This document shows, piece by piece, positions 1 to 64,000 of a stretch of DNA of 64,000 bases; the first letter of the stretch is position 1, and each line of letters begins with the position of its first letter. The notes below the pieces were generated by a model. That model was given only the letters and a program-made list of their open reading frames with translations. It was not told where the DNA came from and did no database searches. The position numbers and the translations under genes were made by a program. The stretch is from Bolinopsis microptera (lineage: Eukaryota > Ctenophora > Tentaculata > Lobata > Bolinopsidae). The DNA lies in assembly GCF_026151205.1 (NCBI RefSeq), contig NC_087083.1, forward strand, positions 5,310,460 through 5,374,459, given 5' to 3'.

Positions 1-2
1 TT

Positions 3-806
3 ATTCAGTTCTGTCGGCTGTACGGTGAGAAGTATTGCGGCTTCAACTTCCACCTAATCACTCACTTGGTCGAAAAGGTGCGGTATCTTGGACCGCTTTG
101 GGCTACGTCCCTCTTTATTCACGAGGGCTTTAACCAAACCCTATTAAAGTGCTATCGTCCAGGGACCTCAGGTCTTAAGCAAATGGCAGAAAAATTACAG
201 CTGCGACTGACCGTGCTGCAACTTTTCTCCTTTGTTTCGGCCAAGAAGAAGGACAGTATAGCTTGCAAACTTGCCGAGCGAGTATGGTTTCCATTGGAGC
301 AGCCTGAAATTGATGTTGAGACCAGCTCATTGTTTAAAAGTGTAACTTTGTCTGAGTGGAATGTATGTCAAGAAGTGAAAGTAAAGCTTACCACTCTCTA
401 CAATGCTGATATCAGCGATGAAGTAGTTATATACGACAGGGTTAAATACAAGAGAGACATTTTTACTACTGGTCGTTACTCAGGCGGTAAAAACTCTAAA
501 CAAATTGATCACTTCATTTATTGCAAGGACTCTTCCCAATTTGGTAGAATAGACGATATCATAGTGATAAATGACGAAACATTCATAACCTATGCTAGGC
601 TTGTCGTTGACAACAATTACGATTTCAACATTTTTCCGACAAACATCAGGGATATCCCACATATTAAACGTTGTCGGGCGACATCAGAAATAAATGTTCT
701 GAAACTTAGTAAAACTAACTTAATTTTAAAGAAATGTATTTGTCTTACCCTCAAAGACAACTCCATAATGCTTGGCTATATGCCATTTCCGTCGGAAGCC
801 TCTTAA
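3..806 (+). CDS. EnSpm/CACTA-like transposase-associated protein, C-terminal part (open at window edge)
   Basis: The frame is open from base 3, upstream of its first Met codon at 66, so this is the 3' end of a longer gene. The first ~60 residues carry the pattern YG...FN.HLITHLVEKVRYLGPLW, then F.HEGFN. That matches the DUF4218-type domain found C-terminal to the transposase in plant and animal EnSpm/CACTA elements, where conserved HL, GPLW, and FE.xN residues recur. The remaining ~190 residues show no motif I recognise. No membrane segment or signal is evident. The gene ends just before the 330 bp satellite array, which could be a subterminal part of the same element, though nothing proves it. 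It could instead be a domesticated derivative. The domain call is moderately secure; the element class is an inference. Confidence 0.55.
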   Translation: MQFCRLYGEKYCGFNFHLITHLVEKVRYLGPLWATSLFIHEGFNQTLLKCYRPGTSGLKQMAEKLQLRLTVLQLFSFVSAKKKDSIACKLAERVWFPLEQPEIDVETSSLFKSVTLSEWNVCQEVKVKLTTLYNADISDEVVIYDRVKYKRDIFTTGRYSGGKNSKQIDHFIYCKDSSQFGRIDDIIVINDETFITYARLVVDNNYDFNIFPTNIRDIPHIKRCRATSEINVLKLSKTNLILKKCICLTLKDNSIMLGYMPFPSEAS

Positions 807-1079
807 TGGGACTAGCTTTTATTTGGAGTTAAGCAATGATTTAGCTTCGTGCAAATTGTGTTATTTTGGTCCAGTGAAATTTAAAGTGTTACATTTAAGA
901 ACAGAGAGCAACATTTCAGTAAGATTTATTTGCTACTTTCAATCATTGGTGATTGGTTTTTATCTTATCTAATAATCAAATGTTCCGGTACACTCTTTTG
1001 TACTTTTCCATAACGAAATTGGCGGGAATAATTTTGTTGGCGGGAAACAAGCGTTCTAGTTTCTTCTCTCGTCAAAAGA
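807..1079. other. Non-coding 3' flank of the EnSpm-like ORF
   Basis: AT-rich sequence with no ORF or RNA gene that I can support. Two GGCGGGAA words near 1020-1045 lead into the first satellite unit. Confidence 0.4.
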
Positions 1080-4000
1080 GCGGCAATTTGACGAGTTGAT
1101 GAATCCAGATTTTTGGAACATTTTTGGAACATTTTTGGAACATGTCCCAAAATTGTCCCAAAAGTGTCCCATGCATTTATTTGCCCTAATAAGCTCTAAA
1201 TAGTGCCAAAAATAATTGTAAATGATGGATATAGGTAAAAACTAGGCCTAAGAGCCATCAAAACTCAAATAACATTACCCAGGTTCATGGAATGAACGAA
1301 AATGAACAAAAATGAATATTGTCCTAAAAATTCTCAGAACGGTTTAAAATTGGTCGGAAAGTGTTTATATTGGTCCTGCGACCACTCAAACCAAGTTTGG
1401 GAATCACTGCATGTCTAGAACCGATGTTACCTATGTTCCAAAATGTTCCAATTTTGGGACAATAATCCTCCTGAGAATCCAGATTTTTGGAACATGGGCA
1501 CATCGAAGTATTGGCTGTATTTAAGTGCTGGGAAGCCTCAATTCGGTTTCTAAGATGGATATAGGTAAAAACTAGGCCTAAGAGCCATCAAAACTCAAAT
1601 AACATTACCCAGGTTCATGTAATGAACGAAAATGAACAAAAATGAATATTGTCCTAAAAATGCTCAGAACGGTTTAAAATTGGTCGGAAAGTGTTTATAT
1701 TGGTCCTGGACCACTCAAACCAAGTTTGGGAATCACTGCATGTCTAGAACCGATGTTACCTATGTTCCAAAATGTTCCAATTTTGGGACAATAATCCTCC
1801 TGAGAATCCAGATTTTTGGAACATGGGCACATCGAAGTATTGGCTGTATTTAAGTGCTGGGAAGCCTCAATTCGGTTTTCTAAGATGGATATAGGTAAAA
1901 ACTAGGCCTAAGAGCCATCAAAACTCAAATAACATTACCCAGGTTCATGGAATGAACGAAAATGAACAAAAATGAATATTGTCCTAAAAATGCTCAGAAC
2001 GGTTTAAAATTGGTCGGAAAGTGTTTATATTGGTCCTGCGACCACTCAAACCAAGTTTGGGAATCACTGCATGTCTAGAACCGATGTTACCTATGTTCCA
2101 AAATGTTCCAATTTTGGGACAATAATCCTCCTGAGAATCCAGATTTTTGGAACATGGGCACATCGAAGTATTGGCTGTATTTAAGTGCTGGGAAGCCTCA
2201 ATTCGGTTTCTAAGATGGATATAGGTAAAAACTAGGCCTAAGAGCCATCAAAACTCAAATAATATTACCCAGGTTCATGTAATGAACGAAAATGAACAAA
2301 AATGAATATTGTCCTAAAAATGCTCAGAACGGTTTAAAATTGGTCGGAAAGTGTTTATATTGGTCCTATGACCACTCAAACCAAGTTTGGGAATCACTGC
2401 ATGTCTAGAACCGATGTTACCTATGTTCCAAAATGTTCCAATTTTGGGACAATAATCCTCCTGAGAATCCAGATTTTTGGAACATGGGCACATCGAAGTA
2501 TTGGCTGTATTTAAGTGCTGGGAAGCCTCAATTCGGTTTCTAAGATGGATATAGGTAAAAACTAGGCCTAAGAGCCATCAAAACTCAAATAACATTACCC
2601 AGGTTCATGGAATGAACGAAAATGAACAAAAATGAATATTGTCCTAAAAATGCTCAGAACGGTTTAAAATTGGTCGGAAAGTGTTTATATTGGTCCTATG
2701 ACCACTCAAACCAAGTTTGGGAATCACTGCATGTCTAGAACCGATGTTACCTATGTTCCAAAATGTTCCAATTTTGGGACAATAATCCTCCTGAGAATCC
2801 AGATTTTTGGAACATGGGCACATCGAAGTATTGGCTGTATTTAAGTGCTGGGAAGCCTCAATTCGGTTTTCTAAGATGGATATAGGTAAAAACTAGGCCT
2901 AAGAGCCATCAAAACTCAAATAACATTACCCAGGTTCATGTAATGAACGAAAATGAACAAAAATGAATATTGTCCTAAAAATGCTCAGAACGGTTTAAAA
3001 TTGGTCGGAAAGTGTTTATATTGGTCCTATGACCACTCAAACCAAGTTTGGGAATCACTGCATGTCTAGAACCGATGTTACCTATGTTCCAAAATGTTCC
3101 AATTTTGGGACAATATAATAATCCTCCTGAGAATCCAGATTTTTGGAACATGGGCACATCGAAGTATTGGCTGTATTTAAGTGCTGGGAAGCCTCAATTC
3201 GGTATCTAAGATGAATATAGGTAAAGACTAGGCCTAAGAGCCATCAAAACTCAAATAACATTACCCAGGTTCATGGAATGAACGAAAATGAACAAAAATG
3301 AATATTGTCCTAAAAATGCTCAGAACGGTTTAAAATTGGTCGGAAAGTGTTTATATTGGTCCTATGACCACTCAAACCAAGTTTGGGAATCACTGCATGT
3401 CTAGAACCGATGTGACCTATGTTCCAAAATGTTCCAATTTTGGGACAATAATCCTCCTGAGAATCCAGATTTTTGGAACATGGGCACATCGAAGTATTGG
3501 CTGTATTTAAGTGCTGGGAAGCCTCAATTCGGTTTTCTAGGATGGATATAGGTAAAAACTAGGCCTAAGAGCCATCAAAACTCAAATAACATTACACAGG
3601 TTCATGTAATGAACGAAAATGAACAAAAATGAATATTGTCCTAAAAATGCTCAGAACGGTTTAAAATTGGTCGGAAAGTGTTTATATTGGTCCTATGACC
3701 ACTCAAACCAAGTTTGGGAATCACTGCATGTCTAGAACCGATGTTACCTATGTTCCAAAATGTTCCAATTTTGGGACAATAATCCTCCTGAGAATCCAGA
3801 TTTTTGGAACATGGGCACATCGAAGTATTGGCTGTATTTAAGTGCTGGGAAGCCTCAATTCGGTTTTCTAAGATGGATATAGGTAAAAACTAGGCCTAAG
3901 AGCCATCAAAACTCAAATAACATTACCCAGGTTCATGGAATGAACGAAAATGAACAAAAATGAATATTGTCCTAAAAATGCTCAGAACGGTTTAAAATTG

Positions 4001-4460
4001 GTCGGAAAGTGTTTATATTGGTCCTAGGACCACCCAAAGCAAGTTTGGGAATCACTGCATGTCTAGAACCGATGTTACCAATGTTCCAAAATGTTCCAAT
4101 TTTGGGACAATAATCCTCCTGAGAATCCAGATTTTTGGAACATGGGCACATCGAAGTATTGGCTGTATTTAAGTGCTGGGAAGCCTCAATTCGGTTTTCT
4201 AAGATGGATATAGGTAAAAACTAAGCCTATGAGCCATCAAAACTCAAATAACATTACCCAGGTTCATGGAATGAACGAAAATGAACAAAAAATGAATATT
4301 GTCCTAAAAATGCTCAGAACGGTTTAAAATTGGTCGGAAAGTTTGGGAATCATGTCTAGACCCGATGTTACCAATGTTGTCACAATAATCCTCCTGAGCA
4401 TCCAGATTTTTGGAACATGGGGACATCGAAGTGCTGGGAAGCCTCAATTCGGTTTTCTAA
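1080..4460 (+). repeat. Satellite array, about 330 bp unit, about 10 copies, forward orientation
   Basis: The word ATAGGTAAAAACTAGGCC recurs at about 1231, 1561, 1891, 2221, 2551, 2882, 3217, 3548, 3879 and 4210, giving a 330-331 bp period (335 once, from a small duplication near 3115). Copies are nearly identical, so the array was amplified or homogenised recently. Each unit contains TGTTCCAAAATGTTCC and its near-complement, so it can fold on itself. The last copies (4210-4460) are truncated and diverged. Short ORFs inside are repeat by-products. Confidence 0.93.
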
Positions 4461-4698
4461 GATGGATATAAAAAAACTAGGCCTTATAGAGGAGCCATCA
4501 AAAGTCGAATAATATTACCCAAGTTTATGGAATGAACAACGAACATGAAAATTTTCCTCAAAGCACTCAGAATGGTTAAAAAATGGTGGCAAAGAGTCAA
4601 TATTTTCGTCCAACAGGGTCTTAAAGTTGCATTCAGAATTATGTACAATTAAACAGAAATTATTTTATTGGGCAAATATTTTTGTTTTAATAATCCTC
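4461..4698. repeat. Degenerate centre between the two satellite arrays
   Basis: A diverged partial satellite unit (GTCGAATAATATTACCCAAG and following) runs into an AT-rich spacer with no clear homology. The orientation switch happens here. Confidence 0.6.
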
Positions 4699-7066
4699 CA
4701 ATATTTTGATATAAATGCTTCCCAGCACTTAAATACAGCCAATACTTCGATGTGCCCATGTTCCAAAAATCTGGATTCTCAGGAGGATTATTGTCCCAAA
4801 ATTGGAACATTTTGGAACATAGGTAACATCGGTTCTAGACATGCAGTGATTCCCAAACTTGGTTTGAGTGGTCGCAGGACCAATATAAACACTTTCCGAC
4901 CAATTTTAAACCGTTCTGAGCATTTTTAGGACAATATTCATTTTTGTTCATTTTCGTTCATTCCATGAACCTGGGTAATGTTATTTGAGTTTTGATGGCT
5001 CTTAGGCCTAGTTTTTACCTATATCCATCTTAGAAAACCGAATTGAGGCTTCCCAGCACTTAAATACAGCCAATACTTCGATGTGCCCATGTTCCAAAAA
5101 TCTGGATTCTCAGGAGGATTATTGTCCCAAAATTGGAACATTTTGGAACATAGGTAACATCGGTTCTAGACATGCAGTGATTCCCAAACTTGGTTTGAGT
5201 GGTCGCAGGACCAATATAAACACTTTCCGACCAATTTTAAACCGTTCTGAGCATTTTTAGGACAATATTCATTTTTGTTCATTTTCGTTCATTACATGAA
5301 CCTGGGTAATGTTATTTGAGTTTTGATGGCTCTTAGGCCTAGTTTTTACCTATATCCATCTTAGAAAACCGAATTGAGGCTTCCCAGCACTTAAATACAG
5401 CCAATACTTCGATGTGCCCATGTTCCAAAAATCTGGATTCTCAGGAGGATTATTGTCCCAAAATTGGAACATTTTGGAACATAGGTAACATCGGTTCTAG
5501 ACATGCAGTGATTCCCAAACTTGGTTTGAGTGGTCGCAGGACCAATATAAACACTTTCCGACCAATTTTAAACCGTTCTGAGCATTTTTAGGACAATATT
5601 CATTTTTGTTCATTTTCGTTCATTACATGAACCTGGGTAATGTTATTTGAGTTTTGATGGCTCTTAGGCCTAGTTTTTACCTATATCCATCTTAGAAAAC
5701 CGAATTGAGGCTTCCCAGCACTTAAATACAGCCAATACTTCGATGTGCCCATGTTCCAAAAATCTGGATTCTCAGGAGGATTATTGTCCCAAAATTGGAA
5801 CATTTTGGAACATAGGTAACATCGGTTCTAGACATGCAGTGATTCCCAAACTTGGTTTGAGTGGTCGCAGGACCAATATAAACACTTTCCGACCAATTTT
5901 AAACCGTTCTGAGCATTTTTAGGACAATATTCATTTTTGTTCATTTTCGTTCATTACATGAACCTGGGTAATGTTATTTGAGTTTTGATGGCTCTTAGGC
6001 CTAGTTTTTACCTATATCCATCTTAGAAAACCGAATTGAGGCTTCCCAGCACTTAAATACAGCCAATACTTCGATGTGCCCATGTTCCAAAAATCTGGAT
6101 TCTCAGGAGGATTATTGTCCCAAAATTGGAACATTTTGGAACATAGGTAACATCGGTTCTAGACATGCAGTGATTCCCAAACTTGGTTTGAGTGGTCGCA
6201 GGACCAATATAAACACTTTCCGACCAATTTTAAACCGTTCTGAGCATTTTTAGGACAATGTTCAATTTTGTTCATTTTCGTTCATTACATGAACCTGGGT
6301 AATGTTATTTGAGTTTTGATGGCTCTTAGGCCTAGTTTTTACCTATATCCATCTTAGAAAACCGAATTGAGGCTTCCCAGCACTTAAATACAGCCAATAC
6401 TTCGATGTGCCCATGTTCCAAAAATCTGGATTCTCAGGAGGATTATTGTCCCAAAATTGGAACATTTTGGAACATAGGTAACATCGGTTCTAGACATGCA
6501 GTGATTCCCAAACTTGGTTTGAGTGGTCGCAGGACCAATATAAACACTTTCCGACCAATTTTAAACCGTTCTGAGCATTTTTAGGACAATGTTCAATTTT
6601 GTTCATTTTCGTTCATTACATGAACCTGGGTAATGTTATTTGAGTTTTGATGGCTCTTAGGCCTAGTTTTTACCTATATCCATCTTAGAAAACCGAATTG
6701 AGGCTTCCCAGCACTTAAATACAGCCAATACTTCGATGTGCCCATGTTCCAAAAATCTGGATTCTCAGGAGGATTATTGTCCCAAAATTGGAACATTTTG
6801 GAACATAGGTAACATCGGTTCTAGACATGCAGTGATTCCCAAACTAGGTTTGAGTGGTCCTAGGACCAATGTTAACACTTTCCGACCCATTTTAAACCAT
6901 TCGGAGCACTTTGAGAAGAATGTTCATTTTCGTTCATTTCTGGTCATTCCATGGGTAATTTTATGCGACTTTTGATGGCTCCTAGGCATAGCTTACGGCT
7001 ATATCCATCTTAGAAAACCGAACTGAGCCTTCCGAGCACTAAAATACGGCCAATACTGCGATGTAC
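4699..7066 (-). repeat. Satellite array, about 331 bp unit, about 7 copies, inverted orientation
   Basis: These are the same units as at 1080-4460 in reverse complement. The word TTTTTACCTATATCCATC recurs about every 330-331 bp near 5016, 5347, 5678, 6009, 6340 and 6671, with a diverged last copy near 7000. With the forward array this forms a head-to-head palindrome of about 6 kb. The last unit is the most diverged, matching erosion at the outer edge. Confidence 0.93.
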
Positions 7067-7242
7067 CCATGTTCCAAATTTATGGATTCATCTACTGAAT
7101 TTGACTGTCGAAAGGCGGGATTGTGTCGGATGTTTATTACGCGTAAAGCGCGAGATGTTTTTTAAGGAATATGACAAAGCGACGCACGCGCGTTTTGTTG
7201 CGGCGTGTGATCTTGAATCGATCAAGATCATAGGCCTGGATT

Positions 7243-7306
7243 CAAGACTGGAAACCAGATGATATTTTTGACCCCTGTCAAAAATATCATCTGGTTTCCA
7301 GTCTTG
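7243..7306. repeat. Perfect 30 bp inverted repeat (hairpin, 4-nt loop)
   Basis: The arms 7243-7272 and 7277-7306 are exactly complementary over 30 bases, with loop CCCT. The stem ends in CAAGACTGG. No coding or transposon context is visible. It could be a foldback MITE remnant or a small-RNA-type hairpin. Confidence 0.9.
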
Positions 7307-7941
7307 TTTTCAGTAAATTAAGACAACTCGACCAACAACAACAGGCAACACGTGTTTATTTTACTGTATAGAGTAATTGATATCATTTCATCATCATGCA
7401 TGTTTTAGTTGTTTTGTAGTTGATAAAATTCGACCGAGAAAAATCGTCAGATTAAACAAGTTTTCATTTCTCACGGGGCAGAATTAATATCATGATTGAA
7501 GTTCGATTTCCTCTTAATTGAACATACAAATGTACTTCCCACGAGTTACCCCCGTTTTGGTCGAATTAATGTTAATGTCTTCCATGTTAAAGGATTTTAT
7601 TTGCTTTCGGGGCCGGGATACATTATTATTCGTTTTAAGCGCAATCGTTGCTAAAATTTGCTAACATCTTGTTACATTTGTTTATGTCAATTTGTCCTTA
7701 ATAAATGAATATATCTTCACTTCTCTTAAACTAATAATAAAGATACGTTAACAAACCCAAACTTAATTGCATGCATTATGAAAAAAGTGCCACGCCCTAC
7801 TTATTAGGGTGTTAAATGATAATGCTTGTAAAAATTTCTGATTTGTCAAAGAAATTCTATAGGTCGAACATAAGTGTATAAATATATACATGACAAGAAG
7901 CTCGATTGATGTTCTGAACTGATAGCAAATGGTAAAATAGT
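7307..7941. other. Intergenic AT-rich stretch, no gene seen
   Basis: No ORF, splice-flanked exon or repeat family is recognisable between the hairpin and the MITE half-copy. Confidence 0.4.
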
Positions 7942-8041
7942 TGTAGGTTTATAACCTACCGTACCAGGACGCGCGCCGAGTTGGACTCGTCGACGGTCGA
8001 ATATATTTGGAACAAATATTTTACGAGTATCACCCGTTAAT
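7942..8041 (+). repeat. Single (half) copy of the palindromic MITE seen at 9594-9788
   Basis: It shares TGTAGGTTT..AACCTACC, then CAGGACGCGCGCCGAG, TTGGACTCGTCGACGGTC and TTTTACGAGTATCACCCGTT with the palindrome at 9594-9805. Here it is one arm only, with small insertions. Confidence 0.8.
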
Positions 8042-8956
8042 AAAATAGGTACCAAGAAGATTTAATGGTCCCATTTTCAATAAAACATTTTATTTGTTTT
8101 GCAGAATGGCCTATTATTGTGTCATACCTCACTTAGAAAACGCTGTCTTCTTTCGTTCCTGATTGTCTACTAGATATATTTGATATATTTGATCATTACT
8201 GATAAATAGAGTGTTGATATTTATAGACTTATCAAATCTTTTTTATAATCCAAAATGGACATATTTAGTCTCTGAAAACCACAAATATTGACTTATCCAC
8301 GGGCGCGGAACGTTTAGAGTGAACCTTGCTGGGGGGATCACGTCGTTGATAAAAGGCTCTTTTCCTTTATATTTTGTTCAGCAAGGTGACAAGGGAAACT
8401 ACTTTAATTCGAATAAACCGTTAAGAATTGTAATTACAATATCTCAGTGTTCCTCAAATACTATGTCAATAATTCGAATAGCCTAGTTCTTTAACTGTAA
8501 ACATTAGCTGTAAACGTCTGCTGTATTCAAACCAAAAAGTGTCCTGCCATCCAACAGGCCCACTCTTAAATATCCTTAGATAGTATAAACAATCTCCCAC
8601 TCGTTTTAGCTATCCCTAAACAAATCCCAAACTATCCTTCCTATAGCCAAAACAGAGGTGTAAAATTGAACTCTCTGATAACCAAAACAGAGATGTTAAA
8701 ATAAACTTTCTGTTTCCCTAAAACTCTCTGCCCTTAACAATATCTTTAACTATCCTCCTATAACCAAAACAGAGTTGTTAAACTGAACTCTTTGATAACC
8801 AAAACAGAGATGTTAAAATAAACTTTCTGTTTCCCTAAAACTCTCTGCACTACCCTGCTGTACTAAATGTCGTACACTTATAATATAAATGCCCTAAAAT
8901 ACTACGGTAAAATACTGTTGAATGTCTAGTACTAAAACTGCTAAAACGAGTATATA
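8042..8956. other. Intergenic; contains a 118 bp-period tandem duplication
   Basis: The segments 8630-8731 and 8748-8848 are diverged copies (ACTATCCT.CCTATA.CCA, CAGAGATGTTAAAATAAACT, TTCCCTAAAACTCTCTGC). No coding sequence was found in the rest. Confidence 0.6.
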
Positions 8957-9136
8957 ACATCGTGACCCCCATCGTCGTTGTACTGTAGAGTTTAATTTCT
9001 ACGATACAGGGGAGCCGCGCGGCGGGTCATACATTGTCATACGTTGTATGACCCGCCGCGCACGAGTGCGCGGCTCCCCCTGTATCGTCGAAACTCTACT
9101 ATAGTGAAGCGACCGTGGGGGTCACCACGTGATACA
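8957..9136. mobile_element. Palindromic MITE with GTGACCCCC / GGGGGTCAC arms
   Basis: The left arm (CGTGACCCCC..., GATACAGGGGAGCCGCGCGG) is complemented by the right arm (CGCGCGGCTCCCCCTGTATC, ...GGGGGTCACCACG). The central GTCATACGTTGTATGAC is itself palindromic. Diverged single-arm copies lie at 13951-14060 and 14511-14604, so this is a local repeat family. It encodes nothing and is presumably mobilised in trans. Confidence 0.8.
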
Positions 9137-9593
9137 AGTCATACATTACTGGGCCGCGCTCAGCCTGTCATTCCGCCTAATCTCTATTCGTATGTTTATG
9201 AACATGATAGCCTGAGGTCCCAAGGTAAGTCATACAACGTATGACAAAAGGTCCCCAGGTAAGGTTGGCCAGAGCTAAAATTATCACAGATAACTATGAA
9301 CTAGTAACGCGCATTTAGGAGACACGCAAAAGTTGAAATTGTTGGCAGTTTTGGGTTTGGGAGAGTGATTTAGTAAAAGTCACGATATCCACCACGGTTG
9401 TAAAATCAAGTTAAAAATGCGCATGTTTAAACTCATTCTTAATTAAAGTTTAACAATTAAAACCCAAACATTGTTTTTTAATTTAATATGACTATTTAAT
9501 ATTAGCATTTAATTATATTTTACATACTAATTATAATAAATTTTGACCATTGTTAATGGTCTGGCCCGGCGCGCGCTACTTCGAAGAAATTTT
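9137..9593. other. Intergenic, AT-rich, no gene seen
   Basis: A second short GTCATACAACGTATGAC palindrome lies near 9228. Nothing else could be supported. Confidence 0.35.
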
Positions 9594-9805
9594 TGTAGGT
9601 TTACAACCTACCAGGACGCGCGCCGAGTTGGACTCGTCGACGGTCCAATTATAAATAAATAAATATATGGAACAGATATTTTACGAGTATCACTTAACGG
9701 GTGATACTCGTAAAATATCTGTTCGTAAAATATCTGTTCCGTCGACGAGTCCAACTCGGCGCGCGTCCTGGTAGGTTGTAAACCTACAAGAGTATCACCC
9801 GTTAA
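9594..9805. mobile_element. Palindromic MITE with perfect 48 bp arms
   Basis: The arms 9594-9641 and 9741-9788 are exact reverse complements over 48 bases, running TGTAGGTTTACAACC... to ...ACTCGTCGAC. The interior is a second palindrome built from ACGAGTATCAC / GTGATACTCGT, plus a tandem TCGTAAAATATCTGT. A half copy lies at 7942-8041, and a more degenerate relative is suggested near 14115-14190. Confidence 0.88.
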
Positions 9806-10163
9806 AGAAATTTAAACGAGTAAGTGTAACATCCGTCAAAATAAATTGGAAGGCATTTATTTAATTTAAAACGTTGCTACAGTAAACTGCCAAGTTAATC
9901 GGCGCGCGGCGCAGCAAATATGAAATAGTCCATTTTGGATTTACAACCAAATTTTGGTTTTAGAAAAAGTAATTATGCCCATTACCCTCCCTTCAATGCG
10001 AAGCAAGAATGCGCTGCTATACTAGTTTGCGTTGACATACGTTGCATACCACTTTTCGCGCGCGAAGCGCGCGCCGCCGATACGTAACATGGTAACATGT
10101 ATCAAAGTTTGCGCGGTGCGTCGATGGTCGAATTCCTCCAAATATTACATTATACTAGATCGG
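9806..10163. other. Intergenic sequence upstream of the Penelope-like element
   Basis: It contains a GCGCGCGAAGCGCGCGC palindrome near 10058 and no gene. It may be flank or an extra part of the element's 5' region. Confidence 0.35.
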
Positions 10164-10251
10164 GCTTACACAGTGTAATTTGTTCCAGTCTGCGCCACGC
10201 GCCTATATAAACGTACGCTGCGCAGACTGGAGGAAATTACACGGTGTAAGC
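10164..10251. repeat. Near-palindrome at 5' end of the Penelope-like element
   Basis: The left arm GCTTACACAGTGTAATTTG...CAGTCTGCGC pairs with the right arm GCGCAGACTGGAGGAAATTACAC...GTAAGC, leaving a loop of about 22 nt that contains a TATA-like box. It could form a cruciform in DNA or a 5' stem-loop in RNA. Confidence 0.8.
10204..10210 (+). promoter_or_regulatory. Candidate TATA box of the Penelope-like element
   Basis: TATATAA sits in the loop of the palindrome, 132 bp upstream of the ATG at 10342. It is a plausible internal promoter, with no further proof from sequence. Confidence 0.35.
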
Positions 10252-10266
10252 TCCATGAGTGTTGAG

Positions 10267-10326
10267 CTGTGTTTTACTACAGCTCAACCTGCTCAGTCTG
10301 ACTACTTGGGAATTTAAACTCTTGAT
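10267..10326 (+). repeat. 60 bp direct repeat, 5' copy (pLTR-like)
   Basis: Identical to 13589-13648. It starts CTGTGTTTTACTACAGC and ends TTTAAACTCTTGAT. The 5' copy also forms a GTTGAGCTGT/ACAGCTCAAC hairpin (10261-10288). Confidence 0.92.
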
Positions 10327-10341
10327 ATTTGTACTACAATC

Positions 10342-13300
10342 ATGACGGCAGTGGAAGAGGGAAGTGAATTATCTGGAGACATAGGAATGACCCAACCCTG
10401 TGTGCTACCCCCAAGACAACATAAGAACTCTAAGAGAACACTCTCAAAGAACTTTTCGGATTATTCACCATCTCAACAGCTTAGTATACACCGGTTAAGA
10501 TTATGGTTCCTCAAGAATTGTCGCTACTTGAAGCGTCCTCCCCCCTCTCTACGATCTAAAGGAGCTACTATCGTAGAATCGCCGGAGATGTTCCGTAACC
10601 TGTCCATCTTAGAGTCACAGAACCTAGAGTTGGCTATCAAAGCTAAAGATCTCCAGATCAACGAACTCAGAGGTACAATCAGTAGTGATGAACCACAACT
10701 AACACTACCACCAAACGACGTGAAGAGCCTGAAGAAACACTACATTTCTAAAATAGAGTTCTACAGAAGCCAAAACAACAACAAGTGGAAACACTGGCCC
10801 AACAAGACCAAAGCTCTCCTCCAAACTTTACTGACACAGACTAAGAAGAGGAGGAATTTCAAAAAGCGACAACACCGGAACGACAGGAAAGTTGAGCGTG
10901 ACGCCAAAAGAGCACTGGATACAGGAAGTGTTGTAGTGTTGGTTAACGAAGACATACCTGCTGGGGCACTGGCACTGTTAGGAAAAGGACTAGGCTACAT
11001 CCCAACCCCAACTCGGGATAACATCGACTTGAGACTTGACATGAAGCTCGTCACCAACAAAATACTGAACTATTCTAATAGAGTACTATCCGGAGAGACA
11101 GGATTACCTAACATCAGCAACCTCCCCGCCAAACTCCGTAGAAAAAACTACTCTACAGCAAAACCAAGCAATGAACAAGCAGTCAATACAGCAGTGGACA
11201 CAATGAGACGAGAACTCGACATCAAATTGAAGACTGCCGGAAGCCCACCTAAGCCCACCAACTTATCCTCTTCTGAGATAAAAGGACTCAAATGGTTGGA
11301 ACAGCACATTAAAGATGGGACAATAGCTATCACTAAGGCAGACAAGGGTGGTGCAACCCTTATTATCGACCCTGACCTCATCAAGCAACGGACACTGGAG
11401 AAACTGGAAAATCAGGAACTATATGAAAAGTTGGACTGTTACCCTACCCAACAGCTGTATGAGAAACTCTTCAAGCACTGGGTACAGGAAAAAGAAGAAG
11501 GACTGATATTAGCAAGGGATGCGAAAGAAGTGATGGGTGTTTCTGACAACACCAGAGCAGACCAATCTGGACCAACAAACCGCCCCAGTACCCTCCCACA
11601 CTATCGCCCTGGACAGCCGTATTTCTACCCTGCTTTTAAAATCCATAAGCTGAAAAAAGAAGACCTCATACCAGGGGCAAAACCACCAGCTAGACTCATT
11701 ACCGCCCTCCACGAAGGAGCCAGCAGACGACCGGATGTCTTCCTAGCTGATAAATACCTACGTCAACTAGAAAGGGATTTTTGCGAAGACCTTCTTATTG
11801 ATAATAGAGACGCCTTAGTTTGGCTCGACAACATCAACAATACCCTGGACACAGAACTCAAAAGCAACATTAAAGCATTCACATTTGATTACAAAGCTTT
11901 ATATGATTCATTGAGCCCCCACCTTACAATCCAAGCTTTGAAGGTGGCCATGGAAGAAAAGAGACCAGAATGGTCCGCCAAATTCAAGGAGTGGTTGATA
12001 AGAAGTGTTGAACTCAGCTTAGAGTCGTCTATAGGCAAATTTAACGGAGAGTGGTACAGACAGAAACGAGGAGTACCGACAGGAGGCAGTATCTGTGTAC
12101 AACTTGCAAACATAGCAGTATACCATGTCATGCGTGAGCAAGTCTATAGTTATACAGACACGGAACTAATGGAACCTGTAAAATCGGTCAAGAGATACAT
12201 AGACGACGGCTGTGGAGTATTCCATGGTACGAAAAGACAGTTTTCAAAATTCATCGCGACTGTCAACTCAAGGCTAGCAGAACTTGGCCTCCACATTGAT
12301 GAGAACATCATAGAAGATAACAATGTTTATGTGTCGTTCTTAGACATCAAATTTTGTTTCGACACCGCAGGTGATCTTCAGACAGACCTCCATGTTAAAG
12401 AGACTGATGCCCGCTCCTACCTGTACTTCGGTTCCCACCACCCGAACCATACATTCAGTAGCATAGTCTATAATGCATGTCTGAGACTCCGGCGAATCAT
12501 CAATGATAACGACAGACTCCGAAAACAAATTGATGAATTAAAAACCTTTTTCTTCCAATCCAACTACCCTAAAACTATGGTAGATAACATCAGTGAAAAG
12601 GTCAAAGGCTTCGAAAGATGTCTCAAACCACTGGACAACTCAAACAGCAATGTCCTGGTACCAAAGTCTCCAGAACCAGCAGTCCGCGTTATTTCAACAT
12701 TTGGCAGTGATCAAGAGTTAGTAGAATCGGTGCAAAGATTGGAACCAGAACTCAGTAGAACCAGGAGCTTCTCAGGATTATCTGGTTCCCATACAAGTGG
12801 AAACACCCCAGGCTCCCCAATATCATCTAGAGCCGGTACATCACGCCCTATCTTCAAATTCGTCAGACGTACTGGAACATCATTTAGAAGGAAGTTAGTC
12901 AAAGCAAAACAGTTTGCGGATGACTTAACCCAACCTCACACAAGACCATGTGGGGGCAGACACTGCGGTACCTGTAACATCATATCTCCACATCCATCAA
13001 TAACAGTCAATGGACAGCGAGCCAAAGCAGTGACTGGTACATGTGTCAGCTACAATGTTGTATACCTCTTCAGTTGCCAACTTTGTAACATGTGTTATGT
13101 AGGAAGAACGGTGCAGCCCCTCAGGGCACGAGTAAACGAACATCGCGCCCATTACTACAAACTCATTTCGGACAATACGTTTGTCCCTGAAGAAAACGAC
13201 GACGGATTCAGCTTGGGTAAACACCTTGTAGAAGTTCATAACATGAAACAACGTGACAATTTTAACCAGGCTTATAAAGTGTCAATTCTCAGTAATAGTA

Positions 13301-13416
13301 GCCCAAGAACTCTAGAAGTGGATGAACACTGTTATATTCAGAAACTTAGAACTATACGTCCATTGGGGCTCAATGCCATGGACCCGTTTGGGATTCCATT
13401 ATTGGATTTATCTTAA
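10342..13416 (+). CDS. Penelope-like reverse transcriptase with GIY-YIG endonuclease
   Basis: This single 1024-codon ORF would copy the element's RNA at a nicked target. In order it shows a basic, helical N-terminus (about 130-190); the RT0 motif TKADKGGA (331-338); PAFKIHK (430-436) and ARLITA (450-455) of the early RT motifs; catalytic Asp in FTFDYKALYDSL (D516); RGVPTGGS (576-583); and RYIDDG (618-623), whose two Asp complete the RT triad. A Ser/Thr/Pro-rich linker (about 775-850) follows, then a CGGRHCGTC zinc-knuckle-like motif (870-878). The GIY-YIG domain starts at VVYLFSC, includes CYVGRT (918-923) and RARVNEH (928-934), and contains a downstream Glu in LEVDEHCYIQ. Length and order fit endonuclease-bearing Penelope-like elements. 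All key residues appear present and there is no internal stop. I chose the ATG at 10342 because it directly follows the direct repeat. Confidence 0.93.
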   Translation: MTAVEEGSELSGDIGMTQPCVLPPRQHKNSKRTLSKNFSDYSPSQQLSIHRLRLWFLKNCRYLKRPPPSLRSKGATIVESPEMFRNLSILESQNLELAIKAKDLQINELRGTISSDEPQLTLPPNDVKSLKKHYISKIEFYRSQNNNKWKHWPNKTKALLQTLLTQTKKRRNFKKRQHRNDRKVERDAKRALDTGSVVVLVNEDIPAGALALLGKGLGYIPTPTRDNIDLRLDMKLVTNKILNYSNRVLSGETGLPNISNLPAKLRRKNYSTAKPSNEQAVNTAVDTMRRELDIKLKTAGSPPKPTNLSSSEIKGLKWLEQHIKDGTIAITKADKGGATLIIDPDLIKQRTLEKLENQELYEKLDCYPTQQLYEKLFKHWVQEKEEGLILARDAKEVMGVSDNTRADQSGPTNRPSTLPHYRPGQPYFYPAFKIHKLKKEDLIPGAKPPARLITALHEGASRRPDVFLADKYLRQLERDFCEDLLIDNRDALVWLDNINNTLDTELKSNIKAFTFDYKALYDSLSPHLTIQALKVAMEEKRPEWSAKFKEWLIRSVELSLESSIGKFNGEWYRQKRGVPTGGSICVQLANIAVYHVMREQVYSYTDTELMEPVKSVKRYIDDGCGVFHGTKRQFSKFIATVNSRLAELGLHIDENIIEDNNVYVSFLDIKFCFDTAGDLQTDLHVKETDARSYLYFGSHHPNHTFSSIVYNACLRLRRIINDNDRLRKQIDELKTFFFQSNYPKTMVDNISEKVKGFERCLKPLDNSNSNVLVPKSPEPAVRVISTFGSDQELVESVQRLEPELSRTRSFSGLSGSHTSGNTPGSPISSRAGTSRPIFKFVRRTGTSFRRKLVKAKQFADDLTQPHTRPCGGRHCGTCNIISPHPSITVNGQRAKAVTGTCVSYNVVYLFSCQLCNMCYVGRTVQPLRARVNEHRAHYYKLISDNTFVPEENDDGFSLGKHLVEVHNMKQRDNFNQAYKVSILSNSSPRTLEVDEHCYIQKLRTIRPLGLNAMDPFGIPLLDLS

Positions 13417-13588
13417 ATGTTTTCTATTGCATTGGGGCACAAGAGTTATGTTTTTAAAAAATATTCATATCGTTTTTAGTTGTGTCATTTCATTTCCAAT
13501 GTTACACTTTGTAGGAACTGATATTAACCGAGTTTCTGATTCAGGATGTTACTGAAGATAGTAATGAAAATGTTTTAACGCCTCAGTA

Positions 13589-13648
13589 CTGTGTTTTACT
13601 ACAGCTCAACCTGCTCAGTCTGACTACTTGGGAATTTAAACTCTTGAT
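13589..13648 (+). repeat. 60 bp direct repeat, 3' copy (pLTR-like)
   Basis: Exact copy of 10267-10326, lying 173 bp after the RT stop codon. Confidence 0.92.
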
Positions 13649-13950
13649 GAGTGTAATGTAATATGTATGTACTACGGCTTTAGGTTTCATGGCCGGTTGA
13701 TTGACAATTTGTCAATCCTTTGCAGTTGCGCAAGCAACAAGTTGTGCATCTTGCCGATCTAGCGAAGGTGTTGATTCACGATGTCAATCCTTCGCAGCTC
13801 GGTGAGGCACAGTGGTGCATCTCGCCGATCTACCGAAGTAGATGGTTGCGAGAAGAAATATTTGATGCGCGGCGCGACCCAGTAGTGCATCGCGCTACAA
13901 GCGAAGGTGGTTGCGAAAAGAAATGTTTAATAAATGCACGGCGTAGGAAT
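13649..13950. repeat. Three diverged tandem units of about 70 bp
   Basis: TGCATCTTGCCGATCTAGCG, TGCATCTCGCCGATCTACCG and TGCATCGCGCTACAAGCG each lead into GAAG..GGTTG(C)GA. The short ORFs here look like by-products. Confidence 0.5.
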
Positions 13951-14060
13951 GTATTGTCATACGTTGTATGACCCGCCGCGCACGAAGTGCGCGGCTCCCC
14001 CTGTATCTTTAGGACGATAAACCATAGTGAAACGACCGTGGGGGTCGCAACGTGATACAA
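13951..14060 (+). repeat. Single-arm copy of the GTGACCCCC MITE
   Basis: GTCATACGTTGTATGACC, CGCGCGGCTCCCCCTGTATC-like sequence and GTGGGGGTCGCAACGTGATA match the right half of 8957-9136. Confidence 0.8.
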
Positions 14061-14510
14061 GGAATGTACAAGCAAAACCAAAAAAGGATACCATATTGTA
14101 CCAATTGTTTGTAACTTACCAGCAGTCCAGCACGCGCACCGTGAGTTTAAGGAACAAATATTTTACTATTCACTAGTATCGCCCGTTATATTGTTATAAT
14201 GGTTAAGTTCTTGCTCTAGTCAGAAGTACGCGTAGACTCGTCACTCATGGCTAGTTGAAGTCTTATATTGAGTAAGCTAACCATATACAATATATGAGTA
14301 AGCTAACCATGAATTGTTGTTGAAATTGGATAAAGGGAAGGTTACTCAATGAGCATTTGTTTCAAGAATTTTGTACTGGCCAAAATTAGCGCTAAAAAAC
14401 CACCCTACAGTCGGCACGCGCGGCTTACTGTCGATGGCGCACTACCTTACATATGATATAGGGCAGGGCGATTCCTGATGAGTTACACACGTACTATATT
14501 ACTCTTGCCT

Positions 14511-14604
14511 CACGTTGTAGGCCCGCCGCGCGGATGTAACGTGACTTTCACTCCAATAAGTTAAACACGAAATGACAATGGTATGGGGGTCACGACGTGA
14601 TACA
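14511..14604 (+). repeat. Degenerate copy of the GTGACCCCC MITE
   Basis: CACGTTGTAGGCCCGCCGCG at the left and GGGGGTCACGACGTGATACA at the right, with a diverged middle. Confidence 0.6.
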
Positions 14605-14617
14605 AAATCAATCTACA

Positions 14618-14760
14618 CTCGATCATCGAGATTTTTCTAGAAGGGCCCCAGACAGCTGAAACCAACCTGAATCAATGTATTTTTGAACACTGATTCCGAA
14701 TCACCCCGGCCCACATGATATAGAGTTAAACATTAAAATGCTCCCCTGGTGAGATATTTG
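14618..14760 (+). repeat. Dispersed repeat, also present inverted at 57985-58135
   Basis: Shared blocks are GCTGATTCCGAATCACCCC-like, CATGATATAG(A/G)GTTAAA, AAAATGCTCCCCTG and GAGATATT, in the same order on opposite strands. The family is unknown. Confidence 0.7.
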
Positions 14761-15652
14761 CTCTAACCAAACCGGCTTTGCGCTTGCAGTAACAAACACG
14801 TCACGTATCACGTATACTGACGCGATATATTAATAGCCCGCATGGCCAATGCCAATGGTTAGGTGAAGCAAGATATCGGCTGAAATTAGTTATTTATCGT
14901 GTCTGTCAAGGGTGGAACTGTGAATTATGAATATGTGATTGCCAGTCTAGTCACGGTGTCCGCGTATCAAACTAAGCTAATAATATGAGAAAAATCAGAA
15001 AGCTTGAAATTTCCTCAGAGTTCAGTGCCCTATAAAAGATGTGGTCCAGAATTACACCCAAAACGTCTAATCAAAATAAAACATTTTTATCATTAATTGT
15101 AGAAACAAAATCTAAATAAATATAAGATAAAGTTACGTAAAAACTGACAGAAAGCTTAATAATTTAGATAAGCGTAAAAACCCTTCATATTTTCAGTATA
15201 TCGAGCAAAGATGATTGTCAATGTAACTTTATTGACCAAACAAAGAAAATCATGTTGTAAAAATTTTCTCAGCAGGTGTTGGAGGGCCCAGTTTCGCATT
15301 TTGATTAAACAGATGACCAACTTAACACGCATCTATATAAATGTGCGTATTAAACAACAATGTTATTATAGCAATAATCAATATAAACCGAAAAGTATTA
15401 ACAAAGCATATCAATATTTACATTTTATAATTTTCTCTTCTAACTAACCTATCTGATGAATCGAAAGCATGCTCAAACTTACAACTAGAGTTAACGAAAA
15501 TAGAAAATCACCTAAGTTTTTTATTGAAAAATTTGTGATTTTCGGGAGCAAAAGAAGAGTTCAGAGCTATTCTTATTTTTCCTATTAATTGACGAGCAGA
15601 GGACAGGTCACACAATGGTCACATGGGTCACAGGTAAATGAGGATCTGATCA
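14761..15652. other. Intergenic, AT-rich, no gene seen
   Basis: A 78-codon ORF at 15211-15447 has no recognisable domain and AT-driven composition, so I do not call it. The ACAD8 stop codon follows on the minus strand. Confidence 0.4.
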
Positions 15653-18600
15653 TTAGAGATGTTTAAGGAGGTCTCTAGCTACCAGCATGTGCATCACCTG
15701 GAATAGTTTTAATAGTTCTGGGATAATATCGGGTAGTTAATTAAAGGTATCGTGGTAAACAATAATAATTATAATAATTAATAATTTCATTACCTACATT
15801 ATAATAATAAAATAAATATTTGTTTTATTAATATTTGTTTTATTAAATAACATATAATTAAGGCAAATCATGTAGGTAACGATTTATTATAAATCGTTAC
15901 ACTTACATGATTTGCCTTAATTATATAAAGTGGATTTATAGAATTACATTTAAACGATTTCAGACTTCATTGGATCTGGAGTCTCCAATACAATTGCAAT
16001 TTCTTAAATTTGTTTGCTGAATCTGTCGACTCATCTCCCAGAAAAGAAGGTTCATAACTCGGAAGTCTAACCTTGATCCAAACTTTATAATAAAGTTTTG
16101 ATCAATGTTAGATTTCCGGGTTAAGTAGTTGGTAGCATCGTGAATAAACTGAGTTTATTCACGATGCTACCAACTATACTTTACTACTTGAATATTACAA
16201 TTTCTCTTACCTCGCTTGTTCCCTCTAATATTCTGTGAACGCGCGAGTCCCTCCAGAACTGCTGAACCGGATAGGACTTCAGGTAACCGTAACCACCGTG
16301 CAGCTGTAAAGCGTCATCACACACCTGCAGGTATTAGGAATGTAGGTAATGTAGGTAATGTAGGTAATGTAGGTAATGTAGGTAATGTTATACTAACAGT
16401 GTACTTTGAAAGTCAGTTTTATCGCATCAAAAAATATCCATCCCAACCGAAGATACAAGCCATTAAAATGTAACTTGCATTGTATACAACGTAATACCAA
16501 CAAAACTGATCATAATCCCATGTCAATATCCATTGCACGTGCACGTTCGCATTTCCACCCGCATTACTATGCACGAGGGCGGTCGTTGTATATTGTACAG
16601 AGAAAAACTTCCTAAATATAAGAGGTATAGGGAATAGGGTAAGGCACGTAATTTTGTCAGGGTACCTAATTTTGTCATTTTGCTCTGAAAAACTGCCTCG
16701 GCTCGGAATTTCAGCTTGAAAGAAAAGGTTTGTGTATAAAAAGAAAGCTTAGACTTTGCTGAAACTGCTCCTACAAAGTTTAAGTTTCTAGCTCTTTTGC
16801 ATCTGTGTCAAAAATGAAGGCGAAACTGTTAACCCGAAAAATAAATAAGATCCTTAAAGTTTTCTTAAGGAATTTTCAAAATTTTGATTTATTGCTATTT
16901 CAAAAGTAATTGAGCTAGCTTCATGCCATTGCATATTTCAAATATCTTCTACAGCAGAAGTATACGTACAAATTTTCAAGTCTCTAGCGCAATTATTGTT
17001 CAAGTTACAGAGGGTGACAAAATTAGGTTCGATTTTGCCAAAAGTACCCAATTTTGTCAAAAAAATCGACCTTTCTCAAATTTCTTGTAAATCACAGATT
17101 GTGTTGAAAATGGCCTTATACAACTATTCTGAAGTTTTTTTGCCCATAGGATATCTATAAGGCACTTATAATAGCATTTAAACACTTATAATAGCATATT
17201 TTCGCCGAGAAATATACTGTAATTCTGGGTTTTAAAGAGCTATTGGTAAATATAGTTTCGTGAATCAGTAACCAATATTGATTCATGCTTCATAGAAAGT
17301 TTTCAAGATGCCAGTGGTTTCAGGGGCATTTGGGGGCTATTTTCTAAGATTAGATACCCAAAAAGTGTCATCTTTTCATCAAGCTACAAAACTATGAAAA
17401 CATCATATCTTTGGGATTTTTGAGGTCAATGTTGGTAAAAAAGCGCTCGAATGATGCATCCAGGTAGTCTAAAATACCGAGAAACGGTTAATTTTTGCAC
17501 AATCTTCAAGTGACAAAATTAGGTTCGGGGTGACAAAATTAAGTAAAGTCACCTAATTTTGTCATTTTTTCAAAATAATTTTTTTGAACATCTTCAACCC
17601 CAGCAATTTCGATCATTTTTGTGTTAGAACTTGCCTAGACTGTCTACTATAACATGGTGGAGGTTTCATCTAAATCGGAATTTCAGACGAGGTTAAAACC
17701 CATGGTTTATATCAGGCAGTCGGAAAATTGCCAAAAAATGACAAAATTATGTGCTTTACCCTATTATGTAGGGAATGTAGGGAATGTAGGGAATGCAGGG
17801 ATGATAATGTTATTACGAGGTTTAGGGTATCACATGATTAGTAATACTAATAATACAAGTAGGATTTGGGAATGTCGAGGAAACTAAAACTCAACGTTTG
17901 TCCAATTTGTTTGAGAATGTAAAAAACCTTGAAAAGTCGCTCTGTAGCGTACAGCTTACACATAGCGCACAAGGCTACTGCGTTGGGTTCCTTCGAGTCC
18001 AGAGATTTAGCTGCCTGGGATAGAGTCGAATAAAAACAAACAATCGAGGAAGTAAACTTGGGTTATTTGAGAAAGCTATGACGATGTAATAATCGCTATT
18101 TAGCAAAAGTTGAGTGTAGTTCCCCGCACCTGTCTAACAATGAGCCGCGCGGTGGTGAGCTCGGTGGCCATCTCCGCCAGTTTAAACTGAACGTGTTGGT
18201 TAGCGTTGAGAGGCTGGTTGAAAGCTTTACGGTCGTTAGTATAGTGTAAAACGTCCTCTAAACACTGCTGTGCAGCACCTGTAATATTCAGTTAGAGTGA
18301 GAGACTCCAGCTGAAAGTTACGAAACCTTAAAATATTTCAATCTTAAAATTTCTCATATTTTAAAATAATAAAACAAACATTGACCCGAAAAAGCTTAAA
18401 CTATACGGGCACCAACTTACCTAGACTGCAGGAAGCAATGTTGATGCGGCCCCCGTTTAAACCATGCATAGCAAGGTTGAAGCCCTGTCCCTCCGCTCCC
18501 AGTAAGTTTTCACACGGTACCTCTACATCGTCAAAGTTTACAACACAAGTTGGCTGATTGTTCCACCCTATCTGGGGAATATCTTTATTTGATCTATAAT

Positions 18601-20013
18601 TATTATAAATTATTAAAAATAATTAATCATTATATTAGGGGTCGTTCAAATATTACGTAATCAATTTTTTGATCGTAACCAGCGTAACCAGTTTTAGACA
18701 TAGCTATTGTGTCAAAATTACACTAGCGTAATCATTTGGAAAGATATTTTACTAATGCATTATGATTTTCTGTTGTAGTACCTTCTTTTCTTTCTGTCCG
18801 TATGATATCCCAGGAGTGGCCGTGTCAATTATGAGAGCTGACACTCCTGAGGAGACATGTTCATTGTTCAGGAATTAGCACACATTCCAGCAGGTAAACA
18901 TAGATTAGCACTCTGACCAATTAAGTTATTAATATTGGAAAAGAATTAAATTTTGAAATACATTTTCGGATTTCATATGATGAGCGCCAACTTTTCTTAA
19001 TAGTTTTTATTTCAAGAGTATTTGCTGTTTGAGCAGATGTCCTGATCACGAGATATCATACTGGTAAACTGCTCCGCTCTAGGTTAGGTTGCGCTGCTCA
19101 GATCAACTGTGAAATCTGGAGCCGCGTAATCGAATCTGCACTAAAAAGTGGCAGAGTTCTGTCTTACCTTTAGGGCCTTTCCCTCCCGTCCTCAGCATGA
19201 CAACAAGCAAATCTGTAACTCCAGCACCCGATATAAACGATTTTGATCCGTTCACTATGTATTTGGATCCTGTAGAATGTAGATATCAATATCAGTCAAT
19301 TGTAGCATTACCATCGCTACCAGCTTTGCAATTTTCAGACGTTGCCCACTTTAATACTTAGAATTTGCGAAGCGTGCAATTAAACTCGAAAAAAAATATT
19401 TCCAAGAGGAAATAAACCGTCAGTAGTAGCTTTAGTAACGAGAGCAGCAGCATCACTCCCGGAACCCGGTTCAGTGAGACAGTAAGACGCTAACTTCTCC
19501 ATTGTACTCAACTCAGAACAGTATTTCGCTCTCTGATCCTCCGTTCCGAATGTGTCTATCATGGCGTTCACCATACTGTGCAATTTTAGTTTTAGTTGGG
19601 CTTGATTAATAATGAATTTGGTTTGCGAAATAAAGTTTATTAGTAGTAATAACGTGAATAACGTAAATAAATTTAAGAAAAGGACTTGATTTGATTATTA
19701 AAAGGTTGATCACCATATCGATAAGAAATACTGCCATGAGTAGAAATAGAAAATCTTATGTACAATGTACAATGTACATGGTTACTTTAATGAACCATAA
19801 CGTTTGTATAATTAGCTCATAGCTTAACAGCGAAGTAGAAGTTTTAGCACATGACCCCGAATAACTAAAGCCTTTAGTCAATATATTGATTGTATAAATA
19901 TAATATCTACTTAAAGTCCTACTTGTGAATAGTGATGTAAGAAGCAGTGGTCACACACCCCTGACTAAGTGCCTCAAATATTACACTCCCGTCGTGTCTT
20001 GGTAACGATAATC
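15653..20013 (-). CDS. ACAD8: Isobutyryl-CoA dehydrogenase, mitochondrial (nine C-terminal exons; 5' exons not found)
   Basis: This flavoprotein oxidises isobutyryl-CoA to methacrylyl-CoA in mitochondrial valine breakdown. Exons in transcript order are 19923-20013, 19418-19575, 19168-19269, 18782-18846, 18421-18571, 18130-18278, 17928-18014, 16211-16324 and 15653-15697. All have AG before and GT after, and phases agree across every junction, giving 319 residues plus a stop. Readable landmarks are [11 protein letters not shown]; the acyl-CoA dehydrogenase signature [31 protein letters not shown]-like [31 protein letters not shown]; and [18 protein letters not shown], whose EGT Glu matches the catalytic base. 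The human enzyme has about 415 residues, so roughly 95 N-terminal residues, including the targeting peptide, are missing. I saw no such exons between 20014 and the 8.4 kb element at 20872. The gene is probably functional if its 5' exons lie beyond that element. GTTTTT at 17922-17927 and GTTTAT at 19412-19417 are weak donors. Confidence 0.93.
15854..15924. repeat. Inverted repeat in last ACAD8 intron
   Basis: ATAATTAAGGCAAATCATGT pairs with ACATGATTTGCCTTAATTAT; the loop region also pairs through AACGATTTA/TAAATCGTT. Confidence 0.85.
16061..16117. repeat. Inverted repeat (hairpin) in ACAD8 intron
   Basis: GGAAGTCTAACCTTGATCC pairs with TTGATCAATGTTAGATTTCC with few mismatches, around a central TTTATAATAAA. 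Confidence 0.8.
16127..16175. repeat. Perfect 22 bp inverted repeat in ACAD8 intron
   Basis: The arms 16127-16148 and 16154-16175 are exact complements (AGTTGGTAGCATCGTG...) with loop CTGAG. It lies 36 bp from exon 16211-16324 on the intron side. Confidence 0.9.
16338..16389 (+). repeat. Minisatellite (GTAGGTAAT)n, about 5 units
   Basis: Nine-base unit GTAGGTAAT in tandem, beginning 14 bp upstream of the ACAD8 exon ending at 16324, so on the transcript it reads ATTACCTAC just before the acceptor. A related (GTAGGGAAT) run sits at 17768-17800. Confidence 0.9.
16637..17761. mobile_element. MITE-like element with TA target duplication in ACAD8 intron
   Basis: The left end is GGGTAAGGCACGTAATTTTG and the right end is the complement of GGGTAAAGCACATAATTTTG, with two differences in about 23 bp. 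TA flanks both sides (16635-16636, 17762-17763), as expected for Tc1/mariner/pogo-type insertion. The interior repeats TGACAAAATTAGG or its complement at least eight times and encodes nothing. Confidence 0.8.
17768..17800 (+). repeat. Short minisatellite (GTAGGGAAT)n
   Basis: About three units immediately outside the right end of the intronic MITE. It resembles GTAGGTAAT at 16338-16389, so the MITE may have inserted into or split one minisatellite. Confidence 0.75.
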
Positions 20014-20871
20014 CTGGAAGTATTGAAATACTTTAAAAGTTTAAAAAAGGGGAAGGATTCTACCCATTACCAGGAGTACGTATGTTGTAGACACTTATGA
20101 CAGGAGTCACGTATTGTAACAGCTCATGACAGGATTATTGTATGTACAGTCCGACCTTAACAATAAGGATGGTTGAACAAGGATGGGGGGGGGTGGAGGG
20201 GTCGTTGTTTCTATAAACATCACATCTCTCTACTATCGAAGTATTGGTTGTTTTGTCTTTATTGTGTGTTCGCTGGTTTAAAGGTCAGATAAAAACTTTC
20301 TAACGTTTTGTTTCGAAATCTTTCGAATTTCAAAACAAAAATGACAGTGGACCAGTGGATGATTGAATTTTTATGACGTGACGAAAAAATAATCACTAGT
20401 TTAATCGTTTGTCAAAAATATTAGGAATTAGCCATTGCAATCCAGCTGCCCGAAATATTTCCAACCCTTGTTTGGTCCGCTCTTTGACCCCAAATCAATT
20501 CGATAATAGATTTTGTTGACTTTAATGATGATATTGTTCGAATATTTGCCATTCTTCCACAATATAATATTAAGATAATATCGAATACGACTTCAGAAAT
20601 TGTCATCCTGAAGTCGATAGAGGTGGTGGCATTTAGAATTAATTTGAAAATGAAAGCAGCTTGAGTAACGTGGTTCCATGCAGATTGCAGATCCAGACGT
20701 ATTTATTGTAGAGCACTGCGTATACATTTAAGTGACCACCTCGCACATTGTTTGACGGGTCCTACCCAACATTTACTCCTCGAACAGCCGCCTATTGAAC
20801 AATCTGCACTTGAAAAAGAACTTGTTAATTTACTAATTTTCTGGTTAATTTACTAATTTTACCTGAGATCT
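20014..20871. other. Region upstream of the first ACAD8 exon found; no exon recognised
   Basis: It contains a G-run near 20186-20210 and a tandem TTAATTTACTAATTTT near 20826-20861. I searched the minus strand by eye for the N-terminal ACAD8 exons and found none. Confidence 0.4.
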
Positions 20872-21502
20872 TAGGGCCTGTCATGATATCTTGGATCGCT
20901 TAGGTTTCCACCCAGGAACTGTAGTCCTCATAATTTCTGCGGCCTCTATATCTCGTCATCTCGCACAACTCCGTAAGACCCTTGGTGAGTTTGGCATGTG
21001 AAAATTTGCAGCTTCCAGACATTTGATGGGTTAACGAAGGTGTCGTACGTCACCTCAAATCGGGTGACATGGGCTGGACCAGGCCAGAACCCAATTGATT
21101 GAGTCCTGTGGTAACGTTATTATAGACCCTGAGGTCACATGACTGTGATCCACGTGACTGTGACGTCACCAGAGCTTGTTCCCTCCGTTTTTGCTTGTGA
21201 ATGTGGGTGTAAGTACACGGTACTGTATTTTATATCTTAATTACCCCCTATTAGAGAACCCGTAAAATTATTTTCTGACAAGAAAAGCTAGAAATTTACC
21301 AAAAATCGACATTGTTTATAAACTGATTTTGATGAACATTCCTGAAGCTGACCTAAAATTGCCACGAGAAATCGATCTAACTTGGTTATTCTAGAGCTCA
21401 GCAATGCTTCATAATAGTTATACCTTAAAATCCAATTTTTTATCGATTAACAATCAATCATTATGATCGCTGTTTGATTAATTATTAACAAGTAACAATT
21501 TT
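20872..21502 (+). repeat. Left inverted-repeat arm of the 8.4 kb unit
   Basis: Pairs with 28655-29297. Divergence between arms (small indels and substitutions throughout) suggests an old insertion. Confidence 0.8.
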
Positions 21503-23203
21503 CTTTACGGATCTTCATATTGTGTAGCTAACCTCAATACATATGCAGTACTAAGTGTGATAACGTTTCAACAGGGTCGAATCACAAAAAATAACGTATA
21601 CCATTGATTTAAAGCAACCGCCTCTTCGCAAGGACAAAAGAAAAGCGCGATATTTGGGCCAAAAATCGCGGCGCCGCGACAAGTCACACTAGCAAAATCG
21701 CCGCGAAGTTGCGAGCTAATTCATAAACTTCGTTAACATCCTTGTTAGTATAGATAATTAGGGAGCGACAGGCACGTCAGGCAAAACACTAGCATCTATA
21801 TTAATAATCTTAAGTGTTAAGATCAATCTAAACAGACCTTCTTCATGATGTTGTTACACCGAATTATGAATTAGGGAATGCACTGGTTCATAGGATTAGG
21901 GTAATGAAAATTACTAGTTGGTTTGTGTGTATGATAGTAAGGTCTGTGCGGCCTTCAGTGAAAAGAAAATTATTAATAATTATTGCGTAAGAATTATTAT
22001 AAAGTTAGTTTATTAAAGAAAATAAGGAGAGTAACTTACCTCTTGAGGCACTTTGCTAATCCTTAATTGTACCTATCGAGAATGACACAGACCGACATTA
22101 TCTAAATCCAAATTATTTCAAAGTTTTTCTGGAAACTACTTTTGTTCAAGTTTCACGCTTCCCTGAGCATTATGAGCCGAAAATACTTTTTCGGTCCTAC
22201 CTACCATCGGAAGGCTGTGGATGTGATTAGTATATCCATATAATTATAAAAGAACGTGATATTTGGCCCCTCGGATTTAAGGAGAATGCGCAAATGAGGG
22301 CCCCTCAGAGACCTGGAAGTAATCGCAAATATGGCGCGAAGATCTTTGTTGTCCTCGGCAAACGTCAAAAATCGCGATTTGACGCAGGGAATGAGGAAAA
22401 TCGCAATTCTGTAAGTGCCGCGATTTCCTTTGACCTTTCCGCTCCTGTCACTTGATTGCTTATTAATGAAGTCATGAACACATGACGTATCCATCACGAC
22501 GATTATTGTCCACTCCGAAATCGACCCGTTAAATAAGAATGCAATGTACCTTAACGACCGGTATTGGACGACATATAATGAACGGCATTATTATGAACGG
22601 ATCATTAATAGTGAACGCTAGAATCATTCAAAACCATCAAAAAGTCTGAATTTTTTTTCATTTCTTTGAAGTTTTTGTATACCAGCTAATGACCTTTAGA
22701 TCCATTTTTTATACAATAGCATATAATATAAGCTCTCAATACTCAAGTACTCCTATATTACATTGCAGCAGCCGACCGCAATACAGAACAGTTTTAAGTT
22801 CAACCGTTAACAATTTTTTATTTTTAAATTAGTTTTGTATACGAAACGTACTATTTATTGTTTCTACAAAACATAGCACAATGAAATATGAATCTTAATC
22901 CTCAACACTCAAATATATTACATTACAAGCAGCCGACCGCAGTATAGAACCTTTTAATTCAAAAATGTAAATTATCCAAATTTACTTACTTGTTTTATCA
23001 TTTGTATTGGCGAACTAGTATACTAGCAGTAGCTGGTTCAAAGGACAATAATCGGCGCGGAACTTATTGACATTTGATGTTTAGAAAAATATTTTAATAC
23101 TCTTCTATTATGTTGTCATTTTCAATAAAGATTGGTACTATGAAAGGGGTGCGTTCACATAGTACGAAAGCAATATTTTGCAATTTTTAAAAAAAAAAAA
23201 AAA
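21503..23203. other. Interior left part of the 8.4 kb unit, no gene seen
   Basis: The block at about 22565-22700 is repeated directly at 27795-27925 (ATGAACGCTAGAA, ATTCAAAACCATCAAAAA). A diverged tandem pair lies at about 22735-22800 and 22908-22965 (CAGCCGACCGCA.TA.AGAAC). The 98-codon minus ORF at 22201-22497 has no recognisable domain and was not called. Confidence 0.5.
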
Positions 23204-26200
23204 AACCCGATAGGCTCCCTCCCCCCCCCCCCCCCTCCGTAATCAACCGTAATCAAGACCGAAAAACCCCCCCCCCCACCCCTTATAATACGTAATCAGG
23301 TTTGACTCGAAAAAAAGAAAGAAAAAAAACGGCGGCAGCTAAGAGACAAAAGAAAAAGTCTGTGGGGGCGACGAAAGAAAAAAAACGAGACAATAAAAAA
23401 AAGAAAGCAAAAACCCCCCCAGCCCCCCCCCCCCGCCCACCCAACCCCACCACCTTCCCACGTTGCCCCACACCTGCCCCCCCCTGCGCTCCCGCCCTCC
23501 TCTCCCCCCAACCCTCCCCGTCCCACCCCCCCCCTGGGCGCCCCCCCCCCCCTTTGCCGGCCCCGGACCCCCCAACGCCCTCCCTCTTCCCGGGAGGATG
23601 CAGCGGTACGGCTCCCCCCCCCCGCTTCCCTCCCCCACCCCGCCCTCCCCCGCCCCCCCCCCCCCTCTCCTGGCCACCCGCGCCTGGCGCCCGCGTCAGT
23701 CCACCCCCCCCCGTTCTACACCGCCTGGTCCCCCTCCCCCCCGCCGCCCCCCCTCCCTCCTCGCGGTCCCCCCTCCCCCCACCGTGCCCCCCATGGCCTC
23801 CCCCCCCCCGCCCCATTCCCCGCCCCCGCTCTCAGCCCCCCTCCCCTGCGCCGCCGTCCCTGCCCCGCCTCCACCTCCCTTCACGACCCTCTCTCCCCCG
23901 CGCCACATCCCCTCCACGGCCCCGCACCCCAAGCCACGTCCACCGACCAATCCGCCCCCCCCCCCCTCTCCTTCCCCCTCCCCCACCCCCCCCCCCCCCC
24001 CGCACTCTCCCACCCCCCGCCCTCGCCCCACTGCCCCCGCCTCCCCACCCGGCCCCTCCCCATCCTCGCGACCCCTCCACTCCGCCCCCCCCCCCCCCCA
24101 CCCCCCCCCTCCCCGCTCCCCCCCCCACTCCCCCTGACTAACCCCCCCCCTCCCCCTGCTCCCCCCTCCCCGCACCCCCCGCCTTATTGCCCCCTCCCCC
24201 CCCGGCCGCTCCTCCCCCCTCCCGCGCCTCCCTTTATCCCCACAGTGGTGTCCCTCGCCCTCTTCCGCCTCCCCCCGCCCTCCCCCCGGCCCCCCCAGAG
24301 CTGTCGACGGGCATCCCCTACCGCCCCGCGCCTCTCCGCCTATCCTTGCTCCGCCCCGGGTTGGGCTGCTTACCGCCTGTGTTCAGGTCTGTCCTCGCCC
24401 AGTCCCGGCCCTACACCCGCCCTGACCGACCAGTGACATGGACCCTCCCACGTCCCAACTCTCACCTCCTCCCGCTCCCACCAGGCCCACACCACCACTC
24501 CTCATCCGCTCCGACCCCCCGGTAGGTACATACTAGGAACCCATCCCCCCGCACGAATCCCCTCCACCAACCAGACCCACCCATAACCCCCCCCGAGTCT
24601 GTATCGCCCCGGCCGCCCCCCCCCCTCCCCCCCCCCCTGTTTTTTTCCCAGGCCCCCTTAGTTGCCCCCCGGTGAGTCCCGACGCCCCCCCAACCCCCCC
24701 AACCACCAAACACACCCCAACGAGGCACAATGAACCCTTAATCGCACCTCTCCAAGGAACTCCCGCCCCTCCCCCCTGTATCGTTTGCACGTGAAGGCGA
24801 TGCCCCCCTGACTCGCCCACCCATCCCCCCGCCGCCCCCCACCCAACCGGAACCAACCCCCCCGGTTCTAGCAGAAACGACCGGTAAAGTGATACCTCAC
24901 GATGCCGACCCCACGACCCCCCCCCTCCCCGTACGTACCGCCCCCCCATACTGGCCCGCTATAAACCTTTCATAGGGTCCCCCCCACCCCCCCCTCCCTC
25001 CCCACCCCGCACCCCGCCCCTCCCTTCCCCCCCTTCCCCCCCCAGCTCCACCTCCATCGGTCCCGCCCCCCCCTCCCCACTCCCCTCGCCCTCCCCCCGG
25101 TCCTCCCCCCCCCCTCCCTCGCCCCGCCCCCCACCAACTACAGCCCAAGCCGCTCCTCCCCCCCCCCCCCCGCCTCCCCCGCCCCCTCAGCCCCAGACAC
25201 CCCCGTGCGCGCCACCCCTCCTGCCTCCCAGCCCTCCTCCCCTTCGTACCCCCCTCCTCCCCCCCGCACTCACCAATGTCCCACTTCTCCCCTCCCACAT
25301 GGTCCCACCCCGCTCCCCCCACCTGGTCGCCTCCACCCTTTAAGGTAGCCCCCTAATGCCCTCCACCCGCCCTGCCCTCCCCCCAAATTGGTCTTCTTCC
25401 CCCCCCCCCCTCCCCGCAATCATTCTCCTAACATAGCACCGACCTCCCTCAGTACCCCCCCCCGCCCCGTCCCCCGGCCCTCCCGCCTCTTCCCCCTCGC
25501 GCCCACCCCACCCACCCCCCCCTAGCCGCCCCGCCCCCCGCTTCCCCGTCCCCCGTGGCCCCCCCGCCCCCTCCCCCCTCCCCCCCCGAACCCCTCGCCC
25601 CCCCTCTCCTCTCAATCTCCCCCCCCCCCGCCGCCTCCCCTCACCCGCCCCGCCCCCCTAGCCCCCGCCTTGCCCTCCTCGACCCACCGTGCCTGCCCCT
25701 GGAATCGCCCCGGCCCACAAAACCCATACCCCGCGACCTCGGAGGACTATGTCCGCCCCAGCGCACGATCGTCGGACGACCCCACGCCCCCCCCACCAGC
25801 ACACCTTGGAATACCGCCGCCCCCCCACCAGCGGGCAAATCTCTGAAAGCGTACTAGCCCCGAGCCCCCCCCCAGCCCCTCCAGCCCCGAGCCCCCCCCA
25901 TCGCTGTCCCCCCCCCCCCCCAGCCGCCCCTCCCACCCCTCCGCGCGCCGGCCTCGCCTCGCCCGCATGAGGCCCCCACCTCCACCGCCCATCCGACCCC
26001 ACGCCCCCCAACCCCCTCGGCCTGCAGTGCGTTCCCCCGCCCCCCGACCCTCCCCCCCCCCCCCCACCCCCCCCCCCCCGGTAGTGGGGCTGTTGAAGTT
26101 TGCACTGGCGCCCATAAGAACATCGCCCCCCACCAAACGACACCAAATGCCCCCCATCGTCCCCCCAACACCCCTCCCGCGGAAGCCCCCCCCCGCCCCC

Positions 26201-27476
26201 CGTCCCCCCGTGCCCGAACCCACCCAGGCGCCCCCCCCCCTTGCATCCTGATCCAGAACCCGCGCCCCTCTCCCCTCCTGAGCCCCCCCCATCCCCCCCC
26301 CCGCCCCCTCCTATGCGCGCCCAGCATGGCCCTCTGTACACGTACCCCCCCCGACGTGTTTCCGCCAAAGCGGCCGACGACACCACTGAGCCCGCCCGAC
26401 CCCGCACCAGCCCCCCCAGGTACGCTTGCTTGCCCGCCCTCCCCCTCCACCCCCCCGTCACTCCCCCCCCCCCTCGCGTCTGTTCCCGTCCGGGGTCCCC
26501 CCCCCCGAGCCCGCCCCCGCCCCATGCCCTGCTGGCATATAAGACGCCCCGCCCCCTCCCCTCCCCGCTCACCCCCTCCCGCCCCCTGCCCCCCCCGCCC
26601 CCCCCCTCATATCCCCCGCACCCCCAACCCCCCTCCGCTCAGCCCCCCGTGCCCCACCCGAGGTGGGGGGACATAGAACCCTACCCCCCTGCCCCCCACA
26701 CGACCCCGGCCCCACCAGAAGAGCCCCCCCCGCGCGCCCCCCACCCCACGTCCCGCCCCCGCCCCCACCCCCCTACCGGGTACCCCGGTTACGCCCCTCC
26801 GCGGACCCCACGCACCCCGCACCCCCTAGCCCCCGTCCCCCGCCACTTTCCCCACCCATCAGTCCCCTCGCCCCCCCCCACTTTGCCGCCCTCCCAGAGG
26901 ACCCCCCCTCCCACCCCCCGCGCGGCCCGGCCCCCGCTCGTCCCCTCCTCGCTCTCCCCTCCCGCCTCCGAACCCCCCCCCTGCCCCCCCCCCACCCCGT
27001 GCCCCCTAATCCCCCTCGCCCGCGCGCTCCCAAGCCTCGCCCGCCCCCCCCGCCACGTCGGGGTGTTTCAATTCCGCAGACAAGAAAACAAAACCGAAAA
27101 CAAAAAAAAAAAAAAAAACATAAAGAACACAAGAAGAAATGCACACGGGCACCAATAAAAAAAAAAAACAAAATCGAGAAAAAACGAGACCAAAGACGCT
27201 CGCAATGCGCAACACTGCACCACCCCCGTAGAAAGGGATGAACCCGCCGGCGCGCCGGTGCCGCCCTCCCGTTCTCGGCCCCCCCACCCCTTTAGCCTCC
27301 CCCGCCAGCTCCCGCCTGCCCCCCCCCCCCCTTCCTTCCCCACTACACCCCGCAGCCGCGCCGCCCGCCCCCACTCCCCGCCCCCCGCTCCCTCCGCAGT
27401 CCCCCCGTCACCCCATCCCCAGCCAATCCCTCTTGCTTGCCCCCCGTCCCCCCCCCCCCCCCCCCCCCCCCAGTAA
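23204..27476 (+). repeat. C-rich low-complexity tract of about 4.2 kb
   Basis: The plus strand is almost entirely C with scattered A, T and G, including C-runs of 10-30, bounded by A-rich patches at about 23305-23410 and 27078-27200. GTAATCAAGA occurs at both edges (about 23250 and 27473). No period is evident. The very long proline- or glycine-rich ORFs here are composition artefacts. Either a genuine C/G homopolymer-like array or an assembly artefact from long-read homopolymer errors would look like this. Confidence 0.9.
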
Positions 27477-28654
27477 TCAAGACCCACCCCCCCTCCTATC
27501 TTAAGGTAATCAAGATTGAGGAATCGCAAAACACTTACTAAACGAAAATTGGTTTAAAAAACGAAAAGATTTTTGATTACATACTAAACGCAAATTGCCC
27601 AATTCTCTTATCTGCAAATAGCAGTGTACTAATTGTGAGAGTCCGATATAAAACTGTTTCTTCCCGGTAACTCCTAGTGAAAATTACCTGCGTGAACCCC
27701 GAGCATCCCACTGTATGAAAGGTTTTAAAAAGAGAGTATTCACATACCTTATCCTACCCTTAATTGACGTAGATTAAATGATCGGACATAATTATAACGG
27801 ACATTAATATGAACGCTAGAAGGTATTCAAAACCATCAAAAATTCCGAATTGTTTTCATTTTTTGACGTTTTTTATTTTCAGCAAATTAGTTTTAAATCC
27901 ATTTTTTATACAGTAAAGTAAGAATGCAGTCGTTCAGCAGTAAAAATGACAAAGTAGGTGTACATGATCATTTCTAATACACATATCATCTTCATCAAAT
28001 GGTTTTTCGTGCATGAAATGAGTCCAAGCATATGCCAACAGTGATTTCGTAGCTTACTGGAAACCTTTTTTATCTAAATACCCGGTCCAGCATTTTCAGT
28101 GTTAACTTTTCCAAGCCATTGCGGCGTGAAGTGGTTTTATCTATTTAGACAACTTAAGGTTAACCTTAATCACTTGGAGTTTTCCCTACACTGTTTCATT
28201 ACCTCCCCTGGAGTAATATTAACTAATAACAACGTCGAGCAATGTCCTTAGGCAACACGATTATACCGTAATAGCTAAGGCTGGAAAAAAGTTTGTCATG
28301 TTGGCGGGGACTAACTCATGAACTGTGTTGAGTGCCATAATTCCTGACTTTATTCCCCAAGTGACCCTGAAAACCTCATATACTAGTAGAGTTTTTCTGT
28401 GGCTTCTGCAGACCAAGGAGAACCTTTCCTTCGTTAACTTAAGGCCACAATAAAGTTCTCATAGTTGTCATATCTGGACAAAAAGTTCAAAGTGTAAAAT
28501 GTGAAAAAAATTCAACGGACTTTTACTGTACGACCTAAATGAACGTACTTTATTTGAACGGACAATAAAGATAACGTAAGGCCTCCAGCGTTGTCAATTA
28601 AAATGTCCGTCCAAATAAGGTCCGATTAAGGTAGGAGTGATGGTTTAGTTTCTG
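27477..28654. other. Interior right part of the 8.4 kb unit, no gene seen
   Basis: Contains the second direct-repeat copy (27795-27925). There are no ORFs or exons I can support. Confidence 0.45.
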
Positions 28655-29297
28655 CGAATTGTTACCTGTACTAATTGATAAACAGGATCATACATGTTGA
28701 TTGTATCGGATAAAAACTGGATTTTAAGGGCTAAGGAATCCCCCAATTGTTGAGCTCTGAAACCAAGTTTAATCGATTTTCTCGTGCAATGTTAGGTCAG
28801 CTTCAGGAATGTTCATCAAAATATGTTTAATAACAATGTCGATATCTTTGGTAAATTTCATAGCTTCTGTCAGAAAATGAAATTTACGGTTTTCTATAAT
28901 AGTGGGTAATTAGATATAAAACTACAAGTACAGTGTAACTTACACCCACATTCACAATCATGCAAGGCTCACGACTGTCCAATGAGCGGGAAACGGAGAA
29001 CAAGCTCTGGTGACGTCACAGTCCACGTGACCTCATGCTCCATAAGAACGTATTTACCACCGACCTAGTCAATTGGGTTCTGGGCCTGGTCAGGCCCCCT
29101 GTCCCACCCGATCTTGAGGTGTCGTACGACACCTCGTTAACCAATCAATGTCTGGTAGGCTGCAAATTTTCACATGCCAAACTCACACGGGACTACGGAG
29201 TTGTTCGAAGATGACGATACATAGAGGCCGCAGACTTATGAGGACTACCAGATCCTGGTGGAACCTAAGCGATCCAAGATATACATGACCGGCCCTA
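28655..29297 (-). repeat. Right inverted-repeat arm of the 8.4 kb unit
   Basis: Reverse complement of 20872-21502, ending ACATGACCGGCCCTA. Confidence 0.8.
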
Positions 29298-30131
29298 CTG
29301 AATCATTCTTACTTCCCAAATTTTTTTTGCTGAACAATTCACCAAATATGCAGCCTTTAGGTACTCTCAGGTTGGATTATTCAACGGCGTATTATATACG
29401 TTGCATTACACGGTCGAGTCGCGGTTGTTGAGTTTTATACATCAAATAACTTACAAGGTTAATGTATTACACCTGATAAAAGGTTTTACAATTAGATGGA
29501 CAGAATCCGCTTATTTCCAATTGCGCTAATTAACAATTGAGTGAGAGGTCAGCTAAACACAAACTTGTAGTGATTAATTGTCCGCATCAGATCCACCTTC
29601 CATTAACATTACATAATGATATCTAAATATTATATATTATGAGCGTAGAGCATTTTGCATATTATATATATAGATATGTAATATTATATATATATATTAT
29701 ATATTACGAATAAAACGGCGACTGTTAGGCTGACCTCCGACTCATTGTTCTACTTGTATAATAAAGCTCCCCTCCCGGGTAGAGCACTCCTGTAACTGGA
29801 CATAATTATATATATATATATATATATATATACAGTGCACATAGTTAGTTATTAGTTGAACAGCATGAGATAAGTGGAAGAAACAAACGAACGAATAGGC
29901 TTCAACAAACAAGGTGTACATTTTATTTCTCCTCTGTAGTTGCGATCATAATAATTGAACCGACTTTTGTTAAACAAAACATTTCCGGATGTTTGACATA
30001 TTAATCAGTCTCAATAAATGTATATATTTGTAATTTTAGTTGTGAAGCAGTTTAAAATAGACTTAAAAACGGTCGGTTCCTGTATACTGTACGTTTAAAA
30101 TATATAAAATCACTTAAATCTTTACTTTTAG
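29298..30131. other. Intergenic with AT microsatellites
   Basis: (AT)n runs at about 29660-29706 and 29808-29834. No coding sequence. Confidence 0.5.
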
Positions 30132-31568
30132 GTTAAATGGGGGACAAATATCCAAGCTAGCTGTCACCGAAATCCCTGATGCCTATATTGCAATCTCAAT
30201 ATGTTCCAGCTCAAAGATAAGAATCATGAATGTGACACCAGAAGTTAGAGAATTGCTTGAAAGACTTGACCAGGAAATAACAGAAAAATATGGATCACTC
30301 GAGGTGCACTTGTAGAATACTTCGGTACTTTGAAAATCCACGTTGGAGACAGGCTTACATTTGGAGAAGGGAGGTGGCAAGGACAGGTTCTACTCTCGGA
30401 AGTTCTTTGCTCTCCGTCTCCTGGAAGAAATGTACAACTTGGGATACAACCCGGTTACCAGCAGTGAGTTAGCGACACAGCATGATAAATCTACATGGTT
30501 CTTTGCAAAGAGTGCTCATGAAAACAGAGGCAGGGCTAGAATTTGTTGTATTGCTCCAGGTGGAACAATACGGAACAACAAACTTGTCCTGCTACATCAT
30601 GATGAGCATATAAAAACAAGCAGTTATGCTAGCTGTTGGAAATGCATGGCCGAGCTCATCCGGAGCTGAGGACGGTTTCAGCTGCAGGTGAGACGCTACA
30701 TGAGATTTCTTTAGGTGGATGCTGGGGTATGACTCATGAAGATGAATGAAAACTCGAAAATTAATTTGCAGCTTGGTGGGGAATATGAGTGCGCTTAATT
30801 GGAGGCTTCTCGCTTCAACTAATCTGAAAGGGTCTGCTGACTCCCTCTACTTTATATACGATCAAACTTTTTCTGCTGACCCAAAGGATTTCTGTATGCT
30901 GGCCCTAGCTAAATCGGACAGGTTTAGGCTGATTAACTGCGACCAAACTCCTTGAGCCTTTGGAGACGGCTATTACTGATGCTGGTCTTGTTATTCAAGA
31001 AAAACTGGATTACTACGGAAGCCATGAGATCAAGATTAAAGGAAATCCTTGGCGTTCTAATGATAGTGAAGCTATTACTGCACGAGAAGTATTTCACGGA
31101 TTATGGAAGTTTTTGAGCAGAATGGTTACAGCCCTCTCTACGCAATGACGTTAGTCGTGGACTAACTGACAAATCTCCATTCTCTTCCAGAAAACTACAA
31201 ACCCAGTTAACTGCAAATATGCTTGCCTGGCACTGACCGGTACGAATAGGCTGGCACTACTAGATTTTCCCGCTGATGTTAGTGCCGCTATGAAGGACTG
31301 TATACAACAATTCTACCCTACTGGTATCCACAAGGAGGTCCAATTACCAGACTCCAACCTACAAGTTGATGTTCAAGGAGATCCGTGGATGGCTCTTGGA
31401 TTTGGTAAGGGTAGTGCTCGATTTCACATGAGAGCCGTGATGGGTAAAATGATGGCGGTTGCGGCCCAGCATGGCTGGCATGTCTCAATTTCAGCAGATG
31501 TTTCGGCGAAATTCCTGAAGGAAAGGACAATAGATGTTCACAGCCTCTATTTTGTGAACACACAGTAG
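30132..31568 (+). pseudogene. Decayed gene of an uncharacterised protein family with repeated GNPW-type modules
   Basis: Frame hopping reveals three related modules. One contains KDRFYSRKFFALRLLEEMYN followed by DKSTWFFAK; one has IKIKGNPW...EAITAREVFHGLW then LTDKSPF; one has VDVQGDPW...ARFHMRAVMGKMM then DVSAKFL. AWP and YPTGIH linkers precede the modules. I recall similar multi-module proteins in animals but know no function. The frame breaks at about 30312, 30370, 30612, 30953, 31128 and 31190, all by 1-2 base slips. In the 30772 exon, GGEYECA passes straight to LNWRLLASTN, so most of one module is missing. A likely intron (GTGAGA at 30688, acceptor before 30772) survives, so it is not a retrocopy. 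All damage is indels, so sequencing error is possible, but intact ORFs of more than 1000 codons nearby argue against it. Confidence 0.6.
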
Positions 31569-31978
31569 GAAACGGTTTTTGAACAAAGACTGCTTGAATA
31601 TTGCTAACTTTTTTATGTAAAATATGTCCAATAGAAAGATAAAAATTTAAGATAATGTTATAGGGAATTAATTTTTTTGTTAAAAACTTGTAACTTTTGT
31701 CAGTGTTCAGGCTACACTATGCATATGCGTCTATGCCCTGTGTTTTTTATGACTCTATTTTCCTCCTAATATTTTGTTTCAATGTTCTGATCGTTTGCCC
31801 ACATCGAACTCTCGCCCTGACTCATGATTGTACATTCAATGGATGCTACTTCTAGATCTTCCTGGTGCACAATGTTCAGTGATGCAATATCCTCGAGTCG
31901 GAAAGTTATCCCGGGTTCATGAACTCCCAAAATCTATCCCATGTGTGTAGGTAAATCTTAGATCAAACTTCGCACGTT
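31569..31978. other. Intergenic; coding-like 50-codon minus stretch
   Basis: On the minus strand 31767-31916 reads as 50 open codons ending in a stop (ITFRLEDIASLNIVHQEDLE within). It could be a terminal exon of an unrecognised gene, but there is no matching upstream exon, so I do not call a gene. Confidence 0.3.
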
Positions 31979-32784
31979 TAGTAAGGGGAAAAGTGGCATT
32001 CCGTTGGATTTGAATGTTCACAAGGATTTCTCAACGGAATATGGTAGTTAAGACCCCTACGAACATAATTAGACTTGTTGCCAATTTTGTATCTCAACAG
32101 AAACACCACTTTTACCACTTTTTACCACCTTTGTACCACCTGTCTGGTTTGCCAAATATCTTTAGTTGTGAACGTCGTAAAAGGCTGCAAATTAACCTAG
32201 AATGTTTATCTTATCAAGGAGTAAAACTTTTGTGTGAAAAATTTTTACATTGGACAATCAGCTAATTGGATAATTACCAATTAGTTAATCACCAAAAAAA
32301 GTGAAAATTTTTTATTGGCTCAAAATGATTGAAATCGTTTGAAACACGGAGAAATGTAGTTTTTAGAAAAACTTCAAAAATTTTTCACTTAAAAATTTTT
32401 TTCGAGACTTGGAAAAAAGTTTGAAAATTTAAAAATATTTTTTTCCGCCAAAAGTGATCGAATTGCATGAAACGTGGATAAAAATGCTTTGCAGAAAAAC
32501 TTCGAAGATTTTGAGATAGGGGAATACTAAAATCATCAATATTTGAAGTTGGAGTTCAGTAAATCTCGACATATTTTAGTAATTAGGAATAGCTTAGCGG
32601 AAAGGGCCGAACCTGAAAAAGGTTAACCACACAATATTAGAGTTTCATAACTAATTACAATACAGCTTTTATTCCACAAATTCCACATAAAGAAACAGCA
32701 CAAAAGGACCATTTAAGATCGAACCGATTTTACCTGCTGTACTATCATTTTATTGATTTCAATGATCAAAACCTCTGTACCGTC
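31979..32784 (+). repeat. Foldback left arm, outer segment
   Basis: Complements about 35898-36716. It ends in the GTACCGTC that was duplicated by the MULE insertion (32777-32784). Confidence 0.88.
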
Positions 32785-33105
32785 CACTGGGAGACTTTGG
32801 GGCCGAAAACTGATCCGGCCCCCAAAGAGGAGTCAGATCACGTCACCAATTAGTGACGTATAATTAGTGATGTGATCCATCTGTAGAATTTAATTGGCCC
32901 AGAAATAGGCTAGATACTGGGTAGAGTTCACATGTCAATTCTGTACAACATAGCTGTTCATTAAGAAGTAAACATGATCTGACTGCTCGACTCGTAGATC
33001 ACATAAGGGACGGGAACTCTTGCTAAAGGGGGTTCTCGTATCAAGGGATGTGAGACGTACGTGTCAAAGGCTTGCAAGGGGAGTGAGCCGATCTAGTGTT
33101 CTAGG

Positions 33106-33112
33106 TATAAAT
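33106..33112 (+). promoter_or_regulatory. Candidate TATA box of the MULE ORF
   Basis: TATAAAT in CTAGGTATAAATATTGG, 48 bp upstream of the ATG at 33161, the only good start in the element. Confidence 0.45.
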
Positions 33113-33160
33113 ATTGGGTGATAGAAGGTAGTAGTATCGCATTTAATTCTATCAACAGTC

Positions 33161-33907
33161 ATGCCTACCTTCTCCAAGTTCCTCAACGGTTTCAGAGGAT
33201 GTAAACAGGTGCTTGATTCTGACGGATATATCTACAGCCGCAAGAAAAATGATGACACCGTCCTCTCCTCTGCTTGGCGTTGCCAGAAGAACAAATCCCT
33301 TAAATGTCCTGCCAAGTGCTATCTCGCTCTCACAGACAACAATCTTTCCCTTGGAAGTAAACCACACAACCACGATTCAGATCTGGCTACCCCACAGAGA
33401 CTCGAACTCCTTACAACGCTCAAGAGGAAGGCTGCAGAACAACCCCTGTCGGCGACTCAGAACCTGATATCAGAAGTCCTTGCTGATGCTTCAACAGAAG
33501 TAAACCAGACGCTACCTAATATGGAATCCCTTGGAAAAGTCGTCCAACGAGCCAGAGCTTCTGCCTCCGGATCTGCCCAACATACCGAGTCGAAGACTTC
33601 TCTTGAATTCGTTCTTCCTCCCAGCTGCACATCTACGAGAAGAGACGAACCATTTATCCTCTTTGATGGGAAGACTGACCGAGATGTGAGAATCATAGCC
33701 TTCGCCACCAACAGGAACCTTCACACCCTCGCAGAATACAACAATTGGATTGCTGACGGGACAACCTATCAAGGAGCAACAGGTTGTTACAGATTACCAT
33801 CTGGATCGGCTTGCTGTTGGAAAGACTCCTTCCAAAAAGAAGAGGATTTCCAGCAGTATTCTGTACGACCTTTGTTCCTTCTACACGACATACCCAACAA
33901 AGATTGA
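33161..33907 (+). CDS. FLYWCH zinc-finger protein with truncated MULE transposase domain
   Basis: This 248-codon ORF lies inside the nested MULE. Residues ~1-70 form a FLYWCH-type zinc finger: F..GFRGCKQVLDSDGYIY, SSAWRCQKN, CPAKC and a final HNH supply the aromatic positions, the two Cys and the His pair. After a linker, residues ~185-205 read FATNRNLHTLAEYNNWIADG, the typical start of a MULE transposase catalytic core, including the first catalytic Asp. The rest of the core (normally more than 200 residues) is absent. The frame then runs through unrelated residues to a stop, and overlapping frames at 33750-33984 hold no clear continuation. The product could still bind element ends but not catalyse transposition. 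Confidence 0.7.
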   Translation: MPTFSKFLNGFRGCKQVLDSDGYIYSRKKNDDTVLSSAWRCQKNKSLKCPAKCYLALTDNNLSLGSKPHNHDSDLATPQRLELLTTLKRKAAEQPLSATQNLISEVLADASTEVNQTLPNMESLGKVVQRARASASGSAQHTESKTSLEFVLPPSCTSTRRDEPFILFDGKTDRDVRIIAFATNRNLHTLAEYNNWIADGTTYQGATGCYRLPSGSACCWKDSFQKEEDFQQYSVRPLFLLHDIPNKD

Positions 33908-34241
33908 GTACTTGTTCGCTGTTGCGAAATACTTTGGTAATAATATTGAGTAATTTGTTGTATTCTGAAGTATTATATTATTAATCGATTTAACATTTTA
34001 TAACCAGCCAATACATTGTCTCAATTTAAAACATGTTCACTTCTTAATTTGTAGCTTCTGTGTGCAGAGTTGTCATATGAACTTTACCCCAGATCTAGCC
34101 CATTTCTAGGTCAATTATATTCAATCCATGGATCACATCACTAATTATACGCCACAAGCTTCAAGCTTGCATGTTAATTACTTGATGACGTATATGGTGG
34201 ATCATATCACTTCGGCCCCAAAGTCTGGCAGCCGTACCGTC

Positions 34242-34820
34242 AATCTTGCCAATCTATACCGGGTATACCTCTTATTTACCTCTATAATTAGACCCAGTTG
34301 TGCAAGAAATGCGATTTCTCACAGGGGTTTCTTTTAACTGTGCACTTTTTGTCACTCTCGCAACTCGCAAGAGGCCCGGTATTATAGGGGGGTATAGGAA
34401 GCAAGTGTAAATATACCTTCCATCATCCACTGTGCCCCCACTGTGGCTTTTTTGTATTGTGAATGCGCATGCCGCTTCGTTTGCTATGCCAGATACCTCG
34501 AATAACCCCCATATGTCATTGCCAGGGTCGGGATAGAGCTGGAGATAGCATTGAAAAGTTGCTAGAAATAGCTAGATTTAGAGTAAACTGGTGGTAGCTG
34601 GGTGGTGCTAGCATGGATGTAGCAGAACGTAGCTACACGGGGTTTCATTGGAGTTGGTTATTTTAATGGCTAAAGAGTGCCGGAACTAAAGTTACTTAAG
34701 ATTGCAGTTGAGGGGCAGTGTAAACCACGGTGTAGTCAGGGACACAGAGCTACAGTGCAGGAGTACTGCAAGTGCAAAAGAACAGTGCAAGTGATACAGT
34801 ATGCAACAGTAAAACGCCGA
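34242..34820 (+). repeat. Foldback left arm, inner segment
   Basis: Complements 35309-35898 (AATCTTGCCAATCTATACCG at the outer end, CAACAGTAAAACGCCGA at the inner end). One 13 bp difference near 34260 (CTGAATGTACCGGA in the other arm). Confidence 0.88.
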
Positions 34821-35308
34821 AGAAGGAGATAAGATTGTGGCTGCAGAGGAGGAGAGGAGCTGGAACCTGATTTTGTTTGGGTTGAAAGAAGAGTAGGAAG
34901 AAGAGTTTCCTGCTCTGGTAACTGCATTTTTGGAAGAGGTGGGGTGAGAACTTATTTTCAAGCGACAAGGGTGGGCTGGAAGCAACCAGGTACAGCTATC
35001 CGACCTATTAAGATCACCGTCCTGAGCTTAACAGCCTTTCATCAGAATCTGATGAAAACAGAGTGACTGACCCACCCTTTTTAGATTGATTGATCAAAGT
35101 GAGTCTCTTTAGCCCTCTTCTTCTTTAGAGCTTTAGGTTAGTGATCAAACTCTTCGCTACTCGCTCTTCACTGGATCTATCAGGACAGATTCACATCTTT
35201 TTAGGTCTCAACCAGCCTTAGTTTTCCTGTTTTCATCATGTAGTACGTTCTGCTACCTCCATTTTAGCACCACCCAGCTTCCATCAGTTCACTCTAAGTC
35301 TAGCTTCG

Positions 35309-36716
35309 TCGGCGTTTTACTGTTGCAGACTGTATCACTTGCACTGTTCTATTGCACTTGCAGTACTCCTGCACTGTAGCTCTGTGTCCCTGACTACACC
35401 GTGGTTTACACTGCCCCTCAACTGCAATCTTAAGTAACTTTAGTTCCGGCACTCTTTAGCCATTAAAATAACCAACTCCAATGAAACCCCGTGTAGCTAC
35501 GTTCTGCTACATCCATGCTAGCACCACCCAGCTACCACCAGTTTACTCTAAATCTAGCTATTTCTAGCAACTTTTCAATGCTATCTCCAGCTCTATCCCG
35601 ACCCTGGCAATGACATATGGGGGTTATTCGAGGTATCTGGCATAGCAAACGAAGCGGCATGCGCATTCACAATACAAAAAAGCCACAGTGGGGGCACAGT
35701 GGATGATGGAAGGTATATTTACACTTGCTTCCTATACCCCCCTATAATACCGGGCCTCTTGCGAGTTGCGAGAGTGACAAAAAGTGCACAGTTAAAAGAA
35801 ACCCCTGTGAGAAATCGCATTTCTTGCACAACTGGGTCTAATTATAGAGGTAAATAAGAGGTCCGGTACATTCAGATACCCGGTATAGATTGGCAAGATT
35901 GACGGTACAGAGGTTTTGATCATTGAAATCAATAAAATGATAGTACAGCAGGTAAAATCGGTTCGATCTTAAATGGTCCTTTTGTGCTGTTTCTTTATGT
36001 GGAATTTGTGGAATAAAAGCTGTATTGTAATTAGTTATGAAACTCTAATATTGTGTGGTTAACCTTTTTCAGGTTCGGCCCTTTCCGCTAAGCTATTCCT
36101 AATTACTAAAATATGTCGAGATTTACTGAACTCCAACTTCAAATATTGATGATTTTAGTATTCCCCTATCTCAAAATCTTCGAAGTTTTTCTGCAAAGCA
36201 TTTTTATCCACGTTTCATGCAATTCGATCACTTTTGGCGGAAAAAAATATTTTTAAATTTTCAAACTTTTTTCCAAGTCTCGAAAAAAATTTTTAAGTGA
36301 AAAATTTTTGAAGTTTTTCTAAAAACTACATTTCTCCGCGTTTCAAACGATTTCAATCATTTTGAGCCAATAAAAAATTTTCACTTTTTTTGGTGATTAA
36401 CTAATTGGTAATTATCCAATTAGCTGATTGTCCAATGTAAAAATTTTTCACACAAAAGTTTTACTCCTTGATAAGATAAACATTCTAGGTTAATTTGCAG
36501 CCTTTTACGACGTTCACAACTAAAGATATTTGGCAAACCAGACAGGTGGTACAAAGGTGGTAAAAAGTGGTAAAAGTGGTGTTTCTGTTGAGATACAAAA
36601 TTGGCAACAAGTCTAATTATGTTCGTAGGGGTCTTAACTACCATATTCCGTTGAGAAATCCTTGTGAACATTCAAATCCAACGGAACCCTTAAATCGACC
36701 ACTTTTCCCCTTACTA
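35309..36716 (-). repeat. Foldback right arm, uninterrupted
   Basis: Full-length arm that shows what the left arm looked like before the MULE landed. Just inside it, about 35245-35305, lies a diverged second copy of its own 35495-35565 segment. Confidence 0.88.
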
Positions 36717-37021
36717 GTTACATTCGCATTTCTACAAAACTCACAGATATACTGTCGTGCGCGCAGCAAAAACTTGAGGTTAATTGTTTTAGCGGCTTAC
36801 AAATAACATGATATTGTTTAGTGACCGGCCGAAACGTGCCGAAAAAGTGAACGAACTGAGTCTTCCGGAGCAGTCACGGAGGTTAAGAAACACTATCTTT
36901 ACCGGTACGCTTCCCCGATTCGGAATTATTTTGAATTTTACTTTTCCCGACGTTTACTCATCTAGTCACATCACTTTACTTTATTTTACATCAAAACGAT
37001 CTATTTAAATCGTGTACTCAC

Positions 37022-38558
37022 AGTAGCGATATCAGTAAGGTCACAGTACACGTGTGGGGCAGTAGCAGACATGGATTTCAACTGTTCTATCGTATCAGTC
37101 AGAGTTGCACTGAACAGGAGGGTTTGTCTCTTTTTGGGGAGAGAGCCGAATATGGTGCCCAGATCTGATTCAAAACATGGTTCCAGTAACCGATCAGCTT
37201 CGTCGAGAACCTGTTTTGATTAAATAATTTCGTTTTAATTAATTAATTTCGTCAGATAAAATAAACGCTTAAAAAATATATTCTGGATAAAATCAGATTA
37301 ATTCTGGGAAAATGTATACAGTAAGACAAATTTGTTCACGACACAAAAACTGAAGAGAAAAGCGGTAAGAAAAAACTAATTCTCTAGAAAACTGACCAAA
37401 AACTTGACTTTGCCCAACTTGAGACCATCTCCCGAGTTGATGTGATCCGCAAGTCTGCCTGGTGTTGCTATGACGATGTGAGGTGATCTGGACAGTTCCA
37501 TACTCTGTGTTAACATGTCCATTCCTGTAGAAGAAGATACAATAGTATATAGACACGTATAGTAGACATTATACGTATTTCCGGAATGAACATTTTTATT
37601 TCCTTTTCATTTCACATTTTCAGATTTGAGCGCCCCAAATTTCACTGCTTTGACTGAATTTTTCTTGAGTGATCATCTAGCATCAAGCATGGTCACTGAG
37701 GATGACACAAGACACGATTGAGGTACTGAAAGTTCTATTCCCAAAAAAAGCTTTTATTTGATAAACGGAAAATCTTGATAATGATATCAACAGTAGTATC
37801 AAAAGTCAGCTCGTCGATAATTTCCTCTACTCTGATATTCTTATATTTTAAAAAAACTTTAAAAAACAAACCTCCGATGACAGTGGAAACACGTATGTTG
37901 ATGTGTGCTCCAATCGCCACAAACTGGTCCTTTATCTGAAACGCTAACTCCCTGAAATACACGTGATAAGAAGCAGTCTTTTTACAGAAACTTTCAGTCT
38001 GCAGCAGTGGCGTATCGGGGGGGGGGGGGGGGGGGGGGTTAAAGCCACATTCCACCACATTCCACCACACTCGTAACTATGGTTACCATGCGAATTACCT
38101 TGTAGGAGTAAGAACTAGAGCAAATATCCCAAATGGATCATCACTCAATATATCAAGAATGGGAAGGGCAAACGCAGCTGTTTTCCCTGATCCTGTCTTA
38201 GCACAGCCAATACAGTCTTTACCTGGTGAGCATGAGGTAAACTAAGGGAAATAAATTTAAAAGTTGGAATTTTGAAGAAGAGCTGTCGAGAAAAATCGAT
38301 GCAGCTAATACTCTTCGTCATAACTATTGTAGCTTTAGTGCTACAAATATGTCTTAAATTAAACTATAACCGATTAAGTTTATTAAAAAATGTAAAGGAA
38401 AAAAAAAGAAGAAAACAGAATTGAAACAAACCAGCTAAGATAGCAGGAACACAGTTAATTTGAACAGGAGTGGGTTGCTTCATTCCCAGACCTTTGCACT
38501 GTTGAACCAACCATTTCTTTATACCTAGACTCTCGAACTTTACTCTGGTTTCAGACAT
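37022..38558 (-). CDS. DDX49: DEAD-box RNA helicase DDX49 (five 5' exons; C-terminal half not found)
   Basis: Family members (yeast Dbp8) are nucleolar helicases in 40S ribosome assembly. Exons in order are 38432-38558 (ATG at 38558), 38099-38222, 37872-37951, 37397-37524 and 37022-37210, all GT/AG with matching phases, giving 215 residues. The Q motif [10 protein letters not shown], motif I AKTGSGKT, Ia PTREL, GGMDM, Ib [14 protein letters not shown] and III SAT are all present and collinear with human DDX49. The last exon ends at a good donor (GTGAGT), so transcription must continue. The RecA2 half (motifs IV-VI) was not found between the foldback element's right end at 36716 and this exon, nor anywhere downstream on this strand. 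The gene may be truncated by insertions or may have a long last intron. Confidence 0.92.
38017..38038 (+). repeat. G22 homopolymer in DDX49 intron
   Basis: An uninterrupted run of 22 G between exons 38099-38222 and 37872-37951. Confidence 0.9.
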
Positions 38559-39441
38559 GACAACCCCACTACCTCACCACACTGCACATTCTATGTGATA
38601 TAATAAATGTTAATTAGTATTATTATATTTATTCATGTATGTATTTATTGTATATTTCTAAATTTATTATTACTAAACATTTTTAGTGCCGAGTACTGCC
38701 TCCGGGTGGATCTCCTCAATCAATCATATAATTAAAATTTCGCTTGTAAGTTTAATTCATTCTTAGCAGTGTGATGAAAAAAATAGTTACTATGAAGAAG
38801 TTTGCTATTCATTTTGTTTCGCCATCATATTTAGAAGCATCAGAAAATATTGGATAAAAAGGCAAACGAATTTTTCCAGATGATCAACTCATAAGTTGTA
38901 CAGATAAGCTTTCAGATATGAGGAAGCATTTAGAACTAACTCTATTTATAAATGATTTGGGTTGTATACTAATCAGTCGCAAATATAGATCAATAATTTT
39001 CTGGCCTTAATATCAGTAAAATATAAAACATAGATTAAGAGAATTTGAAATACAGCATAGTTTTTCACAATACAATTTTCATATGTTTTGTTAGTCATAA
39101 TGTAACTTGTAAGCTAATCTTAGAGGAATGGAAGTTATGTACGTATACGTTAAAAGCGATGTCACAAAACTTAAAGCCTTAATTTTAAAGAAAAGTAAAT
39201 CAAGTGGCCAAAGAACAAATAGCGATATTGTATTCTAAATATAGCAATTCTGAATTGTATCCAAGGAGAGCAGTAGTTAACAAATAGCAGCAGCAGCAGC
39301 AAGGAGTCATGTCTACATCTTGCTTTCAATTCCTTTCTCTTACGTAAGCATTTCAATTTTTCAGTTAATCTATAAGCCACAACCAAGTCTCTCATAATAT
39401 CATGTAACACTACAACGTAAATGTAATGACAACACTGTTCA
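38559..39441. other. Intergenic between DDX49 and TXNL4A
   Basis: DDX49 5' flank and the TXNL4A 3' region, AT-rich with a short (GCA)n at about 39285-39300. Both genes are transcribed leftwards, with 883 bp between the TXNL4A stop and the DDX49 ATG. No further gene. Confidence 0.5.
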
Positions 39442-40386
39442 TTAATACTTGTACTTGGTAGAGTAATCTTTAGGACTGATTACCAGACCACGCCCTTTTC
39501 TGGCACCTCTGTAAACCGTCTCGATGATATCAATCATTTCCTGCTTGTTGTCAATAGGCCAGTTTATCTTGTTGTTGTTTCCTGCAGGGTGGAAATGGTT
39601 CAGACGATATAATAATCAGATATTTTTAAAGTTTTAAAGTTTTTCCAATCTTGATTCACTCACTATAAGAGTGCAATTGTTTATTTCTCCTCTCAAATAG
39701 CTGACTAACCTGTCCCCAAATCAATCATAATGTGCTTGTTTCTGTAGAAAAACATAACAGTGCAGGGATCATACAGCTCGTACATTTTGTTGAAATCAGG
39801 AACCTGAAAATACCAGCTATTGATCTAAATACTAATTATCTCAACTGTTGTATTGGTTTCATTGGTACATGATCAAAAATTATAACCACTTCAATATTCA
39901 CAGATTTAAAAGTTAGATTTGCTAAGAATTTATTACAGAAATTATGAGACATCCCACCTCAGTGATATCTACCAAGTAGATTTGTGCAAAATTTCTGATC
40001 TTGTCTGCAATACCGTACAGTGTTTCGTCCATCTTCATGCATGTTGGATCCCAATCGTGACCGTATCTGGAAGTATGCCAAATAATCCATTTATATAGAT
40101 ATATCATCAACGGAAGCTGTTACCATTAAAAAATAAAACAATTGCAATTAAATCTGTTACTGCTTTTATGAGAAAAGACAATTTTTTTGAGAAAAGACAA
40201 GAACTTTAATAAACTTATTGGGGTACTAAATAGCATTAATTTTTCATCTTAGTAATGAGACAAGCACAAGTAATGGTGGGGTTACTCCAACTATACTAAC
40301 CTAAAAACAATGACTCTGTCTTCCTCTGACAGGATTGCTTGGTCAACTTGCCAGCCGTTGTGTAAATGTGGAAGCATGTACGACAT
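39442..40386 (-). CDS. TXNL4A: U5 snRNP thioredoxin-like protein TXNL4A (DIM1/Dib1), complete
   Basis: A conserved core component of the spliceosomal U5 snRNP and tri-snRNP, needed for pre-mRNA splicing. Four exons: 40301-40386, 39958-40066, 39710-39803 and 39442-39581. All have AG/GT borders and matching phases, giving 142 codons plus a stop, the same length as the human protein. Sequence landmarks are MSYMLPHLHNGWQVDQAIL, FGHDWDPTCMKMDE-like RYGHDWDPTCMKMDE, YLVDITEVPDFNKMYELYDP, NKHIMIDLGTGNNNKINW and the C-terminal GARKGRGLVISPKDYSTKYK. The thioredoxin fold lacks a redox CXXC, as in orthologues. Introns are about 234, 154 and 128 bp. The gene is intact and almost certainly functional. Confidence 0.98.
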
Positions 40387-42979
40387 GATGAAATCTAAAG
40401 CTGCAATTTAGAAATTATATTTAAAACTGTCTACAACATATGATGATGTACCCGGACAATATCGGGCAAAAACCACTATCCACAGCTAGTAGAGACACAA
40501 ATTTTTTTTAGAGACACAAATTTGAATTTTGATCTTTATTACAGATTAAACATATCATATATAACCATAAAAGCCGCGCGTCGGCTGATTGCCTCAACTT
40601 GGATTGGTAGTAATTTCAGTTTACAGAAGCTGAAGGACGGCAGCTCAAAAGCCCCAGTGAACCATCGGAAAGATCAAGGACTCGAGTGCCAATAGTGGCT
40701 TTTTCGAACCCATTTTCGCCGATTTGCTGTGGCCCAGATGAGCCGCGCCCTGCTGCTTAACGGCACATGATGGTTTTTGTTTAAATACTTATTTAAATTT
40801 AAGCGATAATTCATTTGGTGGTTTACTGAGAGCTTGCCTTGTCTAATATTCACAAGTCAGAAAAAAATTCGCAGTTAGAAAAATACACCTTAGAAGACAA
40901 CCTGATTTTAGAGGACAGGTGCTAGATGTCCCATATACACATCATAATGATTTTAATGATTTATTGAGAAAAGACAATTTTTTTGTTGAGAAAAGACAAT
41001 TTTATTATTTATCACCAATTCAATACATAATCAATAAATATATATCCGAATAAATTTGATTTAAAATTCAATGATACAAGTATGCTAGCAGGCAGCAGCT
41101 AGCGCGCTTGTATTTCATCAATATACACGCTGTTAAAATGGGTCTTACCACACCGCCACTCACATTAGCACAGTTGGTGAACGGACCCAGGCGCTGTTAA
41201 GCTTTTATGAGCCCTGGTTGACTGCTGAGAGTGGCGACGGGTCTGACATTAATTTTATCTTAGTTTTCCCTATATTCCAGTAAAATTTTAGTTTAGTTTA
41301 TTGAAGGGGGTTCAGTAAAATTTTAGTTTAGTTTATTGAAGGGGGTTCTTTACTTGAAGGCTCGGGATCTTTTGAATAGCCACACAAGTTTACATTGGAA
41401 CAAGTTACAAGGCGACAACTATACACAATTATAGGAAAACAAATTTAGGAAAACAAATTTAAATTTTGGTATTTATTAATAACAATCAAAACATATCATA
41501 TCATAAAAATAAAGCCGCGCGTTGGTTGACTGCCTCAGTAAGGTCAATAATTTAAGCTTGAAGGTGCCCTGCGCATTTACAGAACCTTATGCGGCGATCA
41601 CATATTCATGAGGACCTGTGAGCGCCAAATTTAATTTAAAGTTTCTAGAAATCATACATCACTACGAGTTACTCATGCTTTTGGATTATAAGAGTGCGGA
41701 TTGTCAGGTATTTCATTCATTCGGTTTAAAGCTCTATATTCAGAACTCACTATTGTTTAAACTACGAAAGCAGAACGTAGATAATGGACAATATACCGAC
41801 GACAATACCAAGGACTCGAGTGCCGCATTGACTTTTCCGGATCCGTTTTTACCGAAGGCTTATCCACCAGTTACTCATGCTGCATCTATAGTCTGATAAT
41901 ATTTTGTCTTATCTCTAGCAAGCATTCTGTAAATTGAAGTGTTGTATTTATTATAGGAGAGCCAGCCAACCTCCGCATTATAATCTTTTGTGTGCCAAGT
42001 TCGTTTATAAAATCTAATCATATAATAAAATTGATCCAATAATCTAAGATGAACGGTATATATTCATGATATATCATAGCTCATCGTTATTAAAATCCGA
42101 ATGGATGAATTAATCAAGTAATGTTCCCTTTCAACACAACTAAACAACAAACAAATGCTTGCTCACCAGTGGTGACGCAATCGTAGGGGCATGCAGTTGG
42201 TTCAGATAACTCTCACCCCGACGACGGCGTCGAGAAATTATCAAATTATGCATTTGCGCCATACTGGACACATTTTATATTTAATATTTTGTGGTTTGTA
42301 GAAATTAGTGTTATCTACACTTATAGCTTAACTGGCGAGCAAACATCATCCCACTTGGCCGGGACGAAAATACCGAGTCCAATCACAGAAAGTTAACCAA
42401 AAGATAAAAATAAGAGCTTGGATATCAACAAAAATCACACACTCCAGACGACAGGGGAAGAGAGGAAGGGAAGTTATGGGTTAACGAATTATATTTAAAC
42501 TGCAAGCAGCCCCCATCTCCTCTGCTGCTTTAGTTTGGTGACAGGATTCAAACAGTGCAACTCAAGTCATACATTATTTCCATGCAGAACTTTTAAACCT
42601 CGGTTGGACCCGCCATCTATGCGAAGTTACACATTTCTGTAAAGTTTTCTTGATAGTCATATGCATGATCAGGAAACCATGATCGAAGAAATCAGAAACA
42701 TGAATTTCTAAGACAGCTGAGATACGATAGTTTGCATAACATAACATAACATTATAAATAGTGCCTCTCTGGGCATCTCAAAAAAGAAATTCACAGAAAA
42801 TGAACAATTTACGTTTGAAACCATATAATTACAAACTTTTTAAAAAAATCCAACTTAATACCTTTGATATTAACCTTCTTCCCCTTAGCTACCATTGGAT
42901 TCTCTTTCATATAACTTACATAACTATTCCTATTAGACACAGACACATCTATCCTATCAAAGATGTCATATGACAGTTC
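40387..42979. other. Intergenic with local repeats
   Basis: Diverged direct repeats lie at about 40530-40612 and 41450-41545 (AAGCCGCGCGT.GG.TGA.TGCCTCA). GAGAAAAGACAATTTTTTTG recurs near 40170 and 40960-41000. A perfect 35 bp tandem duplication is at 41278-41347. A 92-codon ORF at 41618-41896 has no recognised domain and is not called. Confidence 0.5.
41278..41347 (+). repeat. Perfect 35 bp tandem duplication
   Basis: Two identical units starting CAGTAAAATTTTAG and ending TTGAAGGGGGTT (41278-41312, 41313-41347). Confidence 0.9.
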
Positions 42980-42985
42980 CCAGTA

Positions 42986-43417
42986 GTGGCCAAGCTTATT
43001 ATAAAACAAATTAAGAAGCTTAGCCCTAGCACTAGAGCTGTATTTGTTTGTCAGCTGCTTCCCACTAGGGACTTACAGCTGAATTTTAAAGTTGATTCAT
43101 TTAATAGACTTATTCATTTTGACCTGCTCCCTACATGTAAGGATGTTGTGCGTGTTCAGGGTTTTATGAAGTTCGCCTGCAACCGTGTTCTTGCGGACGA
43201 ACTTTCAAAACAATTTGACAGAAATGGTCGACCTGATACACTTCATCTTAACAAGTCAGGGGCAAGAGTCCTTGCTGGACTCATTAAACAATCTGTATTT
43301 ACTAGGTTAAATGGCGGAGCAGACAGAAGACATCACATCGGCAAAGTTAATGGACGGCTATACAGCAACGTGGCTAGTGACCCGCCTGCACCGCAGCGGA
43401 TGGGGAGGAACGGTTAA
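42986..43417 (+). pseudogene. ORF1 remnant of copy A: C-terminal part of an SGNH esterase domain
   Basis: About 143 open codons without a proper ATG, following an in-frame stop at 42971. VAKLIIKQIKKLSPSTRAVF, CQLLPTRD and the terminal DTLHLNKSGARVLAGLI correspond to the second half of an SGNH/GDSL hydrolase, with D and H of the catalytic D-x-x-H present. The GDS and GxND blocks are missing. It ends 5 nt before ORF2. It matches the region after residue 540 of the intact ORF1 at 58389. Confidence 0.75.
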
Positions 43418-43422
43418 CAGGT

Positions 43423-45690
43423 ATGGTTAATCGTGTTCAAAAGGAAATTTGTTATCACTGTCTGAAGAATATTGGTCTAGGGCTTCCCCACTTCGAATGC
43501 TTTAACTGCAACAGTATTTTCCATGCCAAATGTTTTAATCCCTCCAAAGCACAAGTTATTAATGACAACTTTTACTGCATCAAATGTAAACATTCTATAT
43601 CTAAAAAATATAATCCTTTTAAAGTAATGACCGATCCTGAAGTTAATGACTGTGACCCATGTCTCCAAAAGATGTCTGATGTTTTGGAAAACTGTAGATC
43701 CTATACAATTAAGGACTTTAACACACATATCAAACCGTGTTTTGCAAGCAACTGCTCCATGATTTTCCAGAATATAGATGGCAATAAAACAAATTTTGAT
43801 GCCTTTAGCATGGAACTAGACCTAATAGCCGAAAAATTTAAAATTATTGGACTTGCTGAAACCAATATTGGAATAGAGGAAAGCACTGTTTACCATCTAG
43901 AGGGATACAATTGTTTCTACCAAGATAAACATATCAATAAAGCGAAGGGAAGTGGAGTAGCATTGTACTTAAAGAACGAACTTAATGGAGTTGTAAACGA
44001 AGAATTATCATGGGTAACCAAAAATCTTGAAACCCTATTTATTACCATTCAACATGATGAACCTCTACATGTAGGAGTTCTGTACCGTCCTCCTAGTGGG
44101 AACGCCTCAGAGGCACTAAATGAACTTAGAAAAATGATTGAATCATGCTCAAAAAAGAATGTTTACATACTAGGAGACTTCAACATTAATCTCCATGATG
44201 AAAACAGTAAACTCGTTCAAGACTTTGAAAACCTTATTCTAGGCCTAGGTTTATCACCACTTATTTCTACGTCTACGCATCATAAACCAGGATGTAACCA
44301 ATCATGCAGTAAAATTCTAGAAAAGTTAATTTATAAGAGGCTCTATAGTTTCCTTACTTCCAAGGGGATAATACATGAAAACCAGTTCGGCTTTAGGAAA
44401 GGACACTCCACCAGCCATGCACTGAATTACTCTGTAGAACATATAGAATCGTTGATTAGTAAAAAGCAACATGTCCTAGGGTTCTTCATCGATCTCTCAA
44501 AAGCCTTTGACACTCTAGATCACTGTAAACTAACTACTAAATTAAAAAACTACGGTATAAGAGGGAATGCTCTGAATCTTATCTCTAGTTACTTGTCTAA
44601 TAGGAAACAATTTGTAAATGTTCTAGATACCAAATCTGATGAATTACCGGTCGAATTTGGAGTCCCTCAGGGTAGTGTATTAGGACCTCTACTTTTCCTA
44701 CTGTATATCAATGATATTTGCAATATAACTAATAAGGGTAAATTTGTCTTATTTGCAGACGATACTAATATATTTGTCGCTGCCGATTCGAAAAATAAAG
44801 CATACGAATTGGCTAATGAAGTACTACAGGCCGTAAACAAGTATATGGGAGTTAACCTACTGCACATTAATGTAAAGAAGTGTTGTTATATGTACTTTTC
44901 TCCCTCTAAACGTGATAAAAGCGAATTAAATGCAGATATAGATAGCCAAAACTTGTCCATAAATAACAAAATAATTAAACGTGTAAGTCAGACAAAATTT
45001 CTTGGAGTAATCATTGATGATAAACTGAGCTGGAAACCACACATATTATCTCTCAATAAGAAACTAAGTAGTGCTTGTGGACGTATCTACCGTATTAAGA
45101 AATGCTTGCCAGAATCACTATATAAGCAAATATATCATTCTCTCTTTGAATCACACCTAGGTTATGCTATTTCTGTCTGGGGAGGTATTCCCAATAATCA
45201 GTTGAAACCGCTATTTATTACTCAAAAGAAGTGTATCAGGATTCTCTTTGGAGACTTTGAAGCCTATGTAGACAAGTTCGAGACATGTGCTAGAGCAAGA
45301 CCAATTAATTCTCAACGTCTAGGATCTGAATTCTATGTTAAAGAGTCCACCAAACCTCTGTTCACAAAACACGAACTACTTGCTATAGAGAACCTATACA
45401 GATACCGTTGTTTAATGGAATTGTTTAAGATCATTAAGTCACGAGTACCAATTTCGTTATACTACCTATTCGGCTTATCAAATAGGAAAGATAATTTGTT
45501 AATCACGCCCTCTCCAACTAATCAATTTATGTACAAATCTGCATGGCTGTGGAACGAATTTCGTAAAGTTGGGCCGATGAATTTCACCTCCCCTTGCAGC
45601 TCTGTCAAGAATTTGCTTAAACAGTCACTTCTAAGAGCTCAAAACAGGTATGGAACTGATTGGTGTGACAAAAATTTCACTGAATTCTGA
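43423..45690 (+). pseudogene. ORF2 of copy A: PHD finger, partial endonuclease fused in frame to partial RT
   Basis: 755 codons against 1169 in the intact relative. Residues 10-55 form a PHD-type zinc finger (CYHC, CFNC, HAKC, CIKC). The endonuclease follows with FQNIDGN, LAETNIG and GDFNIN (251-256). At residues 295-296 (about nt 44305) THHKPGCNQSC passes straight to KILEKLIYKRLYSF of the RT. About 350 residues are therefore missing: the SxHH end of the endonuclease and RT motifs up to NYRPVSILP. The remaining RT blocks FGFRKGHSTSHA, IDLSKAFDTLDH, GVPQGSVLGP and FADDTNIF are intact, as is the C-terminal CARARP region. The deletion kept the frame, so a shortened protein could be made, but it should be inactive for retrotransposition. 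Confidence 0.88.
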
Positions 45691-47385
45691 GTGAGAAGTG
45701 ATACTTGCCTGTTATTCCCACTTACTGACTGATAATCTTATCTATGGATACCATGCTTGAAATTAGGTAAACAACATAGCACTTCCTAACCAGTCACGTT
45801 GAACGCGATCGCCGAATGATAAAACAATATGGGAGCGCGCACAGCATTGCGCGCTGATACTCTAAATACTGTGCTGTGCGCGTTTCGTCCGGAACCTGGG
45901 GAGTTCCCGCTCTAATATATCTGACGACAGTGATCACTCATTATGAGAACTAACCCCGACCACTTTCCCGGTCGAACCGTACCCAAATCAAACTAATTTA
46001 TGAACCACGTGTATAGCCAACGTCCTTGCGGTGCTGAGCCGATGTAAAACTCTTCTGTCTCTTGTTAATATTTTAGTTGTACTGTGCATAAAAGTGTGTA
46101 GTGACAAGTGTGTAGTGGTAATGTATTATTTATTATGACGACGCGATATTTATAATGCAGAATTAAAAGCTGCTTTCGATATGACTGGTGGTGGGCTGTC
46201 TCCGGCGGGACATAGATCTATATAGGGGGTACCCGGGATACGAGTTAACGAACAGTGTTCGTGTCCTTCCACAACCCCCTGTTACCTGTGTTTCTGTCGG
46301 GGTAGCCTAATTCATCCGTTAGAATCGCAGAGTTAGCGGAGCTCATGATATCTCGCGACGTATGCTGCATGAACGGTGCAAGACTTGCGCCGTTTGTTTC
46401 AGCATCCAGTTGCGAGTGCTTGCCCATCGAAAACATGATTAGTGATTGTGGATTTTATTGATATTACTGATTATCCATCATATTCAGTATTAATGTATCC
46501 ATTATTTATTTATTGACATCCTTCAGTCTCCAAAACGAGGTGTGAAGGTAAATTAACTTTGAGCCTTGTTTTGGCGACTGCTTAATCGATGGGCAAGTAG
46601 GTATTTGTTTTTTAGCAGTGTTGAACATTGAAACAATTATAAAATGTTTATTTTTATCTTATATAACCAATAACGTACAATATGAATGACATATGCTATA
46701 GTGACGTAACATATATAGTGCAAAGAATTAGTAACTTGCGAGATGTGATTTAGTGATAATCGACATTAACATTTTGCAGTTTACAGTTGCACAATGTTGG
46801 CGTCGATTGTTACTAACATTTATCTGAATTTAATACAAGTACATGTCACATATAAATTGGGTAGCTGAATGAAACTCGTGCCTCAAAATTTTCCGTTATT
46901 AGCATTGCAGTGTCCACGCCCTATACTGCGTTAACGACCGAAATTTTCCCAATATGCAATTATTATTTTGCTTCTAAAATTCTCTGATAATTAATAATAT
47001 ATCGTGACATGTAATTGTAAGATAACAAACCTCGCGCGCGGCGCTTACATCTGCACCTGAGAATCTCTCAGCAATGTGTGGCTGTCTGCGCGGCGGGCTG
47101 TGTATTGTGTATATAGCTGAATTTAAATTTAGATTTATTTGTAAATGTATAATAATATTAAATATGTATTGATTGTTTTTGGCCCCAAAGGTTTTGCTCT
47201 ATTACGGGTAAACCTAGGATGCTGCAGATTCAACTCTGTACATTCAGACCGTCTGTGCGTGGTGAAGAGCCACATCCTGCTCGAGGTGGGGCTGCATGCA
47301 ACTTCAGTGATGGAGTTGTAACTGAACACAGCGGATCTAGGGGTGCACCCCCGAAAAACAAGCCGGGCATCCTCAGAACAAGCCC
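45691..47385. other. Intergenic; possible minus-strand first exon
   Basis: 11 bp GC-rich inverted arms at 45836-45846/45872-45882 (CGCGCACAGCA/TGCTGTGCGCG). The minus-strand 63-codon ORF 46245-46436 (MFSMGKHSQLDAETNGASL...) has coding-like composition and passes a GTAACA donor after DRNTG, so it might be a first exon; no partner exon was found. The end of the region (from about 47200) may be the RTE 5' UTR. Confidence 0.35.
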
Positions 47386-48457
47386 GTGATGATGGTGATG
47401 TGGGTTAATCTAGATGTAACAGATTCCGGAACTATGGGAGCACCATCTGTCATCTTACCGTTTTATTTACTGTATGTGGGAACATCTACTGATGAAGTAG
47501 CTATCAAGAGAGCCATTCCAGTGGCGCAGGTGGCTCACGTGTCACATAGCCAACAGAAAAGAAACATGATGAATAGTTCTTACAGCACTAGGGTATCAGC
47601 CCCTACTTTTGTTTCTGGACGAGAAGGTGGTAATGATTTCACCAACTTAAATCCGAATGGAAGGTTGGTGAATGATGAGCCTAATCAACCTGAAACACCC
47701 AACAGCATAAACGAAAACAAAAAAAAAAGTTTATTTTCATGTAACGACATTACCTGGGTAGGCACTCTTAACACTAGAACGATAAGAACTACCCAGAGGA
47801 AACTGGAGATGGTACATCTTTTCGAGAAGAGTGGCGCAGAGATTGTAGGTATCCAAGAGCACAGGATAGTTCATGAAGAGCCTGTCAGAGTAGAGAGAGT
47901 TGGCAAGAGCAGCTATCTAATTACTTCATTAGCTACTAGGAATAGGGCCCAGGCATCAGTGGGCGGAGTGGGATTCATCCTAACAAGCAAGGCATTTGAT
48001 GCAACTACGGAGATAACACCAGTGACGGAGAGAATCCTTAAGATATCTCTCAATGGGAATCCTAAACCAACCTTCGTCTGTGTCTATGGACCTACGGAGG
48101 CAGATAGTGTAGAAGCAGCAGAAAAGTTTCATAACGATCTAAGGTGTGCAGTCTCGCAGATCCCTGCTCACAACTTCTTGGAGGTGATTGGGGATTTTAA
48201 CGCTCACCTATCAAAGAGGGACGAGAATGACTGTGGTTGGTATTTCCATGAGAGAACCAACAGAAATGGGGAGCTGCTTCGGGATACTGCCCTGGAATGT
48301 AATCTGGAGATTACAAACACCAGGTTCAGAAAGAAGCGGGGTAAGATGTGGACTCACCTATCGGATGGAACCCTGAATAAGTCTCAGATAGACTTTATTC
48401 TAGTGAGGAAGAAGTGGAGGAACAGTATCAAAGACACTGAAGTCTACAGTTTCTTTA
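47386..48457 (+). pseudogene. RTE-like ORF, 5' half: apurinic-type endonuclease
   Basis: Open from 47386 (first ATG 47389). After about 115 low-similarity residues the endonuclease domain starts at WVGTLNTRTIR. It continues with VGIQEHR (catalytic Glu), VCVYGPT, VIGDFNAHL (Asp and Asn) and LNKSQIDFILVRKKWRN. It is of the type often annotated 'craniofacial development protein 2-like', which derives from RTE endonucleases. After residue VYSF the reading frame runs into the inserted element and stops at 48471. The final SDH-type motif lies on the other side, at GTDHRFV (52396 on). Confidence 0.88.
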
Positions 48458-48464
48458 TACAGCC

Positions 48465-48502
48465 ACACTAATGATAGCTGGCAACACTAATGATAGCTGG
48501 CA
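48465..48502 (+). repeat. 19 bp tandem pair at the 5' junction of copy B
   Basis: ACACTAATGATAGCTGGCA twice in a row. It could be made by template jumping or slippage during 5' completion of reverse transcription. Confidence 0.85.
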
Positions 48503-51500
48503 ATGCTACATCTGCATCGCCAGCTTACCACAACGGTACTGCCCATTTGCTTCTGCACTTATACGTGACAAACATGACCCAGTCCACCTTGATGAAATTG
48601 AAGATGTTTCTGAAATCAATGAAATCCATAAAAGCTGTAAAAATTATGATCATAAAAGCTTTAAGAACCTCATAAAGCTGTATCATAGAAATGGGCAGAA
48701 CCTTACTGGTATTTTTAACAATATTGATGGAAATGCTGCAAATTTTGATACATTTGTCACAGAAATCTCACAGTACAGTCATCCACTCTCGTTTATTGGC
48801 TTGGCTGAGACAAATATTGATGCAAACCTCAAAGACCTGTATAGGATACCCGGTTATCTCTCTGAATACACCAATAAATTACGTGACAAATCTAAAGGTA
48901 GTGGAGTGGGAATTTACATCAATGAGTCACTTACTTACACCCGTATTGATAAACTATGTATGTGTACCCCTAACCTTGAATCAGTGTTTGTCTCCATAAC
49001 AAATGTTGGCAGGCCCCAAACAGTTGGCGTCCTATACAGACCACCTGGTGGATCTGACAAAGATGCCCTACACGAATTTGAGAGCCTTCTTAATCAGGTT
49101 CCTGATAGGAACGTTATCCTGCTTGGAGATTTCAACTTTAATCTATTTAATAAAGGCTCTGCCAGCTTTGAAAACATTTTATATGGAAATAACTTCATCC
49201 CACTTATATCACTGGCAACGCACCATAAACCAGGCTGTGTCCCATCGCTTATTGACAATATTCTGACAAACTCCACTGACAATATTGTGTCAGCTGGACT
49301 ACTGGATACCAGGGTTTCGCATCACTCTCCAATTTTCTGTATTCTCGAATGTAGCATGCCTGAAGAACCAGAACTTGACCCTTGTAAACCAAAATATGAC
49401 TACTGTGAATCTAATATGAACAAGTTCTTAGAAGATATTCAAACAAATTTTTGTGGGCAGGTGTGCTACAACGTAGAAAACTTTGAAATTTTTGCAAATA
49501 AGATAAAACTTTTGATCGAAGAAAACTTTTTAATTGAATCTGAATCGTTCAAAAAGTCAAAAAGGAATATGATTGCAAACCCTTGGATCACACCAGGGAT
49601 CATTGCATCAGTGAAAAAGAAAGAATATCTTTACAAGCAGTGGAAGAGTACAATTAAGGAACCCAACCCTCTTGGAGACTCTGATCTATACTTAACCTAT
49701 AGTAAATTCCGTCGACAGTTAAAATACATTATCAGATCTGCCAAGAAATTGTACTATTGCAGAAAATTCTCAAAAGTCTCAGGTAATATGAAGCAAACAT
49801 GGGCACTGATCAATGAACTGAGAGGAAAAACAAAAACTGGAATTAAGGCCTCGTTCAAAATAGATGGTAGTTTAGTAAAAGACAAACGTGTCATATCGAA
49901 TGGCTTTAACATGTTCTTCTCTTCCATTGCAGGTAAACTTAATGCGAAACTCTGCTCCTCCAAACCAATAGGTCGTGACACAGCTTGCCAGAGACCCCTT
50001 GATTATAAGAACTATTTTAACAAAAGAGTCACCAACAGTATGTTCTTAAACCCCTGTGATTCTGAGGAAATCGAAAAAATTGTTAAAACCTTCCAGGGTG
50101 ACAAGGCTAGTGACATATCAATAGCTGTTCTTAAGAAATGTTGCACAACAATCTCTAGGCACCTAGCTGGTTTCCTAAATTCATTCATGAAGCTGGGTCT
50201 ATTTCCAAATATTCTCAAAATAGGTAAGGTTACCCCAGTATTTAAAAAAGGAGACCCACAGCTGTTTGACAACTACAGGCCTATATCCATTCTACCTATC
50301 TTTGGTAAGATATTTGAAAAAGTAATTTACTGCCGACTATATAGCTTCTTTACTTCACATATGGTCATATACGATAAACAGTTTGGATTCAGATCCAACC
50401 ACTCAACGGCACATGCCATCAATTACTCCATTGACCACATTCTTAAAAACCTAGAAAGTAAGAATCATGTAATTGGCATATTTATTGACTTAAGCAAAGC
50501 GTTTGACACAATCGACCACAGAAAATTACTTGTCAAACTTGAACACTATGGCATAAGAGGGCCCTGTCTTGGCCTAATTGAAAGCTATTTGTGTAACCGA
50601 CAGCAGTATGTTGATTTCCAAAATACACACTCTGATCACTGCAAAATTGAATATGGGGTACCACAGGGATCAGTTCTAGGCCCTCTCCTCTTCTTACTCT
50701 ACATTAATGACATTACTAACTCTAGCCAACTTGGACACTTCATACTGTTTGCAGATGACACAAACATATTTGTTGCTGGAAAAACTGAAAAAGAAGCCTA
50801 TTTGAATGCTAATAAAGTACTTGAATCTGTAAATAACTATATGGAATCTAACTTGCTGCACATTAACCAAAGCAAATCGGTCTACATGTTGTTCAGACCT
50901 GGCAGGTACTCGTCCTGTGCACGTGCTCGCGAATATGGCTCTGAGAACTCACTCACGTTATCAGGCACCACACTTACACGAGTAGATAAAGTGAGATTCC
51001 TTGGTGTTATCATAGACCATGAACTATCCTGGGAACCCCAACTGGATAACATAAAAAGTAAACTAACTACAAGTATAGCTATAATTAAACGTATTATGAA
51101 GTTTATTCCAGAAACAGAGTACCATAAGCTGTATGACTCCTTATTCAAGTCTCATATGAGCTACTGTATCAGTAGCTGGGGTGGTGTCACACCTTATAGA
51201 CTATCTAAACTGTTCTCCATCCAAAAAAGATGCGTACGCCTTCTATTTGGAAGCAAACCAAGCTTTGACCGGGCAGAGTACTATGAAACATGTGCACGTG
51301 CAAGACCATACAGTGAACACATCACAAAAAGGAGCTTTGCTTTGGAAAACACTAAGCCAATTTTCAATATCGAGAAAATCATGTCAATCCACAACCTGTA
51401 CATCCAACATATATCCACTGAACTGTTTAAAATCTTGAAACTGCATCAACCCATCTCTCTGACAAGTTTATTCCAAACAAGTTCCAGAACATGTAGCCAA

Positions 51501-51785
51501 ACTATGCGGGTCCCCCGACACAAACTTGACATTTCTAAACACAATTTTGTCGTCAAAGGTACGACTATATGGAACAGTTTGATTGATAAAATATTCGACA
51601 AATGCACTCCTAATGAAAACAATGTCATGGTCCCTGGCTCTAGTAAATTTTCCGACCTTTCCTCCCCCATCTCAATTATCAAGAGCCGTATCAAAAAGCT
51701 GTTACTGGAAACCCAGCAATTGACAACACCTGGGCGTGAAATTGAGTGGCTCCCCCTAAATAGCTGGGGCATTGAACCAGCTTAG
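48471..51785 (+). CDS. ORF2 of copy B: endonuclease and reverse transcriptase, N-terminally truncated
   Basis: 1104 codons from a junction-derived ATG. Only the last zinc pair of the PHD finger remains (QCYIC). The endonuclease shows FNNIDGN, GLAETNID, KGSGVGIYI, GDFNFNL, and SHHSPIFC, so its catalytic Asn, Glu, Asp/Asn and His residues are present. The RT has GKVTPVFKKGD, NYRPISILPIFGK, QFGFRSNHSTAHA, IDLSKAFDTIDH, YGVPQGSVLGPLLF and FADDTNIFV. CARAREYGSEN and TCARARPYSEH lie in the C-terminal region. No internal stop, so the copy is recent despite its 5' truncation. It may give an active enzyme but lacks ORF1 and a promoter. Confidence 0.9.
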   Translation: MIAGNTNDSWQCYICIASLPQRYCPFASALIRDKHDPVHLDEIEDVSEINEIHKSCKNYDHKSFKNLIKLYHRNGQNLTGIFNNIDGNAANFDTFVTEISQYSHPLSFIGLAETNIDANLKDLYRIPGYLSEYTNKLRDKSKGSGVGIYINESLTYTRIDKLCMCTPNLESVFVSITNVGRPQTVGVLYRPPGGSDKDALHEFESLLNQVPDRNVILLGDFNFNLFNKGSASFENILYGNNFIPLISLATHHKPGCVPSLIDNILTNSTDNIVSAGLLDTRVSHHSPIFCILECSMPEEPELDPCKPKYDYCESNMNKFLEDIQTNFCGQVCYNVENFEIFANKIKLLIEENFLIESESFKKSKRNMIANPWITPGIIASVKKKEYLYKQWKSTIKEPNPLGDSDLYLTYSKFRRQLKYIIRSAKKLYYCRKFSKVSGNMKQTWALINELRGKTKTGIKASFKIDGSLVKDKRVISNGFNMFFSSIAGKLNAKLCSSKPIGRDTACQRPLDYKNYFNKRVTNSMFLNPCDSEEIEKIVKTFQGDKASDISIAVLKKCCTTISRHLAGFLNSFMKLGLFPNILKIGKVTPVFKKGDPQLFDNYRPISILPIFGKIFEKVIYCRLYSFFTSHMVIYDKQFGFRSNHSTAHAINYSIDHILKNLESKNHVIGIFIDLSKAFDTIDHRKLLVKLEHYGIRGPCLGLIESYLCNRQQYVDFQNTHSDHCKIEYGVPQGSVLGPLLFLLYINDITNSSQLGHFILFADDTNIFVAGKTEKEAYLNANKVLESVNNYMESNLLHINQSKSVYMLFRPGRYSSCARAREYGSENSLTLSGTTLTRVDKVRFLGVIIDHELSWEPQLDNIKSKLTTSIAIIKRIMKFIPETEYHKLYDSLFKSHMSYCISSWGGVTPYRLSKLFSIQKRCVRLLFGSKPSFDRAEYYETCARARPYSEHITKRSFALENTKPIFNIEKIMSIHNLYIQHISTELFKILKLHQPISLTSLFQTSSRTCSQTMRVPRHKLDISKHNFVVKGTTIWNSLIDKIFDKCTPNENNVMVPGSSKFSDLSSPISIIKSRIKKLLLETQQLTTPGREIEWLPLNSWGIEPA

Positions 51786-52390
51786 TTGATCAGCATCCCA
51801 TCCCTTGCATACAATTAATTACAAAAGCGCTAATTATACCTGTTTCAAAAGCATCCTGTCTGGAAGTTCCCTGACTGCCGTGTGAATCTTTGGATCTATT
51901 TTTGGATCTATTTTTATATTGATATGATTTTTATATACCTATATATCCATCGCATAATTTCCATGTCCGCCTGAACAAACCTGGCACCATCAAATCTTAC
52001 CTCTAGAAACCCCAGAACAAATCAAGCCTAGTCTGAATTCAAAACTAGTTGACCAGCTACGTACAGTTTCCTGGACAACTGGAACCTTTTTGGGCCATGC
52101 ACAAGCCAATAGCATGTATGGTCCTGCAGTGGGGTCTCCTTGTCCTTGGATCTGTGTTTTGATCCGTCTTTTCTTAAAATTTTCAATTTGTGTCACTTAG
52201 ACTCACCTATTAAATGTTAATCGACACCACTGGTCCTAGTTAGATTTAGCCAAGGCACGACTACTCAAAAGTAACAGTTAAATAGGTGTGACATACTATT
52301 ATATTCTTATAATTATATCATATGAATTGATTGCACTGCTAATAAATAAAATACTTTGTTTTACTAAAATACTTTGTTTTACTTGTTTTA
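51786..52390 (+). other. 3' UTR and tail of copy B
   Basis: No ORF. Ends with repeats of ATACTTTGTTTTACT at about 52351-52390, which would be the RT recognition tail. Confidence 0.7.
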
Positions 52391-52395
52391 CTTTA

Positions 52396-54593
52396 GTACA
52401 TTGGGTACTGATCATAGATTTGTTTTGTCTAAGATCAAGCTATCTCTTCGACGAGCAAAAAAGCAACCCAAGAAAACCTGGTATAATTGGGGAGCACTAA
52501 AATCGGATGAAGACCTACAGAAGAGATATGCAGTAGAAGTCAAGAATCGGTACTCTGCTTTATGCGAGCAAACTGATGAAAGTGAGGTTACGGAACTGTA
52601 TGGGCATTTTGTTGATGCGATTGCTGATACCAACAAAGCCATACTGCCTAAGAGAGAAAAGAAGAGACGTGACGATTTCGCGGGTGATCAGCGAGTTCAA
52701 AACGTGCGTACAGCGTTGCAGCAAGCAGAGACTGTCTATCACCGGGATCCTAGTGAAGACAGTCGACTCTCTGTTAACGTACTTAAAACTGAACTGGATC
52801 AGGTGTACCAGGACATCTTTGAAGAAGATCTAGTTGCCAAGGTTAAAAGGGTCGAAATGGCTGCAGACAGATGCAAAAATAAAGAAAGTTGGAATGTCAT
52901 AAATGAGATTACTGGTAGGAAGGCCAAGGGGGCAACTCAAATAAGGGGCAACGGAGCCGAAGAGAGGAAGGAAAATTGGCTTAGGCATTTCACGAATCTT
53001 TTAGGGAGTACACCTGATGTGGAAAACGAACATCCTAGGATCGAGACTCAATTTGAAGGACTCAACATCAGTACAGAACCTTTTACTCTAGAGGAGCTCA
53101 AAGCTGCTAAACTCAGGATTAAAGAAGGTAAAGCACCAGGTGATGACGGTATACCACCTGAAGTCCTCAAAAGATGCGACCTGGATGAAATCGTGTTGTC
53201 CTTCTGCAACAAAGCCCTGACAGATGGTATTGCGCCAGATCAGTGGAGGATAAGCAACATCATTCCGGTCCCCAAAAAGGGAGACTTGACAAACCCTGGA
53301 AACTGGAGGGGGATATCTTTGACTTCACTTGTAGCAAAGACTCTTAATAGAATGGTGCTTAATAGGATCCAGCCGGCCATAGAAAGGGTACTTAGGGACA
53401 CTCAGAATGGTTTTCGGGAAGGACGGTCCACTACTAGTCATATCTTAGCACTCAGAAGGATACTAGAGGGGGCTAGACAGAGAAACTTACCGGCAGCTAT
53501 GGTGTTTGTTGATTTTAAGAAGGCCTTTGATTCACTTCACCGGGGAATTTTGATGCAAATACTAAAGGCCTATGGGATACCAGACAGTATTGTGGATATC
53601 ATTAATCTACTCTATGTAAACACAAAGGGCAAAGTTATTACACCTGATGGGGATACTGAGCTATTTGATATCCTGGCAGGAGTTCTTCAAGGGGATACGT
53701 TAGCACCATACTTGTTTATTATAGCCCTTGACTATTGCATGAGACAAGCCTTAAGCAAGCACCCTGAAATAGGATTTACCATTAAGCCTTATAGGAGTAG
53801 GAGAGTTAAGGCGGAGAAGATATCAGACACTGGTTTTGCAGATGACATTGCTCTGATAGCAGATACTGTAAAGGAGGCAGAGACGCTGATGCTAGAGGTA
53901 GAAAGGGTTGCTGCTACAGTGGGACTTAGAATGAATGAAGGGAAAACCAAATTCATTACTCAGAACATCAAGAACCCTGATACCATCAAGTCCCTGGGTA
54001 ACAGTACAATAGAGCATGTGGAAGACTTCACTTATCTGGGTTCTAGAATCAGAGACAGTGAGAGTGATATCAGGGTTAGGAAAGGAAGAGCATGGGGAGC
54101 ATGCCACACACTCAAAAAGCTTTGGAATTCTAAGCTTAGAAAGTCTATCAAGATCAGAGTGTTTACAGCACTAGTGGAGTCGGTGCTACTGTACGGTTCC
54201 GAGACTTGGACAATGACGAAAAGGCTAGAGAAGATGGTTGATGGTTGCTATACGCGAATGTTAAGAATGGCCCTTAACATCAACCAATATCGAGACCATG
54301 TCAGCAACCACAGCCTGTACGGTGATCTTCCCAAAGTCAGCTCCAAGATAACCCAACGAAGGCTCAGACTTGCAGGTCATGCTCACCGACATCCGGAGCT
54401 GACACTGAACAAACTGATCCTCTGGAAGCCGAGTCATGGGCATACTAACAGGGGGCGACCTCATTTAACACTACTAGATAACCTAAAAGCAGATACTGGG
54501 CTGAAGTCAGTAGATGAGATAGCTAGACTGATGGAGGACAGAAAGCTGTGGAGAACTGTTGTCAATGGATCTCGGGAATACCACCCGCCTTAA
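52396..54593 (+). pseudogene. RTE-like ORF, 3' half: reverse transcriptase
   Basis: Continues the interrupted ORF in frame. It starts with the endonuclease's last motif (STLGTDHRFVLSK), then a basic linker. RT blocks are GKAPGDDGIPPEVLK, IIPVPKKGD, NWRGISLTSLVAK, GFREGRSTTSHI, VFVDFKKAFDSLHR (first catalytic Asp), GVLQGDTLAPYLF and TGFADDIAL. The C-terminal tail RRLRLAGHAHRH...NRGRPHLTLLDNL is typical of the RTE group. An open frame extends upstream into the copy B tail (52374), but that part is not native. All catalytic residues are intact, so only the insertion disables this element. Confidence 0.9.
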
Positions 54594-54750
54594 GTCAGTC
54601 AGTAAGTCAGTTGATTGTTTTGTGGTAAATAAAAATTTTGTTTTACTAAAAAAAAATTTTGTTTTGGGGGGGGTGTCATGTCCGTCTATGTCCGCCTATG
54701 TCCTGTCCTTTTTGGATTCTATGAGACAACGGACGTGTTTTTTTGGCGGA

Positions 54751-54871
54751 CACGGACGGACATTGGCGGACTTGGACGGACATTGGCGGACTCGGACGGA
54801 CATAGGCGGACCCGGACGGACATAGGCGGACTCGGACGGACATTAGCGGACATTGGTGGACATTAGCGGAC
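54751..54871 (+). repeat. Minisatellite (GGCGGACWCGGACGGACAT)n
   Basis: About six 20 bp units. The reverse-complement form (TGTCCGTCTATGTCCGCCTA) recurs at about 56368-56438. Confidence 0.88.
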
Positions 54872-55018
54872 AAACATTTTGAGAATTTTTCGTAACTTGT
54901 ATTATAATCTTGTACAAAACAAACGACTTATTAATCACACTAAAGCTATTAATAGCTTTAACTTATTATATCAAATTATATAGGGACCCAGGAAAAGGCC
55001 CCAAGAGTAGTCATTGGC

Positions 55019-56192
55019 CCCCCCCCCCCCCCCCCCCGGAGAAGGATGAGGAGGAGGACTGAGGACCGAGGAGGAAGAGGAGGAGGATGAAGAGGAGGAG
55101 GACCCAGGAGGAGGAGGACTGAGGAGGAGGACTGAGGAGGATGACTGAGAGGGAAGAGGAGGAGGAGGAGGAGGAGGAGGACTCAGGAGGAGGAGGAGGA
55201 CTGAGGAGGACTGAATAGGAGGAGGAGGAGGGGGACTGGGGGAGGACTGAGGAGGAGGATGGAGGACTGAGGAGAAGGATGAGGAGGAGGACTGAGGAGG
55301 ACTGAGGACTGAGGAGGAAGAGGAGGAGGGGGACCCGGGAGGAGGACCCGGGAGGAACTCAGGAGGGGGGAGGGGGAGGGGGAGGAGGGGACGTTGGGAC
55401 TGATGGGAGGATGGGGGGAGGGGGAGGAGTAAGGAGAAGGGGGAGGAGGGGGACCAGGGGGACTGGGGAGGAGGATGAGGATGACTGAGAAGGAGGGGGA
55501 TAAAGGGTACTGAGGAGGAGGTGGGGGGTGATGAGGGGATACTAAAGGGGGAGGAAGGATCAGAGGAGGATGGAGGAAGGGGATCAGGGGAGGATTAAGA
55601 AATGAGAAGGAGGACTGAGGAGAACTGAGGAGGAGGAGGAGGAGGAGGACTGAATAAGAGGAGGAGAAGGAGGGGGACTGGGAGAGGACTGAGGACTGAG
55701 GAGGACTGATGAGAAGGATGAGGAGGAGGACTGAGGACCGAGGAGGAAGAGGAGGAGGAGGACCCAGGAGGAGGAGACTGAGGAGGATGCTGAGAGGGAA
55801 GAGGAGGAGGAGGAGGAGGACTCAGAGGAGGAGGAGGAGGACTGAGGAGGACTGAGAAGGAGGAGGACTGAGGAGGAGGAGGAAGAGGAGGATTGAATAG
55901 GAGGAGGGGGACTGGGGGAGGACTGAGGAGGAGGATGGAGGACTGAGGAGAAGGATGAGGAGGAGGACTGAGGAGGACTGAGGAGGAAGAGGACTGGGGA
56001 GGAGGACCCAGGAGGAGGACTCAGGAGGAGGAGGAGGACTGGGGAGGAGGAGGACTGTTGAGGACTGATGAGGAGGACTGAGGACGAGGAGGAAGAGTAG
56101 GAGGAGGCTGAGGAGGGGAGGAGGAAGAGGACTGAGGAAGATCAGGAATACCAGGAGGAGGCCGAGGAGGAGGAAGAGTAGGAGGAGGAAGC
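55019..56192 (+). repeat. C19 run followed by (GGA)n/(GAGGACT)n microsatellite
   Basis: About 1.15 kb of purine-only GGA/GAGGACTGA variants. The long leucine/serine-rich minus ORF across it is a composition artefact. Purine-pyrimidine strand asymmetry gives triplex potential. Confidence 0.92.
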
Positions 56193-56516
56193 ATCTAAAT
56201 GTTATTTCCATTTTTGTCCGTTTTTGTCCATTTTTGTCCGCTCTATTTTTTGTCCGTTTTGAAAATATAGGGTACCGTTTTGAAAATATAGGGACAAAAA
56301 ACATGATCCCCTATAACAGCAAAAATTGAACATTTTATTTAGCAATTTAGGTGTCCATTAATGTCGCTAATGTCCGTATATGTCCGTCTATGTCCGCCTA
56401 TGTCCGTCTATGTCCGCCTATGTCCGCCTATGTCCTGTCCTTTTTGGATTCTATGAGACAAGCGGACATAGACGGACGTGACAACCCCCCCCCCCCCCCC
56501 CCTGTTTTACTATTAG

Positions 56517-56780
56517 CCTGATATCCATGAAGCCGAATGGCATCAAATCCCCTTTTGAATCCAGTAACTGACTCACTAGCTTTCACAAGTGGTGTTAGAC
56601 TGTTCCAGTAGCGCAAGACCCTTTGGGCAAAGAAGTCAGTCTCATTTGTGGTAAATCTGTGTGGCTTTGACCTAGCAGAGACATAAGTTTTTTTAAACGA
56701 GTGCTATTAATCGTCCTCAGCTGTAATGTGTTTTGAACATCGTTAGAACTAGGAATAAACAAGAAATCAACACTTACATA
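56517..56780 (-). pseudogene. 3' fragment of a CR1/L2-like ORF2
   Basis: With one frame change, the minus strand reads HRFTTNETDFFAQRVLRYWN, then SLTPLVKASESVTGFKRGFD and a stop soon after. This is the usual C-terminus of CR1/L2 ORF2 (RYWNSLP..VV.A.S...FK..LD). It is followed by AATAGTAAAACAG, resembling a CR1 tail. Only the last ~85 codons survive. Confidence 0.7.
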
Positions 56781-58382
56781 CACGTAAAAGGTATCGCAAC
56801 ATTAAACAGTAGCGCCGATAAAACTAAGAAATTCGTGAGTAATAGGACATATTTTGCTTGAGCGCTCGATTTTCATAGTATGGCGTAAATCGGCAAAAAT
56901 ATGCGCGGCGCATAAATTTTTTTAAATTCACTAAAAAGTTTTTTTAAAATCATAAAAACATCAAGTACATTAAAATTTAAGCTTTTTTATTATAATTTGT
57001 GACAAATTTAACTGTCAATAAAATTATATTTAAGTGCCAAAAATAAAATGCGCGCAAAAATGGATAAAAACGATTTTTGAATTTTTGGCTTAGGAAATTC
57101 TGAAATAACAGGTTAATTTTAATATAAACTTGTGCAGCTTATTTCTTTGCAGCTAGAGCTAGACTAAGAGACTTTACACAAATTTTTTGATATTCCAACA
57201 AATTTAATTTGCTTTAAAAAAATTAAAAAATACAATTTGTTTACTTATTTTTGGACCAAAGTGAAAATTGATTTTTAGCAATTTTAAGGTGACCAGGGAA
57301 TTTTAGTTTAATTATCTCGGAACCAGTTTTAATAAATTCTACGGTCAAAAATACGTTCAGGGGTGTACAACTTTTAAAATATTTCAAACTATGGCGAACA
57401 CCGCGAGTCGGCGAGTGCATAACTAACTGATTAAACTAATAACTAACTAAACGTAACAGTATAATTAGTTGTAACATCATAATGCATAAGGTTTCGATCA
57501 ATGATTAAGTTTATAATTAAAATTGTTCTACTACTACCGTTTAATGTTTAGGCGTTTATAGTACAATTTGATAATTTTGCAAAACGGCTCGCGGATTTTG
57601 AATTTCAGCTCCTTATATAGAGCTCCGAGAGTTTTGAGTTCAGAACAGATGTAGAAGATAAAACAGCTAAAAAGAAAGCACAAGCAAAGTGGAGGAGCTT
57701 ATTTCGATAAATTTATGTTGATGGAAAAAGTACGAAAGTTTAAACGTAGATTTTGGGGGTGAAGATCGAGTTTTAGGATGATGATTAATCACTCTACACT
57801 CGACTGTCACGTAACTTTTTTAACCCGTTCTCTAGCTGGTTCTGAACGACTTTTCGAAACCGTAACCCTCTAATCTGATCCCAACCCTAACCCTAACCCA
57901 ATCCTTAACAAAAACATATGCTGAAACCCTAACCCTAACGAGAAATTAGACTAACTTCCTTATACGGACATATCACGTGATCGAGACAGTTTTTCGCCAA
58001 TATCTCGTCAGGGGAGCATTTTAACCCTATGTCATGGGGGGTGATTCGGAATCAGCGTCCGAAAATACATCGCATGAAGTTGGTTACAACCGTCGGGGGC
58101 TCTTTTTGAACAATCTCGAAGATCGACTGTAGAGTGATTTAGCACGCTCGCGAGTTTTAACGACTATATTTACGGATCTCCTAACGATAGAACCTGCACT
58201 CCTGCCTGTCCAACCAACTTCATTCTCAAGGAAGACCAACACCCAGGATGAGGCCCGTCTTGATGTATCAGCTAACATTTTAAAATGTTTTAATACTTTC
58301 AACACTACTATATAACAAATAATTTGAGGACCCGAAACCGCTGAGCAGTCTCTATCTTGAACTTGCTCAACCCCATCTCACT
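56781..58382. other. AT-rich region upstream of copy C; contains a dispersed repeat and telomere-like words
   Basis: 57985-58135 is an inverted copy of the repeat at 14618-14760. CCCTAACCCTAACCC lies at 57885-57899 and again, shorter, near 57925. The last part may be the 5' UTR of copy C, but its 5' end could not be placed. No gene seen. Confidence 0.5.
57985..58135 (-). repeat. Dispersed repeat (inverted relative to 14618-14760)
   Basis: Shares GATTCCGAATCACCCC, a CATG(A/T)CATAGGGTTAAAA-type block and AAAATGCTCCCCTG on the minus strand. Confidence 0.7.
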
Positions 58383-58388
58383 TTGAGA

Positions 58389-60362
58389 ATGGTGGAATCC
58401 GGTCAAACCGATCAACAGCCAGTGGGGCTGGGTACCTCAAATTATGTCTTTCAGGAAGATAACAAAGGAAATGACAATGAAAGGCATGATTTGGGGTCCC
58501 AGATTAAAGACAATCAGACATCAGCCCCTGCTGCACCTGAATCCTCAGAAGCTGTTGCAGAGAACAGAACCCCTGAGGACTGTGAAGCAGACGTAAGCAG
58601 TTTTGTTTCATTTTGTACCAATGCTTCAACACCTTTTGATACAATTCTTTTGGCCCATTCAAAAAACTTACGATCTGAAGTAGACAATATCAAACTGAAC
58701 TTTTGTAGTACTTTGAAAGTAGAAGTAGACCAATTTGCAACGTTGACCCCTACAATCATCAAAAACTGTTCAACACTTAACAAATATACCCTGGCAGACG
58801 GCCTTCTGTCCCTACTTTCTCTGTCAGAGAAAGTATGTGCAGTAATAGGGGGTAAAAGGTTGTCTATCGGTGACAACCCCATCGATGAAGCAGCAGTTGC
58901 TTCTTCCGTAGCTGCTGACTCCATTTCTGGAAATGCTACCCTCCATGAATCCCTTCAGGCTATTCAAAATAGCATTCTTAAGAGAGATAAGGTGCACAAT
59001 GGCACTCTCAAATCAATCAGTGGCCAGCTTAACACCCTGACTCTCTCCATTGATCAGTACATGAAACCATCAGATATGTCAACTCCAGATGTACCACGTA
59101 ACACTGCATTTCCTTCTTTCCCAATAGGCCTTCCTAATATCAATATCGAAAAACCAGATCCTAAGATTGACTTACATACAGTGCAAAATCCTATAGACAC
59201 CTCCATTGGTCACATTGAGTCATTCACACCAGATTTTGTTGCCCAAGAACTTTCGGATAAACTCACTGAATACCTTGACACATTCAGTGAACAGTTTGAT
59301 GCAAACTCAGAAAGAGGACATGGTGTCATAAGCTTTGGGGATGCATACAACTATCCAGGAGCCAAAGCTGCAAAACCTATATCCAAAAACATCCCTGAAC
59401 CCCTAACTGAACTTGTTTCGCTCATCCAGGCCAAATTCCCTGAAAGTGTCATTAATCAGTGTTTAGTGAATCGCTACCTTGACGAGAAATCAGAGCTGCC
59501 GAAGCATTCGGACAACGAAGCCTCACTAATGTTTGATAGTAACATCTTCACTATATCACTAGGCAGTACCTGTGATGTTCTATTCAGTAAAATCGAAGGA
59601 TCTGAAACCAAAACTGTATCAGCTACTGGAAAAAGTCTATATGTTATGAGTAAGCAATCTCAGTCTGTTTGGCAACATCAAATAGATCAATCTCCAACCA
59701 CACGTGAGAAAAGATATAGTGTTACATTTCGTTATGTTACATCTAACAACGAAAATGCAACAATAATAATAGGAGACTCCAACACCAGATTCTTGAAATT
59801 CGGTAGTGGGAAAGGACGTTTCGGTCATAGAATGCCAGGGAAAAGGGTAGAATGTTTTACTATTGATATGATTAACCCAAGTTTGTGTGAAGGTTACAGA
59901 AATATTTTTATTCATTGTGGAGTAAATGATATTAAGAAACGGAGCTCAAATATCGAGCAGTGTGCCAGTGATCTCAAGGTAAAACTTGATGATATATGTC
60001 GTAAATGTCCATACTCCAAGGTTACCGTTTCGCCAGTACTACCCACTAAGTTTGGCTGGTTGAACGAGAAAGCATTATATTTTAACAAACTTATATTTCA
60101 ATATGTTGACATGAACCCAAGGGTGGGAACTCTAGATTTTAATGAATTTGTTGGTGAAGATGGTAAACTAGCTGACCAGTTCGGTCGTTTCAAGGATAAA
60201 AGTGATGCCATCCATCTTGGGTCTACTGGTATCTTTAAGTTGTCTAGGCTAATAGTGGATAAAATACAGCGCAATCCAATAGATGGGCGCCAATTTAGTG
60301 ATATTGCTAGGAGTAAAGTTGGGATGTTCAATTCACGTGTTCAAAGAGCTCCGAAACCATGA
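58389..60362 (+). CDS. Retrotransposon ORF1: AlkB-like dioxygenase domain plus SGNH esterase domain
   Basis: The frame is open from 58383, but 58389 is the first ATG, giving 657 residues. The N-terminal third is acidic and Ser/Thr-rich, with a helical, coiled-coil-like stretch at about 180-225. Residues ~305-455 look like an AlkB-type 2-oxoglutarate/Fe(II) dioxygenase: VNRYLDEKSELPKHSDNEA gives the HxD iron ligands (H373, D375), then FTISLG, a distal His in WQHQ (H430) and RYSVTFR (R442, R448), matching the RxNxTxR of AlkB. Residues ~457-630 are an SGNH hydrolase: GDSNTRFL (S464), the G(V)ND block HCGVNDIKK (N513) and DAIHLG (D606, H609). SGNH esterase ORF1s are known in CR1-like elements; the AlkB domain is my inference from the residue pattern. 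It probably acts on the element's RNA or RNP. The stop overlaps the ORF2 start. Confidence 0.82.
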   Translation: MVESGQTDQQPVGLGTSNYVFQEDNKGNDNERHDLGSQIKDNQTSAPAAPESSEAVAENRTPEDCEADVSSFVSFCTNASTPFDTILLAHSKNLRSEVDNIKLNFCSTLKVEVDQFATLTPTIIKNCSTLNKYTLADGLLSLLSLSEKVCAVIGGKRLSIGDNPIDEAAVASSVAADSISGNATLHESLQAIQNSILKRDKVHNGTLKSISGQLNTLTLSIDQYMKPSDMSTPDVPRNTAFPSFPIGLPNINIEKPDPKIDLHTVQNPIDTSIGHIESFTPDFVAQELSDKLTEYLDTFSEQFDANSERGHGVISFGDAYNYPGAKAAKPISKNIPEPLTELVSLIQAKFPESVINQCLVNRYLDEKSELPKHSDNEASLMFDSNIFTISLGSTCDVLFSKIEGSETKTVSATGKSLYVMSKQSQSVWQHQIDQSPTTREKRYSVTFRYVTSNNENATIIIGDSNTRFLKFGSGKGRFGHRMPGKRVECFTIDMINPSLCEGYRNIFIHCGVNDIKKRSSNIEQCASDLKVKLDDICRKCPYSKVTVSPVLPTKFGWLNEKALYFNKLIFQYVDMNPRVGTLDFNEFVGEDGKLADQFGRFKDKSDAIHLGSTGIFKLSRLIVDKIQRNPIDGRQFSDIARSKVGMFNSRVQRAPKP

Positions 60363-63300
60363 ATAGAACAAATATATGTGAGAACTGTATCTGCTGCAGC
60401 AAACCTATTCGTGCTGGACACCCATTTATAAATTGTAATAAGTGTGATTGCATCATTCACAAGAGATGTAAAACACAGGAAAACATTGCCACTTTTAGAG
60501 AAAAAACTTACTGCTCAAATTGTATTCAAAATCATGATATAATTCGTTATAATCCATTCTATCAAGCACCTCACTTTTCAAACAACGAACTACTTGACAA
60601 TGAACCTCACGACTATATAGACTCAATAGGTACAATCTCAAAAACTCTTGAGAACTGTCAATCATATTCTACTAAAAACTTCAACAACCTCATAAAGCAG
60701 ATTCCTCAAACAACATCAAAGCGCATATTCTCACACTACTTTCGAAATATTGATGGAAATGGTACTAACTTTGACAAATTGGCCTTAGAATTAGCCTGCA
60801 TAGACCACAAATTTTCTGTGATAGGTTTAGCAGAAACAAACATTGATCCCTGTAATAGTCAGCTGTACCAAATTAAAGACTATACTTCATGTTACCAAAA
60901 ACGCTTCGTTTCTAATAAGACACAACAGGTAAAAAGTAAAGGAAGTGGAGTTTCTCTCTACATGTACATTCACAACTCCTTTAACTTTAGTGTGATTGAA
61001 AAGTTATCTGTTTGTACAGAGCAATTTGAGTCCCTATTCGTAACAATAAGTAATGCTCCAGAACCAGTAACAGTTGGAGTTGTATACCGCTCACCAAGCA
61101 ATCCACTTGCTAACTTCAATGCACAGTATAAAGAAGTTCTTACTGCACTGAAAGGACATAAAGCATACATATTAGGGGACTTCAATGTTAACTTAACCAA
61201 TTTATCAGGCCCAGATGAAGATATATTCGAAGAAGTTATTTATAGTCACGGGTTCACGCCCACAATATCCATTCCCACACACCAAATGCCCCACTGCTCA
61301 AAAACGTGCATTGATAACATACACACTAATGACATTCACTCATCAACTATATCTGGAGTAATTCAGGATAGTGCTTCACATCACCAGCCCATTTTCTGCC
61401 TTCAAGTAATGAATTCTGATACTAGTTCGGAACAGAATAAATCACCTGAAAAAACAACCATTTATTATAACTATAGTAATGCAAACCTTGATAAGCTCTG
61501 TGAAGAAATTGAAAACGACATAGATACATTTTACCACAGATGTGACTCTTTTGAATCCTTCATGGATCTGTTTCAAGAAAAGATAGATATATCTTGCAAA
61601 TTGGCTTCACCAAAAACCACCAAACGAAATAATATAACAAATCCATGGATCACAAACGGCCTTATCAACTCTGTGGAGAAAAAAGCCAGACTTTATTTTG
61701 AATGGAAAAAAACAAAAACATTGTTAATTCCAGATGGGGATCTGGAAAGACATAATGTTTACAAGGACTACTCAAAATATCTTAAAATTGCCATAAAAAC
61801 TGCCAAAACCAGGTATTATGCTGAAAAGTTTGAGAAAAATAGCCATAACTCCAAAAAAACCTGGCAAATAATTAACGAGCTTCGTGGCAAAAAGAAGAAT
61901 CAGCTAAAAGATGACTTCATTATAGATGGAACTAGAGTAATTTGTAGGCGGACAATTGCAAACAAATTCAATAGTTACTTTACATCTTTAGCTAGTAATT
62001 TAAATGAGAAGGTTTTGTCCGAGAACCAACTGTCTATCCAACCAATGCAATCATTTGTTGAGTTTATGTCGAAATCAGTCAACAGTTCAATACATCTAGA
62101 AGAAACTCATCCTGAGGAGATTCTTGAAATAATTCAAGAATTCGTTAACGGAAAAGCCAGTGATATACCAATAGCAGTTATCAAGAAACCGGCTCATCTC
62201 TTATCCAACATATTAGCAAATTTGTATAATACATGTATTCAAAAAGGCACGTTCCCATCCATATTCAAAATAGGCAAAGTAACTCCTATCCATAAAAAAG
62301 ATAATAAAGAAAATATTGAAAATTATAGACCTGTGTCAATATTGCCAATCTTTGGTAAAATATTTGAAAAAATAATATACAAACGGCTTTATACCTTTTT
62401 CACTGCTAATGACATTCTCAGTAATGAACAATTTGGTTTTCGAAAAGGCCACTCAACCTCACATGCACTCCACAAATCAGTTCATTCAATCACAACATCA
62501 ACATCCAGTGGTAATCATGTTCTAGGAATCTTTATTGACCTAAGCAAAGCTTTTGATACTCTTGACCATGGCATTCTCCTGAGGAAACTGGAAAATTATG
62601 GGGTTAGAGGTCTAGCTCTAGGACTTCTAAAAAGCTATTTATCCGATAGATCACAGTATGTTTCATTTCTCAACACTACATCAGAGACTATGAATGTAAA
62701 ATATGGAGTTCCCCAAGGTTCCATACTAGGCCCTCTACTTTTCTTATTATATATGAACGACATAATAAACTGTTACAAAGGCGATGAATGCAAATTTGTG
62801 CTCTATGCTGATGACACAAATATATTTATCACTGGACCGTCCAAAGAAGCAACATACTTGAAGGCCAATAAAGTTCTTGATTTCGTATGCAAATTCATGA
62901 GAATTAATCTCTTACATATAAATATGTCTAAATGCTGCTACATACATTTTCTACCTGCATACGAATCTGATGAAACCTGCGCCAGGGTTAGGCCGTATGC
63001 CAATGAACATGACAAATCACAAGGAATATTTATAAATGGACACAAAATTGTCAAGGTTAGCAACACCAAATTTCTTGGTGTAGTAATTGATGAAAAACTT
63101 AGCTGGGGCCCACATATAGAATATCTAAGAAAAAAAATTAGATCCACTACAGGAGCACTTAACAGGATTAAACATTCAGTTCCAGGGGAACACTACCAAA
63201 AAATATACTCTGCATTATTGGAATCACATCTTGCTTACGGAATAAGTGTTTGGGGCTCAGCTCTCAAAGACCAACCAAACGATAAGCTGTTCATAACTCA

Positions 63301-63868
63301 GAAACGTTGTATAAGAATCCTTTTTGGAGACCTAAATGCATACCTCGACAAACATGCCACTTGTGCACGAGCCAGACCTTATACAAAACAGAGGTTAGGA
63401 GCTGCTTTTTTCGAAAAAGAGCACACCAAGCCCATTTTTAATCGACTAAAATTGCTTACCGTTCAAAACTTGTACAAATACCACTGTATATCTGAGATAT
63501 TTCGAATTATGAAATTTCGCACTCCATACTCGTTGTATTGTACTATAGACTCATCAAAACGTGATACAAGCAATGTCATAATTCTCCCAAGAAAAACCAA
63601 CACTTTTCTTTATATAGCCTCCAAATTGTGGAATAGCATACATAAACGGATTCTAAATGAGAATGGGGAAATCCTCACTACTTCTGTAGCTTTGGTTAAA
63701 TTACGCTGTAAAAGTATCATCCTGGGATCTCAATCCATCAACAATAATAACACCTGGACTTACCACAACTTTCACATCGCCCCTCACTCAATCACAGACC
63801 AAACCATTTCATCACTCACTCACCAAATTGCCGACCCAATATCTATTGAAGTGGCGAAAATTTTCTAG
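60359..63868 (+). CDS. Retrotransposon ORF2: PHD finger, APE endonuclease, reverse transcriptase
   Basis: 1169 residues, all domains complete. A Cys/His-rich PHD-like finger spans 7-55 (CENC, CNKC, HKRC, CSNC). The APE endonuclease runs from ~125 with FRNIDGN, LAETNID (E159), KGSGVSLYM, GDFNVNL (D274, N276) and SASHHQP (H341, H342). The RT follows: IGKVTPIHKKD (638-648), NYRPVSILPIFGK, FGFRKGHSTSHAL, FIDLSKAFDTLDH (725-737), YGVPQGSILGPLLF (782-795) and YADDTNIF (816-823). The C-terminal part has ETCARVRPYANEH and ATCARARPYTKQR, then SKLWNS. ORF2 begins at the ATG inside ATGA of the ORF1 stop, a layout used for termination-reinitiation in several LINE clades. It should nick target DNA and prime reverse transcription on the element's own RNA. 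Confidence 0.95.
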   Translation: MNRTNICENCICCSKPIRAGHPFINCNKCDCIIHKRCKTQENIATFREKTYCSNCIQNHDIIRYNPFYQAPHFSNNELLDNEPHDYIDSIGTISKTLENCQSYSTKNFNNLIKQIPQTTSKRIFSHYFRNIDGNGTNFDKLALELACIDHKFSVIGLAETNIDPCNSQLYQIKDYTSCYQKRFVSNKTQQVKSKGSGVSLYMYIHNSFNFSVIEKLSVCTEQFESLFVTISNAPEPVTVGVVYRSPSNPLANFNAQYKEVLTALKGHKAYILGDFNVNLTNLSGPDEDIFEEVIYSHGFTPTISIPTHQMPHCSKTCIDNIHTNDIHSSTISGVIQDSASHHQPIFCLQVMNSDTSSEQNKSPEKTTIYYNYSNANLDKLCEEIENDIDTFYHRCDSFESFMDLFQEKIDISCKLASPKTTKRNNITNPWITNGLINSVEKKARLYFEWKKTKTLLIPDGDLERHNVYKDYSKYLKIAIKTAKTRYYAEKFEKNSHNSKKTWQIINELRGKKKNQLKDDFIIDGTRVICRRTIANKFNSYFTSLASNLNEKVLSENQLSIQPMQSFVEFMSKSVNSSIHLEETHPEEILEIIQEFVNGKASDIPIAVIKKPAHLLSNILANLYNTCIQKGTFPSIFKIGKVTPIHKKDNKENIENYRPVSILPIFGKIFEKIIYKRLYTFFTANDILSNEQFGFRKGHSTSHALHKSVHSITTSTSSGNHVLGIFIDLSKAFDTLDHGILLRKLENYGVRGLALGLLKSYLSDRSQYVSFLNTTSETMNVKYGVPQGSILGPLLFLLYMNDIINCYKGDECKFVLYADDTNIFITGPSKEATYLKANKVLDFVCKFMRINLLHINMSKCCYIHFLPAYESDETCARVRPYANEHDKSQGIFINGHKIVKVSNTKFLGVVIDEKLSWGPHIEYLRKKIRSTTGALNRIKHSVPGEHYQKIYSALLESHLAYGISVWGSALKDQPNDKLFITQKRCIRILFGDLNAYLDKHATCARARPYTKQRLGAAFFEKEHTKPIFNRLKLLTVQNLYKYHCISEIFRIMKFRTPYSLYCTIDSSKRDTSNVIILPRKTNTFLYIASKLWNSIHKRILNENGEILTTSVALVKLRCKSIILGSQSINNNNTWTYHNFHIAPHSITDQTISSLTHQIADPISIEVAKIF

Positions 63869-64000
63869 ACAAATGATATTTCGATATTATTGCTGCAGCA
63901 GATACAAATACCAACATTATTATATTCCCAAACGTTTGAACCTTTAAATTAACTAGGAAAGTCAATCCTCAACTTGACTTTTACTGTTTTAAACAGATAT
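63869..64000 (+). other. 3' UTR of copy C (continues past window)
   Basis: AT-rich non-coding sequence after the ORF2 stop. The tail repeats expected for this family are not reached. Confidence 0.6.

Follow-up and report, generated by a model that had tools for sequence, protein, structure and literature searches.

The ORF1 of a LINE in the ctenophore Bolinopsis microptera codes for an AlkB-family 2OG/Fe(II) dioxygenase domain that is followed, in the same protein, by an SGNH esterase. As judged from sequence, several LINE families of this genome, and its Helitrons as well, share the AlkB-SGNH architecture. With an AlkB domain in its ORF1 that looks intact, the element may be cleaning or unmasking its own genetic material as it copies itself. 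The best mechanism, to which we assign a probability of roughly 0.55, is that the AlkB-type demethylase of the ORF1 protein (ORF1p) acts on the element's own single-stranded nucleic acid. The initial annotation had already read an AlkB dioxygenase and an SGNH esterase in the ORF1 of a LINE. That observation is confirmed and its interpretation as an AlkB module next to an SGNH esterase is supported; that the domain repairs the template or counters host control is inferred.

An intact LINE at the right end of the window

The LINE copy occupies 58287..64000 (+) of the window, the whole stretch of 64,000 nucleotides that was analysed, and its 3' end lies beyond the window, at about 64632 on window numbering. 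The host genome was searched in a 264.65-Mb assembly of 232 contigs, thirteen of which (C1-C13, 15-26 Mb) hold nearly all of it. The 5' end is placed near 58287, as the similarity of the copies on C8, C3 and C5 starts at 58286-58292. Similarity stops at 64612 in the C8 copy, at 64632 in the C3 copy and already at 64004 in the C5 copy. The C8, C3 and window copies terminate in a 20-bp unit, AAAATTTGTTGTTTTCTTGA, present once or twice. The 3' UTR of the window copy contains a stretch of about 211 bp (64219-64430 on window numbering; L031) that is absent from the C8 and C3 copies.

ORF1 (58389..60362, +; 657 aa) comprises a disordered N-terminus, a helical part, the AlkB domain and the SGNH domain, as delimited by the ORF list, Pfam and AlphaFold. 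The helical region covers residues 82-225 (58632..59063, +), with the longest helices at 82-109, 133-153 and 182-225 (DSSP on the AlphaFold model, in which pLDDT is below 50 at residues 161-181 inside this region). By analogy with the ORF1p of ZfL2-1, it is perhaps a multimerisation coiled coil. ORF1 and ORF2 overlap in an ATGA. ORF2 (60359..63868, +; 1169 aa) contains an N-terminal Cys/His finger (recognized by eye), an APE-type endonuclease and a reverse transcriptase (RT) with a YADD motif (by eye). The RT domain (62288..63088, +; residues 644-910) matches Pfam RVT_1 at 135 bits. The endonuclease match (Exo_endo_phos_2) of 22.1 bits stays below the cut-off of 27.4, yet is found at the expected place. 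The window LINE thus has both the APE-type endonuclease and the RT by which a CR1-like LINE is recognized in ORF2. The label CR1-like (Jockey superfamily) is supported on the basis of two features only, the architecture and the short-repeat 3' end.

A search of the genome with ORF1 gave 67 matches, of which six cover residues 1-657 at 99-100% amino acid identity and are free of stops. These six full-length copies sit on six contigs of 15-24 Mb, and misassembly is ruled out by them. The same search also finds a large sister family, mostly at 52-53% identity. Two other full-length copies are 99.5-99.6% identical to the window ORF1 at the DNA level, from which recent movement is concluded; the window LINE is intact and recently active.

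Several other features were observed in the window. A low-complexity proline/leucine/serine repeat array lies near the LINE at 55822-56304 (-), and similar repeats flank the C5 copy (L052, L053). Further LINE ORFs are found at 47389-51785 and 43423-45690 (+), where the frames starting at 48471 and 43423 resemble ORF2 and share 37-55% identity with that of the window LINE over the aligned parts. A 1024-aa ORF at 10342-13416 (+), perhaps of a Penelope-like element, has an RT match that barely exceeds its cut-off, at 31.4 bits, together with a GIY-YIG match that stays below threshold, at 15.4 bits, and a 248-aa ORF at 33161-33907 (+) carries a FLYWCH zinc finger (36.5 bits). When the whole window was scanned with the AlkB motif pattern, the sole match was the one in ORF1 at 59505.

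The AlkB domain of ORF1

The AlkB-family domain covers residues 268-452 of ORF1 (59190..59744, +). Its HSDNE motif (59505..59519, +) contains the Fe ligands H373 and D375, while N376 and E377 take the position of the DE pair of ALKBH3. The third Fe ligand, H430 (59676-59678), and the 2OG-binding R442 (59712-59714) and R448 (59730-59732) follow within 59676..59732 (+). The roles of these five residues are presumably those known from the AlkB family. They are exactly the residues that the initial annotation had named in its HxD...H...RxxxTFR arrangement. The assignment of the domain to the AlkB family is borne out by Pfam, where 2OG-FeII_Oxy_2 (PF13532) matches residues 318-448 at 60.2 bits (cut-off 31.2); 2OG-FeII_Oxy is also matched, at 29.5 bits. 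With a profile of six AlkB proteins from outside LINEs, ORF1 scores 79.5 bits and the top of 997 shuffles 3.8 bits, and neither reversed ORF1 nor ORF2 is among the 13 matches listed for this profile.

The AlphaFold model of ORF1 shows the double-stranded beta-helix of the AlkB fold, as had been anticipated, and the nearest solved structures are ALKBH3 and ALKBH2. The titles of structure matches name 3mC ssDNA and 1meA, and the fold matches also include Little cherry virus 2. A chance motif is ruled out by the Pfam profile, the fold and the shuffle tests. Nothing was found in favor of a chance motif or a misassembly as the source of the domain, and both are refuted by these tests and by the six full-length copies on six contigs, so that their probability is negligible. 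The AlkB identity is virtually certain, as firm as sequence and structure prediction allow, and the domain is intact-looking and apparently of a functional demethylase type.

A search of 5.8 billion proteins yielded 77 relatives of ORF1 among 7,987 scored candidates. PF13532 is present in the precomputed annotation of all 77. The five relatives with an NCBI name are all from the ctenophore Mnemiopsis leidyi, and one Mnemiopsis gene model (P0074) holds AlkB, SGNH, endonuclease and RT, in this order, in one frame. In an alignment of the window ORF1 with the 77 relatives, where rows were not picked by motif, H373 and D375 are conserved in 78/78 rows, H430 and R442 in 77/78 and R448 in 76/78. The Fe ligands have thus not been lost across the relatives, in line with the initial reading. 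E377 is likewise found in 78/78 rows. The residue before it is N in 39 rows, D in 34 and another residue in five; an acid pair DE after HxD is expected in ALKBH2/3.

A profile of seven element AlkB domains was compared with the AlkBs of solved structure. The best E-values were obtained for ALKBH3 (5.5e-29) and ALKBH2 (8e-22), followed by AlkB of E. coli (1.3e-10), ALKBH8 (2.3e-10), ALKBH1 (9.5e-4), ALKBH6 (0.0082) and ALKBH5 (0.022). A six-residue segment beside F102 in ALKBH2 is missing from the element AlkBs and from ALKBH3 (comparison with the F102A entry 4mg2). By sequence, the window domain is of the ALKBH2/3 type rather than the ALKBH5 type, the latter being ruled out by the E-values of ALKBH5 and ALKBH3.

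ALKBH2 and ALKBH3 repair m1A and m3C, and ALKBH3 acts on single strands. Because the domain is ALKBH2/3-type rather than ALKBH5-type by sequence, lesions like m1A and m3C are a better first guess than m6A.

The SGNH esterase partner

The SGNH/GDSL esterase domain covers residues 456-630 (59754..60278, +), with the blocks GDSN (462-465), GVND (511-514) and DAIH (606-609). It stands directly after AlkB, as originally described, and its blocks are conserved: among the filled rows of the 78-row alignment, S464 is present in 75/75, N513 in 73/74, D606 in 70/72 and H609 in 71/72. Pfam Lipase_GDSL_2 gives 15.9 bits on the window ORF1, below the cut-off of 32.9. With the Pfam score being sub-threshold, the domain is named by its motif, its fold and the match to 4c1b, the closest PDB entry to the window esterase.

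Nearly all element proteins scanned with Pfam contain AlkB and SGNH together, in one order or the other; the 868-aa frame L029 is the exception, and in L054 and L056 the SGNH domain is recognized by motif only. SGNH stands before AlkB in Helitrons and after AlkB in LINEs. The blocks of the 646-aa family and of the Helitrons are too divergent for the regular expression for SGNH; in both, SGNH is named by Pfam, mostly below cut-off, and by motif recognized by eye. No AlkB-free SGNH relative was found among six opened representatives, taken from 150 SGNH places (528 candidates) in the genome.

This near-constant partnership could mean that the two domains serve one pathway, the AlkB fold acting on protein or lipid together with the esterase. 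Alternatively, the fold would serve as a nucleic-acid-binding module; esterase ORF1ps have been described without structural RNA-binding domains (PMC3905857), so that AlkB could supply the binding. The Fe and 2OG ligands are, however, almost invariant, which binding alone would not need, and we regard this explanation as improbable. In the preferred reading, where AlkB demethylates the element's own nucleic acid, the esterase would do a separate job in membrane or lipid interaction, as was proposed for ZfL2-1.

AlkB-bearing LINEs and Helitrons in the host genome

The genome contains at least 151 matches to PF13532 (150 of 587 candidates were scored), the window copy being outside the matches listed. 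All but the last of those listed are free of internal stops. A one-copy curiosity is ruled out by these many matches and by the full-length ORF1 copies.

Several LINE families are represented. Six representatives of window-type kin (L054-L059) are SGNH-bearing frames of 697, 683, 645, 751, 724 and 1611 aa at 37-43% identity, and in all six AlkB is followed by SGNH. PF13532 is matched in 6/6, and SGNH was recognized by homology and motif, with a Pfam GDSL match in 4/6, none above cut-off. A match to a PHD-type finger is found in 6/6 and passes the cut-off in 1/6. L014 likewise combines PHD (sub-cut-off), AlkB and GDSL (sub-cut-off) matches, and the start of its ORF2 is 37.8% identical to that of the window LINE. 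A second type has an ORF1 of 646 aa with AlkB at 250-368 and GDSL at 491-631 (26.8 bits), and its own endonuclease-RT ORF2 shares 26% identity with the window ORF2 over 1027 columns. In a third type, with frames of 843-884 aa, AlkB lies at 160-336 and GDSL at 692-772 (17.2 bits); its ORF2 aligns to the window ORF2 in the RT part only, at 24% identity.

In Helitrons, an N-terminal SGNH domain and AlkB are found in one giant open frame (L033:2303-9679, +; also L032 and L038; genome contigs C10, C3, C12 and C9; Pfam). The single open frame of L033 (2459 aa) holds GDSL at 9-177 (29.5 bits), AlkB at 428-560 (79.1 bits), DUF6570, Helitron_like_N (79.9 bits) and a PIF1 helicase (74.4 bits). Three proteins from other contigs (P0091-P0093), 58-59% identical over the aligned part, contain the same five Pfam families in 3/3 cases. 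Two Helitron-type frames exceed the GDSL cut-off (L030, 37.8 bits; L035, 34.0 bits), and L029, a frame of the Helitron kind, has AlkB without GDSL. Frames of six lengths (2225, 2459, 3226, 3321, 3366 and 3388 aa) occur among both the AlkB and the Helitron_like_N matches listed; other Helitron_like_N frames fall outside the AlkB matches listed, which are a lower bound.

The presence of the domain in both RNA- and DNA-based elements would fit an arms race in which AlkB removes a mark set by the host. The mark would be m6A if on the element's RNA and 6mA if on its DNA, and its removal would prevent restriction at the epitranscriptomic or epigenetic level. The PHD-type finger, of chromatin-reader type, would suit such an anti-silencing eraser, although it passes the cut-off in just one of the six related ORF1s. 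In vitro, the AlkB of an orchid Gypsy element erases m6A, and the same role has been proposed there (PMC9289625). For ctenophores, a review gives low non-CpG DNA methylation in Mnemiopsis and about 1% 5mC in Pleurobrachia (PMC8141815). The element AlkBs, however, are ALKBH2/3-like, with ALKBH5 a far weaker sequence match, and the removal of a host-set mark appears rather unlikely next to the cleaning of the element's own nucleic acid.

Beyond these elements, two loci (L001, L002) look like host ALKBH genes. At a third (L003), an AlkB ORF of 99.9 bits is followed about 700 bp downstream by a weak SGNH-like ORF of 21.2 bits, with a cut-off of 32.9 (L060:3955-4842 and 5554-6411, +; C5:22266454 onward). 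In its 9.9-kb surroundings, no RT or helicase frame and no other downstream ORF above 120 aa were found, and the upstream ORFs are of low complexity only. L003 may represent two paired host genes, an element that was domesticated or has decayed, or an element of yet another type. The element AlkB profile matched 13 sequences in a search; of the seven examined, three resemble pieces of the 843 LINE type and four look like free-standing AlkBs (P0082, P0083, P0085, P0089).

Lineage and probable module exchange

A maximum likelihood tree was built from 45 AlkB domains, namely 40 rows from LINEs and Helitrons together with L001, L002, L003, P0082 and P0085; cellular AlkBs are thinly sampled in it and several branches are long. 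The 40 element rows stand on one side of a branch that separates them from the five others, with a support of 89/87 that is not decisive. The window type, the 646 type and the Helitron AlkBs join at 99/95, each kind forming its own clade. When L003 was left out, the elements still grouped at 92/93 and the window, 646 and Helitron AlkBs at 100/97. A topology in which L003 joins the elements has a p-AU of 0.0516 and is thus not firmly rejected. These trees favor a single lineage of element AlkBs, probably exchanged among elements. T388 and S444 occur in 91/92 element AlkB rows each (rows preselected by motif), against S and N in L001-L003, P0082 and P0085, and may be a possible signature of the element lineage.

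Within the sister family of the window LINE, L039 and L041 share 93-95% identity over the last three full blocks, which hold SGNH, and 75-79% over those of AlkB. Between L040 and L041, identity is 84-87% at the N-terminus and 71-78% across AlkB. Such abrupt shifts of block identity among the sister-family ORF1 copies (L039-L044) suggest that ORF1 modules have been exchanged between subfamilies.

Selection on the AlkB domain

The dN/dS values were calculated by the Nei-Gojobori method from pairs with a dS of 0.05-1.5; the pairs have branches in common, hence are not independent of one another, and the copies were chosen for open frames. In the 843 family, dN/dS is 0.04-0.06 in AlkB (12/15 pairs), 0.14-0.19 upstream (12/15) and 0.19-0.54 downstream (13/15). 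The Helitron values are 0.13-0.27 in AlkB (14/15 pairs), 0.31-0.51 upstream (15/15) and 0.25-0.95 downstream (15/15). In the sister family of the window, AlkB gives 0.10-0.23 with a median of 0.225 (five usable of the group's 45 pairs); the flanks have medians of 0.142 upstream (16 pairs, including three window-family pairs at 0.46-0.51) and 0.125 downstream (13 pairs), and AlkB is here less constrained than either. The 646 family yields 0.49-0.53 upstream (three pairs) and 0.85-1.00 downstream (nine pairs), with 0/45 pairs usable in AlkB. A low AlkB dN/dS is thus observed in three element families, the 843 family, the Helitrons and the sister family. The dN/dS check suggested in the initial annotation could be applied to these three, the window's own family being too uniform in AlkB for it.

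These values bear on the view that the domain is a passenger, a piece of a host ALKBH gene that was captured recently and is carried without benefit. Transposable elements are known to capture domains. A passenger is nevertheless hard to reconcile with the deep divergence among the element AlkBs, the low dN/dS in three families and the near-invariant ligands, and the window AlkB is just 23-25% identical to L001, L002 and L003. We therefore consider a passenger very improbable.

Proposed mechanism

In the mechanism that we favor, ORF1p would multimerise and, like other ORF1ps, coat the element RNA. In an oxidative reaction with Fe(II) and 2-oxoglutarate, it would then strip methyl groups from the Watson-Crick face (m1A, m3C and alike) of single strands of the element itself, be they RNA, first-strand cDNA or both. 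This demethylation would leave a template that the element's RT can read and a new copy without blocking lesions. As for Helitrons, they lack an RT but pass through single-stranded DNA. The related AlkB in these elements therefore indicates single-stranded element nucleic acid as the common substrate.

A wider proposal is more tentative, and we hold it to be possible rather than probable: a transposon-borne AlkB lineage, nearly always with SGNH, would pass between several LINE lineages and Helitrons as an exchangeable unit. Such a self-encoded eraser would act on methylation of the elements' RNA or ssDNA, in an epitranscriptomic arms race between the host and both retro- and DNA transposons.

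Comparison with known systems

The window AlkB resembles human ALKBH3 and ALKBH2, its best sequence and structure matches, in its fold, its Fe/2OG ligands and its HxDxE motif. It differs from them in that it is a predicted enzyme in a transposon ORF1, fused to an SGNH esterase, with N376 in place of D and without the ALKBH2 finger segment.

AlkB domains are already known from plant RNA viruses, namely flexi- and closteroviruses, and from one orchid LTR family (PMC9289625). The viruses are also selfish RNA replicons with an AlkB module, for which RNA repair has been proposed. To our knowledge, the plant-virus AlkBs lie within replicase polyproteins and have no SGNH partner. The orchid (Phalaenopsis) Ty3/Gypsy elements code for an ALKBH5-like ORF that is active in vitro on m6A RNA (PMC9289625). 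They too are retrotransposons with an AlkB-type demethylase, the activity being shown there and predicted here from sequence and model. The orchid case, however, is an LTR element of a plant with a separate ORF of the ALKBH5-like m6A type, whereas here several families of animal LINEs and Helitrons carry an ALKBH2/3-like domain, fused into ORF1 in the LINEs.

The esterase-type (type IV) ORF1 of CR1/L2/RTEX LINEs, e.g. zebrafish ZfL2-1, has the same helical or coiled-coil region and SGNH esterase (PMC3905857, PMC4120745), and the ZfL2-1 esterase binds phospholipids (PMC3905857). Five ORF1 types (I-V) are distinguished in the Jockey superfamily, PHD and esterase types among them (PMC4120745). 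As described in the main text of that paper, where AlkB or dioxygenase is mentioned zero times, these types are without the AlkB module that the window ORF1 has. Accessory enzyme modules common to unrelated element classes are also seen in bdelloids, where GDSL and DEDDy ORFs are shared by LTR and Penelope elements (PMC5408684); AlkB and Helitron are each mentioned zero times in that paper. In a fish, a Helitron is reported to have taken up an SGNH gene (PMC4021074).

Among the matches listed in searches of the open-access PMC literature, none describes AlkB in a LINE or a Helitron (Repbase, preprints and subscription papers being outside this scope), which agrees with the earlier impression that the AlkB-SGNH ORF1 architecture has no established description. 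What is new here is a transposon AlkB in an element class without found precedent, in a new fusion and with an unexpected parallel in Helitrons.

If true, AlkB under selection in LINE ORF1 and in Helitrons would show that animal transposons are truly limited by the alkylation or methylation of their nucleic acid. Whether an ORF1p demethylase is needed for transposition, and which modified base it acts on, become testable questions in a LINE system. ORF1p, whose role is poorly understood, would gain a defined enzymatic task besides that of the esterase.
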